From Gemmatimonadales bacterium (GTDB lineage Bacteria > Gemmatimonadota > Gemmatimonadetes > Gemmatimonadales > JACORV01), in the NCBI GenBank assembly GCA_030697825.1, contig JAUYOW010000272.1, positions 1 through 52,312 on the forward strand: a stretch of 52,312 nucleotides of DNA. The letters are read 5' to 3'. Each line of letters begins with the position of its first letter. Position 1 is the first letter of the stretch. The translations under genes and the position numbers were made by a program. Below, one piece after another: positions 1 to 52,312 of the stretch. A model generated the notes under the pieces. It searched no databases, was not told the DNA's origin, and was given only the letters and a program-made list of their open reading frames with translations.

Positions 1-980
1 AGCAGGCTGAAGCCCGCCACCGCCGCGAAGATGAGGAAGCCGAGGAAGAAGTAGCCCACGTTGGACTGGGTGAAGCTGTGCACGCTGGAGATGACGCCGC
101 TGCGCGTGATGAAGGTGCCGAAGATGGAGAGGAGGAACGAGCCCACGACGAGGCCGATGTTCCACCGCTTCAGCATCCCGCGCTTCTCCTGGATCATCAC
201 CGAGTGGAGGAACGCGGTCATGGTGAGCCACGGCAGGAACGACGCGTTCTCCACCGGGTCCCAGGCCCAGTATCCTCCCCAGCCCAGCTCGACGTAGGCC
301 CACCACATCCCGAGGACGACGCCGCAGGAGAGGAAGAGCCACGACAGCAGCGTCCAGCGGCGGATGGCGTGCAACCAGCCGGTGTCGAGCCGCCCCGAGA
401 GCAGCGCGGCCATGGCGAAGGCGAACGGGATGGTGATGCTGGTGTAGCCGAGGTAGAGCATCGGCGGGTGGATCGTCATCCCCGGGTTCTGGAGCTGCGG
501 GTTGAGCCCGCGGCCATCGGGCGGCGTGAAGCCGAGCCGCTCGAACGGGTTCGACGCGAACAGCATCACCGCCACGAAGAACGTCACGGTGACGAGCACC
601 ACGCCCGCGACGTACGGCATCAGCTCGCGGTACTTGCCACGGTTGCCGAGCATGGCGGCGGAGCCGAAGGTCGCGACGACGATCGCCCAGAAGAGGAGCG
701 AGCCCTTCTGGCCCGCGTAGAAAGCCGACCAGGTGTAGTAGACGGGAAGGTTGCGGCTGGTGTACGCCGCGACGTACTCGATGTTGAAGTCGTGCATCAG
801 CAGCGCCCGCATCAGCCCCACGGACGCCACGAAGAGCAGGCCCCACATCACGTACACCGCGCGCTCGCCGGACGCCGCCAGATCCGCGCGACCGGTCCGT
901 CCCCCGGCGAAAGCGACCGCGCTCCCCCAACAACCGATGAGGAGCGCGATCCAGAGAGCGATGTTGCCGAGATCGGTCAC
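1..980 (-). CDS. ccmF: Cytochrome c-type biogenesis protein CcmF (partial, C-terminus outside the window)
   Basis: Heme lyase component of cytochrome c maturation system I, an inner-membrane protein that attaches heme to CxxCH motifs in the periplasm. Reading the minus strand from a GTG at 980 gives a hydrophobic multi-helix protein beginning VTDLGNIALW. It contains the tryptophan-rich WWD heme-handling motif (GGYWAWDPVENASFLPW), preceded by NPGMTIHPPMLYLGY, a stretch typical of CcmF. The frame is open to base 1, so about 326 residues are seen of a family usually 600-680 residues long. It lies about 60 bp downstream of ccmE on the same strand and next to genes for multiheme cytochromes, which fits the role. 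The family call is firm; only the exact start is open. Confidence 0.93.
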   Translation of the reverse strand, partial: MTDLGNIALWIALLIGCWGSAVAFAGGRTGRADLAASGERAVYVMWGLLFVASVGLMRALLMHDFNIEYVAAYTSRNLPVYYTWSAFYAGQKGSLLFWAIVVATFGSAAMLGNRGKYRELMPYVAGVVLVTVTFFVAVMLFASNPFERLGFTPPDGRGLNPQLQNPGMTIHPPMLYLGYTSITIPFAFAMAALLSGRLDTGWLHAIRRWTLLSWLFLSCGVVLGMWWAYVELGWGGYWAWDPVENASFLPWLTMTAFLHSVMIQEKRGMLKRWNIGLVVGSFLLSIFGTFITRSGVISSVHSFTQSNVGYFFLGFLIFAAVAGFSL

Positions 981-990
981 TGGTCAGAGG

Positions 991-1023
991 GCACAGGCGC
1001 ACGGGCGCATAGACGCACAGGCG
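991..1023. repeat. Degenerate 8-bp tandem repeat between ccmE and ccmF
   Basis: Four consecutive 8-mers, GCACAGGC, GCACGGGC, GCATAGAC and GCACAGGC, fill most of the ccmE-ccmF gap. The unit resembles the 8-bp repeat at 31747-31766. No function is evident. Confidence 0.5.
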
Positions 1024-1041
1024 AACAACCGCCTTGCGACC

Positions 1042-1461
1042 TCACGCCCGGGTGCCGCTTTGCCCCGGCACGGCCTCGTAGCGCGAGCCACACTTGGCAA
1101 GCAGCGTCGTCGCGCGGAAGGTGCCGTCGGACTGGAGCCTACCCTCGACGACCACGTCCACCTCGTCCGTGAAGGTGTCGGGAGCGAGCCCCCGGTAGAT
1201 GACCGGGTAGCTGTGCACGCCGTCCGTCACTCGGAAGTTGATGGTCTGCGAGGCGACATCGCGCTGGATCGAGCCCTTCACGACCCGCGCGCCCATCTTC
1301 ATGCCGACATCATAGAAGGAACGGTCGGTCTCGATCTTGGCGGCCAGCTCGGACGGCGTGAGGTAGTAGACCCCCGTCTCCTTGATGCCTGACGCCATGA
1401 GATAGCCGACAGTGGCGAGGATCATCCCGCCGCCGATGAGGAACTTGGTCCGTGCCTTCAT
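1042..1461 (-). CDS. ccmE: Cytochrome c maturation heme chaperone CcmE, CxxxY variant
   Basis: Periplasmic membrane-anchored heme chaperone that binds heme covalently and passes it to CcmF. The 139-residue protein starts MKARTKFLIGG, has one N-terminal membrane anchor (about residues 7-24) and an OB-fold region with VKGSIQRD and VVVEGRLQSDGTF. The heme-binding motif, normally HxxxY, reads C124-G-S-R-Y128 (LLAKCGSRYEA). A cysteine at this position is known from the System I* variant described in sulfate reducers, some archaea and some Gram-positives. The ATG at 1461 is chosen because the longer open frame upstream only shadows the tetraheme cytochrome gene. Length and architecture match the family. 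Confidence 0.92.
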   Translation of the reverse strand: MKARTKFLIGGGMILATVGYLMASGIKETGVYYLTPSELAAKIETDRSFYDVGMKMGARVVKGSIQRDVASQTINFRVTDGVHSYPVIYRGLAPDTFTDEVDVVVEGRLQSDGTFRATTLLAKCGSRYEAVPGQSGTRA

Positions 1462-1571
1462 GATAGGATCACCCGGTTCGAAAGATATCCGACCCTTCGT
1501 ATCCGCAAAAGTAATGCCGGGTCGCGGCTGGGTTGAGTATACCCTGGCGGGGACAAAAAGGCCCATAGGGC

Positions 1572-1585
1572 GTGATGGGTGATGG
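1572..1585. repeat. Two copies of a 7-bp tandem repeat upstream of ccmE
   Basis: GTGATGG occurs twice in direct succession in the roughly 150-bp gap between the tetraheme cytochrome gene and ccmE. Apart from this microrepeat I see no gene, and no promoter I can defend, in 1462-1613. Confidence 0.4.
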
Positions 1586-1613
1586 GTAACGCGTGAGTTC
1601 GCCGCCCCCGGTC

Positions 1614-2825
1614 TCAGCGAGGAAGGCTGGCGCGTCGAGCCGGCGGGGTGGAGCGGGCAAGGCCGCGCAGGAAGACCGACAGGTCTCGCATCTCGTCTCC
1701 CTCGAAGCGAGGCCACTCCAACGTGCGAGTGCGCATCACCGCGTACATGGCCGGAGCATGATTCCACATCGCAGCCGCCAGGCGCATCGGTGCCGTCGCG
1801 GCTTCGGACTGCGAGAGATCCGGGCCGAGCACGGCGCCCGTATCCGGCCGGTGGCAGCCGGCGCACCCCTTCGACCGGAAGACTCTCTCCCCCGCCGCGC
1901 TGTCGCCGCGCGTCTCGTCGAAACGGAGATAGTAAAGAAAGGCGATCACGTCCGCCATCTCGGTTCCGCTGAAGCGCGGGAATGCGAATCCTCGTTCCCG
2001 CATCCGCTCCGACATCTGGAACGAGTGGTTCCAGAGCACGCCCGCGATCTCGGAGACGCGCATCCGGAGGGTCGCCGCCCGCAGGTCGGGACCATCGGCC
2101 GTGCCGCGACCCGACCCGCCGTGGCAGCGAACACAACCTTTGCTGCCGAACAGTTGCCTGCCGCGTTCCGGGTGGGGGGGCTGTAGGAAAACGGCTCTGC
2201 GTGGCGCTTCGCTGGAAGCTCGGCGAATGTAGGCCTGGATGTCGGCCATCTCCCGACCCACGAACGTCGGGGTCGGCACACCCCGCGAGTGCTGGGTCGC
2301 CTGCATGGCAGGGCCGTGGTTCCACATCCCTTCGGCGAGCACGATCGGCGCCACATAGCGCGCGTAGCGGTCCAGCGGCGGTCCGACGCGGCCGCCCGCA
2401 CCGCCCACCCGGTGGCAGTCGACGCACCGCTTGTCGCGGAACCAGCGCTCGCCGAGCCCGGGGTCGCCGGGCTCGTCGAACAGCTTCACGTAGTAGATGT
2501 AACTGATGACGTCGACCAGTTCCTGCTCGGTGAGCCGCGACCACTCGAAGCCGCTGCGCCGCACCGTCTCCATCATGCGCGGCGTATGGTTCCAGAACAG
2601 CCCCGCCAACTGCTGCATGCTGCGGCCCGCGCCCACGGTGGCGAAGTCGGGGCCCAACGTCCCGCCGTTGCCCCAGATGGAATGGCAGCGGACGCAGCCG
2701 CGGTCGTGGAAGAGGCGGCGCCCGGCGCTCGGGTCGCCGGCGCCTCCGGGCGAAGGGGCCGTCTGTGCTACGCCCGCCGGCAGCCGTGCCAAGAGGATCA
2801 GCACGAGCACCACGGCGGCTCTCAT
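1614..2825 (-). CDS. Tetraheme cytochrome c made of four tandem cytochrome domains
   Basis: Exported electron-transfer protein of 403 residues with a signal peptide (hydrophobic to about residue 20, then AQTAPSP). It has four CxxCH sites, at C44, C134, C231 and C321, each followed about 30-35 residues later by a WNH motif (78-80, 168-170, 265-267, 354-356) and a nearby Met that could be the distal ligand. Each unit is about 90 residues, so the gene looks like a fourfold internal duplication of a monoheme domain. The start abuts the end of the NrfD gene (stop at 2822-2824), so it belongs to the same operon. A role as electron carrier or exit subunit of the NrfD complex is inferred; no specific family name is recognised. 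Confidence 0.85.
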   Translation of the reverse strand: MRAAVVLVLILLARLPAGVAQTAPSPGGAGDPSAGRRLFHDRGCVRCHSIWGNGGTLGPDFATVGAGRSMQQLAGLFWNHTPRMMETVRRSGFEWSRLTEQELVDVISYIYYVKLFDEPGDPGLGERWFRDKRCVDCHRVGGAGGRVGPPLDRYARYVAPIVLAEGMWNHGPAMQATQHSRGVPTPTFVGREMADIQAYIRRASSEAPRRAVFLQPPHPERGRQLFGSKGCVRCHGGSGRGTADGPDLRAATLRMRVSEIAGVLWNHSFQMSERMRERGFAFPRFSGTEMADVIAFLYYLRFDETRGDSAAGERVFRSKGCAGCHRPDTGAVLGPDLSQSEAATAPMRLAAAMWNHAPAMYAVMRTRTLEWPRFEGDEMRDLSVFLRGLARSTPPARRASLPR

Positions 2826-4183
2826 GCGGTCGCCTCCCCCACCGGCTCCGGCGGCAGGTAGCCGGCCACCCGCTCCGCGACGTCCTGCACCGTCTCGCGT
2901 CCCTCGCGCATTTCCCAGATCGAGATGATGGGAAAGAACTTGGTCGCGACCATGTAGAGCAGTATGAAGCCGGAGAGGGTGCCGGCCATGATGGACAGCT
3001 CGACCCACGACGGGAAGTAGTGCCCGGCCGACTCGAACTCGAAGCGCGGGTTGACCGATGTGGGGACCACGATGTTGAACCGCTCCAGCCACATGCCGAT
3101 CACCACCGCGACACTCGCGATCAAGGTTCCGCGCGGCGTCCGGGTGACCTTGCGCCACATCAGCCCCAGCGGGATGACGAAGCAGCACACCACCATCGTC
3201 CAGAACGGCACGGCGAACGGCCCCCGCACCTTCGCCCAGAAGGCGCGCATCTCGGAGGGCTCGCCGCCGTAGAACGCGGTGAGGTATTCGGCGAAGGTGA
3301 AATAGAACCAGAGCAGGCTGAACAGCAGCAGCAGCCGGCCCATGTAGTCGAAGTGCACGGGGCGGAAATACTCTTGCAGGCCGTACACCCGGCGGAGCAC
3401 GACCATGGCGATCAGCAGCGCGGCGATGCCCGAGTAGATGGCGCCCATGACGAAATACGGGCCGAAGATCGTCGAGTGCCACATGGGCCGCAGCGTCATC
3501 GCGAAAATCCAGCCGATCACCGTGTGCACCGAGATGGCGATGGGTATCACCATGATGGCCAGCACGCCGATTACCCGCTCGAGCCGTGCCCGCTGCGCCG
3601 CGGTGTCGTGGTAGCCCGCGGCCAGGAAGCCGTAGAACCGCGGCGCCTTGATGCCGGCGTCCCGGATGATGGCCAGGTCCGGGAGCATCGGGAGATAGAG
3701 GTAGATCGTGCTCGCGGTGAAGTAGAGCCCGATGCTGATCACGTCCCACAGCAGCGGCGACCGGAGCTGCGCGTGCCAGAACACGTTGAGAAGCCGGTCG
3801 GGACGGCCGAGGTCCACGATCGGCTGGATCGCGCCGAAGCCGAGCACCAGCACCGTGATGAACTCGGCGGACCGCGTGATGGAGCGGCGCCACTCCGCCT
3901 TGCTGATGCGCAGGATCGCGGAGATGAGGGTGCCGGCATGACTGATGCCGATGAAGAACACGAAGTTGATGATGTAGATCCCCCAGTACTCCGGCTGGTT
4001 GAGCCCGGTGCGCCCCAGGCCGTACCGGAACTGGAGGTAGTAGGCCGCGATCCCCCACACGGCGATACCGCCGAGGACCCCAGCCCACGCGTAGAACCGC
4101 CACGTGGTCTCGACCAGGGGCGCCAGCAGCGTGCGGGCGTCGTCGGGAAGCGCGCGGAACCTGGCCAGGGCGGCGGCGGTCAC
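2822..4183 (-). CDS. NrfD/PsrC/QrcD-type integral membrane subunit
   Basis: Quinone-interacting membrane anchor of a complex iron-sulfur oxidoreductase. The 453-residue protein has roughly ten hydrophobic segments, for example IYIINFVFFIGISHAGTLI, the NrfD/PsrC-type stretch with GISHAGTLISAILRI, and ERFNIVVPT near residue 370, as in ActC and QrcD proteins. It starts at a GTG only 1 bp after the stop of the ferredoxin subunit and abuts the tetraheme cytochrome gene, so expression is tightly coupled. The membrane part exchanges electrons with menaquinone; whether it also moves protons, as proposed for some relatives, cannot be read from sequence. The family is certain; the complex name (Qrc-like rather than Psr- or Act-like) is inferred from the neighbours. 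Confidence 0.9.
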   Translation of the reverse strand: MTAAALARFRALPDDARTLLAPLVETTWRFYAWAGVLGGIAVWGIAAYYLQFRYGLGRTGLNQPEYWGIYIINFVFFIGISHAGTLISAILRISKAEWRRSITRSAEFITVLVLGFGAIQPIVDLGRPDRLLNVFWHAQLRSPLLWDVISIGLYFTASTIYLYLPMLPDLAIIRDAGIKAPRFYGFLAAGYHDTAAQRARLERVIGVLAIMVIPIAISVHTVIGWIFAMTLRPMWHSTIFGPYFVMGAIYSGIAALLIAMVVLRRVYGLQEYFRPVHFDYMGRLLLLFSLLWFYFTFAEYLTAFYGGEPSEMRAFWAKVRGPFAVPFWTMVVCCFVIPLGLMWRKVTRTPRGTLIASVAVVIGMWLERFNIVVPTSVNPRFEFESAGHYFPSWVELSIMAGTLSGFILLYMVATKFFPIISIWEMREGRETVQDVAERVAGYLPPEPVGEATA

Positions 4184-4184
4184 T

Positions 4185-4868
4185 TTAGGTCCTCGGCGTG
4201 AGGTAGTAGACCTTCGGCTCGGTGCCGAGGTCTTCCATCAGCCGCGTGGCCCGCGAATCGTGCCGCAGCTCGAAGACGCGGTGCCGCGCGTTGTCGAGGT
4301 CGCCGAACACGATCGCCTGCGTCGGGCAGACCTCGGCGCAGGCCGGCTGGTAGTCGGACTCGCGCAGCTCCCGTCCCTCCGCCCGCGCGTCCTCGCGGGC
4401 CTTCTGCAGGCGGTGGTGGCAGAAGGTGCACTTCTCGATCACCCCCTTGGGCCGCACTGAGACGTCGGGATTGAGGTGCGCGCGCTCCGACTCGGGCCAG
4501 GACGGTGCATACCAGTTGAAGTACTTCACGGTGTACGGGCACGCGTTGGCGCAGTACCGGCAACCGATGCACCGGGGGTAGATCTGCCCCACGATGCCCT
4601 CCTCGCCGATGTAGGTCGCCGCGACGGGGCACACCTTGACGCACGGTGGGTTGTCGCAGTGCATGCAGGGGCGCGGCACGAAGTGCAGCCTGTTGTCCGG
4701 GAAGTCCCCGTCGATCTTCGTCATCACCTTCATCCAGCTGATCGTGCGCCCCATGGCCGCCTGCTCCGGGGACACCGTGGCGACGTTGTTCTCGCTCTTG
4801 CACGCCACCTCGCAGGCCGCGCAGCCGGTGCAGAGGTCCAGGTCGATCACCATGCCCCAGCGCGGCAT
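4185..4868 (-). CDS. Four-cluster [4Fe-4S] ferredoxin subunit (PsrB/QrcC/HybA type)
   Basis: Electron-transfer subunit linking the MopB protein to the NrfD membrane subunit. The 227-residue protein has sixteen cysteines in four groups: 13/16/19/23, 68/71/76/80, 100/103/106/110 and 147/150/177/181, the normal set for four cubane clusters. Typical segments are CTGCAACEVAC, CMHCDNPPCVKVC and CIGCRYCANAC. There is no signal peptide, which fits co-export with the Tat-bearing MopB partner. It sits 13 bp after the MopB gene and 1 bp before the NrfD gene. In alternative complex III this module is fused to the MopB domain in ActB; here it is separate, as in Qrc and Psr complexes. Confidence 0.93.
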   Translation of the reverse strand: MPRWGMVIDLDLCTGCAACEVACKSENNVATVSPEQAAMGRTISWMKVMTKIDGDFPDNRLHFVPRPCMHCDNPPCVKVCPVAATYIGEEGIVGQIYPRCIGCRYCANACPYTVKYFNWYAPSWPESERAHLNPDVSVRPKGVIEKCTFCHHRLQKAREDARAEGRELRESDYQPACAEVCPTQAIVFGDLDNARHRVFELRHDSRATRLMEDLGTEPKVYYLTPRT

Positions 4869-4881
4869 CGCGGCCCCGCCC

Positions 4882-7230
4882 TCAGGCCCGCTCGAGGCGC
4901 ACGAACGTGGTGCACCAGGAAGGCAGATCGGTCAGCGGATCGGCCGCCCCGTCGAGGAGCTGCAGCGGGTTGGCCGGCTCGCCGCTCGGGTGCGACAGGC
5001 CGTAGGGCGCGCCGAGCCCGTCGCGCGCGGTCCCCGCGAAGTGCTTGACCTGCGCCCGGTAGCGGCCGCGCAGCGAGACGACCCAGGCCATCGTGCCATC
5101 GTCGAGCCCCAGCTCGCGCGCCGTGACCGGATGCACCTCGACCCACGGGATCCAGTGGACATCGGGGAAGATCGTGGGCCGCTCGGCCAGCCAGGGCGCG
5201 AGTTCCAGAGTGCCGGACGCGAGCGTGGAGAGCCGGTACGGGCTCAGGCGGAGCGGGAAAGCGGGCGTGGGTTGGTCCGGGGCGGCAAAGAGGTAAAGGC
5301 GCGGCGGCCGGCCCGCCAGGTCCGCCTGGCGGCGCAGCTGCTCGGGCATCAGCTCGATGCGGCCGCTCGCGGTGCGGGAGAGCCGCGCCGGATCGGTGTC
5401 ATCGAAGAACGGGTCCGTCCATCCCCCGCGCTCCTCCACGGCGGTCCAGAAGCTCTCGAAGTCCGGCGCCGAGGCGAGCCACCAGCCGCGCTCCTCCATC
5501 TGGCGCTGCTGCGCGGTCTCGAAGTCGTCGCCGAGCGGCATGCCGCGGTGCGCGTCGTACAGGCCGCGCGCCCGCGCCTTGAGGAGGTCCTCGAAGCTCG
5601 CCCAGGGCAGGCTTGCCGCGACGCCCCCGCCCAGCCGGGCGGCCAGCGCGAGCATCAGGTCGCCGGCGCTGCGGCCGCCGGCCCCCGGCGTGACCAGGGG
5701 CCGCGCCACGCCCCAGGTCGGGTACGGGTAGGAAAACGGCGTCGGACCGTCCTGCCATCGCTCGTGGGGGAGGAGGTCCGGGATCACGAGGTTCGCATGG
5801 CGGGCGCTCTGGTCGAGGAAAGGCGAGAAGCTCACCACGAAGGGGACGCGCCCGAGCGCGTCCGCCCAGGCGTCGCGGTCCGTGGCCGACGCCAGCGGGT
5901 TGGCGTAGTAGAGGACGAGCGCTTCGATGGGCGGCGCCGACGCGGAAGCGATGCCCTCGGCGAGGCGGCGCGCCGACGGGGCACCGAACGGCGCGGACGC
6001 GGCGACCGGGATCGTCGCTAGGCCGCGCCGCGCAACGTCGTCCATCACTACCGCGGGAAAGGACGCGAGCGGCGGATCGTCGGCGAAGAGCACCCCGCCC
6101 GGACGGTTCACGTTCCCCATGAGGACGTTGAGGCTGTGGATGGCGAGTCCCGCGGCGAGGCCGTCGGGAGCGTGTGTCACGTCGGGGCCGCAGACCGCGA
6201 GCGCGGGCGTGGTGTCGGCAAACGCCTTCGCGAGCCCTACGATGCGCTCGACGGGAACGCCGGTCGCCTCCGACACTTCCTCGGTCCGGTAGTTCCGCAG
6301 CACGATGGAGCGATACCCCTCGTGCGCCGTGCCTTGGGCGTCGGTCCAGTCCTCGAAGCCTGACACGTGCCGCGCCACGAACTCCGCCTCTATCCGGTCT
6401 TCCTTGATGAGCACGTACGCGATGCCGAGCGCCAGGACGGCATGGGTGCGCGGCCGCACGCCGACCCACTCGTGGGCGTGCGCTGCGGTGCGCGAGAACC
6501 GGGTATCGACCTGGATGAACCGCGAATGCCGCCGCCGGCTGTCGGCTGGCCGGCCGTAGGCGACGTACGCCTGAAGGGGCGACCACCACGCCTCGAACAA
6601 CGGAGCGCCGAAGGACAGCACCAGGTTGGCGCGCTCGAGATCGTAGCCCGGGCGGCGCGCGATGCCGTGCATCGCCGCCATGATGGCCTCGGTGCCGTCA
6701 CCGTACGCGTCGGCAACGTAGTTGGGCGAGCCGTAGGCGCGCAGGAACTGGCGCCAGGCCTCGTCCATCGATCCGGCGCAGTAGCCGGCCAGCACCGCGA
6801 GCGTCTCCGGCCGGCCGGCCGAGCGCAGCTGCCCGAGCTGGCGAGCCAGAAGGCTCAGTGCCCCGTCGTACGAGACGGCACGCCACGACCCGGCCCCGGG
6901 CGCGCCCACCCGCACCAGCGGCGTCCGGAGGCGCTCGGGATGATAGAGCGTCTGGACGGCCGCGGGCCCGCGCGGGCAGAGGCCTCCGCGGCTCAAGGGA
7001 TGCAGCGGGTTGCCGTCGATGCGCACCAGACGCCCGTCCACCACGCGCCCGCGGATGCCGCACCGCGACGGGCAGATCAGGCAGGTCGAGTTGCGCCGCT
7101 CCTCGAGGCCCGGCGCCCATCCGGGCCCGGCCTGCTCCTCCGACCACCTCACCCCGCACGCTTCGGCGAAGGAGAGGCCGGCTACCCCTCCGCCCATCGT
7201 CTGCAGGAAGCGACGGCGATTCAAGCTCAC
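4882..7230 (-). CDS. Molybdopterin-oxidoreductase-family (MopB) subunit, Tat-exported, Qrc/Act-like
   Basis: Large subunit of the membrane-bound oxidoreductase, 782 residues. The N-terminus SLNRRRFLQTMGGGVAGLSF is a twin-arginine signal. A [4Fe-4S] site follows: C50-x2-C53-x3-C57 and C85 (GGLCPRGP). The rest is a full-length MopB fold, including NVLMGNVNRPGG and the C-terminal cofactor domain. At the place where catalytic relatives carry the metal-binding Cys, Ser or Asp after the YGSPN motif, this protein reads YGSPNYVADAYGDGTEA, with no Cys. That recalls QrcB and ActB, which belong to this family but have no molybdenum cofactor. I therefore prefer a structural or electron-relay role over a reductase for a named substrate; an Asp ligand cannot be excluded. 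The GTG start has a GGGAG ribosome site upstream. Confidence 0.82.
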   Translation of the reverse strand: MSLNRRRFLQTMGGGVAGLSFAEACGVRWSEEQAGPGWAPGLEERRNSTCLICPSRCGIRGRVVDGRLVRIDGNPLHPLSRGGLCPRGPAAVQTLYHPERLRTPLVRVGAPGAGSWRAVSYDGALSLLARQLGQLRSAGRPETLAVLAGYCAGSMDEAWRQFLRAYGSPNYVADAYGDGTEAIMAAMHGIARRPGYDLERANLVLSFGAPLFEAWWSPLQAYVAYGRPADSRRRHSRFIQVDTRFSRTAAHAHEWVGVRPRTHAVLALGIAYVLIKEDRIEAEFVARHVSGFEDWTDAQGTAHEGYRSIVLRNYRTEEVSEATGVPVERIVGLAKAFADTTPALAVCGPDVTHAPDGLAAGLAIHSLNVLMGNVNRPGGVLFADDPPLASFPAVVMDDVARRGLATIPVAASAPFGAPSARRLAEGIASASAPPIEALVLYYANPLASATDRDAWADALGRVPFVVSFSPFLDQSARHANLVIPDLLPHERWQDGPTPFSYPYPTWGVARPLVTPGAGGRSAGDLMLALAARLGGGVAASLPWASFEDLLKARARGLYDAHRGMPLGDDFETAQQRQMEERGWWLASAPDFESFWTAVEERGGWTDPFFDDTDPARLSRTASGRIELMPEQLRRQADLAGRPPRLYLFAAPDQPTPAFPLRLSPYRLSTLASGTLELAPWLAERPTIFPDVHWIPWVEVHPVTARELGLDDGTMAWVVSLRGRYRAQVKHFAGTARDGLGAPYGLSHPSGEPANPLQLLDGAADPLTDLPSWCTTFVRLERA

Positions 7231-7240
7231 GGGGGGCTCC

Positions 7241-7783
7241 CTAGCGATGGCACGCGGCGCAATCGAGGGTCTGCCCCATGCGGCGGTGGCAGTCCAGGCA
7301 GAACCCCATCCGGATCCGGACCAGCGGCCGCCGCGGCGGGCGGGTGGAGAGCGCGATGTCGCCGTGGCAGTTGTCGCAGCTCAGCTTCGCGATTCCGACG
7401 TGCCGGCGGTGAGTGTAGAAGACGTGCGGCGGGAGCCGGAAGAGCTTTGCGAAAGCCAGTGGGCGCTGCTGTTCGACGTACGCCGTCAACCGGGCCGCCT
7501 CGGGGCTCGTGCCCTGCGTCGCCTGGTGGCAGAGGGCGCAGGTATCGAGACCCGGCAGCCCGGAGTGCGCGCCGGTCTGCACGTACGGATGACAGAACTC
7601 GCAGCCGAGCTGGAGGTCCTGCGTGTGCTTGCGGTGGTTGAAGGCGATGGGTTGATCGACGCCGCCCGATCCGGCGGCGACGGCTGCTCCGAGAGCGACG
7701 ACGAGGAGCAGCATCGCGACAACCGCGATCCGCAGCCGCACCCGCATCCTGGTCACGCCTCCGGCGAGCCGAGCCAACCACAT
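7241..7783 (-). CDS. Pentaheme c-type cytochrome (cytochrome c3/c7 family, QrcA/ActA-like)
   Basis: Periplasmic or membrane-tethered multiheme cytochrome that would exchange electrons with the MopB/NrfD complex. It has 180 residues, five CxxCH sites (C61, C82, C136, C162, C175) and histidine pairs such as FNHRKH and YTHRRH that act as sixth ligands in this family. A hydrophobic segment at about 19-37 is a signal or anchor. Two starts are possible: the ATG at 7783, with GGGAGG 8 bp upstream, or the ATG 12 codons later, also with a GGAGG. It is the first gene of the minus-strand operon and is divergent from the sensor kinase gene. A multiheme cytochrome followed by MopB, ferredoxin and NrfD is the order of qrcABCD; ActA of alternative complex III is also pentaheme. 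Confidence 0.88.
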   Translation of the reverse strand: MWLARLAGGVTRMRVRLRIAVVAMLLLVVALGAAVAAGSGGVDQPIAFNHRKHTQDLQLGCEFCHPYVQTGAHSGLPGLDTCALCHQATQGTSPEAARLTAYVEQQRPLAFAKLFRLPPHVFYTHRRHVGIAKLSCDNCHGDIALSTRPPRRPLVRIRMGFCLDCHRRMGQTLDCAACHR

Positions 7784-7852
7784 CTGTCATGCCTCCCGCA
7801 GAAGTCGAAGGGGGTCCCCGCACCAATGCCTGACCCAGGGTTGTGGCAGAGT

Positions 7853-7866
7853 GGGCTAAATGCCCC
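7853..7866. promoter_or_regulatory. Relaxed copy of the GGGGCA-NN-TGCCCC operator in the divergent promoter region
   Basis: GGGCTA-AA-TGCCCC lies 70 bp from both the pentaheme cytochrome start and the kinase start. The right half matches the two strong palindromes at 11379 and 15361 exactly; the left half differs at two positions. I found no convincing sigma54 -24/-12 element beside it in either direction. The rest of 7784-7936 holds no gene. Confidence 0.45.
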
Positions 7867-7936
7867 ACTCGATGCCCCCGTCCGCGGTGTGTCGCCGGTC
7901 CCTGAGGAGCTTCACGACTCAGGACTAGCAGGTTGA

Positions 7937-9988
7937 ATGCCACGCCGCGTCATCAGCGGCAACCCTTTGTGGCGGCGGATGTTACGGCTCAAGACGCTGT
8001 CCTGGGCGCCCTGGCGAGTGTGGGGCAGTAGCCCCGGTCTGGGGGGCCTGGCCGGTCAGGCCGAGTCAGCGGGCGCGGCTTTTGCCAGTTGGTTGATCGG
8101 CGTTTGGGAGGCGATGATCCCCTCGATGCAGGCTGCTTGGACAAGCTGGCGCGCGCTGTGGCGCGAAAACCCCCTGCGCAGTGCGCTAGGGAAACGGCTC
8201 CTCGCGTGGCTGCTCCTCCTCTCGCTCCTGCCCCTCATTCTCTCCAACGCCGTCGGCTACGTGGTGAGTGGCCGGATCATAGGGGGACTTGCCGAGCGCG
8301 ATCTCCGAGCCCTCACCACAGTGCAGGCGCACCATGTGCGCGACGTGCTGGAGCGGCTTTCGCTGGGACTCGAGTTGGCCGCCGGTGCCGACCGGCTGCT
8401 GGTCGCCAGCGCGGCGGCGCTGCGCGACTCGTCGGCGAGCCCGGTCGTTCTGAGCGGCGCGAGCGGACTTGCGGCGGAGGAATTGGACCGCCTGCGGGAG
8501 CAGCTCACGACCTTCAGCTCGCTCGCGCTGGTTCGACCCTCGGGCCGCGTCGTCGCTTCGTCGCCGCGGTTCGCGTCGGGGGTGCTGTGGCGCGATCCGG
8601 TGCTGGTGTCGCGCGCCGCCTCGCAGGAGCGGGCGTTCGCCGTAGGGCGGGGAGTCGAGCGACGGGAACCGTCGCTGGTCTTCGCCGTCGCCCTCCCCGC
8701 GCCGGACCCGGCGCCGCCCGCGGTGGTCATCGGGGTGATCGCCTTCGCCGACATCGGGTCGGCGCTGCAGATACCCGCCCGCCTGGCGGGCGTGGTCGAG
8801 GGTTTCGTGGTGGACGAGGCCGGACGGCCGGTCTTCGCGTCCGACCCGCGCGGGCCGATCGACTACGAACGTCCGCTCCCACAGTATCGCTCGCTCGCCG
8901 GAGGCGTGACGCGCTACCGTGACGGGGACGGGGACGAGGTGGTGGGCAGCCGCGACCGAGTTCCCGGGTATCCGCTGCAGTTCGTCAGTCAGGTGCCCGT
9001 CCGCGCGGCGCTGGGTGAACTGCGCTGGCTGCGTCAGCTCTCGGTGGTCGTCGAGGTGACGTTCGTGCTGGTTCTCGTCGCGGCGGCGTGGGTGGTCTCG
9101 GGCGGCATCGTGCGCCCGGTGTACCAACTCGTGGCGGCCGCCGAGCGCATCGGCCGGGGCGACCTCGGGGTGGCGGTGACCGTGACCCAAAGAGACGAGC
9201 TGGGCCAACTCGCGGAGCGCTTCAACGACATGGCGGCCCAGCTTCGGGAGTCGGCCATGCGGATTCGCGACCTGCACGCGGAACAGATGCGGCGCGCCGA
9301 GCAGTTGGCGACGGTGGGGGAGTTGGCGGCAGGCATCGCCCACGAGCTCAAGACGCCGCTGCTTGGCCTGAGCAGTGGGACGCAGCTCTTGAACCGGCAC
9401 CTCGATCCCGGGGACCGCGAGGGCCGACACCTCACCGGAGAGATGCTTCAGCGTATCCAGCGGATGGAGACGGCCATCCAGGACCTGCTGAACTATGCGC
9501 GGCCTTCGCCGGCGCGCCTGTCCCGGCTGGACCTGAACGCCATCGTCGAGCGCGCGCTTCGGTTGGTGGAGCCGCGGGCGGAGCACTCGGGGGTCCTGAT
9601 CCACCGGGACCTCGCCAGCGGTCTGCCGCACCTCCAGGTTGATCCGGAACAGATCGGGCAGGTGCTGGTCAATCTGGTGCTGAACGGCATAGAGGCGATG
9701 GTCGCCGGCGGCCACCTCGAGGTAGAGACGCGACGGACCGGCGCCGCGATCCAGGTCGTGGTGAACGACTCGGGCCCGGGGATCAGCCCGGCGGAGCGCG
9801 AGCGCGTGTTCCGGCCGTTCTACACTACCAAGCACACTGGCACGGGGCTCGGGCTCGCCATCGTCCGGCAGATTGTCGAGCGTCACGGCGGCGGCGTGTC
9901 GGTCGGCGAAGCGCCCGGGGGCGGGGCACAGTTCGTGGTGTCGCTGCCGACTGACGTGGGAGGCAATGCAGCCGGAGGTGCCGCATGA
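7937..9988 (+). CDS. Membrane sensor histidine kinase (NtrB/AtoS-like, HAMP domain)
   Basis: Sensor partner of the downstream sigma54 activator. The 683-residue protein has a long N-terminal stretch, a membrane helix at about 88-110, an extracytoplasmic sensor region of about 255 residues (dCache-like in size), a second helix at about 369-389 and a HAMP linker (IVRPVYQLVAAAERI). The H-box is GIAHELKTP with phospho-acceptor H469, followed by N-box VNLVLNGIEAM, G1 box NDSGPGIS and G2 box GTGLGLAI. The start is uncertain: the ATG at 7937 lacks a clear ribosome site, and internal ATGs near residues 60-64 would remove an odd non-membrane leader. Its stop overlaps the regulator start by 4 bp. The signal sensed is unknown; the flanking genes point to redox or extracellular acceptor state. 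Confidence 0.9.
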   Translation: MPRRVISGNPLWRRMLRLKTLSWAPWRVWGSSPGLGGLAGQAESAGAAFASWLIGVWEAMIPSMQAAWTSWRALWRENPLRSALGKRLLAWLLLLSLLPLILSNAVGYVVSGRIIGGLAERDLRALTTVQAHHVRDVLERLSLGLELAAGADRLLVASAAALRDSSASPVVLSGASGLAAEELDRLREQLTTFSSLALVRPSGRVVASSPRFASGVLWRDPVLVSRAASQERAFAVGRGVERREPSLVFAVALPAPDPAPPAVVIGVIAFADIGSALQIPARLAGVVEGFVVDEAGRPVFASDPRGPIDYERPLPQYRSLAGGVTRYRDGDGDEVVGSRDRVPGYPLQFVSQVPVRAALGELRWLRQLSVVVEVTFVLVLVAAAWVVSGGIVRPVYQLVAAAERIGRGDLGVAVTVTQRDELGQLAERFNDMAAQLRESAMRIRDLHAEQMRRAEQLATVGELAAGIAHELKTPLLGLSSGTQLLNRHLDPGDREGRHLTGEMLQRIQRMETAIQDLLNYARPSPARLSRLDLNAIVERALRLVEPRAEHSGVLIHRDLASGLPHLQVDPEQIGQVLVNLVLNGIEAMVAGGHLEVETRRTGAAIQVVVNDSGPGISPAERERVFRPFYTTKHTGTGLGLAIVRQIVERHGGGVSVGEAPGGGAQFVVSLPTDVGGNAAGGAA

Positions 9989-11370
9989 GAAGGCGACGCG
10001 AGCGAATCCTGGTCGTGGACGACGAGGAGCTGTTCCGGATCTGGCTCGGCGAGCAGCTGCGCGCGGCGGGCTTCGAGGTGTTCGTGGCGGGGTCGCGGCA
10101 GGACGCGGTGCGACTCGCGGCGCAGGAGGCGCCGGCGGTCGTGCTGCTGGACCTGAAGTTGCCCGATACACAGGGGCTGGCCGCCCTGGAACAGCTGCGG
10201 AAGGTCGATCAAGACATGACCGTCATAATCATGACGGCCTACGGCGAGGTGGAGACGGCGGTCGCGGCCGTGAAGGCGGGCGCCTACCAGTTCCTCCAGA
10301 AGCCGCTGTCGTTCGACCAGCTCTTGGTGACACTCGACAAGGCACTCGAGGCTGGGCAGCTGCGTCACCAGGTGGCCAGTCTGCGCGAGATGCACCAGTG
10401 GACCGCCCGGTCGGTCACGGTCATCGCCCGCTCGCCCGCGATGCGGGGGGTGATGCAGTGGGTCGAGAAAGTCGCCGCTGCCGACCCGGCCACGGTGCTG
10501 CTCCAGGGCGAGAGCGGCACGGGGAAGGATCTCATCGCGCGCGCGATCCACGAAAAGAGCCCGCGGCGCGACGAGGCGTTTGTCCAGGTGCCATGCACGG
10601 CGATCCCCGAGAACCTGATCGAGTCGGAGCTGTTCGGCCACGAGCGCGGCGCCTTTTCCGACGCGCGCGAGCGCAAGCGCGGGCTCCTCGAGCTCGCCGA
10701 CGGCGGCATCGTCCTGCTGGACGAGATCGGCGACGTCCCGCTGGGCGTCCAGGCGAAGCTGCTCAGCTTCATCGAGACGCGCACGTTCAGGCGCGTGGGC
10801 GGCCTGGCGGACCTCGAGGTCGACGTGCGGATCATCGCTGCCACCAACCGAGATCTGGCCGCCGCCGTGCGCGCGGAGGCGTTCCGGCCCGACCTCTTCT
10901 ACCGGATCAACGTGCTGCCCCAGACGCTCCCGACGCTCCGTGACCGACCCGACGACATCGAGCCCCTCGCCCTCCATTTCCTCGACAAGTTGAGCCGCGA
11001 ATTCCGTCGCTCCGCTCCGCGCATGACCCCCGAGGCCATCGCGTGCCTGCGGGAGTACGACTGGCCCGGCAACGCGCGTGAGTTGCGGAACGTGATCGAG
11101 CGCGTGCTCCTGTTGGAGGAAGGCCACGAGATCGTACCGGCGCAGCTGCCGGTCGAAGTGCAGCTCGGCGGCTCGTCGGCTGGTGTGGGCGTCGCCACGG
11201 GCGGCGTGATGGCCTTCCCGGCCGAGGGCGTGGACCTCGAGGAGCTGGAGCGGACGCTCATCGCGCAGGCGCTGCGCACCGCCGGCGGCAACAAGACCCG
11301 AGCCGCGCGCCTGCTGCGGCTGACCCGGGACACCTTACGCTACCGGCTGGAGAAGTACGGCATCGTGTAG
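9985..11370 (+). CDS. Sigma54-dependent response regulator (NtrC family) with GAFSDA loop
   Basis: Two-component activator of 461 residues. The receiver domain has the acidic pair D12/D13, phospho-acceptor D56 (LLDLKLPD) and K106. The AAA+ domain follows with Walker A GESGTGKD (175-182), sigma54-contact loop GAFSDA (222-227, against the usual GAFTGA), Walker B GIVLLDEIGD and the arginine-finger region. A Fis-type helix-turn-helix closes the protein (about 417-461, NKTRAARLLRLTRDTLRYRL). It overlaps the kinase gene by 4 bp. The palindrome just after its stop, repeated upstream of the second cytochrome/porin operon, is the obvious candidate binding site. The last 28 codons are duplicated at 15267. 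Confidence 0.95.
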   Translation: MRRRRERILVVDDEELFRIWLGEQLRAAGFEVFVAGSRQDAVRLAAQEAPAVVLLDLKLPDTQGLAALEQLRKVDQDMTVIIMTAYGEVETAVAAVKAGAYQFLQKPLSFDQLLVTLDKALEAGQLRHQVASLREMHQWTARSVTVIARSPAMRGVMQWVEKVAAADPATVLLQGESGTGKDLIARAIHEKSPRRDEAFVQVPCTAIPENLIESELFGHERGAFSDARERKRGLLELADGGIVLLDEIGDVPLGVQAKLLSFIETRTFRRVGGLADLEVDVRIIAATNRDLAAAVRAEAFRPDLFYRINVLPQTLPTLRDRPDDIEPLALHFLDKLSREFRRSAPRMTPEAIACLREYDWPGNARELRNVIERVLLLEEGHEIVPAQLPVEVQLGGSSAGVGVATGGVMAFPAEGVDLEELERTLIAQALRTAGGNKTRAARLLRLTRDTLRYRLEKYGIV

Positions 11371-11399
11371 CGCCGGGTGGGGCAAATGCCCCGGCGGCG
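11285..11399 (+). repeat. Source copy of a 115-bp direct repeat (regulator 3' end plus operator)
   Basis: Covers the last 28 codons of the sigma54 regulator, its stop and the palindrome. It is matched by 15267-15381 with only a handful of substitutions over roughly the first 105 bp, after which similarity fades. Confidence 0.85.
11379..11392. promoter_or_regulatory. Palindromic operator GGGGCA-AA-TGCCCC upstream of the mtrA-like operon
   Basis: A perfect 6-bp inverted repeat with a 2-bp centre, 8 bp after the regulator stop codon. Its first base lies 111 bp before the first base of the candidate sigma54 promoter, a normal distance for an NtrC-type enhancer site. The same motif with a TC centre is at 15361. 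Binding by the adjacent regulator is inferred. Confidence 0.7.
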
Positions 11400-11489
11400 C
11401 GGTATCTCACGCAGCTGGCGTGGAGCAACCCGCCGGTCCAGTGGCGCGCATTCCCAAGCCCTCCAACGTGTTGATACGCGGCGCCACCC

Positions 11490-11504
11490 TGGCCCGGGTA
11501 ATGC
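11490..11504 (+). promoter_or_regulatory. Candidate sigma54 (-24/-12) promoter for the mtrA-like operon
   Basis: TGGCCCGGGTAATGC places GG and GC at the invariant spacing and matches TGGCACG-N4-TTGC at most defining positions. It ends 61 bp before the ATG of the decaheme gene and follows a sigma54-type regulator gene. Confidence 0.6.
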
Positions 11505-11564
11505 GGTTAACACGCCGCAGTACGTCCGATCGCCCTTCGCCGCAGCTCAGGGGAGGAACAAGCT

Positions 11565-12512
11565 ATGAGCGGGCGCTCCCGGTGCCTGTCCCGCCTCCGC
11601 GCAGTTGGCTTCGTGACTGCCCCCTTGCTCCTGCTCATCTCAGCCGGACGCCTGAGCGGCCAGGCCCCGGGAGCGCCTCCGGAGACGCGGGTTCCCCCGC
11701 CGGGGTACGTGGGGCAGGAGGTCTGCCAGGGCTGCCACCAGGACGCGGCCACCGCCTGGGAGGCGACCACCATGGGGAGAGTCCTGGCGCGCCGCCCTCG
11801 CAATGAGCTCGAGGGCAGAGCGTGCGAGGCATGTCATGGCCCGGGCGGAGACCACGTGAGGGCGGCAGGGGATAGGACGAAGATCTTCCGGTTCGGGAAG
11901 AACTCTCCCGCGTCCGTGGCGGAGCAGAACGATCGGTGCCTGCAATGCCACGAATCGGGCGCCCGCCAGCACTGGAGCGGCAGCATGCACGAGAGCCGGA
12001 ATCTCGCCTGCGTGGACTGCCACACGGTGATGACGTCCGTCTCTCCGGAGCGGCAGCTGGCGCGCGAGACCGTGGCGGAGGTCTGCTCCCAGTGTCACCT
12101 CCAGCGACGCGCCCAGGGACAGCTTTCCTCGCATATGCCGGTCCGGGAAGGGAGGATGACCTGCACGGATTGCCACAACCCTCACGGGACGGCGACGCCC
12201 AGCCTCCTGGTCGAGAACTCGGTTAACGAACTTTGCTACAGGTGTCATGCCGAGCGGCGGGGACCATTCCTCTGGGAGCACCCTCCGGTGACGGAGAACT
12301 GCGCCACCTGCCACGATCCGCACGGATCGATGAACACATACCTGCTGAGAGTTCGCGAGCCGCGGCTCTGCCAGCGGTGTCACATCGAGGCGCGCCACCC
12401 CACGACTCCGCAGGGCGAAACGGCGCGGTTCGTGTTCGACCGGTCGTGCACCAACTGCCACTCTCAGATCCACGGATCGAATCATCCATCGGGGATGCGC
12501 TTCCACCGGTGA
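11565..12512 (+). CDS. Decaheme c-type cytochrome, MtrA/PioA/DmsE-like
   Basis: Periplasmic decaheme cytochrome that in known systems is plugged into an outer-membrane barrel to carry electrons across the outer membrane. It has 315 residues, a signal peptide (hydrophobic 13-28) and ten CxxCH sites starting at C54, 87, 125, 149, 174, 200, 224, 246, 269 and 295, evenly spread as in MtrA (about 333 residues). It has a strong GGGAGG ribosome site and is immediately followed by an MtrB/PioB-type barrel, the diagnostic pairing. No outer-surface MtrC/OmcA-type decaheme gene is present in the window, so the arrangement resembles PioAB or DmsEF more than the full Mtr set. Direction of electron flow cannot be read from sequence. 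Confidence 0.9.
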   Translation: MSGRSRCLSRLRAVGFVTAPLLLLISAGRLSGQAPGAPPETRVPPPGYVGQEVCQGCHQDAATAWEATTMGRVLARRPRNELEGRACEACHGPGGDHVRAAGDRTKIFRFGKNSPASVAEQNDRCLQCHESGARQHWSGSMHESRNLACVDCHTVMTSVSPERQLARETVAEVCSQCHLQRRAQGQLSSHMPVREGRMTCTDCHNPHGTATPSLLVENSVNELCYRCHAERRGPFLWEHPPVTENCATCHDPHGSMNTYLLRVREPRLCQRCHIEARHPTTPQGETARFVFDRSCTNCHSQIHGSNHPSGMRFHR

Positions 12513-12569
12513 TGCGGAGATGACGCGCGGAATCGAGACGGAGCAGCACTCTTTCGGGAGACGGCGAAT

Positions 12570-14804
12570 ATGGTGACCATGCGCGTGAGGTGGGTTCACG
12601 GTGCCTTGGTGGCCCAACTCGGTCTCGGGCTGTTCGTCGCGACGGCACGGGCGCAGGGGCCGACGGCAAGCGGCCAGATCGAGTTCGGAGTGCGAACCCT
12701 CTGGGACAAGTTGGCGCGGTCATCGTCGAAGTTCTCGGAGTACGAGGCGATCCCGCGGGGGCTGTTCATCAGCCAGGCGACCGCCGGTCTGAACTGGGGC
12801 GCGACCGGGTACTACGTGACGCTTCGCGCGCGGGACGCGCTGGAGGGGGACCAGCAGGTCCGCCTGCGTGGTGGCCGCCATGGACGGTGGGAGTTCGGGC
12901 TCGAGTTCGACCGGCTCCCGCACGCCTTTTCGAACACCGGACGCTCCATCTACACCCAGACCGCACCGGGTGTCTTCCGCCTCCCGGACGACGTGCAGGA
13001 GCGGCTCAGGACGATCTCCACGACCGACATCGATCCCACGTTGGCGGGCCGCCAGATCGACACGGTGCGGCTTGGGGCGCTCGTGAATGGCCTGGCACGA
13101 CCCGTGGCCCTCTCGTTACGACGCGAGCGTGCTGCGGCGACGTTCCGGTACAACCCCGTGCCAAAGTGGGACATGAAGCTTCGATACAGCGAGGAGAACC
13201 AAGTTGGGACCCGGCCCTTCGGGGCCACCTTCTCCTTCAACCCCTCCGAACAGCCTGAACCGATCAACTACCGGACCCGGCAGTTCCAGGCAAACCTGCA
13301 ATGGTCCGACAGGGCCTGGACCGTGCAGCTGGGATACGCGGGCTCGTTCTTCCACAATCGCGTTAGCGCCCTGGTCTGGGACAACCCGTTCCGGGAAGCG
13401 GACGTCGCCGGGAACCCGGCCGCGGGCCAGATCGACATGTACCCGTCGAACAGGACGCATCAGGGCACGCTGACGGCGGCCGTCAGCAGGCTGCCGTTCG
13501 GATCCCGCGTGACGGTCACCGCCGCCTACGGCGTCATGCTGCAGGACGACTCGCTGCTGCCCTTCACGATCAACACGGCGATTACGACCGCTCCTGCTCT
13601 GCCCGCCGCCACCGCGTCGGGAAAATTGAGGACGCTGCTCCTGAGTACCACCGCGGTGAGCCGACCGGTCCGCGACCTGACGCTGACGTTCCGCTATCGC
13701 AGCTACGAACGCGACAACCAGACGCCGAGCCTCGTGTTCTCCGACTATGTGCGGACGGATCAGACTTTGGATACGACCAACCGGCGCAACCTCCCGGTCG
13801 GGTACACCCGGCAGAACGCGGGCGTGGAAGCCTCATGGCGGGTGCTTTCGCCGGTCTCCCTGAAGGCGGGATACGACTGGGAGGGTTGGGACAGGGTGCA
13901 TCGCGAGACACCCTCCACCAGCGAGCGCACCCTTGGCGGGGCGGTGAATGTGGACGGTGGCCGCGGGCTCTTCGTCCGGGCCTCGTTCCGTCGCTCCACT
14001 CGGACGGCACACGACTACGAGGCTGAGAGAGTGGCGGAGGAAGCCTTCCCCGCCGGAGAGCCGGGGCTTGGCCAGCTCGATGTGCTGCGCAAGTTCGATC
14101 AGGCCAGCCGGGAGCGAAGCCGGGCGGAACTCGTCGCCCGAGTCAGTCCGCTGGACAACCTCGACCTGTCGGCGAGCTACTCGCTGACCGACGACGACTA
14201 CAACGAGAGCGCGTACGGGATGCTCACGAGCCGGGGCGCGGGCCCGTCGCTCCAGGCGACGTACAGTCCCACCCCGCGCTTAACTTTGTTCGCCGAGTAC
14301 GCCCACGAGCAGAATACCATCAGCATGCGGTCGAGGCAGCGCACGCCCGCGACGGCCACGGCCCCGGTCAACGACAAGCCGGACAACGACTGGGTGAGCG
14401 ACGTGCGGGACCGCGCCAACATCTACTCCATGGGGCTCTCCGGCGAGCTGCTCCCTGCGCGGCTGCGCGCCGATCTGAGCTACAGTGTCTCCGACGGGAA
14501 CGGTCTGACACGGACCCGGACGCCGGGGACCCCGGACCTCGTCACCACCGCTAGGGACTATCCCCAGACTACCAGCAACCTCAGGACCGCCCGCGCCACG
14601 TTCACGTACGCCCTCGCTCGGCAGGTCGATCTGCGGTTCGCGTGGCGCTACTACCGGTACGACGAGGTTGACTACGCGCTGGACCCCATGTTGCCGTTCA
14701 TGGGCTTCTACGACGGCTCCTCGGCAGCGACCGTGTGGCTGGGAGCCACCCGACCGGGCCATCGGGCGCACGTAGCGGCGCTGAGCATGGCCTACAGGCT
14801 CTGA
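12570..14804 (+). CDS. MtrB/PioB-family outer-membrane beta-barrel associated with the decaheme cytochrome
   Basis: Barrel that sheathes the decaheme cytochrome in porin-cytochrome conduits. It has 744 residues, a signal peptide ending ATARAQG, then many alternating amphipathic strands (for example WEFGLEFDRLPHAFSNTGRS, typical of the MtrB family near the N-terminus). It closes with strands ending VAALSMAYRL, an aromatic-hydrophobic last strand suited to BAM insertion. Length is close to Shewanella MtrB (about 700). I do not see the N-terminal CxxC pair of Shewanella MtrB. It starts at ATG 12570 or at the ATG three codons later; a GGGAGA lies upstream. It is in one operon with the decaheme gene and a monoheme cytochrome. 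Confidence 0.88.
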   Translation: MVTMRVRWVHGALVAQLGLGLFVATARAQGPTASGQIEFGVRTLWDKLARSSSKFSEYEAIPRGLFISQATAGLNWGATGYYVTLRARDALEGDQQVRLRGGRHGRWEFGLEFDRLPHAFSNTGRSIYTQTAPGVFRLPDDVQERLRTISTTDIDPTLAGRQIDTVRLGALVNGLARPVALSLRRERAAATFRYNPVPKWDMKLRYSEENQVGTRPFGATFSFNPSEQPEPINYRTRQFQANLQWSDRAWTVQLGYAGSFFHNRVSALVWDNPFREADVAGNPAAGQIDMYPSNRTHQGTLTAAVSRLPFGSRVTVTAAYGVMLQDDSLLPFTINTAITTAPALPAATASGKLRTLLLSTTAVSRPVRDLTLTFRYRSYERDNQTPSLVFSDYVRTDQTLDTTNRRNLPVGYTRQNAGVEASWRVLSPVSLKAGYDWEGWDRVHRETPSTSERTLGGAVNVDGGRGLFVRASFRRSTRTAHDYEAERVAEEAFPAGEPGLGQLDVLRKFDQASRERSRAELVARVSPLDNLDLSASYSLTDDDYNESAYGMLTSRGAGPSLQATYSPTPRLTLFAEYAHEQNTISMRSRQRTPATATAPVNDKPDNDWVSDVRDRANIYSMGLSGELLPARLRADLSYSVSDGNGLTRTRTPGTPDLVTTARDYPQTTSNLRTARATFTYALARQVDLRFAWRYYRYDEVDYALDPMLPFMGFYDGSSAATVWLGATRPGHRAHVAALSMAYRL

Positions 14805-14821
14805 GCGTGCAGGGAGGTCCG

Positions 14822-15151
14822 GTGCGTGGATTGACGTTGTGCTCGCTGGTTGCGCTCGCCGCATTGCTCGGAGCGCACCGGGGACAGACGCCCGCCACGG
14901 GGCGGGATGTCTATCGCACACGCTGCGCGATGTGCCACGGCCCGGAGGGCCGCGGCGACGGACCGGCCGGTGCTGCGCTGACCCCTCGAGCGACGAACCT
15001 GACTGTCGGCGCGGACCTGACGGCGGTTTCGGATTCGGTGGTGAGGGCGATCGTCACGAGCGGGCGGCGCGGCATGCCGGCGTTCGGCCGGATGCTGACG
15101 CGCGCACAAACCGATTCCGTCGTGGCGTACTTGCGGACGCTGCGGCACTGA
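14822..15151 (+). CDS. Small monoheme cytochrome c
   Basis: Periplasmic electron carrier of 109 residues: signal peptide RGLTLCSLVALAALLGAHRG, one CxxCH (CAMCH, in CAMCHGPEGRGDGPAG) and a distal Met in GMPAFGRML, a class I cytochrome c layout. The GTG at 14822 is preferred over the upstream in-frame ATG because AGGGAGG stands 5 bp before it and the signal peptide then begins correctly; the longer form would run inside the barrel gene. It is the third gene of the porin-cytochrome operon. It is clearly paralogous to the C-terminal half of the diheme protein at 16611, the equivalent carrier in the second operon. Confidence 0.88.
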   Translation: MRGLTLCSLVALAALLGAHRGQTPATGRDVYRTRCAMCHGPEGRGDGPAGAALTPRATNLTVGADLTAVSDSVVRAIVTSGRRGMPAFGRMLTRAQTDSVVAYLRTLRH

Positions 15152-15167
15152 CCAGGCGGTGGCGGGG

Positions 15168-15305
15168 GTGCCGCGGCGAAGAATCCCCTTCCGGCTCCTT
15201 GTTTGGCTCGCCGCCGGGTGCGCGGCAAGCCTGCTCCCCGGGGGCTGCGGTGCGGACGCGCGACAAGCGGCAACAAGACCCGAGCCGCGCGCCTGCTGCG
15301 GCTGA
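15168..15305 (+). pseudogene. Truncated lipoprotein gene fused to the duplicated regulator tail
   Basis: A GTG with a GGCGGGG upstream starts a 45-codon frame, MPRRRIPFRLLVWLAAGCAA then SLLPGGCGAD. This is a convincing bacterial lipoprotein signal with LPGGC as lipobox. From codon 34 the DNA becomes the duplicated 3' end of the response regulator in another frame and a stop follows quickly. I read it as the surviving 5' end of a lipoprotein gene cut by a deletion or recombination. No function can be assigned; it could also be an accidental frame. Confidence 0.4.
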
Positions 15306-15381
15306 CCCGGGATACCTTGCGCTACCGGCTGGAGAAGTACGGCATCGGATAGCGGCCGGTGGGGCATCTGCCCCGGTCCGC
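15267..15381 (+). repeat. Duplicated 3' end of the sigma54 regulator gene plus operator (pseudogene fragment)
   Basis: Near-identical to 11285-11399. Read in the original frame it encodes GNKTRAARLLRLTRDTLRYR and ends LEKYGIG then a stop, the DNA-recognition part of the Fis-type helix-turn-helix. The two internal coding differences (GAC to GAT, TTA to TTG) are synonymous; the last codon differs (Val to Gly). There is no start codon, receiver or AAA+ part. It looks like the remnant of a second, once complete regulator gene that stood in front of the porin operon. Confidence 0.8.
15361..15374. promoter_or_regulatory. Palindromic operator GGGGCA-TC-TGCCCC upstream of the porin operon
   Basis: Same perfect arms as the site at 11379, immediately after the regulator-tail remnant. 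Its start lies 122 bp upstream of the start of the candidate sigma54 element at 15483, one helical turn more than the 111 bp seen in the first operon. Confidence 0.7.
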
Positions 15382-15482
15382 CAGCGGCATCTCACCCGGC
15401 CCGGCGGTGCGCCGGATGGCACCACGTTCCGCAACTTCATACCCAGTAACGAGTACGAGGCGCAACGCACCCGCGGCCCGTT

Positions 15483-15497
15483 TGGTGCTAGGGAAGC
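15483..15497 (+). promoter_or_regulatory. Candidate sigma54 promoter for the porin/cytochrome operon
   Basis: TGGTGCTAGGGAAGC, followed by A, keeps GG and GC at the required spacing but matches the rest of the consensus less well than the site at 11490. It ends 78 bp before the porin ATG. A second look-alike beginning at 15418 (TGGCACC) has GC one base too far away. Confidence 0.4.
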
Positions 15498-15575
15498 ACT
15501 CGGTGTCACCTGCGGGATCACGCGGATGCACTCGCCACTCCCGCGCCGTTGGGCATACAGCCTTAAGGAGGGGGC

Positions 15576-16598
15576 ATGCGAAAGACGGTCATGTGGACGG
15601 CGATCGCCCTGAGCGGTATCGCCGCGCCGCCGGTGTTGGCGCAGGGACTCATCGTCAGCGGATACGCGACCGAGGAGCTCGAGGTGAATCTCACCAAGCC
15701 GAGAGCGAACACGTTCGACGCCCAGAACTTCAACCTGATCTTCCTGGGGCAGCTTGGCGGCGACGTGTTTGCCGCGGCGGAAGTCGAGTACGAGCACGGG
15801 GGCGAGGAGATCGAGTTCGAGTACGGCTACCTGGCGTTCACCCGGTGGTCGTTCGCGAACATCGTCGCCGGCAAGTTCCTGGTGCCGTTCGGACGCTTCA
15901 ACGCCGACCTGCACCCGGCGTGGATCAGCCGGATCCCGGGTCGGCCGCTGCCGAACGATGCCATCCTTCCGGTGGGCTACAGCGACGTCGGCGTGATGGT
16001 ACGCGGCGCCGCCGCGGCGGGCACCGCCGGGCGCTTCACGTACGACGTGTGGGGCGTGAACGGCCTCGCCGGGGACGCGGGCTCGGGCATCCGCGGCATG
16101 CGCGACAACAACGTGGACGCGGACAACAACATCGCGCTTGGCGCGAGGGCCGGGTTCGTCAGCACCATGGGCTTCGACGTGGGTGCCTCGTTGTACAACG
16201 GCGTGTACTGCGACTCCGCGTGCAGCAGCAGCAGCGGGGACCTCAACCTCCGCATTCTCGGGTTCGACGCCACCTACCGCCGCGGCCTGATGGAGGTTCG
16301 CGGCGAGTGGATGCAGGCCGCGCAGGACACGTCCCTGACGGCCGACGTAACCAAGAGCGGCTTCTACGTGCAGGGGTCGTACCTTTTCGTGCCGACGGTC
16401 GAGGCCGCCTTGCGGTTGTCTCAGGTGGACTTCCCGGATGCTGCCAACGACAAGCGGCGTATCAGCCTGGGCTTCAGCCTGTATCCGTCTGATGCGGCTG
16501 CGGTGCGGATTTTCTACAACATCAACAGGCATTTCGGCAGCGGCGTCACGGACCCCAAGGACGACTCGTTCATCGTGCAGTTCACGGTGGGCTTCTAG
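15576..16598 (+). CDS. Outer-membrane porin, phosphate-selective porin O/P-like
   Basis: Beta-barrel of 340 residues with signal peptide MRKTVMWTAIALSGIAAPPV ending at LAQG, then strands such as YLAFTRWSFANIVAGKFLVP and FGRF. The form 'AGKFLVPFGRFN' is typical of OprO/OprP-type porins. It ends in FIVQFTVGF, a C-terminal Phe that fits BAM recognition. A very strong AAGGAGG ribosome site precedes the ATG. It heads an operon with two diheme cytochromes and stands behind the shared operator. The substrate is unknown. A role in passing anions, metals or a soluble electron donor or acceptor alongside the MtrAB-like conduit is only inferred from regulation. Confidence 0.8.
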   Translation: MRKTVMWTAIALSGIAAPPVLAQGLIVSGYATEELEVNLTKPRANTFDAQNFNLIFLGQLGGDVFAAAEVEYEHGGEEIEFEYGYLAFTRWSFANIVAGKFLVPFGRFNADLHPAWISRIPGRPLPNDAILPVGYSDVGVMVRGAAAAGTAGRFTYDVWGVNGLAGDAGSGIRGMRDNNVDADNNIALGARAGFVSTMGFDVGASLYNGVYCDSACSSSSGDLNLRILGFDATYRRGLMEVRGEWMQAAQDTSLTADVTKSGFYVQGSYLFVPTVEAALRLSQVDFPDAANDKRRISLGFSLYPSDAAAVRIFYNINRHFGSGVTDPKDDSFIVQFTVGF

Positions 16599-16610
16599 GA
16601 GGAGCGCGAC

Positions 16611-17261
16611 ATGAACACAACTTGCAAGCGCACGGCGCCGTTCGTCGCCGTAACGTCCCTCGCGGCGCTTCTGCTCCTGCCTCCGCGGCTCGCAGCCCAG
16701 GCGGCGAGTGGCCCCGAGGTGTGGGCGGCCAACTGCGGGAGCTGCCACCGGCTTCGCTCCCTGGAGACGTACACTGCATCGCAGTGGAACACCATTGCCA
16801 CCCACATGGGATTGGTGGCACGCCTCACGGGGGCCGAAACGCGCGCGGTGCGCGAGTTTCTGGTGAATTCGGCGCGGGCCCGGGCGGCGGCCGAGACGGC
16901 ACGCCTGCTGGCCCCGGACCTCGCGGGTGTCCCGGCCACCGGAACATCGGGCGGCGCCCAAGGCGCCGCGGTGATGACCCGCGAGAGTGGAAATATCGAT
17001 CCGGTGGCGGGGCGGGACATCTACCGTGCCAGCTGTGCGGCGTGCCACGGCCCGGAGGGGCGCGGAAACGGGCCGGCTGCGGTGGCGTTGAACCCCCGGC
17101 CGACAGACTTCACCAACGCGGCACAGCGCCAGACGACGACGGACTCCGCGATCGGCGATGTGATCGAGCATGGTCGTCGCACTATGCCGGCGTTCGGGCG
17201 GACGCTGACGAGCACGCAGATCGACTCCCTGGTAGCGCACCTGAAGACGTTCCGGCGCTAG
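16611..17261 (+). CDS. Diheme cytochrome c
   Basis: Periplasmic electron carrier of 216 residues with a signal peptide (hydrophobic about 10-24, then RLAAQAASG) and two domains. The first has CGSCH with a downstream W-NTIATHM segment. The second has CAACHGPEGRGNGPAA and distal Met in TMPAFGRTL. The second domain is closely similar to the monoheme protein at 14822, showing duplication between the two operons. An AGGAGG ribosome site stands 6 bp before the ATG, 12 bp after the porin stop. The first domain resembles the W-V-M type domains of the lipoprotein at 19522. Confidence 0.87.
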   Translation: MNTTCKRTAPFVAVTSLAALLLLPPRLAAQAASGPEVWAANCGSCHRLRSLETYTASQWNTIATHMGLVARLTGAETRAVREFLVNSARARAAAETARLLAPDLAGVPATGTSGGAQGAAVMTRESGNIDPVAGRDIYRASCAACHGPEGRGNGPAAVALNPRPTDFTNAAQRQTTTDSAIGDVIEHGRRTMPAFGRTLTSTQIDSLVAHLKTFRR

Positions 17262-17286
17262 CCAGCCGGGGGAGGAGGGATGCAGC

Positions 17287-18024
17287 GTGTCGCGCCGGCT
17301 CGGAGTGGGAGCCGCGCTCCTCGTCTGCGTCGTCGCGTGCCGCGAGAATCCGCCGCCCCGGCCCGCAGCCGAGGTGGCGGTGTCCGCGCGTCCCGGCGCA
17401 GCAGCCGCGTTCGGGACGGCCCTCGACTCCGTCCCCTCGGTGGCGCAGCGGCCCCTGACCCCGCTGCAACTGGAGGGGCAGCAGGCCTATAACACGTTGT
17501 GCTGGACCTGCCACGGGCTCTACGGGCACGGTGACGGTCCCGCGGCCCGGGGATTCGCGGACCCCTTGCCGGATCTGGCGAGGGTCGCCCGACTCCGGTC
17601 GGACGCCGAGATCATGGAACGGATGTCCAGGCCGCGTGCCCCGGGAGCGGGAGGCCAGGCGGAGCCCCTCTGGCACGCGCTCGAGCCCGAGGCAAAGCGC
17701 GCCGCCGTGGCGTATCTGCGGAGCTTCGCCCCGACCGGATCCCAGGGAAACCCTGCCGCCGGCCGCCTCGTTTACGCCACCTACTGCGTACACTGCCACG
17801 GCGTACGTGGCGCGGGGGACGGCAGGCTGGCACCCGCGCTGGGGAGCCGCCGCGCCAGTCTTCTCCATCTCACGCTCCACGGACATGAAGCACAGGTGCT
17901 TGCGACCATCCGGCGCGGTTCTATCCGGCACGACGCATTCATGCCTGAGTGGGGGCGCGCCTTCACCGATCCGCAGTTATGGGACGTCGTTGCCTACCTT
18001 CAGGTGCTTCAAGCCACCCACTGA
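17287..18024 (+). CDS. Diheme cytochrome c lipoprotein
   Basis: Membrane-tethered cytochrome of 245 residues. It begins at a GTG (SRRLGVGAALLVCVVACREN), where VVAC followed by RE is a good lipobox, placing the mature Cys at residue 18. Two CxxCH sites (CWTCHGLYGHGDGPA and CVHCHGVRGAGDG) define two class I domains, the second with Met in FMPEWGRAF as likely ligand. A GGGGGAGG-type ribosome site precedes it, 25 bp after the previous cytochrome gene. It is the last gene of the porin operon and converges on glpK 5 bp away. Partner proteins are inferred to be the other periplasmic carriers of this locus. Confidence 0.86.
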   Translation: MSRRLGVGAALLVCVVACRENPPPRPAAEVAVSARPGAAAAFGTALDSVPSVAQRPLTPLQLEGQQAYNTLCWTCHGLYGHGDGPAARGFADPLPDLARVARLRSDAEIMERMSRPRAPGAGGQAEPLWHALEPEAKRAAVAYLRSFAPTGSQGNPAAGRLVYATYCVHCHGVRGAGDGRLAPALGSRRASLLHLTLHGHEAQVLATIRRGSIRHDAFMPEWGRAFTDPQLWDVVAYLQVLQATH

Positions 18025-18029
18025 ACGGC

Positions 18030-19484
<1,455 letters not shown>

Positions 19485-19521
19485 GCGGGTTAATGTTCGC
19501 GAAGCCGCCCTCGCCGCAAGC

Positions 19522-20142
19522 CTACCGCCGCGAAGCGCTGCCGAGGTAGAGGACGATCTGTTGCGTCTGCTCGGGGGTCACGCCGCTCACCCGCATGCGC
19601 TCCATGTTGCGCTCCATACGCATGACCACAGCCGGCCAGTCGGCAGAGGAGTGGGATCGTGGGTCGGGGAGCGTGTGGCAGCGACTGCAGCGCTCCTCGA
19701 ACACCTCGCGTCCCGCTCCCGGCGGCAGGTTCTGGGCCACCTTGAGCGCGTTGGCGAGCACGTAGTTCAGGAGCTGCATGCGGTCGGCCGAGGTCGGGGT
19801 GACTACGCCGAGCTCTCCGTGCATCATGTCGATGCGGACCCACATCCGCCGCGCGACGGACGGCCAGTCCTGCGGCGCGTGCATCGCCGGCGACGGCAGC
19901 GCGTGACACTGGGTACAGTACGCCACGAGCAGCTGCGCTCCGCGGGAGGCCGGCTGCGGCAGGCTCTCGGCCACTAGTCCCTCCGGCGGCAGCGCGATCG
20001 TCGTCGCCGTGAGCAGCCGTCGCTCCTGCAGGTTCAGCGCGGGGTTGGCGACCGCCTGGGAAGCCACGTCCTGTGACGCCGACTCCGGTTTGCTGCAAGC
20101 GGCCAGCACGAGACCCAGGGCCAGGAACCGGAAACGGGGCAT
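19522..20142 (-). CDS. Diheme cytochrome c lipoprotein
   Basis: Probable outer- or inner-membrane-anchored electron carrier, 206 residues. The ATG at 20142 is chosen because GGAGG lies 7 bp upstream and the resulting N-terminus, MPRFRFLALGLVLAACSKPE, is a clean lipoprotein signal (LAAC). The longer frame adds 16 residues without a signal. Two CxxCH sites (CTQCHALPSP and CSRCHTLPDP) are each followed by W-P-x-V and R-M segments, a paired repeat similar to the first domain of the protein at 16611. It is 37 bp upstream of glpK on the same strand. Specific redox partner unknown. Confidence 0.83.
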   Translation of the reverse strand: MPRFRFLALGLVLAACSKPESASQDVASQAVANPALNLQERRLLTATTIALPPEGLVAESLPQPASRGAQLLVAYCTQCHALPSPAMHAPQDWPSVARRMWVRIDMMHGELGVVTPTSADRMQLLNYVLANALKVAQNLPPGAGREVFEERCSRCHTLPDPRSHSSADWPAVVMRMERNMERMRVSGVTPEQTQQIVLYLGSASRR

Positions 20143-20259
20143 GGCGATCCTCCATGACGGTGGCAAGCGGGCGCGCAACGCGCTCATCAACTATGATTGA
20201 CCGGCAGCAAGACCTCAAGACCTCGATGTCATTCGCGAGCCTCTAAAGATCACGGCGGC

Positions 20260-20322
20260 GTGAAGCGCAGCGACCTCATCCGACATCTGGAGAGGCACGG
20301 TTCCCGGCGCCCAAGAAACTGA
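20260..20322 (+). pseudogene. Possible remnant of a hicA toxin gene
   Basis: A GTG starts VKRSDLIRHLERHGSR, very like the N-terminus of HicA mRNA interferases, then runs into a stop after 20 codons. The frame before it ends DLDVIREPLKITAA and a TGA that overlaps the GTG, as hicB-hicA pairs often do. Catalytic His and the rest of HicA are missing. The match is short, so this is tentative. Confidence 0.35.
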
Positions 20323-20353
20323 CCCCCAAACTGATCCCCGTGGCGCTGCAACG

Positions 20354-20393
20354 AAAAGCCCCGAGCCGACAACCCAATGTCGACCCGGGGCTT
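20354..20393 (-). terminator. Rho-independent terminator of the tRNA-Pro gene
   Basis: On the minus strand AAGCCCCG and CGGGGCTT form the outer stem, with GTCGAC/GTCGGC pairing inside, followed by TTTTCG. It begins about 8 bp downstream of the tRNA 3' end. Confidence 0.7.
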
Positions 20394-20399
20394 ACACAG

Positions 20400-20473
20400 T
20401 CGGGACGGCGGGATTTGAACCCGCGACCCCCTGAACCCCATTCAGGTGCGCTACCGGACTGCGCTACGTCCCG
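20400..20473 (-). tRNA. tRNA-Pro (anticodon GGG)
   Basis: The minus strand folds as a cloverleaf. The acceptor is CGGGACG/CGTCCCG with A as discriminator base. The anticodon stem is CCTGA/TCAGG around loop ATGGGGT (anticodon GGG, reading CCC/CCU), and the T-arm contains GGTTCAAATCC. CCA is not encoded. Truncated copies of its 5' half follow at 20616-20881. Confidence 0.93.
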
Positions 20474-20835
20474 TCGATCCTGCAACCAGACCGGTACTTC
20501 GTGGGGTCGCGGGTTCCCGCGATCCCCCTGATTCGATGCCCCGAGCAACGCGAGGGGCGAGAACGGCTGCGGTCGCCGAGTGAGCGACCCGTCGCGAACC
20601 CGGCGACTGCGGCACACCCCATTCAGGTGCGCTACCGGACTGCGCTACGTCTCGTCGATCCTGCAACCAGACCGGTACTTCGTGGGGTCGCGGGTTCCCG
20701 CGATCCCCCTGATTCGATGCCCCGAGCAACGCGAGGGGCGAGAACGGCTGCGGTCGCCGGGTGAGCGACCCGTCGCGAACCCGGCGACTGCGGCACACCC
20801 CATTCAGGTGCGCTACCGGACTGCGCTACGTCCCG
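20474..20835. repeat. Two tandem 181-bp repeats, each carrying a 5' half of tRNA-Pro
   Basis: Units 20474-20654 and 20655-20835 are almost identical. Each ends (plus-strand order) with a 39-bp copy of the tRNA-Pro 5' half, from the acceptor strand through the anticodon (20616-20654 and 20797-20835). The first copy has one mismatch in the acceptor (CTCG for CCCG). The remaining 142 bp contain strong inverted repeats such as GGGGTCGCGGG against CCCGCGATCCCC, like a REP element. Open frames in this stretch are artefacts. Confidence 0.85.
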
Positions 20836-20855
20836 TAAACCGTCTTGAAGCCGCA

Positions 20856-20881
20856 GCGCTACCGGACTGCGCTACGTCCCG
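20856..20881 (-). repeat. Third tRNA-Pro fragment (acceptor strand and D-arm only)
   Basis: A 26-bp exact match to the first 26 bases of the tRNA-Pro gene, without anticodon arm. The following 160 bp to the VapB gene hold nothing else that I recognise. Confidence 0.7.
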
Positions 20882-21013
20882 CGTAAGGCGCCGTCAATGT
20901 AGCACCTTCGCGCTCGTCTCGGCACCCGTCAGCCATGGGCCACGTCCGGGCCTTCATCCCCGGCGCCGGCCCCGGCTTCGCTGGTGACGGCCCGGTGAGG
21001 CCCCGTTGACAGC

Positions 21014-21043
21014 TGCATATATAATGTGCATATCTATGCATAT
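21014..21043. promoter_or_regulatory. TGCATAT repeat operator and promoter of the first VapBC pair
   Basis: TGCATAT occurs at 21014, 21027 and 21037, the last overlapping the antitoxin start, in an AT-rich island within GC-rich DNA. TTGACA (21006-21011) is just upstream. The TATAAT at 21020 is only 8 bp away, so if TTGACA is the -35 box the -10 must be near 21029. Autorepression by the antitoxin is expected for the family. Confidence 0.5.
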
Positions 21044-21260
21044 GCGAACGACACTCATCCTGGATGACGCGCTGGTCGAGCGAGCCCGCCGGCTCACCGG
21101 CCTCACCGAGAAAACCGCGCTGGTCCACGCCGGCCTCAGGGCGCTGATCGAGCGCGAGGCCGCGCGGCGCCTGGCCGCCCTCGGCGGCACGATGCCCGAC
21201 CTCGAGGCACCGCCGCGCCGCCGCTTCCCGCCCGCTCAGAAGCGCCGCCGGCGCCCGTGA
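21042..21260 (+). CDS. vapB: VapB-family antitoxin
   Basis: Antitoxin of a type II pair, 72 residues. RTTLILDDALVERARRLTGL is the ribbon-helix-helix DNA-binding and dimerisation part of the VapB type found with PIN toxins; the Arg/Pro-rich C-terminus (PPRRRFPPAQKRRRRP) would bind the toxin. The ATG at 21042 is preferred; another at 21036 would add two residues. The stop overlaps the toxin's GTG by 4 bp. Confidence 0.82.
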   Translation: MRTTLILDDALVERARRLTGLTEKTALVHAGLRALIEREAARRLAALGGTMPDLEAPPRRRFPPAQKRRRRP

Positions 21261-21622
21261 TCGTCCTGGCCGACACGTCGGTCTGGGTGGACCACTGGCG
21301 ACGCGGCAACCCGGCCTTCGCGGAACGGCTGGCGGGCAACCACATCGCCGTCCACCCCTTCGTCCTCGGGGAGCTGGCGCTGGGCGCGATCAGCCCGCGG
21401 GCCGCGGTGCTCGCCGGCCTGAGGTCGCTCCCGGCCGCGCGCGTTGCCGACGACGACGAGGTGCTCGGGCTGATCGAGCGCCGGCGTCTCGCCGGCCGCG
21501 GCATCGGCTGGGTGGACTGCCATCTCCTCGCCTCCGCCCTGCTCGACCAGGTTCGCCTCTGGACGCTCGACCGGCGGCTCGCGCGTATCGCGACGGAGGC
21601 CGGCGCCGCCTGGACCGGATGA
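21257..21622 (+). CDS. vapC: VapC-family PIN-domain toxin ribonuclease
   Basis: Mg-dependent endoribonuclease toxin of 121 residues. Acidic PIN residues are visible: D6 in LADTSVWVDHW, E in VLGELALG, and Asp in the VDCHLLASALL and LWTLDRRLARIA segments. It starts at a GTG overlapping the antitoxin stop, which couples translation. The likely targets are tRNA or rRNA, as for the family; none can be read from sequence. The location beside a rearranged tRNA locus suits a mobile module. Confidence 0.88.
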   Translation: MIVLADTSVWVDHWRRGNPAFAERLAGNHIAVHPFVLGELALGAISPRAAVLAGLRSLPAARVADDDEVLGLIERRRLAGRGIGWVDCHLLASALLDQVRLWTLDRRLARIATEAGAAWTG

Positions 21623-21662
21623 ACCCGGCCGAATTCGGCGCGGTGCGTCAAGGCCGACTCGG

Positions 21663-23582
21663 CTAGCGCACGATCACCCGCTGCGTCCGCGTCTGCCCCG
21701 GCTCGTCGTATCCCACGGTGAGCCGGTATTCCCCCCGCGCCGGCGGCGTCCACCAGAAGTCGTACGTCTCCCCGATCTGCACCCGCGCCTCGGCGCGCCG
21801 CTCGACCGACTGCGCCGCCGGAAGGTCCGCTCCGTCCTTCGCCACCCAACGCCACGTCACCGGTCGGCCGCGCTGCTCGATCGCGAACCGGAGCTTCAGC
21901 GCCGCGCCGATGTTCACCAGCCGGAACCGGTGCGCCACGCCGAAGGAAAGCTCCAGCAGCTTGGGCAGCGAGTCGCCGTTCATCAGGATGTGCGGCGGGT
22001 CCTCTTCGCCATCCCACCCGGCCACCACGACGTGGTCGGTCGCGGGATCGAACCCCTGGCCGGGCTCGAGCACCACGATCGCGCCGTAGAGCCCGGCGCC
22101 CAGCTGGATGACATCGTTGAGGTGGGTGTGATAGATGAACGTCCCGGACCTCGGCACGGTGAGGTGCGCCGTGAAGGAGTCCCCCGGCGCGATCGAGGAC
22201 GCGACGCTCGCGCCCATCCCGCTCCATCCCGGAACGCCGTCGGAGCGACTCTCCAGCTCGATGCCGTGCCAGTGCACCCCGGTGGCTTCCACGAGATGGT
22301 TGACGACGGTGATGTCGGTGGGCTCGCCCCGCGCCAGCACCAGGAGCGGGCCCGGAATCTCGATCGAGTCGCGCGCCGGCTCGCGCCCGTCCCGCTCGAG
22401 GACGTAGCCGAGCGCCCGCGGCGAGCGACCTCGCCGCCGCCCCTCCTGCACCAGGAGCCGGAGCGCTCGCGGATGCACGCGGTCGGGCGCGCGCCACCCG
22501 CGCGGCGCGTTAACCGTGATGCCGAGGACCAGCCCCGCCATGTGCCGGCCGACGTCGGGCGAGAGGTTCTCGTGGACGCGCTCGTCGTCACCGGAATCGG
22601 GGGGCGCGAGCCGCGCTCCGCCGGGCACGACGTGGAACGCGATGTGACAGTGGAACAGCCAGTTGCCGTCGCGGTCCGGCACCCAGCTCACCGCCATCGT
22701 CTGACGCTCCCGCATGTCCTCGGTGACGACGAGCCGCCGGCGCTCCGGGGCGTAGAGGGTGTCGGCGTAGGCGTCCCCGCGCGCGTTCACCGAGTAGTAG
22801 AAGCCGTGGAGGTGCATGGGATGCGGCCGCAGGCTCGCGTTGACCCAGCGCCAGCGCACCGTGTCGCCGATGGTGGCTTGGATGTGCTCCGTGTACGGGA
22901 AGGCGCGGCCGTTGATGGCGAGCGCGTTCCGGTAATTCACCGAGTCCACCGGCTGGCCCCAGATGTTGATCACGAAGACGCGGTCGTCGGTGCGCCCCGT
23001 CGCCGAGTCCACGACGAACGCGCCCGCGAGCTGCTCGCGCTCGACGCTGTCCGACTGCGCGCCCACTCGCGCCCGGTAGAAGTAGGTGCCCGGCGCGCCG
23101 GCGGCGAACCGCACCAGGACGCTGTCGCCGGGCCGGATCACGAGGCTGTCGCGCGCCGCGCTGCCCCAGCCGGTGGCGCCGGGGGCTCGGCGCGTCGTGA
23201 GCCCGAACACCGTGACGGTCGAATCGGGAAGGGTGTTCCGCACCGTGGCCGCGATCGTCGTGCCGGTGCGCACGCGGAGAAGCGGGCCAGGGATCCGCGG
23301 CGCCTTCCCCGTCTCCGCGAAGCCTTCCACCATCAGGCTGGGGCCGCGGTCGCTCTCGGGGCGCCACTCGGCGCGAACGACATCGAGCTGGATCGTAAGC
23401 ACCCCGGTGTTCAAGCGGCCCGCCGGCTCACGATTGTCGTTGGCGCGGACCACGTGCGGGTCTTCGGCGCGGCCGCCGCACCCGGCTGCCAGAGCGGACA
23501 GCGCGAACGCGAGCGCGACGCGCGCCACGGCTCGGCGTCGCCGGGCGCCATCGAACGGCGCGCGTTGTCGGGGGGAGATCAC
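21663..23582 (-). CDS. Multicopper oxidase with permuted copper-motif order (lipoprotein)
   Basis: Copper-dependent oxidase, 639 residues, exported as a lipoprotein (ALAAGC, Cys35). Four copper motifs are present but in reversed order: HPMHLHG at 254-260 and HCHIAFH at 311-317 precede HWHG at 437-440 and HTH at 485-487. In ordinary laccases and CueO-type enzymes HWHG and HxH lie in the first cupredoxin domain and the other two in the last. Residues 60-190 look like another cupredoxin domain with no copper ligands (FGLTT and FYRARVG at the expected places), and 510-639 like a copper-free linker domain. All ten copper-ligand histidines and the Cys appear present, so activity is plausible. Substrate unknown; metal or phenol oxidation are family options. 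Confidence 0.85.
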   Translation of the reverse strand: MISPRQRAPFDGARRRRAVARVALAFALSALAAGCGGRAEDPHVVRANDNREPAGRLNTGVLTIQLDVVRAEWRPESDRGPSLMVEGFAETGKAPRIPGPLLRVRTGTTIAATVRNTLPDSTVTVFGLTTRRAPGATGWGSAARDSLVIRPGDSVLVRFAAGAPGTYFYRARVGAQSDSVEREQLAGAFVVDSATGRTDDRVFVINIWGQPVDSVNYRNALAINGRAFPYTEHIQATIGDTVRWRWVNASLRPHPMHLHGFYYSVNARGDAYADTLYAPERRRLVVTEDMRERQTMAVSWVPDRDGNWLFHCHIAFHVVPGGARLAPPDSGDDERVHENLSPDVGRHMAGLVLGITVNAPRGWRAPDRVHPRALRLLVQEGRRRGRSPRALGYVLERDGREPARDSIEIPGPLLVLARGEPTDITVVNHLVEATGVHWHGIELESRSDGVPGWSGMGASVASSIAPGDSFTAHLTVPRSGTFIYHTHLNDVIQLGAGLYGAIVVLEPGQGFDPATDHVVVAGWDGEEDPPHILMNGDSLPKLLELSFGVAHRFRLVNIGAALKLRFAIEQRGRPVTWRWVAKDGADLPAAQSVERRAEARVQIGETYDFWWTPPARGEYRLTVGYDEPGQTRTQRVIVR

Positions 23583-23653
23583 ACGGGAGCATCGGCCACT
23601 GCCGCGGCGGCGTCAAGCCTCGCCTGCCGACGCCTCAGTGGTATCATTGGTGC

Positions 23654-24838
23654 GTGACCATCCACGACCCGTACAACGCGTTCATCACCCGTACGCCCCG
23701 GGACGGCGCGGGGATCCGCCTGGCGGTGAAGGACCTGATCGCCACGGGCGGGGTGCGGACCACGGCGGGCTCGAGGATCCTCGCCGACTGGATCCCGCGG
23801 CGCGACGCGCCCATCGTGCGCGCGCTCAAACAGGCCGGCTACGTAGTGATCGGGAAGACGAACACCCACGAGTTCGCCTTCGGCACGACGAACGACAATC
23901 CCCACTACGGCGCCACGAAGAACCCCTGGAACCCGTCGCTCACGACCGGCGGATCCAGCGGCGGCTCCGCGGCGGCGGTGGCCGCCGGGCTGGTGCCGGT
24001 GGCGCTCGGGACCGACACCGCGGGCTCGATCCGCATTCCGGCCGCGCTGTGCGGGTGCGTGGGGTTGAAGCCGTCATACGGACTGCTGTCGACCCGCGGA
24101 ATTGTGCCGCTCGCGCCCACGCTGGACACGGCGGGCCCGCTCGCTCGAACCGTGGATGAGGCCAGGCGCGCACTCGAGGCGATGACGGGCGAACGATACG
24201 CCGAAGAGCTGCCGCGCAAGCCGAGGATCGGAGTGCCGGCACACTACGTCTACGATCGGGTGGATGCGGAGGTCGAGTCGTGCGTGCGCGACGCGATCGC
24301 TTCGATCGGCGCGGAGGTGCGCGAGATCCGGATCCCGGAGCTGGAAGCGTGCGGGCAGGCGGGGATCAGCATCGTGCGGCCGGAGGCGCTCGCGTTCCAC
24401 CGGCGCTGGTTCCCGGAGCGCGCGGCCGAGTATGGGGCGGACGTCGCGAAGTCGCTGCAACTGGCGAGCGAGATCTCCGCCGCGGAGTACCTGGCGGCGA
24501 GGGCGCAGCGCCGCGCGATCAGCCGGGCGATGCGGCGGGCGCTGCGCGAGGTCGATGTCCTCGCCGGACCGACGGTACCGATCCTGGCGTTCGAGAACCG
24601 GGTGGCGTACGAGCCGGTCCTGCCGGGCGGAGAGCTGCCGCGCCACGCGTTGACGAGGCTCACCTATCCGTTCAGCCTGAGCCGGCTTCCCGCGATCAGC
24701 ATCCCGTGCGGGCTCTCCCGCACGGGACTGCCGATCGGACTTCAGTTAGGCGCTGGCCCACGGCGCGAGGGGTTGCTGCTCGCGGTGGCCCGCATGTTCG
24801 AAGCGAGCGTCAGCTTCCGGCCCTGGACGGCATCATGA
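23654..24838 (+). CDS. Amidase, amidase-signature family
   Basis: Serine hydrolase of amide bonds, 394 residues, cytoplasmic. The Ser-cisSer-Lys triad is visible: Lys in LAVKDLIATGG, the Gly/Ser signature TTGGSSGGSAAAVAAG, and the nucleophile Ser in GTDTAGSIRIPAALCG. It is shorter than GatA (about 480) and lacks GatB/GatC neighbours, so a stand-alone amidase is more likely than the tRNA amidotransferase subunit. The GTG start is 71 bp from the divergent oxidase gene. Its 3' end overlaps the convergent lipoprotein gene by 29 bp. Substrate not predictable. Confidence 0.9.
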   Translation: MTIHDPYNAFITRTPRDGAGIRLAVKDLIATGGVRTTAGSRILADWIPRRDAPIVRALKQAGYVVIGKTNTHEFAFGTTNDNPHYGATKNPWNPSLTTGGSSGGSAAAVAAGLVPVALGTDTAGSIRIPAALCGCVGLKPSYGLLSTRGIVPLAPTLDTAGPLARTVDEARRALEAMTGERYAEELPRKPRIGVPAHYVYDRVDAEVESCVRDAIASIGAEVREIRIPELEACGQAGISIVRPEALAFHRRWFPERAAEYGADVAKSLQLASEISAAEYLAARAQRRAISRAMRRALREVDVLAGPTVPILAFENRVAYEPVLPGGELPRHALTRLTYPFSLSRLPAISIPCGLSRTGLPIGLQLGAGPRREGLLLAVARMFEASVSFRPWTAS

Positions 24839-25421
24839 CGTGCACGTACGGGGTCCCCTTCCACATGACCCATGGCCCGCCGCTCGTCGGATGATCGGGG
24901 ATGCCGTTGAGGGTGTTGAGCATGCTCCGCGGCACGATCATCATGAGGTGCGGTCCTTCCGTCCCCCACTCCTGCCCTGAATCCGGCCGCATCTTGAACG
25001 GGTCGGTCATGCTGGCCGCCTGGCCGCCCTTGAGCATGTAGGCGACGCCGACGCCGGTCGGGTTCGGGGCCCCATGAGACACGTATGCCTGCACCCAGCC
25101 CATCCACTGCGCGTCGAGGCACTGGGGATCGTCCATCGGCGAGTTGGGCTCGTCGGGGAAGCAGGTCCAGCCGTTGGTACCGGCGCGGAGCTGCGTCGGC
25201 TGCGCGCCCTCACTCGCCGGCCAATCCATGATCGTCGCTCCCTGACCGATCTCGGCAGGAGCCGCGCTCATAGCGTCGGCGATCTTCCATTCGGGCGTTC
25301 CGGGCGCCGGGCCGGCCGCCGCCGCCGCTGCGGGATGTTCGGCCGCTTCGTCTTCCTTTTCGCACGCCGCGCACAGGGCCACGAGCGCGAGGCTTGGCAG
25401 AACCAGCTGCCACTTCCGCAT
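24810..25421 (-). CDS. Lipoprotein of unknown function
   Basis: 203 residues. The N-terminus MRKWQLVLPSLALVALCAAC is a lipoprotein signal (CAAC, Cys20), followed by an acidic/Ala-rich linker and a compact domain from about residue 45. That domain is rich in Trp and Met, with two Cys (NGWTCFPDEP and DDPQCLDAQW) that could form a disulfide. Other noticeable segments are GVAYMLKGGQAAS and HLMMIVPRSM. I do not recognise a catalytic motif and assign no function. It ends inside the 3' end of the amidase gene on the other strand. Confidence 0.75.
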   Translation of the reverse strand: MRKWQLVLPSLALVALCAACEKEDEAAEHPAAAAAAGPAPGTPEWKIADAMSAAPAEIGQGATIMDWPASEGAQPTQLRAGTNGWTCFPDEPNSPMDDPQCLDAQWMGWVQAYVSHGAPNPTGVGVAYMLKGGQAASMTDPFKMRPDSGQEWGTEGPHLMMIVPRSMLNTLNGIPDHPTSGGPWVMWKGTPYVHVMMPSRAGS

Positions 25422-25543
25422 AACTCCTCCAGTTGAATCGGTGCCAAAGAGCGTGCATCGCGGTCGGCGTTAGCGCAATGGCGCGGAAGTGGCGGCCCGC
25501 CGCGGCCAACCCGGGGCGCACCAGAGGCCCCTGAATGCGGGGG

Positions 25544-25589
25544 TTGACACTTCATACGATCGTATGAATAATTCATACACTCGTATGAC
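25544..25589 (+). promoter_or_regulatory. Promoter with two overlapping TetR-type operators
   Basis: TTGACA (25544-25549) and AATAAT (25567-25572) are 17 bp apart. A perfect 18-bp palindrome, TTCATACGATCGTATGAA, covers 25551-25568, and an imperfect second copy, TTCATACACTCGTATGAC, covers 25572-25589, centres 21 bp apart. They sit between and over the -10 region, so a bound repressor would block RNA polymerase. The adjacent TetR gene is the natural candidate. The rest of 25422-25772 is non-coding. Confidence 0.8.
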
Positions 25590-25772
25590 GCACCGGCTTT
25601 CTCGTTATCTATCCCATCTACGACGGAGCAGCTTCGCGCGACCGGCCGCGATTCAGAGCGGCGGCCCGGTCTCAGCCGCGACCGGGTTCCGGCTCGGCCG
25701 CGCCGGCGTTCCTGGAACAAGGCTGACTTGCAGGGTCGGTTCCAGGAGTCACCGAGGTACAGGCCGACCTCG

Positions 25773-26390
25773 GTGAGAGCACACGATCTGAGACCACAGG
25801 ATCACTGTACCGACCGGCTACTGGCCGCGGGGCGCGAGTTGTTCGCGCGTAACGGCTACGATGGCACCTCGGTCCGCGCCATTACGTCGAAGTCGAAGGC
25901 CAACCTCGGCGCCATCACCTATCACTTCGGCTCCAAGCACGTCCTCTACTACGCGGTCCTCTCGCTGCTCATGAAACCGCTCGGCAAACGGGTCAGCTTC
26001 TCCCTGTTGAGCGAGCGGCCGCCCCTCGACAAGGTCGAATCGGTGGTGCGCGTGTTCTTCGACCACATCCGTGCCAACCAGGACATGCCCGCCATCATGA
26101 TTCGTGAGATAGCGAGCGGACGGCCTGTCCCGCGACTCGTCTCCGAGACGATGGGCCAGGTCCTTCAGCAGCTGTCCGCGGTTATCGCCGAGGGGCAGGC
26201 AGACGGCACCATTCGCTCCGGCGACCCGTTGCTGCTGGCGCTCAGCTGCGTCGCTCAGCCCATCTACCTCAACCTCGCGCGCCGCGCGATCGCCGCGGCG
26301 GCGGGCCTCGACCAGGACGACGCCGCCGTATTCCACCGGGTGGTGGAGCACGCGGTCGAAACCGTGCGCGCCTCCCTCAGGGCCTCATGA
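25773..26390 (+). CDS. TetR-family regulator (CecR/YbiH-like)
   Basis: Transcriptional repressor of 205 residues. The N-terminal helix-turn-helix is typical of TetR proteins: LLAAGRELFARNGYDGTSVR then ANLGAITYHFGSKHVLYYAVL. The C-terminal part carries the CecR-like segment IMIREIASGRPVPRLV. A GTG at 25773 is taken as start because the TTG 45 bp upstream adds residues outside the domain. It is the first gene of an export operon and overlaps the TolC-type gene by 4 bp; its own promoter carries two palindromes. E. coli cecR precedes ybhGFSR in the same way. Confidence 0.88.
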   Translation: MRAHDLRPQDHCTDRLLAAGRELFARNGYDGTSVRAITSKSKANLGAITYHFGSKHVLYYAVLSLLMKPLGKRVSFSLLSERPPLDKVESVVRVFFDHIRANQDMPAIMIREIASGRPVPRLVSETMGQVLQQLSAVIAEGQADGTIRSGDPLLLALSCVAQPIYLNLARRAIAAAAGLDQDDAAVFHRVVEHAVETVRASLRAS

Positions 26391-27697
26391 TCGGACTACT
26401 CCTTGCCATGGCGATCCAGGACCCGGGCCGCCTGACGCTCGCGCAGACCGTGCAGCGCGCCCTCGCGCAGTACCCGACGGTCGCGGCCGCGCGCGCCGTC
26501 CGCGACCGCGCCGCCGCCGACCTCGGCGAGGCCACGGCCGGCCGCCGGCCGCGCCTCTCCTTGGACGCCTCGCTCACCCGGTTCCAGGAGCCGATGGTGG
26601 TTTTCCCGCTCCACGGCTTCGATCCGGCCAACCCGCCACTCTTCGATCGCACGCTGATCCAGTCGGGCGTGACGCTGAACTGGACCCTCTTCGACTTCGG
26701 CAACCGCGCCTCGCGCGTCCGCGCCGCCCGCGCCCTGGGCGGCGCCGCCGACGCGGCCCTCGGCGCCGCCCTGAGTCAGCTGGTAGCGCGCGCGTCGAAC
26801 GCGTACCTGCGAGTGCTCACCGCGCGTGGCGTGCTCGCGGCGCAGGACCAGCGGCTCGCCGCCCTCACCGCGGAATCGGAGCGCGCGCGGCGCCTCCTCG
26901 CTGAAGGCAAAGCCGCCCGCGTCGAGATCCTCCGGGTGGCCGCCGAGCTGGCCCGCTCCCGCGCCGACCGCATCGCCACCGAGGCGCAGCTCGAGGTGGC
27001 CGAGCACGACCTCGCCCAGCTCGCGCAACTGCGCTACGACCAGGTGCACGCCGACTCGCTCGCCCCGCTCGCGCTCTCCGACACGACCCCCGCGCCCGAC
27101 CGCGCCGCGATCGTGGCCCGTGCCCGTGACAGCAGCCCGGAGCTCCTCGAGGTGCGCCGCCGCTCCGAGGCGGCGCAGGCGGGGCTCGTCGCGGCCCGCG
27201 CCACGCGCTTCCCGGAGCTTCGTCTCAGCAGCGGCTACTTCGACCGCGGCCGCGGCTCCGGCGACTTCAAAGCCGAGTGGCAGGCCGGCGTGGGCCTCTC
27301 CTACGCGCTCTACACCGGCGGCAGCCGGTCCAGCCAGATCAGCCGCGCCGACGCCGACCGGCGTGGGGCCGGCGAGCAGCTCCGGCTCGCCGAGCTCAAC
27401 GTCGAACAGGGCGTGGACCGCGCCCTCGCGGCGGTGCGCGAGGCCCACGCGCGGGTGGCCGCGCTCCAGAGCGCGGTGGAGCAGTCGGAAGAAGTGGCCC
27501 GCATCGAGCGGCTCTCTCTCGAAGTGGGCTCCGGCACGCAGACCGACTATCTCGACGCCGAGGCGAACCTCCTGCGCGCCCGCGCCAGCCTGATCGAGGT
27601 GCGGAACGCGGAGATCTCCGCGCGCATCGAGCTGGCCCGGATCGCGGGCGAGCTGTCCCCCGACTGGATCACGACCAAGGTGACACATGGACCGTAG
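26387..27697 (+). CDS. TolC-type outer-membrane efflux channel
   Basis: Outer-membrane exit duct for the ABC exporter encoded downstream. The 436-residue protein has a short N-terminal export signal, then the two-fold repeat of long helices and strands characteristic of TolC (for example TLAQTVQRALAQYPTVAAAR and, in the second half, SLIEVRNAEISARIELARIAG). Heptad-rich, Ala/Arg/Glu-rich stretches make the coiled-coil barrel. ATGA overlap with tetR; 11-bp overlap with the adaptor gene. E. coli ybhGFSR has no linked TolC gene, so its inclusion here makes a complete tripartite pump operon. Confidence 0.9.
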   Translation: MIGLLLAMAIQDPGRLTLAQTVQRALAQYPTVAAARAVRDRAAADLGEATAGRRPRLSLDASLTRFQEPMVVFPLHGFDPANPPLFDRTLIQSGVTLNWTLFDFGNRASRVRAARALGGAADAALGAALSQLVARASNAYLRVLTARGVLAAQDQRLAALTAESERARRLLAEGKAARVEILRVAAELARSRADRIATEAQLEVAEHDLAQLAQLRYDQVHADSLAPLALSDTTPAPDRAAIVARARDSSPELLEVRRRSEAAQAGLVAARATRFPELRLSSGYFDRGRGSGDFKAEWQAGVGLSYALYTGGSRSSQISRADADRRGAGEQLRLAELNVEQGVDRALAAVREAHARVAALQSAVEQSEEVARIERLSLEVGSGTQTDYLDAEANLLRARASLIEVRNAEISARIELARIAGELSPDWITTKVTHGP

Positions 27698-28697
27698 GCG
27701 CATCCTCATCCCGTTGGCCGCCATTGCGGCCATCGCCATCGCCCTGAAGCTCACCGTCTTCAGGAGTGACGGCGCCGACGGCGGGCTCGAAGCTTCGGGC
27801 ACGGTAGAGGCCACGGAGGCCGAGCTGGGCTTCCAGGTCCCGGGCCGCATCGAGGCGATCCTGGTGCGTGAGGGCGATCGGGTCACCGCGGGCCAGGAAC
27901 TGGCCCGACTCGACCGCGCGGAGCTGGACGCGCGGAAGCAGCAGGTACAGGCGCAGCTCGCCGCGGCTCGGGCGCTCCTCTCCGAGATGGAGTCGGGGGC
28001 GCGGAGCGAAGAGGTCGCGCAGGCGCGCGAGGCGCTGCGCGCCGCGAACGAGCGATACGCCGACGCGCGGCGCGACCTGGACCGCACCCAGCGTCTGGTG
28101 GAAGGCGGCGCACTCTCCCAGGAGAGGCTGGACCGCGCCCGCCTCCAGCTCGAGCTGCTCCAGAGCCAGCGCGACCAGGCCCAGCAGCAGGTCCAGCTGG
28201 TCGAAACGGGCCCGCGCCGCGAGCGCATCGAAGGACAACGCGCCTCGGTGGCGCAGGCTGAAGCAGCGGTCCGCCAGATTGACGCGTCGCTCGCCAACGC
28301 GGTGATCCGCGCGCCGTTCGCCGGAGTCGTCACCGTGAAGGACCGCGAGCTCGGCGAGACGGTCGGCGCGGGCGCGCCCGTCCTCACCATCATGAACCTC
28401 GACGACCGATGGGTCCGGATCTACATCCGCGAAGACCGCATCGGCGCGGTTCGCATCGGCGAGGACGCGACCATCACCGCCGACACCTATCCGGGCCGGA
28501 CGTACCGCGGCCAAGTGGCGTTCATCGCCAGCCAGGCCGAGTTCACGCCGCGCAACGTGCAGACCGCCGAAGAGCGAGTGAAGCTGGTGTACGCGGTGAA
28601 GGTGCGCGTGACCCAGGATTCGACCTACGACCTTAAGCCGGGGATCCCGGCAGACGTCAGGCTCAGCGGGAGCCGGGAGCCGGGAGCCGTTCCTTGA
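27687..28697 (+). CDS. HlyD/YbhG-type membrane fusion protein
   Basis: Periplasmic adaptor between the ABC permeases and TolC, 336 residues. It has one N-terminal membrane anchor (ILIPLAAIAAIAIALKLTVF), a biotinyl-lipoyl half motif (GTVEATEAELGFQVPGRIEA), a long alpha-helical hairpin from about 75 to 190, the second half motif NAVIRAPFAGVVTVKDRELG and a beta-barrel domain (VRIYIREDRIGAVRIG). The C-terminus is encoded by three copies of a 7-bp repeat (28667-28687). Overlaps both neighbours. Confidence 0.92.
   Translation: MDRRRILIPLAAIAAIAIALKLTVFRSDGADGGLEASGTVEATEAELGFQVPGRIEAILVREGDRVTAGQELARLDRAELDARKQQVQAQLAAARALLSEMESGARSEEVAQAREALRAANERYADARRDLDRTQRLVEGGALSQERLDRARLQLELLQSQRDQAQQQVQLVETGPRRERIEGQRASVAQAEAAVRQIDASLANAVIRAPFAGVVTVKDRELGETVGAGAPVLTIMNLDDRWVRIYIREDRIGAVRIGEDATITADTYPGRTYRGQVAFIASQAEFTPRNVQTAEERVKLVYAVKVRVTQDSTYDLKPGIPADVRLSGSREPGAVP
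28667..28687. repeat. Three 7-bp tandem repeats inside the adaptor gene's 3' end
   Basis: CGGGAGC three times in a row, encoding SREPGA-type residues at the extreme C-terminus of the HlyD protein. Confidence 0.6.
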
Positions 28698-30133
28698 GTG
28701 CCGCCGTTCAGCTTCGCGGCCTAACGAGGACATTCGGGGAACTGACAGCCGTGGACGGGCTCACGTTCGACGTGCAGCCCGGAATGCTGTTCGGCCTGGT
28801 CGGTCCCGACGGCGCGGGGAAAACGACGACGCTCAGGATGCTGGCGGGAGTGCTCCGCCCCACGTCGGGCGACGCGCTGGTAGGCGGCGTCAGCGTCGCG
28901 ACGGATCCCGAGGGCGTGAAGCACCGGATCGCCTACATGAGCCAGCGCTTCGGCCTCTACACCGATCTCACCGTCCGCGAGAACATCGACTTCTACGCCG
29001 ACCTCTACCAGGTGCCCAAGGCCGAGCGCCCCGCCCGCCTGGAGCGGCTCTACCGCTTCTCGAACCTCGGCACCTTCGAGGACCGGCTCGCTGGGAAGCT
29101 CTCGGGCGGGATGAAGCAGAAGCTCTCGCTCTGCTGCGCGCTCATCCACCACCCGGAGATCCTGCTCCTCGACGAGCCGACCTTCGGCGTGGACCCGATC
29201 AGCCGCCGCGAGCTGTGGCAGATCATCCGCGACAACGTCGCGGAAGGGATGACGGTGCTCATCACGACCTCCGCGCCGGAGGAAGCCGAGCGTTGCGACG
29301 ACGTCGCACTGCTTTCGGAAGGGCGGCTCGTCCCCGGCAAGCGCGTAACGAATCCCCCGCCGCTCGAGCACCCGGACAGCCACGTCGGCGCCGAGCCGGC
29401 GGTGAGCGTGCGCGACCTCACCCGCACCTTCGGCGACTTCACCGCGGTCAGCCACATCTCGTTCGAGGTGCCCCGGGGCGAGATCTTCGGCTTCCTAGGC
29501 CCCAACGGCGCCGGGAAGACGACCACGATCAAGATGCTCGCGGGCCTCCTGTCGCCTACCGGCGGCACGGGCGTCGTAGCCGGGCACGACGTCCGAACCG
29601 ACAGCGAGTGGATCAAGCAACGCATCGGCTACATGTCGCAGCTCTTCTCGCTCTACAACGACCTGACGGTGGAGGAGAACATCGCCTTCTTCGCGGGGCT
29701 CTACGAGGTGACGGGCGAGCGGCTCGACGCGCGCCGAGACTGGGTGCTGGCCATGTCGGGACTCGCCGACCAGCGGCACCGGATGACGGCCGAGTTGCCG
29801 CTCGGCTTCAAGCAGCGCCTCGCGTTGGGCTGCGCGATGCTGCACCAGCCGCCCATCCTGTTCCTCGACGAACCGACGTCCGGCGTGGATCCGGCGGCGC
29901 GGCGCAGCTTCTGGGAACTCATCTACCGGCTCGCCGACGGCGGGACGACCGTCTTCGTCAGCACCCACTATATGGAGGAGGCGGAGTACTGCCACCGCGT
30001 GGCGCTGATGAACCGGGGCAAGGTGATCGCGCTCGACACGCCGGGCGCGCTGAAGGCGGAGCTGGGCGTGCCGACGCTCGAGGACGTGTTCGTCACGATG
30101 GTCGAACGCAGCGGCGGGCAGGTGATCGGATGA
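28694..30133 (+). CDS. Fused dual ATP-binding protein of ABC exporter (YbhF-like)
   Basis: Energising subunit with two nucleotide-binding domains in one 479-residue chain, starting at a TTG that overlaps the adaptor stop. The first domain has Walker A GPDGAGKTT (37-45), signature LSGGMKQKL and Walker B LLLDEPTFGVDP. The second has GPNGAGKTTT, a changed signature (LPLGFKQRL in place of LSGGQ) and LFLDEPTSGVDP. A canonical signature in one half and a degenerate one in the other suggests unequal ATP sites, as I would expect for YbhF/RbbA-type fused ATPases. Partner permeases follow directly. Confidence 0.92.
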   Translation: MSAAVQLRGLTRTFGELTAVDGLTFDVQPGMLFGLVGPDGAGKTTTLRMLAGVLRPTSGDALVGGVSVATDPEGVKHRIAYMSQRFGLYTDLTVRENIDFYADLYQVPKAERPARLERLYRFSNLGTFEDRLAGKLSGGMKQKLSLCCALIHHPEILLLDEPTFGVDPISRRELWQIIRDNVAEGMTVLITTSAPEEAERCDDVALLSEGRLVPGKRVTNPPPLEHPDSHVGAEPAVSVRDLTRTFGDFTAVSHISFEVPRGEIFGFLGPNGAGKTTTIKMLAGLLSPTGGTGVVAGHDVRTDSEWIKQRIGYMSQLFSLYNDLTVEENIAFFAGLYEVTGERLDARRDWVLAMSGLADQRHRMTAELPLGFKQRLALGCAMLHQPPILFLDEPTSGVDPAARRSFWELIYRLADGGTTVFVSTHYMEEAEYCHRVALMNRGKVIALDTPGALKAELGVPTLEDVFVTMVERSGGQVIG

Positions 30134-30141
30134 TGGCCGGC

Positions 30142-30183
30142 GGCCAACGCCCAACGGCTACCGGCTAACGGCTAACGGCCGCC
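30142..30183. repeat. Six degenerate 7-bp tandem repeats abutting the permease start
   Basis: GGCCAAC, GCCCAAC, GGCTACC, GGCTAAC, GGCTAAC, GGCCGCC run up to 1 bp before the ATG at 30185 and fill the only real gap in this operon. The region lacks a purine-rich ribosome site for the permease. Confidence 0.6.
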
Positions 30184-30184
30184 C

Positions 30185-31303
30185 ATGATACGCCTCGGAC
30201 GCCTGCTCGCCGTCTCCCGCAAGGAGGTCATCCAGCTGCGCCGCGACCCGCGCAGCCTCGGCATGGCGTTCGTGGTGCCGGCGCTGCTGACGCTGCTGTT
30301 CGGCTACGTCATCACCTTCGATGTGCGCGACATCAGGTTGGGCGTCCTGGATCACGACGGCACGCAACCGAGCCGCGACCTGGTGCAATCGTTCGCGTCG
30401 TCGGGGTATTTCCGCGTCCACCGTCACCTCGAGCGCGACGCCGAAGTCGGGCCGCTGCTCGAGAGAGGGGACGTGCGGCTGGTGATGGTGATCCCGCCCG
30501 GGTTCTCCCGGGACCTCGCTTCGGGCCGGCCGGCGCCGGTGCAGGCGCTGGTGGACGGCGGGGACGCGAACACCGCATCCATCGCGATGAACTACGCCCG
30601 CGGCATCGTGACCGCGTACTCGGCGCGCGCGGTGCTCCGCGGCAGGCCCCTGGTCCCGCCGGTGTCCATCGAGGCGCGCGTCTGGTACAACGAGGAATTG
30701 AAGAGCAGCAACATGGTGGTGCCCGGCCTCGTCGCGGTCATCATGATGATCATCGCCGCGATGCTCACCGCGCTCACCGTGGCGCGCGAGTGGGAGCGCG
30801 GCACCATGGAGCAGCTCGCCGCCACGCCCGTGCACCGGGTCGAGGTCATCTTCGGGAAGCTCCTGCCCTACCTCGCCATCGGCCTGATAGACGTCGCGGT
30901 CGCCGTAACCATGGCGGTCACCATCTTCGGCGTGCCATTCCGGGGGAACCCGCTCTTCCTGCTCGCGATGTCGTTCCTCTTCCTGCTCGGCTCGTTAGGC
31001 CTCGGGATATTCATCAGCGCCGCCATCAAGTCGCAGCTCCTCGCCACGCAGATCGCGATGCTCGCGACCTACATGCCCTCGCTGTTGCTCTCGGGGTTGA
31101 TCTTCGACATCGGCGGGTTCCCGCCGGCGCTGAAGGTCGTTTCCGCGCTGGTGCCTGCCCGCTACTTCGTCACCGTGTTGCGCGGCGTCTTCCTGAAGGG
31201 CGTCGGGCCGGACGTGCTCTGGGAGCAAGGGCTCGGCATGATCGTCTTCGCGGTGGTCGGACTCACTCTCGCCGTGCGCGCGTTCCGCAAGGAGATCGGG
31301 TGA
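30185..31303 (+). CDS. ABC-2 type permease (YbhS-like)
   Basis: Inner-membrane transport subunit of 372 residues. It has an N-terminal cytoplasmic amphipathic start (RLLAVSRKEVIQLRRDPRSL), a first membrane helix, a large periplasmic domain of about 140 residues (LGVLDHDGTQPSRDLVQSF) and then five more helices, with the ABC-2 segment REWERGTMEQLAATPVHRVE. This layout is that of YbhS/YbhR and YhiH-type exporters. It works with the fused ATPase and the second permease; drugs, cations or lipids are substrates for relatives, not determinable here. Confidence 0.9.
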   Translation: MIRLGRLLAVSRKEVIQLRRDPRSLGMAFVVPALLTLLFGYVITFDVRDIRLGVLDHDGTQPSRDLVQSFASSGYFRVHRHLERDAEVGPLLERGDVRLVMVIPPGFSRDLASGRPAPVQALVDGGDANTASIAMNYARGIVTAYSARAVLRGRPLVPPVSIEARVWYNEELKSSNMVVPGLVAVIMMIIAAMLTALTVAREWERGTMEQLAATPVHRVEVIFGKLLPYLAIGLIDVAVAVTMAVTIFGVPFRGNPLFLLAMSFLFLLGSLGLGIFISAAIKSQLLATQIAMLATYMPSLLLSGLIFDIGGFPPALKVVSALVPARYFVTVLRGVFLKGVGPDVLWEQGLGMIVFAVVGLTLAVRAFRKEIG

Positions 31304-31314
31304 TCGGAGGCCGG

Positions 31315-32431
31315 GTGAACCTGGGCCGGCTGCTGCAGCTGGTGCGCAAGGAGTTCCGGCAGATGCTTCGGGATCCGCGTTCCAAGCGGATGCTCTTCGT
31401 GTCGCCCATCATCCAGCTCCTCCTCTTCGGGTACGCGGTGAACACCGACGTGCGCAAGGTGAAGACGTTCGTGGTGGACCACGATCGCACCGCGGTCTCG
31501 CGCGAGCTGGTGGAGAGCTTCCAGGCCTCGGGCTACTTCCGGGTCGTGGGCACGGGCGACCGGCCCCAGGAGCTGGTCGACGCGCTCGACCACGGGGACG
31601 CGCTGGTGGGACTGGAGATCCCGCGCGGTTTCTCCGCCGACCTCGCGGCGGGGCGCACCGGGCGGGTGCAGGTGCTGCTCGACGGGACCAGCTCGAATAC
31701 CGCCAACGTCGCGCAGGGCTACGCGACGCAGATCATAGAACAATTCGCAGACGCGCAGACGCGCAGTGGCCGGCAGTCGTCAGGCGGCCGGCGTGGACCT
31801 GCGAGCCCGCGCGTGGTATAACCCCGACCTCCGGAGCCAGGTGTACAACGTGCCGGGCGTGATCGCCACGATCGTCATGCTGATGGGGCTGCTGCTCACT
31901 TCGCTCGCGGTGGTGCGCGAGCGGGAGATCGGGACCCTCGAGCAGCTGATGGTGAGCCCGCTCACGCCGAGCGAGCTGATCCTCGGCAAGACGCTGCCGG
32001 TGGTAGTCGTGGCGTTCGCGGACCTCTTCCTCGTCACCGCGGTGGCGCTGCTGTGGTTCCACGTCCCGCTCCGCGGCAGTCTTGCGCTGCTCCTCCTGGC
32101 GAGCGCGTTCTACATCCTGTCGGGGCTCGGGATCGGGCTGCTCATCTCGACGGTGTCGAACACGCAGCAGGAAGCCTTCATGTCGATGTTCTTCTTCTTC
32201 CTGCCGGCGCTGATCCTGTCGGGCTTCATGTACCCGGTCGAGAACATGGCGGTCTTCTTCCGGTACGTGACGCTGCTGAACCCGGTGCGGCACTATCTGG
32301 TGGTGGTGCGGGGGATATTCCTCAAGGGAGCGGGATGGGAGGCGTTGTGGCCGCAGATAACGACGCTCGCGGTGATGGGAGTGATGGTGCTATGGTTCGC
32401 CACCACGCGGTTCCACAAGACGACAGTGTGA
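31315..32431 (+). pseudogene. ABC-2 type permease (YbhR-like), frameshifted at an 8-bp repeat
   Basis: Second transport subunit, paralogous to the upstream permease. The first part, from a GTG at 31315 with GGAGG 4 bp upstream (a GTG at 31300 is also possible), reads NLGRLLQLVRKEFRQMLRDP through GYATQIIEQFADAQ. The normal sequence resumes in the next frame from about 31766 (AGSRQAAGVDLRARAWYNPD) and runs to a regular end at 32431 with all remaining helices (REREIGTLEQLMVSPL). The break falls on GCAGACGC repeated at 31747-31762. One additional 8-bp unit would restore a continuous frame of about 375 residues. It may be a real slippage mutation, a phase-variable site or a consensus error. Confidence 0.82.
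31747..31766. repeat. 8-bp tandem repeat at the permease frameshift
   Basis: GCAGACGC twice, then GCAG. Frame analysis shows three units would be in frame and two are not. Confidence 0.65.
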
Positions 32432-32446
32432 CAGGTGGCGGTAGGA

Positions 32447-32476
32447 TTGCAGAGTTGCAGAGTTGCAGAGTTGCAG
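32447..32476. repeat. Nearly four 8-bp tandem repeats between permease and signal peptidase genes
   Basis: TTGCAGAG three times followed by TTGCAG, starting 16 bp after the permease stop. Confidence 0.65.
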
Positions 32477-32506
32477 CGGTTGGCAGGGAGCAGGGGGCAG
32501 GCACGC

Positions 32507-33100
32507 ATGGACCGACACTGGCACGACCGCGCCGCCGTCGTTGCTCGCTGGGCCGGGCTCGCCGTCGTGTTGGCCGGCGCCGTCCTGGTGCTCTGGATGA
32601 CGCGCTTCTTCACCGAATGGCCGGAGACGTACGTAGGCAGCGGGCCTTCGATGGAGCCCACGGTGAAGCCGGGCGAGTACTTCACGGTGCGCTCGCCGGT
32701 GGGCGAGCTGCGCCCCGGGATGCTGGTGATCTTCCGGTTCGTTCACGAGGACGGGACGGTCTTCCACGTGCTGCGCCGGCTCGCCGCACTGCCGGGCGAC
32801 ACGATCGCGATGCGCGAGGGCCGCGCGATCCTCAACGGCCGGCCCACCGATTGGCCGTTCCGCGTGCTCGAGCCTCGCGCATCGCGATCGCAGCTGGCGC
32901 GGACGCCGGACCTCTACACGTGGGGGCCGTGGGTCGTGCCGCGCGACTCGGTCGTCCTGCTCTCCGACACGCGCGACATCGTCGGCTGGCCCGACAGTCG
33001 TTTCCTCGGCTTCATCCCCGGGACCGCGCTGGAATCGGAGGCGGGGCGCATGCTCTGGGCGCCGACCCGCGGCGGGATGTTCCTGCGGCGGTTGCGCTGA
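32507..33100 (+). CDS. Signal peptidase I-like protein (S26) with Arg in place of the catalytic Lys
   Basis: Family S26 membrane protease fold, 197 residues, one N-terminal membrane helix (about 15-32). The nucleophile box is normal: GSGPSMEPT with Ser48. The second box, which in SipS reads HYVKRIIGLPGD and in LepB IKRAVGLPGD, here reads HVLRRLAALPGD, placing Arg90 where the general-base Lys should be. The C-terminal box LLSDTRDIVGWPDSRFLGFI (family pattern with S-D-S-R) is recognisable. The ATG at 32507 is chosen over the longer frame because it puts the membrane helix near the N-terminus and excludes the repeat. Activity is doubtful; a canonical LepB would be expected elsewhere. Confidence 0.82.
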   Translation: MDRHWHDRAAVVARWAGLAVVLAGAVLVLWMTRFFTEWPETYVGSGPSMEPTVKPGEYFTVRSPVGELRPGMLVIFRFVHEDGTVFHVLRRLAALPGDTIAMREGRAILNGRPTDWPFRVLEPRASRSQLARTPDLYTWGPWVVPRDSVVLLSDTRDIVGWPDSRFLGFIPGTALESEAGRMLWAPTRGGMFLRRLR

Positions 33101-33101
33101 C

Positions 33102-33944
33102 GTGAGGTCGAAGACCGTGCTGCTGCGTCTTCTCGTGATGGCCGCGGCCGTTTACGTCGCACTCGGCGTGCTGCTCTTCTTCGCGCGGGATTTCCTCGTC
33201 TTCCCCGGGCGCCACGACGCCACCCCGGAGCCGCGGCGCGTCGGTATCGCCGACGGTGAGAAGGTCACCGTGACGACGGCGGACGGCGAGCGGCTGGTCG
33301 GCTGGTATCTTCCCCCCCGCGACACCGTTGGCCGGCGCGCGGGCGCCGTGCTCTGGTTCCACGGCAACGGCGAGACGATCGGCGGGATCGGCCCCGTGCT
33401 GCGCGAGTTCCGGCCTCCGCAAGCGGCCCTCCTCGCGCTCGACTACCGCGGCTACGGCGAGTCATCGGGGCGCGCCGGCATCGAGGGCACGCAGCGCGAT
33501 GCCGAAGCGGCGTGGGCCTGGCTCGCTTCCCGACCCGAGATCGACTCTACGCGGATCGTGGTATACGGCCGGTCGGTGGGGAGCGGTCCCGCGGTTTTCC
33601 TCGCGGCGGCACGACCCGTGGCGGGACTGGTGCTCGAGTCCGCGTTCACGTCGCTCCGCGACATGGCGCGCGTCCACTACCCCATCTTCCCGTCTTTCAT
33701 CGCCGGCCACGGCTTCGACAACCTCGCGCTCATGGGCCGGATCGACTGTCCGGTGCTCTTCGTGCACGGCGATGCCGACCAGCTGATCCCCATCACGATG
33801 GGACGGCGGCTCGCCGAACAGGCCGGGGCGCGCGGCGAATCGCTGGTGCTCCCCGGCGCCGACCACAACGACACGTACGACTCGGGCGGCGACGCGTACG
33901 TCGCGCGGGTGCAGGCGTTCATCACGCGCGTGACCGCGCCTTGA
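33102..33944 (+). CDS. Membrane-anchored alpha/beta hydrolase
   Basis: Serine hydrolase fold of 280 residues with an N-terminal membrane anchor (LLRLLVMAAAVYVALGVLLF). Oxyanion segment WFHGNGETIGG, LALDYRGYGESSG, nucleophile elbow GRSVGS (Ser158), acid in VLFVHGDADQLIP and His in LPGADHNDTY. It resembles the YfhR/BAAT-like group of dienelactone-type hydrolases. The GTG start lies 1 bp after the signal peptidase stop. Substrate unknown. Confidence 0.87.
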   Translation: MRSKTVLLRLLVMAAAVYVALGVLLFFARDFLVFPGRHDATPEPRRVGIADGEKVTVTTADGERLVGWYLPPRDTVGRRAGAVLWFHGNGETIGGIGPVLREFRPPQAALLALDYRGYGESSGRAGIEGTQRDAEAAWAWLASRPEIDSTRIVVYGRSVGSGPAVFLAAARPVAGLVLESAFTSLRDMARVHYPIFPSFIAGHGFDNLALMGRIDCPVLFVHGDADQLIPITMGRRLAEQAGARGESLVLPGADHNDTYDSGGDAYVARVQAFITRVTAP

Positions 33945-33953
33945 CACCCCGGA

Positions 33954-33973
33954 GGCCACCCCGTAAGGTGGCC
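33954..33973 (+). promoter_or_regulatory. Hairpin just before dapE
   Basis: GGCCACC-CCGTAA-GGTGGCC, a perfect 7-bp stem, ends 5 bp before the dapE start codon and lacks a T-run. It could hinder ribosome access or act as a weak terminator; no ligand-binding structure is visible. Confidence 0.35.
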
Positions 33974-33978
33974 CGAAG

Positions 33979-34980
33979 GTGACCGATTGCATCGATCTCG
34001 CGCGCCGGCTCATCGCCATCCCGTCCGTCACCGGCGACGAGGCGAAGGTGGCGCAGTTCCTGGCGATCCACCTCGAGGGTCTGGGCTGGCACGTGGAGCT
34101 GCAGGAGGCGGCTCCGGGCCGGCCCAACGTGATCGCGACGACCGATTCCCCGCCCCGCGTGGTGTTGAGCACGCACCTCGACACGGTGCCGCCGCACTAC
34201 CCGCCTCGGGAGGACGACACCCACCTCTACGGCCGCGGCGCGTGCGACGCCAAGGGGATCGCGGCGGCGATGGTCGAAGCCGCCGAGCGGCTGCGGGCCG
34301 AGGGCGTGACCGGGATCGGGCTGCTGTTCGTGGTGGACGAGGAGATGGACAGCGTGGGCGCGCACGCAGCCAACGCTCACCCGCTCGCGCGCGAATGCCG
34401 GTGGCTCATCGACGGCGAGCCGACGGAGAACCTGCTGGCGCTGGGCTCCAAGGGCTCGCTTCGTTTCACCCTGCGCACCGAGGGTACGGGTGGCCACTCG
34501 GCGTACCCGGAACGCGGCGCTTCGGCCATCGATGCGTTGCTCGACGTGCTCTCCGACGTGCGGGCGGTACGCTGGCCGAAGAACGGTGTCATGGGCGAGA
34601 CGACGTGCAACATCGGCGTGGTGGAGGGCGGGACGCGGCCCAACGTCATCGCGGAGGCGGCGCACGCGGACCTCCAGATCCGGCTGGTCACGGATCCGGG
34701 GCCGGTGCGCCGGCTGCTCGAGGAAGCGGTCCGCGGCCGCGCCAAGATAGACGTTCACACCTGCGTGAGCCCGGTGCGCCTGACGGCGCCCTCCCTCCCG
34801 GGGTTCGACACGGGCATCGTGGCTTTCACGACCGACATCCCCAATCTCTCCAACTGGGGCTCGCCCTTGCTCCTCGGTCCTGGATCCATCCACGTGGCGC
34901 ACACGGCGGACGAGCACATCGCGAAGGGGGACCTCCAGCGCGGCGCCGACCTGTATGTGCGCCTGGTGCGCGCGCTATGA
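33979..34980 (+). CDS. dapE: Succinyl-diaminopimelate desuccinylase-type M20 deacylase
   Basis: Releases LL-diaminopimelate from its N-succinyl form in lysine and peptidoglycan precursor synthesis. M20 metallopeptidase fold of 333 residues: metal ligand His in VVLSTHLDTVPPH, Asp in GRGACDAKG, catalytic Glu pair in VVDEEMDSVGA, dimerisation domain with GTGGHSAYPERGASA, and a C-terminal His (IHVAHTADEHI). It is shorter than proteobacterial DapE (about 375). Being directly followed by dapB, dapA and dapD supports the assignment over ArgE or LysK relatives. GTG start; 4-bp overlap with dapB. Confidence 0.85.
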   Translation: MTDCIDLARRLIAIPSVTGDEAKVAQFLAIHLEGLGWHVELQEAAPGRPNVIATTDSPPRVVLSTHLDTVPPHYPPREDDTHLYGRGACDAKGIAAAMVEAAERLRAEGVTGIGLLFVVDEEMDSVGAHAANAHPLARECRWLIDGEPTENLLALGSKGSLRFTLRTEGTGGHSAYPERGASAIDALLDVLSDVRAVRWPKNGVMGETTCNIGVVEGGTRPNVIAEAAHADLQIRLVTDPGPVRRLLEEAVRGRAKIDVHTCVSPVRLTAPSLPGFDTGIVAFTTDIPNLSNWGSPLLLGPGSIHVAHTADEHIAKGDLQRGADLYVRLVRAL

Positions 34981-35690
34981 AGCTGGCCTTCTTCGGCGAC
35001 GGCGGGATGGGGAGCGTGGCGATCGCGCGGGCGCGGGCGGAGGGGCACGACGTCGGCGCCGTGATGACCGCGAAGGAGTCGTCGGTCGGGCAGCGCGAGT
35101 TGGCGGCGATGCTCAAAGGGCACGACGCCGCCATCGACTTCTCGGTGGGCAAGGCGGTGTTCGCGCACGCCACGGCGTGCGTGCTGGCGGGCGTGCCGTT
35201 GGTCGAGGGCACTACGGGATGGAAGAAGGACGAGCGCGGCACTCTCCAGTTCGTCGAGGATGCGGGCGGGTCGATGGTATACGGGCCGAACTTCTCGCTC
35301 GGCGTGAACGTCTTCTTCCGGGCGGTGGCCGGCGCGGCGGAGCTGCTAGCCAGGTTCGGCGGCTACGACGCGTTCGTCGAGGAGGCGCATCACGCCGGGA
35401 AAAAGGACTCCCCCTCTGGCACGGCGATCATGCTAAGGGACATCCTTCAGAGCAAGCTCGGCAAGGAGCCGCCGGTGGCGAGCATCCGGGCCGGACACAA
35501 CCCCGGCACGCATCGGGTCGGCTTCGACTCGGCCGCGGACGAGATCACGCTCACGCACACGGCCCGCTCGCGCGAAGGCTTCGCGGCGGGGGCGCTGCTC
35601 GCGGCGAAGTGGATCGCGAAGCGGCGCGGCGTGTACGCCTTCTCGGAGGTGCTCGACGACATCCTGGGCATGAAAGGGAAGGCCAGATGA
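34977..35690 (+). CDS. dapB: 4-hydroxy-tetrahydrodipicolinate reductase
   Basis: NAD(P)H-dependent reduction of the DapA product to tetrahydrodipicolinate. 237 residues; the nucleotide-binding motif is modified, FFGDGGMGSVAIARA, against the common GAxGRMG. The catalytic segment is EAHHAGKKDSPSGTA with His138/His139 and Lys, and FSVG with GTTGW marks the family core. ATGA overlaps on both sides (dapE, dapA) give tight coupling. Confidence 0.92.
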   Translation: MKLAFFGDGGMGSVAIARARAEGHDVGAVMTAKESSVGQRELAAMLKGHDAAIDFSVGKAVFAHATACVLAGVPLVEGTTGWKKDERGTLQFVEDAGGSMVYGPNFSLGVNVFFRAVAGAAELLARFGGYDAFVEEAHHAGKKDSPSGTAIMLRDILQSKLGKEPPVASIRAGHNPGTHRVGFDSAADEITLTHTARSREGFAAGALLAAKWIAKRRGVYAFSEVLDDILGMKGKAR

Positions 35691-36610
35691 CGATGCGCGT
35701 GGGATGGCTCCAGGGCTGCGCGACGGCGCTGGTCACTCCGTTCACCGCCACGGGGAGCGTGGACGAGGAGCGGATTTGCGCGCTGCTCGAGCGCCAGATC
35801 GCGGGCGGGGTGCGGGTCCTGGTGCCGTGCGGGACCACGGGCGAGGGCGCCACTCTGACGGACGTCGAACAGCAGCTGGTCATCCGAATCACGATCAACG
35901 TCGCTGAGGGCCGGGCGCGAGTGATCGCGGGCGTGGGGAGCAACTCCACCGCCGTCACGGTGGACCGGGCGCGGGCCGCGAAGGGCGCCGGAGCGGACGC
36001 GGTGCTGGTGGTGGCGCCATACTACAACAAGCCGACGCAGCCCGGCCTCCTCGCGCACTTCTCGGCGGTCGCCGAGGCGGTTGAGGGCCTGCCGGTCGTC
36101 ATGTACAACGTGCCGGGGCGCACGGCCTCCAACATCAGCGCGGCCACGACGCTCCAGCTCGCGCGCGAGGTCCCGAACATCGCGGGCGTCAAGGAGGCGT
36201 CGGGCGATCTCGCTCAGATGATGGCGATCCTTCGCGACCGGCCGGCGGGGTTCCGCGTTCTGTCCGGCGACGATGCCGTCACGTTGCCGCTGATCGCCCT
36301 CGGCGCGGACGGGATCATCTCCGTCGTCTCGAACGAAGTCCCCGACCGGATGGCGCAGCTCACGGAGAGTGCGCTAGCGGGTGACTGGAAAGCGGCGCGG
36401 GCGCTGCATTATCGGCTGCTGCCGCTCATGGAGGCCAACTTCATCGAGTCCAATCCCGGCCCGGTCAAGGCGGCGATGGCGCTGATGGGCCTCCTGGAGG
36501 AGCAGTTGCGGCTCCCGCTCGTTCCGGTGCAGGAGAAGACGCGGGCGCGGCTACGCGAAGTCCTGGCCGAGCTCGGCCTTCCGGAACGGGCGACGCATGT
36601 CGCTGCGTGA
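35687..36610 (+). CDS. dapA: 4-hydroxy-tetrahydrodipicolinate synthase
   Basis: Condenses pyruvate with aspartate semialdehyde, first committed step to diaminopimelate and lysine. TIM-barrel aldolase of 307 residues; Schiff-base Lys169 in GVKEASGD, Tyr140 in VMYNVPGRT, Thr50/Thr51 in PCGTTGEGATL. The ATG at 35687 overlaps the dapB stop; another ATG two codons on is possible. Its 3' end overlaps dapD by 14 bp. Confidence 0.95.
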   Translation: MTMRVGWLQGCATALVTPFTATGSVDEERICALLERQIAGGVRVLVPCGTTGEGATLTDVEQQLVIRITINVAEGRARVIAGVGSNSTAVTVDRARAAKGAGADAVLVVAPYYNKPTQPGLLAHFSAVAEAVEGLPVVMYNVPGRTASNISAATTLQLAREVPNIAGVKEASGDLAQMMAILRDRPAGFRVLSGDDAVTLPLIALGADGIISVVSNEVPDRMAQLTESALAGDWKAARALHYRLLPLMEANFIESNPGPVKAAMALMGLLEEQLRLPLVPVQEKTRARLREVLAELGLPERATHVAA

Positions 36611-37430
36611 GCGCATCCTCGCGGCCTCCGCACCGGGTCGCACCGATTTCACCGACGACGACCGCGCCCTCTTCGCCGAGTTCAAGGCGGCGTTGAACGT
36701 CGGCGCGATCCGGGCGGCCACCCGCGGCGCCGACGGGACGTGGACCGCGAACGCCTGGGTGAAACAGGGCATCCTGCTCGGCTTCCGGATGGGCGTCCTG
36801 GTGGACATGTCGGTGGACGGCACGCTGCGCTTCTTCGACAAGGACACCTATCCGGTCCGCGCGACCGGCCTGGGCGACCGGATCCGAATAGTCCCCGGCG
36901 GCTCGACCATCCGGGACGGGTGTTTCGTGGCGGCAGGGGTGGTCTGCATGCCTCCGATGTTCATCAACGTGGGCGCGTACGTGGACGAGGGGACGATGAT
37001 AGACAGCCACGCGCTGGTGGGCTCTTGCGCGCAGATCGGGAAGCGGGTCCATCTCTCCGCGGCGGCGCAGGTGGGTGGAGTGCTGGAGCCGGCGGGGGCG
37101 CTGCCGGTGATCATCGAAGACGACGTACTGGTGGGCGGCGGGTGCGGCGTCTACGAAGGCACGATCGTTCGCCAGGGGGCGGTCCTCGCGGCGGGGACGG
37201 TCCTGACTGGAGCGATGCCGGTCTACGACTTGGTGCACGGCAAGGTGTACCGGCGGGGTGAGAACGGGGTGCTGGAGATCCCGGCAGGCGCGGTAGTGGT
37301 GCCGGGTTCGCGCGCGTTGGGCGGGGCGCAGGCGGAGAAGTGGCGGCTCTCGCTCTATGCGCCGGTGATCATGAAGTACCGGGACGACAAGACGGACGCG
37401 GCGACGCAGCTCGAGGACGCGCTCCGGTAA
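36597..37430 (+). CDS. dapD: Tetrahydrodipicolinate N-succinyltransferase
   Basis: Transfers succinyl from succinyl-CoA to tetrahydrodipicolinate, which together with dapE marks the succinylase branch. 277 residues; a helical N-terminal domain and then a left-handed beta-helix with hexapeptide repeats from about residue 95 (for example AGVVCMPPMFINVGAYVDEG and GSCAQIGKRVHLSAAAQVGG). Length matches E. coli DapD (274). No dapC aminotransferase gene is in the window. The following gap, 37431-37661, has no gene. Confidence 0.95.
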   Translation: MSLRERILAASAPGRTDFTDDDRALFAEFKAALNVGAIRAATRGADGTWTANAWVKQGILLGFRMGVLVDMSVDGTLRFFDKDTYPVRATGLGDRIRIVPGGSTIRDGCFVAAGVVCMPPMFINVGAYVDEGTMIDSHALVGSCAQIGKRVHLSAAAQVGGVLEPAGALPVIIEDDVLVGGGCGVYEGTIVRQGAVLAAGTVLTGAMPVYDLVHGKVYRRGENGVLEIPAGAVVVPGSRALGGAQAEKWRLSLYAPVIMKYRDDKTDAATQLEDALR

Positions 37431-37614
37431 GAAGGGCACCTATCGCGGTCATCATTCGTGCATCATCTCGACATTGAGGAGCCATTGACGAAGGGTGTGC
37501 TCGGGCACTTTGGGCGGGGCGTTGGAGGTGCGCGTCGCGAGGTCTACGTAGGAACATTCGCGGATTGACCGGTGCCCGGCGAGCTAGTACTCTTACACGC
37601 GTGCGTAGTTGCTT

Positions 37615-37631
37615 TTGAGTCTCAATCTCAA
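37615..37631. promoter_or_regulatory. Hexamer-like repeat upstream of the TonB receptor gene
   Basis: TTGAGT-CTCAAT-CTCAA, three related hexamers beginning 47 bp before the receptor ATG, forms an inverted plus a direct repeat. Its arrangement is reminiscent of Fur-type sites, but the bases do not match the classic Fur box. Tentative. Confidence 0.3.
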
Positions 37632-37661
37632 CTGCCGAGACCAGTCAAGTGACCAGTATCA

Positions 37662-39887
37662 ATGCGTAGTCGCATCCCCCTTCTCCTCGCCGTGGCACTC
37701 TCCGCCACCGGACAGCTCGGAGCCCAGAGTCGCCAGCTGCCGGAGGATTCCAAGGACACACTCCGCCTGGCGGAGATCAGGGTGGTCGGGACTGCCGATG
37801 CGCTGGCCGCAATCCCCGGATCGGGCGCGCTCATCGACGGCATATCTCTCTCGCGATGGCACGTGCTCACCGTGAACGAAGCGCTGCGGCGCGTTCCCGG
37901 CGTGCACGCGCGCGATGAGGAAGGCTTCGGCCTGAGGCCCAACATCGGCATCCGCGGCCTCAACCCTACCCGCTCGACCAAGGTCCTGCTCCTCGAGGAC
38001 GGCATTCCCCTGACACTCGCCCCCTATGGGGACAACGCCAGCTACTATCATCCGCCGGTCGGCCGCTTCGCTCGAATCGAGGTGCTGAAGGGTTCGGGCC
38101 AGATCCTTTTCGGGCCGCAGACCATCGGCGGCGTCATCAACTACGTGACGCCGTCCATCCCGGATCGGCGAGCCGGCACGCTCACCGTCTCGGGCGGCAG
38201 CCGCGAGAACCGCAGCGCGATGGCGCGTTTCGGCGGCACGTGGGGACCGGTGGGCGCGATGGCGAACCTCTCCCACAGATCCGGCGACGGGGTGCGCGCC
38301 AACACCGGCTCGCGGCTCGACGACGGCACGATCAAGACCACCCTGGCGCTCGGGGCCGGCCACAACCTGACGCTGCGCGGCAACGTTTTCCGTGAGCGCT
38401 CGAACGTCACCTACTCCGGGCTCACCGAGGCCGAGTGGGCGGCCGATCCAAGAGCCAATCCGTTCCGGAACGACTCGATGCTGCTCGACCGCTGGGGCGC
38501 GTCGGCCACCGACCGCCTTGAGCTGGGCCGCGGAGTCACTCTGCTCACCACCATTTACGGCTACGGCGTGAGCCGCGACTGGTGGCGGCAGTCGAGCAAC
38601 TCCGAGCAGCGCCCGAACGACCGATCAGACCCGGCGTGCGGAGGGATGCAAAACCTCAACACCACCTGCGGCAACCAGGGCCGGCTGCGCGACTATAGCG
38701 TCTGGGGTGTCGAGCCGCGGTTGCGTGCGCCGTGGTCGGGCTTCGGCGGCCACGCGCTGCTGGACGCCGGCGTGCGAGTGCACGGCGAGCGCCAGGAACG
38801 CCGCCAGGTCAACGGTGACGCGCCTACCGCGCGTTCGGCGGGCGATCCGACCAACCCCGGCTCCGGAATCGCCGAGGATAACCGGCGCAGCACGCGAGCC
38901 TACTCGGCGTTCGCGCAGAACCGCTGGTTCCTGGGGCGGTGGACGGTCACGCCGGGGCTGAGACTGGAACATGTCCGGCACGAGCGCACCAACCGACTCC
39001 TCGACCCCGACGTCTCCGGCGCCACGAACATGACGTACCTCGTGCCCGGGCTTGGGGTGACCTACGCGCCGAACCCGCTCGTCACGCTGTTCGCCGGCGC
39101 GCACCGCGGCTTCGCGCCGCCGCGCGTCGAGGACGTCATCGACAACGCCAGCGGCGGAGTGGTCGAGTTGGACGCCGAGCTGAGCTGGAACTACGAGATC
39201 GGCGTGCGCACGAGGCCGGGGTCAGCATTTGAGCTGGAAGCGACCGCCTTCAGGCTCGACTTCGAGAACCAGGTCGTTCCGGCAAGCGTCGCTGGCGGTT
39301 CCGGCGCGACGCTCACCAGCGCGGGCCGCACGCTCCACCAGGGACTCGAGCTGGCGGCACGGGTGGATGCCGCCACCCTGCTCCGAATCCAGCACCAGGT
39401 GTTCGTGGAGGCGGCGTGGACCTGGCTGCCGGCCGCGCGCTTCGAGGGCGAGCGGTACCTGTACGTCGGCACCGCGGCGCCCGACGTGACCGGCAAAGCG
39501 TACTCCGGACAGAACGGCGCGGGTACGCGCGCCCAGACGAGCGTGACAGGCAATCGCCTACCCTACGCCCCCGAAGGGATGCTCGCGGCATCGCTGGGCT
39601 ATCAGTATCGCTCGGCACTCGACGCGCGGATCGAGATGGTGTACCTCGGTCCCCAGTTCGCCGACCCGCTGAACACGACCGCTACGGTGCCCGACGGGCA
39701 GCAGGGTGTGCTCCCCTCGCACACCGTCTGGAACGCCGCGCTCAACTACACCGTCGCGGCGACACGGAGCACGGCGTTCGTGAGCGTGAATAACCTGTTC
39801 GACCACCTGCATGTCGCGGACCGCACCCGTGGCCTTCTGCCCGGCGCGCCGCGGACGGTCCAGGCCGGGATCACGCAGTCGTTCTGA
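37662..39887 (+). CDS. TonB-dependent outer-membrane receptor, FecA-like
   Basis: Energised uptake channel for an iron chelate, 741 residues. Signal peptide RSRIPLLLAVALSATGQLG ending AQS, then a plug domain with GLRPNIGIRGLNPTRSTKVL, LLEDGIPLTLAPYGDNASYY and FGPQTIGGVINYV, wording close to FecA-type ferric dicitrate receptors. The barrel ends VQAGITQSF, with terminal Phe. No FecI/FecR pair or extra N-terminal signalling domain is present. It stands alone, 209 bp before the heme operon on the same strand, so it may supply the iron used by ferrochelatase; that link is inference. Confidence 0.88.
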   Translation: MRSRIPLLLAVALSATGQLGAQSRQLPEDSKDTLRLAEIRVVGTADALAAIPGSGALIDGISLSRWHVLTVNEALRRVPGVHARDEEGFGLRPNIGIRGLNPTRSTKVLLLEDGIPLTLAPYGDNASYYHPPVGRFARIEVLKGSGQILFGPQTIGGVINYVTPSIPDRRAGTLTVSGGSRENRSAMARFGGTWGPVGAMANLSHRSGDGVRANTGSRLDDGTIKTTLALGAGHNLTLRGNVFRERSNVTYSGLTEAEWAADPRANPFRNDSMLLDRWGASATDRLELGRGVTLLTTIYGYGVSRDWWRQSSNSEQRPNDRSDPACGGMQNLNTTCGNQGRLRDYSVWGVEPRLRAPWSGFGGHALLDAGVRVHGERQERRQVNGDAPTARSAGDPTNPGSGIAEDNRRSTRAYSAFAQNRWFLGRWTVTPGLRLEHVRHERTNRLLDPDVSGATNMTYLVPGLGVTYAPNPLVTLFAGAHRGFAPPRVEDVIDNASGGVVELDAELSWNYEIGVRTRPGSAFELEATAFRLDFENQVVPASVAGGSGATLTSAGRTLHQGLELAARVDAATLLRIQHQVFVEAAWTWLPAARFEGERYLYVGTAAPDVTGKAYSGQNGAGTRAQTSVTGNRLPYAPEGMLAASLGYQYRSALDARIEMVYLGPQFADPLNTTATVPDGQQGVLPSHTVWNAALNYTVAATRSTAFVSVNNLFDHLHVADRTRGLLPGAPRTVQAGITQSF

Positions 39888-39902
39888 GCGTGGCGGCGCA
39901 GC

Positions 39903-39922
39903 CGCGGCAACCCGTGGCCGCG
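39903..39922 (+). terminator. Possible terminator after the receptor gene
   Basis: CGCGGC-aacccgtg-GCCGCG, a 6-bp GC stem 16 bp after the stop. There is no T-run, so the call is weak. Confidence 0.3.
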
Positions 39923-39962
39923 CCTGGATGTGGAGAAGAGACCCACTGAGACGAGCCGACGG

Positions 39963-39980
39963 CATGAAGGTAACTTCATG
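39963..39980. promoter_or_regulatory. Palindrome upstream of the heme operon
   Basis: CATGAAG-GTAA-CTTCATG, perfect 7-bp arms in an AT-richer patch about 115 bp before the hemA start. Position and symmetry suit an operator for a heme- or iron-responsive regulator, whose identity is unknown. Confidence 0.45.
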
Positions 39981-40096
39981 TCGGCAGCGGAGTCAGCCGT
40001 TTTCCCCTAGGTAGAATCCACAATAGTCCCGCGTAGTGGCTTGGCCCTAGTATGACCGGTAACGCGCGAAGAGAACAGCGCGCTAGAGAGGGCCAC

Positions 40097-41404
40097 ATGC
40101 CGTTCGTATGCATCGGTCTCAGTCACCATTCCGCTCCCGTCGCGCTACGGGAGCTTCTCGCCTTCGGTCCCGCCGAGCAGCGAGAGTTCCTCGCGGCGGC
40201 TTCCGGCGAGACCGCCTCTGCCGGGCTAGGAGAGCTGGCGATTCTCTCCACCTGCAACCGTACCGAGCTCTACGCCGCCGCGACCGATCCGACCACCGCG
40301 CCGACCGTGCTGTCTCGGGTGCTCGCGGCGTGGCGGGACGTGCCGGCGGCCAGGCTGGACGCGCACCTTTCCGCGCGGCTCGGCGCGGACGCGATCCGGC
40401 ACCTGTGCCGGGTTGCGGCAGGGCTCGACTCGATGGTGATCGGCGAATCGGAGGTGCTGGGCCAGGTCGCGGCGGCGCACCAGCTGGCCACGCGGGAGAG
40501 CACGTCCGGTCCGGTGCTCGACGCCGCGTTCCGCACTGCGATGCGCGCGGGCCGTCGGGCGCGCAGCGAGACCGGGATCTGCCGGCGTCCGACGGGAGTG
40601 AGTTCGGAGGCGGTGAGGCTGCTGTCCGAGGTCGCCGGCCCGCTCGAAGGCCTGGCGGTCCTCATCGTGGGAACGGGCAAGATGGGGCGGCTGGCCGGCG
40701 AGGCGCTCCGCGCGCACGGCGTCCGGCGGATCTCGGTCGTAAGCCGCACCTCGCAGCATGCCGAGGCGCTGGCGAGCAATTGGGGCGCGACCGCGCTGGC
40801 GTGGCACGACCTCGCGGCCGCCATCCGAGCGGCCGACGCGGTGCTGTGCTCGACGGCCGCACCGCATGCCGTCGTCACCCGCGAGCTCGTCGAGCGGGCA
40901 GTTGGCCCCGGCGGGGACGGGCGGCGACGGGTGTTCATGGACATCGCAGTCCCCCGCGATGTCGAGGCGGCGGTCCGTGAGATCCCCGGCGTCGAAGTCC
41001 ACGACATCGACGCGCTTCAAGAGCGCCTGCACGACAACCTCGAAATGCGGCGACGGGAGATCCCCGCGGTCGAGCGGATCGTTGACGAGGAAGTCACGCG
41101 GTTCGAGGAATGGCGCCGGGGCGTGCTGCTTCGGCCGCTGCTGGCGCAAATGCACGCCCGCAGCGAGACGATCCGCCTGCGAGAGATCGACCGGTTGACG
41201 AGACGGCTTGGGGATGTGCCGCCGGAACTCCTACAGCAGATCGAGCTGTTCTCCCGGTCCCTCGTCAGCAAGCTGCTGCACGAGCCGACCCGCCGGCTGC
41301 GTGAGGCGCGTAGCCCGGACCAGGCCCGTACGTACACGGCTGTCACGCGCCAGCTCTTCGGACTCGACCAGGACGACCAAGCGGCGGGAGGCAGCGCAGC
41401 GTGA
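40097..41404 (+). CDS. hemA: Glutamyl-tRNA reductase
   Basis: First enzyme of the C5 route to 5-aminolevulinate: reduces glutamyl-tRNA(Glu) to glutamate semialdehyde with NADPH. 435 residues from the ATG at 40097, which has AGAGAGG 5 bp upstream; the frame could start 45 bp earlier but those residues are outside the family. Catalytic Cys53 in LSTCNRTELY, GLDSMVIGESEVLGQV, and the NADPH motif GTGKMGRLAGEAL. It heads a run of ten coupled genes. The partner hemL is ninth in the same run. Confidence 0.96.
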   Translation: MPFVCIGLSHHSAPVALRELLAFGPAEQREFLAAASGETASAGLGELAILSTCNRTELYAAATDPTTAPTVLSRVLAAWRDVPAARLDAHLSARLGADAIRHLCRVAAGLDSMVIGESEVLGQVAAAHQLATRESTSGPVLDAAFRTAMRAGRRARSETGICRRPTGVSSEAVRLLSEVAGPLEGLAVLIVGTGKMGRLAGEALRAHGVRRISVVSRTSQHAEALASNWGATALAWHDLAAAIRAADAVLCSTAAPHAVVTRELVERAVGPGGDGRRRVFMDIAVPRDVEAAVREIPGVEVHDIDALQERLHDNLEMRRREIPAVERIVDEEVTRFEEWRRGVLLRPLLAQMHARSETIRLREIDRLTRRLGDVPPELLQQIELFSRSLVSKLLHEPTRRLREARSPDQARTYTAVTRQLFGLDQDDQAAGGSAA

Positions 41405-42318
41405 CGCTGGCGACGCGAGTCGTGCGGGGTGGGACCCGCGCCTCAGCGTTGGCGCGCTGGCAGACGGCGCGCGTGTCGGAGGCGCTGCGGACGCTCGCCG
41501 GGTTGACCTGTGAGGAGGTACTGATAGCCACCGAAGGCGACCGGATGCTGGATCGGCCGCTTCCGGAAATCGGCGGCCAGGGCGTGTTCACGGAAGCGAT
41601 CGAGACCGCGCTGCGCGATGGCGCCATCGACTTCGCCGTACACTCGCTCAAGGACTTGCCGGTGGAGCCGTCGCCGGGGCTCTGCCTGGCGGCGATCGGC
41701 ATGCGGGAGGACCCCCGCGACGTGCTGATCGCGCGGGAGCCATGGACGCTCGCCACGCTGCCCCCCGGCGCCACCGTGGGCACGTGCAGCACGCGGCGCA
41801 GCGCGCAACTGCTTGCGGCGCGGCCGGACCTGGCAATGGCGCCGCTGCGCGGCAACGTGGACACCCGGGTGCGGAAGGCGCTGCGGGGCGACTACGACGC
41901 GATAGTGATCGCCGCGGCGGGAGTCATCCGGCTGGGGCTGGCCGATGCGATCCGCGAGTTCTTTCCGCTGGAGGTGGTGATGCCCGCGCCGGGCCAGGCC
42001 GCCCTGGCGGTCCAGTGCCGCCAAAGCGACGCGGCCACCCGCGCGGCGCTGGCGGCGCTTGACGAGCCGGCCGTGCGCGCGGCGGTGGAGGCCGAGCGGG
42101 CGTTCCTCGAGGGCTTGGGTGGCGGTTGCGCAGCGCCGATCGCCGCGCACGCGAGCGCCGACTCGGCGCGCGTGGCACTCCGCGGCGTGGTGGCGTCGCT
42201 CGACGGCAGTCGTGTAGTGCGGGTTGAGGGCAACGCGCCCGCGGCCGAATCCCGCGCGCTCGGCCTCTCCCTGGCGCGTCAGGCATCCGAGGCGGGCGCC
42301 CTGGAACTGATCGCGTGA
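41401..42318 (+). CDS. hemC: Porphobilinogen deaminase (hydroxymethylbilane synthase)
   Basis: Polymerises four porphobilinogens to hydroxymethylbilane. 305 residues; dipyrromethane-cofactor Cys243 in LGGGCAAPIAAHA, catalytic Asp85 in VHSLKDLP and CSTRRSAQL for substrate phosphates. GTG start overlapping hemA by 4 bp and hemD by 4 bp. Confidence 0.96.
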   Translation: MTLATRVVRGGTRASALARWQTARVSEALRTLAGLTCEEVLIATEGDRMLDRPLPEIGGQGVFTEAIETALRDGAIDFAVHSLKDLPVEPSPGLCLAAIGMREDPRDVLIAREPWTLATLPPGATVGTCSTRRSAQLLAARPDLAMAPLRGNVDTRVRKALRGDYDAIVIAAAGVIRLGLADAIREFFPLEVVMPAPGQAALAVQCRQSDAATRAALAALDEPAVRAAVEAERAFLEGLGGGCAAPIAAHASADSARVALRGVVASLDGSRVVRVEGNAPAAESRALGLSLARQASEAGALELIA

Positions 42319-43100
42319 GCGCGCTCGCCGGCAGGATGGTGCTGGTCACCCGTTCGCGCGAGCAAGCCGCAACGCTGTGCGCAGCCATCGAGGCGCGTGG
42401 CGGGCGCGCGATCGCGTTCCCGACCATCGAACTCCAGCCGGTCGCGGACCCGGCCGCCGACCGGGCCATCGGCGGGCTGGAGGGCTACGATTGGATCGCC
42501 TTCACCAGCGCCAACGCGGTCGCGTGCTTCCTGGACCGGATGCGCGCCGCGGGCCGCACGACGCTTCCGGCGGGCGTGAAGGTGGCCGCGGTCGGCGCGG
42601 CCACCGCCGCGGCGCTCGCCGAGCGCGGCCTGGCGGTGGCGGCGACGCCGGACACGTACCTCGGCAGCGAGTTGGCCGGGGCGTTGGGCGCGCTCGTGGG
42701 ACGGCGAGTGCTGCTCCCGCGCTCGGACATCGCGCGAGGCCAGACCGGCGCCGCCCTGCGCGCCGCGGGCGCCGAGGTGGATGAGGTGGTCGTCTATCGC
42801 ACCGTGCCCGCGCGTCCCGGTCCCGGCGCGCTGCGCGTCCTCGAGACGCCCGTGGACGCCGTGACCTTCACCTCGCCGTCCACCGTGCGCGGCTTTCTGG
42901 CGGCGGGCGGCGCGGCTGCCGAGCGGCTGATCCGGCGCGCCGCGATCGCGTGCATCGGCCCCGTGACGGGCGATGCGGTGCGCGAGCTGGGCCTGCCGGT
43001 CGCCATCCAGCCCGCAGAGCACACCACAACCGCGCTGGTGGACGCGCTCGAGTCCTTCTTCGCGACGGCGCCGGTCGCGCCGATGGTAGGCCCCCGATGA
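42315..43100 (+). CDS. hemD: Uroporphyrinogen-III synthase
   Basis: Closes hydroxymethylbilane to uroporphyrinogen III with inversion of ring D. 261 residues in the loosely conserved two-domain HemD fold; recognisable pieces are [57 protein letters not shown] and [14 protein letters not shown]. Position between hemC and hemB confirms it. Confidence 0.92.
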
Positions 43101-44098
43101 TCGTCCGCCCGCGCCGCTGGCGCCTGACGCCGCAGCTCCGCGCCCTGGTGCGCGAGACCACGCTCGCGTCCTCGGACCTGGTGGCGCCGATCTTCGTGTC
43201 GCCCCACGGCGGAGCCGAGCGGCCGATCGCGTCCATGCCGGGCGTGTCGCAGTGGCCGGTGGACCGCGTGGCCGCGGAGGCCGAGTCCCTGGCGCGCGCC
43301 GGCATTCCGGCGGTCATCCTGTTCGGCATCCCGCCTTCCAAGGACGCCACCGGCAGCGACGCCGCCTCGCCCGACGGCGTCATCCAGCGCGCCATGCGCG
43401 CGATCAAGCGCGCGGTGCCCGAGCTGGTGGTGATCGCCGACCTGTGCCTGTGCGAGTACACCGACCACGGCCACTGCGGCATCGTCAACGGCACGGTGGG
43501 CGCACCGGACGCGCATCTGCCGGCCGGCTACGTGCTCAACGACGCCACGCTGGAGGTGTTGGGGCGCGTCGCGGTCGCGCAGGCCGAGGCGGGCGCCGAC
43601 ATCGTGGCCCCATCGGGCATGATGGACGGGATGGTGGGCGCGATCCGAGCCGCCCTCGACGGCGCCGGGTTCGCCCACCTGCCGATCCTCTCGTACTCGG
43701 CGAAGTACGCCTCGAGCTTCTACGGCCCGTTCCGCGACGCGGCGCAGGGCGCGCCGGCCTTCGGCGACCGGGCCACGCACCAGATGGACCCGGCCAACGC
43801 GCGCGAAGCGCTGCGCGAGCACGCGCTCGACGTGGCCGAGGGCGCCGACATGCTGATGGTCAAGCCGGCGCTGGCCTACCTCGACATCATCCGCGCCACC
43901 CGCGAGCGGTTCCCCGAGCTGCCGCTGGCCGCCTACAACGTGAGCGGCGAGTACGCCATGGTGAAGGCCGCGGCGGCGAGCGGGTGGCTGGACGAGCGCC
44001 GTGCCGTGCTCGAGATCCTCACGGCGATCCGCCGCGCCGGCGCCGACCTCGTCATCACGTACCACGCGCGCGACGCGGCGCGCTGGCTGGGCGCCTGA
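43097..44098 (+). CDS. hemB: Delta-aminolevulinic acid dehydratase (porphobilinogen synthase)
   Basis: Condenses two 5-aminolevulinate molecules to porphobilinogen. 333 residues; zinc-site cysteines C117, C119 and C127 in [14 protein letters not shown] show the zinc-dependent type. Schiff-base lysines are K203 ([14 protein letters not shown]) and K256 ([12 protein letters not shown]). The ATG at 43097 overlaps the hemD stop; the longer frame upstream is inside hemD. Confidence 0.97.
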
Positions 44099-44112
44099 GG
44101 GCCGGAGCGCGC

Positions 44113-44802
44113 ATGCCCGAGCAGACGCCGATCACGCTGAACCACTTCGCGCTGGTGCGCTTCACCGACACCTACTGGCGGCTGGACCAGGAGGCGCGGG
44201 TCCGTGCGCGGTGTGACTGGCTGGCGGCGCTGCGCGGCGCCTCGGAGGCGCTGCACCTCTACCAGGTTTACGGACTCGAGGCGGGCAACGACCTGCTGGT
44301 GTGGTCGGCCCGGCGCGCCGAGGACCCTGGCGCTGCCGCGGCGTTCTTCGCGGGCTGGGCGGCGGCCACCGCGAAGGTCCGCGCTCTGGTCGAGGTGCGC
44401 GAGACGCTGTGGGGGTTCACCAGGCCGTCGCGGTACACCAAGACCCGCTCCACGCAGGAGCTGGATCCGTTCGCGCCCGAGCGGCACCCGTACCTCATCA
44501 TCTATCCGTTCGTGAAGACGGCGGAGTGGTACCTGACGGACAGCGACGCGAGGCAGCGGATGATGGCCGGGCACATCAAGGTCGGCAAGCAGTACGAGGA
44601 CATCACGCAACTCCTGCTGTACTCGTACGGGCTTCAGGACCAGGAGTTCGTGGTGGTGTACGAGACTCGCGACCCCCTGCGCTTCCTCAGCCTGGTGCAG
44701 GAGCTGCGCGGCACGGAGGCCCGGCGCTACACCCTGCGCGACGCGCCGCTGCACACCGGCCTGCTGCAGCAGGGCGAGGAGGCGCTCGCGTCATGGCTGT
44801 GA
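44113..44802 (+). CDS. hemQ: Coproheme decarboxylase HemQ (ChdC)
   Basis: Final step of the coproporphyrin-dependent route: oxidative decarboxylation of coproheme to heme b. 229 residues of the chlorite-dismutase-like fold. Proximal heme His is H154 (MMAGHIKVGKQYED) and the catalytic Tyr region is Y131 in YPFVKTAEWY. Chlorite dismutase activity is not proposed because the gene stands among heme genes and has the HemQ-type YPF-K-EWY stretch. It overlaps hemE by 10 bp. Confidence 0.93.
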   Translation: MPEQTPITLNHFALVRFTDTYWRLDQEARVRARCDWLAALRGASEALHLYQVYGLEAGNDLLVWSARRAEDPGAAAAFFAGWAAATAKVRALVEVRETLWGFTRPSRYTKTRSTQELDPFAPERHPYLIIYPFVKTAEWYLTDSDARQRMMAGHIKVGKQYEDITQLLLYSYGLQDQEFVVVYETRDPLRFLSLVQELRGTEARRYTLRDAPLHTGLLQQGEEALASWL

Positions 44803-45851
44803 GCGGCACGGCGACGGCGCCCCTGCTCCTGGCGGCCGCGCGGCAGCCCGCGGGCGTGACGCCGGTATGGTTCATGCGCCAAGCCGGCCGTTACCTGCCC
44901 GAGTACCGCGCCATCCGCTCGCGCCATTCCCTGCTCGAGATCTGCGCCCAACCCGAGCTGGCCGCCGAGGTCACGCTCCAGCCGGTGCGCCGGCTCGGCG
45001 TGGACGCGGCCATCCTGTATTCCGACATCCTGCTGCCGTTGGTGCCGATGGGTCTCGAGCTGGCGTTCGCGTCCGGCGAGGGGCCGGTCATCGCCAACCC
45101 GCTCCGCACGCCGGGACACGTGGCCGCACTGCGCGAGGTGGACGTTCGGGAGGACCTCAGCACGGTGCTCAAGGCGGTGCGGCTGGTGCGCGGGGAGCTG
45201 GACGGCCGGGTTGCGCTCATCGGTTTCGCCGGCGCGCCCTTCACGGTGGCGAGCTACGCCATCGAGGGCGGCTCCACGCGCCAGTTCGTCGAGACCAAGC
45301 GTTTCATGTACGGCGCGAGCGAGGCGTGGCACCAGCTGATGGTGCGGCTGGTGCGCGTCACCTCCGCCTATCTCGCCGCGCAGGTCGAGGCCGGGGCGCA
45401 GGTGGTGCAGGTGTTCGACAGCTGGGCCGGCGCGCTGAGCGCGGACGACTATCGCCGCTTCGTGTTGCCTCATCAGCGCGCCCTGTTCGCGTCGCTGCGC
45501 CCGCTCGGAGTGCCGACCATCCACTTCGGGGTGGGCACGGGCCACCTGCTCGAGCTGCTGCGCGAGGCGGGCGGCGACGTGATCGGGCTGGACTGGCGCA
45601 CCCCGCTCGACGAGGGCCGGCGGCGCGTCGGCATGGACCGCGCAGTCCAGGGCAACCTCGACCCCACGGCGCTGTTCGCCCCCCCGCGGGAGCTCACGCG
45701 CCAGGTGCGCGCGGTGCTGCGCCGGGCGGCCGGCCGGCCGGGGCACGTGTTCAACCTCGGCCACGGTATCCTGCCCGGGACACCGGTGGACGCGGTGCGC
45801 GCGGTGGTGGACCTGGTGCACGAGGCAACCGCGGGCGGGGCGGCGGCGTGA
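44793..45851 (+). CDS. hemE: Uroporphyrinogen decarboxylase
   Basis: Removes four acetate carboxyls to give coproporphyrinogen III. 352 residues: FMRQAGRYLPEYR near the N-terminus (the family signature), YSDILLPLVPMG with the essential Asp, GFAGAPFTVASYAIEGG, and FNLGHGILPGTP near the end. ATG inside the hemQ end; GTG overlap with the ferrochelatase gene. Confidence 0.96.
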   Translation: MAVSGTATAPLLLAAARQPAGVTPVWFMRQAGRYLPEYRAIRSRHSLLEICAQPELAAEVTLQPVRRLGVDAAILYSDILLPLVPMGLELAFASGEGPVIANPLRTPGHVAALREVDVREDLSTVLKAVRLVRGELDGRVALIGFAGAPFTVASYAIEGGSTRQFVETKRFMYGASEAWHQLMVRLVRVTSAYLAAQVEAGAQVVQVFDSWAGALSADDYRRFVLPHQRALFASLRPLGVPTIHFGVGTGHLLELLREAGGDVIGLDWRTPLDEGRRRVGMDRAVQGNLDPTALFAPPRELTRQVRAVLRRAAGRPGHVFNLGHGILPGTPVDAVRAVVDLVHEATAGGAAA

Positions 45852-46771
45852 CCACGCCGATCGGCGTGCTGGTGATGGCCTACGGCGGGCCGAGCAGCCT
45901 CGGCGAGGTCGAGCGCTACCTGCTCGACGTGCGTGGCTTCCGCCCGACGCCGCCCGAGGTCGTGGCGCAGGTCCGCGAGCGCTACGCGCGCATCGGCGGC
46001 CGCTCCCCGATCCTGGAGCGCACCGAGGCGCAGGCCCGCGCGCTCCAGGACGCGCTCCGGGACGGGGGCCGGCCGTACGAGGTGGCGGTCGGGATGCGAC
46101 ACTGGCACCCCTACATCGGCGACGCGCTGGCCCGCATGTCCGAGCGGGGCGTCCGCGAGGTGGTGGGTGTGGTGATGGCCCCGCACTACTCGCGCCTCAG
46201 CATCGGGGCGTACTACGCCGAGGTGGAGGAGGCACAGTCGGGCGTGATGGTGCGCGGCATCGAGAGCTGGCACCTGCTGCCCGGCTACGTGCGCGCGGTG
46301 GCCGACCACGTGCGGGCGGCGCTGGCGCGCCTCCCGGAGGCGGCGCAGCGGGACGCGCCGGTGATCTTCACGGCTCACAGCCTGCCGGAGCGCATCCGGA
46401 CCTGGGACGATCCGTACCCGCGTCAGCTGGCCGAGACGGTGGACGCGGTGATGGCGGTGCTGGGGCCGCGGCCCCACCGGTTAGCGTACCAGTCGGCATC
46501 GCATACCCAGGAGCCGTGGCTGGGCCCGGACGTGTCCGAGGTGCTCGATGAGCTGGCGGGCGCGGGCGCGCGGCACGTGGTGGTGGCACCGATCGGGTTC
46601 GTGTCCGAGCACGTCGAGATTCTGTACGATCTCGACATCGAGCTGGTGGAGCGCGCGGCCGAGCTCGGCGTGCGGCTGGAGCGCATCGCCATGTTGAACG
46701 ACGCGCCCGGGATGATCGCGGGGCTGGCGGACCTGACCCGAGCGACGGCGCGCGCGGCGGGGTGGACGTGA
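45848..46771 (+). CDS. hemH: Coproporphyrin III ferrochelatase (CpfC/HemH)
   Basis: Inserts Fe(II) into the porphyrin macrocycle. 307 residues; VLVMAYGGPSSLGEVERYL, GRSPILERTEAQA, VVGVVMAPHYSRLSIGAYY, catalytic His177 in FTAHSLPER and QSASHTQEPWLGPDV. In an operon with HemQ and HemY the substrate is expected to be coproporphyrin III rather than protoporphyrin IX. GTG start overlapping hemE; GTGA overlap with hemY. Confidence 0.94.
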   Translation: MTTPIGVLVMAYGGPSSLGEVERYLLDVRGFRPTPPEVVAQVRERYARIGGRSPILERTEAQARALQDALRDGGRPYEVAVGMRHWHPYIGDALARMSERGVREVVGVVMAPHYSRLSIGAYYAEVEEAQSGVMVRGIESWHLLPGYVRAVADHVRAALARLPEAAQRDAPVIFTAHSLPERIRTWDDPYPRQLAETVDAVMAVLGPRPHRLAYQSASHTQEPWLGPDVSEVLDELAGAGARHVVVAPIGFVSEHVEILYDLDIELVERAAELGVRLERIAMLNDAPGMIAGLADLTRATARAAGWT

Positions 46772-48168
46772 CGGCGCGAGTGCCCGTAGTGGTGGTGGGC
46801 GGCGGCATCGCGGGACTGGCGGCCGCGCATCGGCTCGCGGAGGTGCTGGGGCCGGACGCGGTGCTGCTGCTCGAGGGCGCACCGCGGCTGGGCGGCAAGA
46901 TCTCCACCGAGCACGTGGAGGGGTTCGTCATCGAGGGCGGGCCCGACTGCTTCCTGGCCTCGAAGCCCGCCGGCGTCGAGCTGTGCCGCCGGCTGGGGCT
47001 GGCCGAGCGCCTGCGCGGCACGGACCCGCGGTACCGGCGCAGTTACGTCAAGCGCGGCGGCCGGTTGCACGAGCTGCCGGATGGCATCACGGGCCTGGTG
47101 CCTTCGCGCATCGGGCCGCTGCTCACCACGCCGCTGCTGTCGCTCCGGGGCCGTGCCCGCGCCGCGCTGGAGATCCTGGTGCCACCGCGCCGCGACGGGG
47201 CCGACGAGTCCATCGCCGAGTTCGCGCGGCGCCGGTTCGGAGCCGAGGCGTACGCCTGGCTCATCGAGCCGCTGCTGGGGGGCATCTTCGCGGGCGACGG
47301 CGAGGCGCTGAGCCTGGCGGCCACGTTCCCGCAGCTGCGCGACGCGGAGTGGACCCACGGCGCCATCCTGCGGCTGATGCTGCGGCAGCGTCTGAAGGGC
47401 GGCAACGGCGCCAAGCCGCTGGGCTTCGTGACGCCGGAGCGCGGGCTGGCGGAGCTGGTGGCCGCGCTCGAGGAGCGCCTGGCGGGCCGGACGCGCACCG
47501 GCGCGACAGTCACCGCAGTTCGGCGCCTCGCTGATGACTGGCGCGTCGAGCTGGCCGATGGCACCTCGCTTGCGGCCCGGGCCGTCATCGTTGCCGCGCC
47601 GGCCTTCGCTGCCGCCGACCTGCTGGGCCAGATGGATCCACCGCTGGCCGCCGATTTGCGCGGCATCCCGTTCGTGAGCACCGCGACCGTGTCGGCGGCG
47701 TTCTCCCGCGCGGCAATCCGGCGACCGCTGCCAGGGTACGGCTACGTCTCGCCGCGTGCCGAGGGGGGCAGCATCGTGGCATGCACCTGGACGTCGAACA
47801 AGTTCCCCGCCCGGGTGCCCGAGGACGGTGTGCTGCTGCGGTTCTTCGTCGGCCGCGCCGGGCGCGAGGAGGCGGCGGCTGGCGACGACGAGGCGCTCAA
47901 GGCGCTCGCCCAAGCCGAACTGGCGGCGGTTCACGGCATCACGGCGGAGCCGGCACTGTGGCGAATCTACCGCTGGCCCAAGGGCATGCCGCAGTACACG
48001 GTGGGGCACCGCGAGCGCCTGGCGCGCATCGAGCAGCGGGTCGGCACGATGCCAGGGCTGGCCCTGGCTGGCGCTTCCTATCGCGGCGTGGGGATCCCGG
48101 ACTGCATCGCTTCCGGCTCGGCGGCGGCGGACGCGGTCGCCGTGCAGCTGCAAGGGGTGGGCGCATGA
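46768..48168 (+). CDS. hemY: Coproporphyrinogen III oxidase CgoX/HemY-type
   Basis: FAD enzyme oxidising the porphyrinogen to the porphyrin with oxygen. About 466 residues: dinucleotide motif [18 protein letters not shown], the second flavin segment [45 protein letters not shown] and the C-terminal FAD motif [15 protein letters not shown]. HemQ without HemF/HemN implies coproporphyrinogen III as substrate. Start taken at the GTG overlapping the hemH stop; a GTG two codons upstream is equally possible. Confidence 0.94.
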
Positions 48169-49448
48169 CCGCCGGGCCGCGCTCGGGCGAGCTGTTCGCC
48201 GAGGCGTGCGCCCTGTTCCCCGGAGGCGTGAACTCGCCGGTGCGCGCGTTCCGTGCGGTGGGGGGCGAGCCGCTGTTCATCGCCAGCGGCCGGGGTGCCC
48301 ACATATGCGACGTGGACGGGAACAGCTACGTGGACTACGTCCTCTCCTGGGGCCCGCTCATTCTGGGCCACGCGCCTGCCGTGGTGGTCGCGGCGCTCCG
48401 GGAGACGGCCGAGCGCGGGACCAGCTTCGGCGCTCCGAGCCCGCTGGAGGTCGAGCTGGCGCGCGCGGTGCGCCGCTTCTTCCCCGCCCTCGATCTGTTG
48501 CGGTTCGTCAACTCCGGCACCGAGGCGACGATGAGCGCGCTGCGGGTGGCGCGCGCATTCACCGGCCGGCACGCCATCCTCAAGTTCGAAGGCTGCTACC
48601 ACGGCCACGCGGACCAACTGCTGGTGCGCGCGGGCTCCGGCGTGGCCACGCTCGGCCTGCCCGACTCGCCTGGGGTGCCGCCGGGGACGGCGGCCGACAC
48701 GCTGGTCGCCCCCTACAACGACCTCGCCGCGGTGGAGCGGCTGTTCGAGGCGCACCGCGGCCGCATCGCCGCCGTCATCGTAGAGCCCGTGGCGGGAAAC
48801 ATGGGCGTGGTGCCGCCGGTGTCCGGCTTCCTCGAAGGCTTGCGCGCTATCACCCGTGAGCACGGCAGCCTGCTCGTTTTCGATGAGGTGATGACCGGCT
48901 TCCGGGTGCACCCCGGCGGGGCGCAGGGCCTGAGCGGCGTCACGCCGGACCTCACCACGCTGGGCAAAGTGATCGGCGGCGGGCTGCCGGTCGGCGCGTA
49001 CGGCGGCCGGCGCGAGATCATGGAGTTGGTGGCTCCGGCGGGGCCGGTGTATCAGGCCGGCACGCTCGCCGGCAACCCGCTGGCGATGGCCGCCGGGATC
49101 GCCACGCTCGCGGCCTTGGAGCGCCCGGGGGTGTGGGACGCCATCGCCGCGGCCACCGCGGACCTGGCGGGCCGCCTCGAGCGCGCGGCCGCGCGCGCCA
49201 TGGTGCCGGTCGTCGTCAACCGAGTCGGCACCATGCTCACGGTGTTCTTCACCGGCCGCCCCGTCACGGACTGGGCGAGCGCCCGCGCCGCCGATACGGA
49301 GGCCTTCGGCCGGTTCTTTCGGGGCCTGCTGGCCGGCGGCGTGTACTGGGTACCGTCGCAGTTCGAGGCCGCGTTCCTGTCCGCCGCGCACGGCGAGGCG
49401 GAGCTGAGCCGGACCGAAGCGGCGGCGAGCGCCGCGTTCGCCACCTGA
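48165..49448 (+). CDS. hemL: Glutamate-1-semialdehyde 2,1-aminomutase
   Basis: PLP enzyme converting glutamate semialdehyde to 5-aminolevulinate, partner of HemA. 427 residues: [51 protein letters not shown] Asp240 in [13 protein letters not shown] and Schiff-base Lys268 in [21 protein letters not shown] at 48165 overlaps the hemY stop. Confidence 0.97.
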
Positions 49449-49468
49449 TCCGACCTCACGGAGCCGAT

Positions 49469-50611
49469 ATGCCGCATCCCCACGCAACCCTTCAGCACCA
49501 CGCCGAGAACAGCTTCGACGTCGCGGCTGAGTTGGCCGGCACGTCCTATCCGGGCTACGTGTTCCGGGCGGCGCCGCGCAACGTGTATTGGGAAACGACG
49601 ATCGCGTGCGAGCTGGCCTGCCAGCACTGCCGGGCCGACGCGATCCGCCATCGCGACCCGCTGGAGCTGACGACGGACGAGGGGCGCGCGCTGATGCGGG
49701 ACGTGAAGGCGATGGGCAGCATGCTGATCCTGACCGGCGGCGACCCGATGCAGCGGCCCGACATCCTGGATCTCATCGGCTACGGGCGCGAGATCGGGCT
49801 GCCGGTCTCCATCACGCCCAGCACCACGCCCAGCCTGACGCGCGAGCACGTGGCGCGCTTCCGCGAGCTGGGCGTATCGGCGATGGGGGTGAGCCTGGAC
49901 GGCCCGAGCGCGGAGGTGCACGACGCGTTCCGGGGCGTGGCGGGCACGTTCGCCAACTCGATGCGGGCCCTGAGCTGGGCGCGCGAGTTCAAGATGCCGG
50001 TCCAGGTCAACACGACCGTGACGACCGCGACGCTGCCGCACCTACCGGCGCTGCTGCGCCTGCTGCGCGAGCAGGCCAGCCCGCCGGTGCGACGCTGGAG
50101 CCTGTTCCTGCTGGTGCCAGTCGGCCGCGGGGAGCGCCTCGGGATCCCGAGCGCAGCCGACGTCGAGGCGCTATTCGCGTGGGTGTACGAAACCGGGCGC
50201 GACGCGCCCTTCCACATCAGCACCGTGGAGGCGCCGCATTACCGCCGCTTCTGGATCCAGCGCAAGCAGGCCGAAGGGACGCCTAAGGCCGAGATCGCGC
50301 GGTTCGCCAAGCGCATGGGGTTCGGAGTGCGCGACGGCAACGGGGTGATCTTCGTCTCGCATCGCGGCGACGTGCACCCGGCCGGCTTCCTCCCGTACCC
50401 GCACCTGGGCAACGTCCGCGAGCGTCCCCTGCCGGAGATCTACCGGTCGGCGCCCGCGTTACGCGCGCTGCGGGACGCCGACCGGTTCACGGGCCGGTGC
50501 GGCGCGTGCGAGTTCCGCTGGGCGTGCGGCGGCTCGCGCGCGCGGGCCTTCGCGATGACCGGGGACATGCTGGGCTCCGATCCATTATGCGCCTACGAGC
50601 CAGCGGCCTGA
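49469..50611 (+). CDS. Radical SAM/SPASM protein at the end of the heme operon (TIGR04053-like)
   Basis: Radical SAM enzyme of 380 residues. The SAM-cluster motif is C47-x3-C51-x2-C54 (TIACELACQHCRA). A C-terminal SPASM-type region has C344, C347, C353 and C374 (CGACEFRWACGGSR and PLCAYEP) for an auxiliary cluster. It is related in type to AhbD, NirJ and PqqE. It follows hemL by 20 bp with GGAG before the ATG, so it is probably cotranscribed with the heme genes. I recall family TIGR04053 as the closest description; that is from memory. No step of the encoded pathway is missing, so its role is open: heme tailoring, an anaerobic substitute for CgoX/HemQ, or something unrelated. Confidence 0.85.
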   Translation: MPHPHATLQHHAENSFDVAAELAGTSYPGYVFRAAPRNVYWETTIACELACQHCRADAIRHRDPLELTTDEGRALMRDVKAMGSMLILTGGDPMQRPDILDLIGYGREIGLPVSITPSTTPSLTREHVARFRELGVSAMGVSLDGPSAEVHDAFRGVAGTFANSMRALSWAREFKMPVQVNTTVTTATLPHLPALLRLLREQASPPVRRWSLFLLVPVGRGERLGIPSAADVEALFAWVYETGRDAPFHISTVEAPHYRRFWIQRKQAEGTPKAEIARFAKRMGFGVRDGNGVIFVSHRGDVHPAGFLPYPHLGNVRERPLPEIYRSAPALRALRDADRFTGRCGACEFRWACGGSRARAFAMTGDMLGSDPLCAYEPAA

Positions 50612-50675
50612 GCCGGCCTCCGCGAGCGGCCCGCAGCCAAGCCCCATTCGCTATGCCGCACTCAGGACCCCAGGG

Positions 50676-50715
50676 TTGCGTCCGTACGGATGCAACAGCA
50701 TGTTCGTACGTACAT
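50676..50715. promoter_or_regulatory. Two palindromes upstream of the second toxin-antitoxin pair
   Basis: TTGCGTCCGTACGGATGCAA (50676-50695, 18 of 20 bases symmetric) and ATGTTCGTACGTACAT (50700-50715, 14 of 16 symmetric) share CGTACG centres and end 16 bp before the antitoxin ATG. They are likely autoregulatory operators. Confidence 0.55.
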
Positions 50716-50731
50716 CCAGTCGGAGCCTGAT

Positions 50732-50959
50732 ATGCCGTCCACCAAGTTTCCTGCGCCCAGGAAGCACCCCAGCCGCCGGGGCAAGGTCCGCAAGGAGTTC
50801 TGGCTCGATCCCAAGGCTCTGCGCCGGGCCCAAACCCTCCTCGGGGCCGAGACGGAACGAGAAACTGTCGAGCTGGCCCTAGATCTGGTCGCCTTCCGTC
50901 AGGAGCTCGGTGAGGGGCTGCGCACGTTGGCGGGGCTTGAACTCGACCGGCGGGACTGA
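50732..50959 (+). CDS. Antitoxin of a PIN-toxin pair
   Basis: Small protein of 75 residues whose stop directly abuts the toxin's GTG. The basic N-terminus (KFPAPRKHPSRRGKVRKEFW) may contact DNA, and LDPKALRRAQTLLGAETERE followed by TVELALDLVAFRQE resembles the helical part of ribbon-helix-helix VapB-type antitoxins. A longer frame from 50690 would cross the palindromes and is rejected. Assigned mainly by context. Confidence 0.72.
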   Translation: MPSTKFPAPRKHPSRRGKVRKEFWLDPKALRRAQTLLGAETERETVELALDLVAFRQELGEGLRTLAGLELDRRD

Positions 50960-51409
50960 GTGCGCAAGTACGTCCTCGATGCCAACTGCTATATCGACGC
51001 GAGCCGTGATTCAGAGGCCTGGACGGCGCTTACCCGATTCACGACGTGGTCGGCGCCCCGTCTCTTCCTGAGTAGCGTGGTTGCCGCGGAGCTCCGTGCC
51101 GGGGCGCGCTCGGCGCGGGATAGGGAGAAGCTGGAAGACACGGTGCTGGGCCCGTTCGTTGGGCGCCGTCGCCTGGTTACCCCGAGCGCCGCCGCCTGGG
51201 ACGCTTTGGGACTGACTTTGGCGACGCTCCGCGCACGGGAGGGACTCCAGCCGGCTCAGGTGCGGCGCGGGTTCGCCTTCGACATCCTGCTCGCCTACTC
51301 CTGTCGCGAGAGCGGCGTCGTCTTGGTGACGCAGAATGCGCGGGACATGGCTCGGATTCGCCGCGTCTTCACCTTTGAGTACGTAGCCCCGTATCCCGAT
51401 CGGTCCTGA
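50960..51409 (+). CDS. PIN-domain toxin ribonuclease (VapC-like)
   Basis: 149 residues starting at a GTG. PIN acidic residues: Asp in YVLDANCYIDASRD, Glu in VVAAELRAGARS, and Asp in GFAFDILLAYSCRESG with the NARDMARI helix after it. Typical VapC-like ribonuclease; target unknown. Distinct in sequence from the toxin at 21257, so the two pairs are not a recent duplication. Confidence 0.87.
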   Translation: MRKYVLDANCYIDASRDSEAWTALTRFTTWSAPRLFLSSVVAAELRAGARSARDREKLEDTVLGPFVGRRRLVTPSAAAWDALGLTLATLRAREGLQPAQVRRGFAFDILLAYSCRESGVVLVTQNARDMARIRRVFTFEYVAPYPDRS

Positions 51410-51418
51410 TCGCCACCC

Positions 51419-52312
51419 ATGGGCCTGTTCATTGTCACCGGCGGAGCCGGCTTTATCGGCAGCAACATCGTCCGGGCGCTCAACGACGCCGGGACGAGCG
51501 ACATCGTCGTCGTGGACGATCTCATCCACGCCGACCGACGCGCAAACCTGGCCGACTGTCGGATCGCCGACCTGCTCGACCGGCGGGAGTTTCTGGACCA
51601 GGTCGAGCGCGGCGCGTTCGGCGCCACCATCGAGGCCGTGCTGCACCAGGGCGCGTGCACCGACACGATGGAGCGTGACGAACGTGTCATGATGGAGCAC
51701 AACGTCCGCTCCTCGGAGGTGCTCCTCAACTGGGTCGTCCCCGCCGGCATCCCGTTCGTCTACGCGTCGAGTGCCGTCGTGTACGGCGCGAGCACGACGT
51801 TCGCCGAGGACGAGCGGAACGAGCACCCCCTGAACGTCTACGGCCATTCCAAGCTCCTGGTCGACCGGCTGGTCCGCCGCGCGCTTCTTCGAAGCCACGG
51901 CCACGGTCGTCGGGCTGCGCTACTTCAACGTCTACGGCCCGGGCGAAGCCCACAAGGGACGCATGGCCTCGGTGGTGTTCCAGATGGCCCGGCAGCTGCG
52001 GGAGACGGGCTCCGTCCGGCTGTTCGTGGGCACCGGCGGATACGCCGACGGCGAGCAGCGGCGGGATTTCGTTTACGTCGAGGATGTCGTGCGCGCGAAC
52101 CTGTTCTTCGCCCGGGGACCGGTCCGCAAGGGGGTCGTCAACTGCGGAACCGGCCGGAGCCGCACTTTCAACGACGTGGCGCACGCGCTCATCGCTGCGC
52201 ACGGCTCGGGTACCATCCAGTACACCGCGCTGCCCGAGGGATTGGAGTCGCGCTACCAGAGTTTCACCGAAGCGGATCTCGCCGGGCTGCGGCGGCTGGG
52301 CTATGAGGCGTC
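51419..52312 (+). pseudogene. hldD: ADP-L-glycero-D-manno-heptose 6-epimerase, frameshifted and running off the window
   Basis: Epimerase making the heptose precursor of LPS inner core. The first part matches HldD: FIVTGGAGFIGSNIVRALND, VVDDLIHADRR, EAVLHQGACTDT, catalytic FVYASSAVVYGAS and LNVYGHSKLLVDRLVRR. At about 51880-51885 the frame shifts by one base, and HldD continues from 51885 with FFEATATVVGLRYFNVYGPG, MASVVFQMARQL, RRDFVYVEDVVRANLFF and YQSFTEADLAGLRRLGYEA to the window edge. The gap falls in GGTCCGCCGCGCGCTTC, a GC-repeat prone to sequencing error, so the gene may be intact in the organism. Presence of HldD supports a heptose-containing LPS. Confidence 0.85.

Follow-up and report, generated by a model that had tools for sequence, protein, structure and literature searches.

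Why should the last codons of a response regulator gene, together with its operator, occur a second time directly upstream of another operon? The question arises from the stretch of 52,312 nucleotides studied here (the window), in which a sequence-only reading had described such a copy and proposed that it is what remains of a second regulator.

The two copies form an ungapped direct repeat (11285-11394 versus 15267-15376) in which 102 of 110 positions (93%) are identical. Their homology reaches beyond this block to 11411 and 15396, respectively, with 3 gap bases.

11285..11411, + strand: left repeat copy (R1), the regulator's last 28 codons, predicted UAS and leader start, from the alignment of the copies
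15267..15396, + strand: right repeat copy (R2), 28 apparently untranslated regulator codons, predicted UAS and probable native leader start, from the alignment and a leader match to G346, a genome of the same genus

When the whole genome was searched for 119 bp taken from the left copy, two places only were returned (E 7.6e-57 and 3.4e-41), a similarity that chance does not explain, and with this query no third copy was found in the genome, the next best match having an E value of 0.015. The duplication of the regulator's 3′ end and operator, with one copy directly upstream of the porin operon that starts at 15576, is thus confirmed. The 28 codons translate to GGNKTRAARLLRLTRDTLRYRLEKYGIV in the left copy and to SGNKTRAARLLRLTRDTLRYRLEKYGIG in the right copy, each followed by a stop. 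The earlier statement that the internal differences are synonymous holds for the two internal ones (GAC/GAT and TTA/TTG), but the last codon carries two substitutions that exchange Val for Gly.

An assembly artefact, with loci from separate places joined through the repeat, was a concern of the sequence-only reading as well, and it gains some plausibility from the fact that this is a draft genome of 333 contigs whose relatives break near the same genes. The copies nevertheless differ at 8 of 110 positions and by indels, their longest exact run is 46 bp, which is below typical read length, and both operons are preceded by a correctly spaced UAS and promoter site of their own (see below). We consider a misjoined assembly very improbable.

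The left copy is the end of an intact regulator gene that follows its kinase gene.

7937..9988, + strand: sensor histidine kinase (HAMP, HisKA, HATPase_c), from domain matches, with the same synteny in G394, G346 and G087
9985..11370, + strand: intact sigma54-dependent response regulator (receiver, AAA+, Fis-type HTH), from domain matches

The regulator exceeds the cut-offs of PF00072, PF00158 and PF02954, is AtoC-like while staying under the equivalog cut-off for AtoC, and is 77% identical to the regulator of G087, a genome of the same family. Sigma54 itself is encoded in the genome (PF04552, 210 bits). A contig search with the regulator gave distant regulators only (44-50% identity, mostly from Acidobacteria) and did not help with synteny, since its search patterns are widespread in the family.

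Two operons follow. Operon 1 (11565-15151) lies between the repeat copies and operon 2 (15576-18024) lies behind the right copy.

11565..12512, + strand: DmsE/MtrA-family decaheme c-type cytochrome with 10 CxxCH motifs (TIGR03508, 275 bits, cut-off 192)
12570..14804, + strand: MtrB/PioB-family outer-membrane porin (TIGR03509, 346 bits, cut-off 240; PF11854, 395 bits)
14822..15151, + strand: small monoheme cytochrome c (CYC1), from a domain search, with its own signal peptide
15168..15266, + strand: first ~33 codons of a lipoprotein-cytochrome gene, cut by the right repeat copy; matches the beginning of the intact gene in G346
15576..16598, + strand: 340-aa porin-like protein with no Pfam or NCBIfam match; 72% identical in G346, where it stands directly behind the regulator
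16611..17261, + strand: cytochrome c (CYC2) of operon 2, from a domain search and the synteny of relatives
17287..18024, + strand: lipoprotein-like diheme cytochrome c of operon 2, from a domain search and the synteny of relatives

The pairing of an MtrA/DmsE-type decaheme cytochrome with an MtrB/PioB porin is that of known, horizontally transferred Mtr/Pio/Mto clusters (PMC8805035, PMC10654088). By analogy, operon 1, in which no MtrC was found, presumably serves electron transfer across the outer membrane.

Both repeat copies contain the palindrome GGGGCANNTGCCCC, and each is followed by a site of the -24/-12 type, for which the pattern GG-N10-GC was used.

11379..11392, no strand: palindrome GGGGCAAATGCCCC, predicted UAS of operon 1, from genome search and shuffles, with presumed regulator binding
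11490..11504, + strand: -24/-12-type promoter site TGGCCCGGGTAATGC of operon 1, a consensus match only
15361..15374, no strand: palindrome GGGGCATCTGCCCC, predicted UAS of operon 2, from genome search and shuffles, with presumed regulator binding
15474..15488, + strand: -24/-12-type promoter site CGGCCCGTTTGGTGC of operon 2, a consensus match to which the sites of G346 and G087 align

In the 3.37 Mb of the genome there are exactly two occurrences of the palindrome, compared with 0 of a reversed control and 0.01 expected per window from shuffles. All substitutions between the two copies within it fall on the two central bases. It precedes the -24/-12-type site by 111 bp in R1 and by 113 bp in R2. 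Behind the regulator of G346, the palindrome GGGGCAAACGCCCC is placed 112 bp from such a site, and behind that of G087 the palindrome GGGGGAAATCCCCC is placed 110 bp from one. An Mtr-type operon in G313, a genome from another family of the class, has two palindromes upstream, the nearer one 114 bp from a promoter-like site. The spacing thus stays within 110-114 bp in five leaders, and a pair of palindrome and site at such a distance arose in 0 of 20,000 shuffles of either window leader. The fact that this geometry recurs in three relatives suggests that the palindrome is very probably the enhancer (UAS) to which the regulator would bind. An operator and a -24/-12-type site thus precede each operon, and, as the sequence-only reading had anticipated, the one surviving regulator presumably serves both. 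A larger regulon finds no counterpart in the genome: palindromes with one mismatch are at background (14 sites versus 18 in the control), and 0 of the 13 that were checked have a promoter site at the right distance.

This arrangement agrees with NtrC/AtoC-type systems of sigma54 enhancer-binding proteins (EBPs) in that a response regulator with AAA+ and Fis-type HTH domains has a target operon adjoining its gene, and in that a palindrome precedes a -24/-12-type promoter by about 110 bp. In the Desulfovibrio sigma54 regulome, likewise, UASs are located at least 100 bp upstream of sigma54 promoters and EBP genes lie beside their target operons (PMC4641369). The window differs from such systems in that the site lies a few bases past the regulator's stop codon and has been duplicated along with the gene's last codons, which gives a second target operon.

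The order of events can be approached through relatives, for which we compared three genomes of the genus and four others of the family, some of them incomplete. One contig of G087 carries the order MOB-CYT7-kinase-regulator-cytochrome-lipoprotein cytochrome, with one regulator. In G346, a contig starts inside the open frame of the regulator, whose last 73 codons are followed by UAS, promoter and the genes for porin, cytochrome and lipoprotein cytochrome; its kinase is on another contig with the matching synteny MOB-CYT7-kinase, which leaves a gap of ~1.6 kb to the regulator end. G394 covers the left side of the locus only. Two kinase/regulator pairs, as might be sought in relatives if a second regulator had existed, were found at this locus in none of them, G087 having a single pair and G346 one regulator as assembled.

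Neither the Mtr porin nor the decaheme protein was found in G346 or G087, an absence that is read from incomplete genomes (89%, 71%) and hence is not proof. The nearest porin and decaheme protein come from another family of the class, represented by G315 (66% and 83% identity, respectively) and G313 (54% and 69%). In trees, the MtrA and MtrB proteins of the window group with those of G315 and G313 (support 94/91 and 98/98), whereas its regulator groups with that of G087 (100/100) and those of G313 and G315 pair elsewhere. As judged from these sequences, the regulator branches vertically and MtrA/MtrB branch inside another family. The G315 contig is short, ends inside MtrA and is possibly misbinned, since its small cytochrome and that of G346 are 89% alike; the conflict stands on G313 alone when G315 is set aside. 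Together with the absence from relatives, the trees suggest that operon 1 is the later arrival and was probably acquired horizontally. Such conflict with the host's other genes is also a feature of horizontally transferred Mtr/Pio/Mto clusters, one documented case of which entered Gemmatimonadetes (PMC8805035).

The right leader of the window matches that of G346 (z 6.6), whereas the left leader does so weakly (z 1.9), which suggests that R2 carries the native operator of the porin operon. Past the palindrome, the similarity of the two window leaders to each other is at the edge of chance (z 2.3). The earlier proposal of a second regulator that was duplicated and later deleted is therefore not supported, in that the later arrival is probably the operon between the copies and the operator on the right is probably native.

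With a probability of roughly 60%, we favour the reading that a foreign Mtr-type operon was inserted behind the regulator in one event, which duplicated the enhancer and left the right copy as its scar, so that this copy is not the relic of a second regulator. The ancestral order would have been kinase, regulator, UAS, promoter, porin and cytochromes. A fragment with the decaheme cytochrome, the MtrB-type porin, the small cytochrome and the start of a lipoprotein-cytochrome gene would then have entered behind the regulator. One of its ends would have been joined by homology in the region of the regulator's 3′ end and UAS, and at the other end the lipoprotein gene would have been joined to the regulator's codon -28 at the sequence GCGGCA. 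Since this second join is upstream of the region of homology, the insertion would have doubled the last 28 codons together with the UAS. In the resulting arrangement, each operon would have an enhancer of its own, 111-113 bp upstream of the promoter, through which the phosphorylated regulator would activate it.

The left junction of R2 fits this sequence of events. Positions 15168..15266 align with the start of the G346 lipoprotein gene with a score of 68, compared with 24 in shuffles, of which 0 of 500 scored as high. The six bases GCGGCA (15267-15272) are common to the regulator's codon -28 and, in frame, to the G346 lipoprotein gene, and likely represent a 6-nt microhomology. One homologous end and one microhomology end account in a single event, with no need of a second regulator, for the doubling of the codons and the UAS, for the truncation of the lipoprotein gene and for the native leader on the right. 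Homology-facilitated illegitimate recombination proceeds in this manner, with one end homologous, the other joined at a few bases of microhomology, and foreign DNA added. As judged from one genome, the window may be a case of it, with the repeat marking one end and GCGGCA the opposite one, although recipient sequence would here have been duplicated rather than deleted. Transposition with target-site duplication was considered and rejected, given that known target-site duplications are far shorter than 127-130 bp.

Some observations count against the single insertion or bear on its details. G346 is broken between kinase and regulator. Among the relatives examined, neither a genome at an intermediate stage of the insertion nor a donor whose Mtr operon is preceded by a regulator tail was seen, and the contig of G315 stops inside MtrA. 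Nor does a simple one-time duplication predict that the coding part of the repeat is more alike than the non-coding part (4/83 versus 6/43 differences, Fisher p 0.09). This pattern would be expected from gene conversion or from a breakpoint at the stop codon, and recency, gene conversion or such a breakpoint would each suffice to explain the lower coding divergence.

The junction can also be read as the outcome of a deletion. Integration or tandem duplication would first have produced two full regulators, and a deletion from GCGGCA to GCGGCA would then have left 28 codons and the UAS. A microhomology junction beside a truncated lipoprotein gene is the expected trace of such a deletion, and G346 has the regulator itself in front of the porin. 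Indeed, a transient second regulator, brought in and deleted to the same microhomology, would leave an identical sequence. This history nevertheless takes one extra step, and among the three genomes of the genus and four others of the family, some of them incomplete, those that have the locus carry one regulator, which in G346 is the only one at this place. Nor do the synonymous differences lend it support. When G346 and G087 serve as outgroups, GAC to GAT is the only one of these changes assigned to the right copy, TTA being derived in the intact gene; random substitutions in the 28 codons are synonymous in 30% of cases, and in 40% if they are transitions. One informative change against such a chance rate is no evidence for translation, so that the earlier suggestion of a fragment once translated and under selection is not borne out. 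We regard a deleted second regulator as possible though doubtful.

A further alternative is a tandem duplication of the resident locus, from the regulator end to the lipoprotein cytochrome, with later replacement of the first porin by foreign MtrA-MtrB. The small cytochromes of both operons are 73-74% alike in DNA, and in both a lipoprotein gene once stood behind the small cytochrome. The operon-1 cytochrome, however, has its own signal peptide, occupies the same place behind MtrB in G315, and has diverged from its partner far more than the repeat copies have from each other. Such a duplication is improbable.

The two palindromes of the Mtr-type operon in G313 (L222, 9360-11479) are of the same type, are 43 bp apart and are accompanied by the -24/-12-type site. 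This operon lies far from its regulator gene, which is on another contig, and the regulon therefore seems older than the insertion in the window. A more general speculation, which we consider unlikely, is that regulator 3′ ends, with their HTH codons and enhancer, are recurrent docking sites at which incoming operons that already share the regulon recombine, join in one step and leave a scar of tail and UAS. In a more extreme version, the scar would also make a recognition-helix peptide of 45-50 residues that competes for the UAS. The regulator fragment's reading frame (15203-15352) stays open downstream of the small cytochrome's stop codon and includes an in-frame TTG (15203) and GTG (15218); no clear ribosome-binding site was seen for it.

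Under single insertion, the window provides a readable case in which a horizontally acquired electron-transfer operon would have been wired into a two-component regulon in one step, by way of a duplicated enhancer behind the regulator. What sets it apart from other Mtr/Pio/Mto clusters is this position directly behind a resident regulator, with the enhancer duplicated. As genome evolution it is unusual, yet built from known parts, and a literature search for a comparable regulator tail copied together with its operator found none. The two-operon regulon and the binding site are predictions that can be tested directly.

Several minor features were seen in the same regions. The small cytochrome behind MtrB in G315 (L163, 3068-3340) and the end of the G346 operon-2 cytochrome are 89% identical in DNA, and this identity climbs toward the 3′ end, as would follow from exchange between operon types or from a misbinned contig. 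Between the cytochrome and lipoprotein-cytochrome genes of G346 is a MITE-like inverted-repeat element of 76 bp (L126, 2128-2203; TGTCCCGAGTCAGA ... TCTGACTCGGGACA), a 14-mer of which is also present in G065 (L228, at 3810); the G315 contig C404 breaks at the place homologous to this element. Further downstream in the window, at 20399-20836, a 181-bp direct repeat is present in two full copies (99% identity), followed by the beginning of a third. It overlaps a tRNA-Pro(GGG) gene (20399-20473), whose end is repeated in tandem.

Follow-up and report, generated by a model that had tools for sequence, protein, structure and literature searches.

Introduction

In multicopper oxidases (MCOs), electrons pass from a type-1 (T1) copper over a His-Cys-His bridge to a trinuclear centre where O2 is reduced, a mechanism established across the superfamily. 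The number of domains per protein is given as two, three or six in the accessible text of PMC13151041 (2026) and PMC7036934. According to the same part of PMC13151041, the type-B two-domain MCOs are homotrimers of identical units. For the six-domain proteins, the available sections of PMC3600357 place the trinuclear ligands of algal Fox ferroxidases and of all bacterial oxidases analysed there in domains 2 and 3; in the bacterial proteins, T1 is confined to domain 2. Prokaryotic members span 1217-2681 aa. In ceruloplasmin, hephaestin and factors V and VIII, these sections locate the trinuclear centre, where present, between domains 1 and 6, and their scheme of MCO evolution leads from two to six domains by triplication. 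Gemmatimonadales had the most laccase-like genes in one soil, all classed as two- or three-domain in the portion of PMC12045287 at hand.

Here we describe an MCO gene from a Gemmatimonadales bacterium, located in a stretch of 52,312 nucleotides (contig JAUYOW010000272.1) that was analysed as a whole and is called the window below. We consider it quite likely that the gene encodes a secreted, O2-reducing oxidase of four cupredoxin domains, with T1 in domain 2 and a trinuclear centre between domains 2 and 3 (D2/D3), derived from the fusion of two two-domain units.

Results

The copper motifs lie in the two middle domains of a four-domain protein

The gene and its protein are laid out as follows.

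21663..23582, minus strand: four-domain MCO gene, GTG start, 639 aa
23478..23582, minus strand: signal peptide with lipobox LAAGC ending at Cys35, read from the sequence; few relatives show a lipobox
22992..23453, minus strand: domain 1, residues 44-197, D1-type cupredoxin by profiles, ligand-free, with a likely vestigial His126 in 41/97 relatives
22497..22991, minus strand: domain 2, residues 198-362, T1 copper site and half of the trinuclear centre
22803..22823, minus strand: HPMHLHG 254-260, T1 His254 and trinuclear His257 and His259 (sequence and family alignment)
22632..22652, minus strand: HCHIAFH 311-317, trinuclear His311 and His313, T1 Cys312 and His317 (sequence and family alignment)
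22542..22631, minus strand: T1 loop 318-347 between His317 and Met348, enriched in His, Asp and Met across the family, low model confidence
22539..22541, minus strand: Met348, putative axial T1 ligand, M in 97/97
22050..22487, minus strand: domain 3, residues 366-511, D1-type cupredoxin, other half of the trinuclear centre
22263..22274, minus strand: HWHG 437-440, trinuclear His437 and His439 (sequence and family alignment)
22122..22130, minus strand: HTH 485-487, trinuclear His485 and His487 (sequence and family alignment)
21666..22049, minus strand: domain 4, residues 512-639, D2-type cupredoxin, ligand-free (Pfam, model and profiles)

A sequence-only reading of the window had reported four copper motifs with all trinuclear ligands apparently present, in reverse order compared with laccase, and the translated reading frame bears this out: HPMHLHG, HCHIAFH, HWHG and HTH follow one another and supply 11 of the 11 expected ligands. 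Pfam likewise finds Cu-oxidase_2, the C-terminal laccase domain, at 216-321 and then Cu-oxidase_3, the N-terminal laccase domain, at 408-507, the reverse of laccase. All the ligand motifs of the superfamily (HxH, HxH, HxxHxH and HCHxxxH) are present in cupredoxin domains, and the protein scores far below the cut-off of every NCBIfam laccase, CueO, ascorbase and CopA model. None of 20,000 shuffles of the protein contained HxxHxH, HCHxxxH and HxHG at once, a control for composition only; with the retention of the ligands in 95/97 relatives, this shows that the motif set is not due to chance.

The same reading had placed a ligand-free cupredoxin-like domain in front. In the genome search, this domain indeed scores 34.5 bits with PF07732 (Cu-oxidase_3), whose cut-off is 21 (G000:C272:23004-23297), which makes domain 1 a D1-type cupredoxin stripped of its ligands. 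A fourth domain (512-639), which had gone unmentioned, follows domain 3; it is also ligand-free, matches PF00394 weakly (26.4 bits against 21) and forms beta strands in the model. The signal peptide points to an extracytoplasmic enzyme. Its description as a lipoprotein holds for the window protein, with its lipobox and Cys35; the scarcity of visible lipoboxes among relatives means that membrane tethering is not a trait of the family.

We compared each domain with profiles of known types. Domain 1 matched the D1 type (E 4e-19) and domain 2 the two-domain D2 (7e-27). Domain 3 matched the D1 type at 1e-29 to 7e-32, slightly better with three-domain D1 (7e-32) than at 1e-29, and domain 4 matched D2 of the two-domain oxidases (2dMCO) at 1.5e-14 and three-domain D2 at 1.2e-12; domains 3 and 4 fit three-domain references about as well as two-domain ones. 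Each half of the protein covers both domains of the type-B 2dMCO profile (4e-32 over 255 columns and 3.6e-32 over 197), and a comparison of one half with the other gives 5e-16 over 229. Each of these E-values stems from a single pair compared, with reference profiles that are shallow (8 similar sequences, Neff 1.6, for 2dMCO), and is to be taken as a rank. From these comparisons, the D1-D2-D1-D2 layout is most likely explained by the fusion of two two-domain oxidases. The ligand losses are complementary, and a single complete site remains, at the D2/D3 junction. Because this sole complete site sits between the middle domains, the motifs seem back to front relative to laccases. The label "circularly permuted" given to them earlier is not supported as it stands by this pattern, which is not plainly that of a re-cut three-domain enzyme, although the second half may have had a three-domain source.

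The ligands are conserved across a widespread family

The family is secreted and widespread. A scan of genome contigs returned 21 related loci, 20 of which match most of the query; these 20 are assigned to Gemmatimonadetes or its orders and families, to Candidatus Eremiobacterota/Eremiobacteria and, in one case, to Bacteroidetes. At E 1e-30, a profile search that scored three candidates per genome, and whose copy numbers are thus lower bounds, matched 120 of 395 sampled Gemmatimonadota genomes. Among those of good quality, 93/286 matched; counted by genus, matches occurred in 51 of 138. The two further genomes of the window's genus both stayed unmatched at this threshold. At 1e-60, matches were found in 13/148 genomes of the group centred on the Eremiobacterota locus L015 and in 3/296 of that centred on the Bacteroidetes locus L014, both phyla being inferred; in the group around Halobellus, 27/196 genomes matched at 1e-10, all partially. 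The family has one member in a named species, a homologue on a plasmid of Gemmatirosa kalamazoonensis KBS708 (43.7% identity, 92% of the query). A whole-protein search of the window's own genome gave one other match (C99), with the motifs in ordinary order (L002/L058), and a further PF07732 match lies at C113.

Conservation was assessed in 97 unique members, obtained from 179 hits of which 119 passed a score and length filter; they comprise the loci of all searches and 60 regions picked non-randomly from the top and bottom of the Gemmatimonadota match list. The 11 ligands are intact in 95/97, the exceptions being L126, with Arg at 257, and one L085 copy, with Gln at 259. Met348 is kept in all 97. 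In a smaller alignment (A1, 24 sequences), the 11 ligands and Met348 are all invariant, the invariance of 311-313 being partly built in because A1 was collected by peptide patterns, one of which contained HCH. The outer domains look different: no member carries the HxH pair in domain 1 (0/97), and a single His at position 126, the expected place of HxHG, is found in 41/97 and is likely a vestige of the lost half-site. In domain 4 no ligand motif is conserved: any HxH occurs in 8/97 and any Cys in 3/97.

One Gemmatimonadaceae contig carries the four-domain MCO in four tandem copies (L020:3-7842, plus strand). At L085:3561-6479 (minus strand), the oxidase is fused to a C-terminal PD40 beta-propeller, and in the oxidase copy next to it one trinuclear His is gone (HLH to HLQ).

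Structure models are consistent with a copper centre closed within one chain

The whole chain was modelled from a 24-row alignment (pLDDT 86.5, pTM 0.87); the ten-residue blocks that hold the ligands have mean pLDDT of 83-93, and that of Met348 has 77. Among the first 22 Foldseek matches, the best full-length ones were factor V/VIII, ceruloplasmin and MnxG (TMq 0.52-0.63), with MnxG 9bxa at rank 17 and 10.0 Å. Laccases reached a TMq of about 0.33 at about 16 Å; Foldseek preserves chain order.

We further modelled domains 2 and 3 separately, with moderate confidence (pLDDT 81.8, pTM 0.80). This model aligned with residues 191-551 of ceruloplasmin (Z 17.6, 3.7 Å, 263 residues aligned) and with three-domain laccases and CueO (Z 15.1-16.9, 3.4-4.2 Å, 222-234 aligned). 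As domain 2 has about 165 residues and domain 3 about 146, alignments of 222-263 residues must span both. These predictions support a packing of domains 2 and 3 like that of ceruloplasmin D2/D3 and laccase D1/D3. The laccase D1/D3 pair is roughly two-fold symmetric and the chain order in the alignments is unstated, so the match bears on the packing and not on the place of each residue. Structure prediction had been proposed as a check on whether the centre can close, and the models join both ligand-bearing domains within one chain. The halves of the protein also find separate counterparts: the N half aligns with 3gdc_B, a 285-residue oxidase chain (Z 24.6, 2.7 Å), and the C half with residues 1-263 of 6vow (Z 24.1, 2.6 Å).

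The gene stands apart from the neighbouring cytochromes

The surroundings of the gene show no evident operon around it.

11565-18021, plus strand: multihaem cytochrome (doubled CXXCH), MtrB/PioB outer-membrane porin and two cytochrome-c proteins in a row
19525-20190, minus strand: lipoprotein with two CXXCH (YCTQCH, RCSRCH), an apparent dihaem cytochrome c
20399-20882: tRNA-Pro with a repeated end, on the same side of the MCO gene as VapBC
21006-21619, plus strand: VapB antitoxin and PIN-domain (VapC-like) pair, adjoining the repeated tRNA tails
23654-24838: divergent amidase, on the other side of the MCO gene
25728-31303, plus strand: TetR regulator, outer-membrane efflux protein, HlyD-type adaptor and ABC transporter genes in a row, forming a tripartite efflux operon

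The oxidase had been described as lying near so many cytochromes that it could act on quinols or metals. The MtrB/PioB-cytochrome cluster is more than 3.6 kb away, with VapBC and the tRNA in between, a distance that leaves co-function unsupported; gene linkage that would speak for a quinol or cytochrome role is absent. The cluster itself, with genes for a histidine kinase and a sigma-54 regulator before it (7937-11370), is likely an extracellular electron-transfer conduit in a Gemmatimonadota genome. A longer shadow ORF in another frame overlaps the dihaem lipoprotein. In the tRNA-Pro region, a 181-bp unit is present twice and a 40-nt tRNA stretch recurs at 20435, 20616 and 20797, with a partial copy at 20843; these repeated tails are possibly the trace of an integration.

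We also looked for a conserved partner as a clue to the substrate. An all-against-all ORF comparison around the related loci yielded nothing but Ser/Thr kinases and PP2C phosphatases, present around the loci of some close relatives, and kinase and phosphatase genes of this kind are not found beside the window gene, so this clue was set aside.

Discussion

With residue roles assigned by motif from the MCO mechanism, an extracytoplasmic substrate would give electrons to the T1 copper in domain 2, bound by His254, Cys312, His317 and probably Met348. Electrons would then cross the Cys312/His311-His313 bridge to a trinuclear centre bound by four residues of domain 2 (His257, His259, His311, His313) and four of domain 3 (His437, His439, His485, His487), where O2 would be reduced to water. 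Sequence and models together suggest that the four-domain protein, presumably loaded with copper at these sites, is probably active as an oxidase. The axial T1 ligand usually stands ten residues after the Cys; residue 322 is not conserved, and Met348 is preferred for its invariance and its position at the strand after the T1 loop, adjoining the GMFGM motif of type-B 2dMCO, from which it aligns one column off. The loop between His317 and Met348 has 17-49 residues across the family (median 26) and is rich in His (9.9% against 3.8% overall), with Met and Asp also raised. It is a guess that this loop, over an open T1 site, could guide metal ions.

How such a protein arose can be read in several ways. 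In the origin we favour, two two-domain units would have fused, and the first D1 and the last D2 would then have shed their ligands. The motif order might instead come from a circular permutant of a three-domain oxidase (D3-D1-D2) behind a duplicated D1-like domain, with a three-domain gene duplicated and then partly deleted, an origin that we find unlikely. The slightly closer match of domain 3 to three-domain D1, the score of domain 4 with three-domain D2 and the alignment of the C half with 6vow would suit it; yet a permutant would show its parent's domain set re-cut, and here there is an extra D1-type domain in front, contiguous with a two-domain-like D2, while domain 4 is marginally nearer to 2dMCO D2 and the N half aligns with 2dMCO and 3gdc_B. 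Domains 3 and 4, which fit two- and three-domain profiles similarly, speak for neither. It is also rather improbable that the protein is a six-domain MnxG/Fox1-like oxidase truncated by the loss of domains 5 and 6. Its T1 and trinuclear sites are placed as in the bacterial six-domain proteins covered by the available sections of PMC3600357, and Foldseek does find MnxG, though at 10.0 Å. Six regions were however inspected for six-domain relatives, and none was found: of their six reading frames longer than 970 aa, five owe their length to read-through upstream of the family domain, and the sixth is the four-domain MCO that ends in the PD40 propeller, not in cupredoxins.

The remaining alternatives concern the centre itself. 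That it forms between chains of an oligomer is very unlikely in our view: the type-B oxidases build theirs between subunits, as the accessible text of PMC13151041 has it, and our models are monomers, but the monomer model would already pack domains 2 and 3 in the manner of ceruloplasmin and laccase, and the faces left over, on domains 1 and 4, are without ligands across the family. We give hardly any weight to the idea that the protein is degenerate and non-enzymatic, as coagulation factor V became. Ligands are gone from two of the four domains and 2/97 members lack one trinuclear His, but the 11 ligands stand intact in 95/97, at loci from three phyla.

The fusion of two two-domain units remains the favoured origin, and the four-domain MCO possibly marks a 2+2 step on the way from two- to six-domain oxidases. 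It is conceivable, and only just short of probable, that it represents a previously unrecognised class, a surviving 2+2 stage between the trimeric two-domain and the covalent six-domain enzymes. If so, a third of the ring would be missing and the T1 copper would lie open beneath the His/Met/Asp-rich loop, an arrangement that would suit metal ions or partner proteins. Some lineages would also have expanded the enzyme, for example to the four copies that stand in tandem in one genome. The existence of a conserved form with four domains and complementary loss of ligands makes a step between the known forms testable, and many soil Gemmatimonadota proteins with laccase-like domains may have an unassigned architecture. 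A database search for the permuted order had been suggested with the sequence-only reading. Among the open-licence papers of PubMed Central that were searched, no description of a four-domain or naturally permuted MCO was found, while ligands in domains 2 and 3 are already published for six-domain oxidases of the Fox1/MnxG type (available sections of PMC3600357), so that the reversed order has a precedent.

Comparison with known multicopper oxidases

Three-domain laccases, CueO and ascorbate oxidase share the four ligand motifs with the window protein, and its domains 2 and 3 superpose, in the models, on two laccase/CueO domains. Their trinuclear ligands lie in the first and then the last domain; the window protein has four domains, the opposite motif order and an extra ligand-free domain at its N terminus. 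Ceruloplasmin, hephaestin and factors V and VIII are among its best full-length structural matches, and its middle domains are predicted to pack like ceruloplasmin D2-D3, whereas the centre that those proteins, where they have one, form between domains 1 and 6 would here lie between domains 2 and 3. The six-domain MnxG/Fox1 type agrees with it in motif order, in having T1 in domain 2 and in spreading the trinuclear ligands over domains 2 and 3, but has six cupredoxin domains, against four in 639 aa here.

The type-B two-domain MCOs (SLAC/CjMCO kind) share the succession of a D1 type and a D2 type, the T1 site in D2 and a trinuclear centre shared by domain 2 of one unit and domain 1 of another. 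Unlike these enzymes, with two domains per chain and T1 in the C-terminal one, the window MCO has four domains, two 2dMCO-like units in one chain, each minus half of its ligands. The site that survives at the internal junction would thus be the counterpart of the inter-subunit site of the type-B oxidases.
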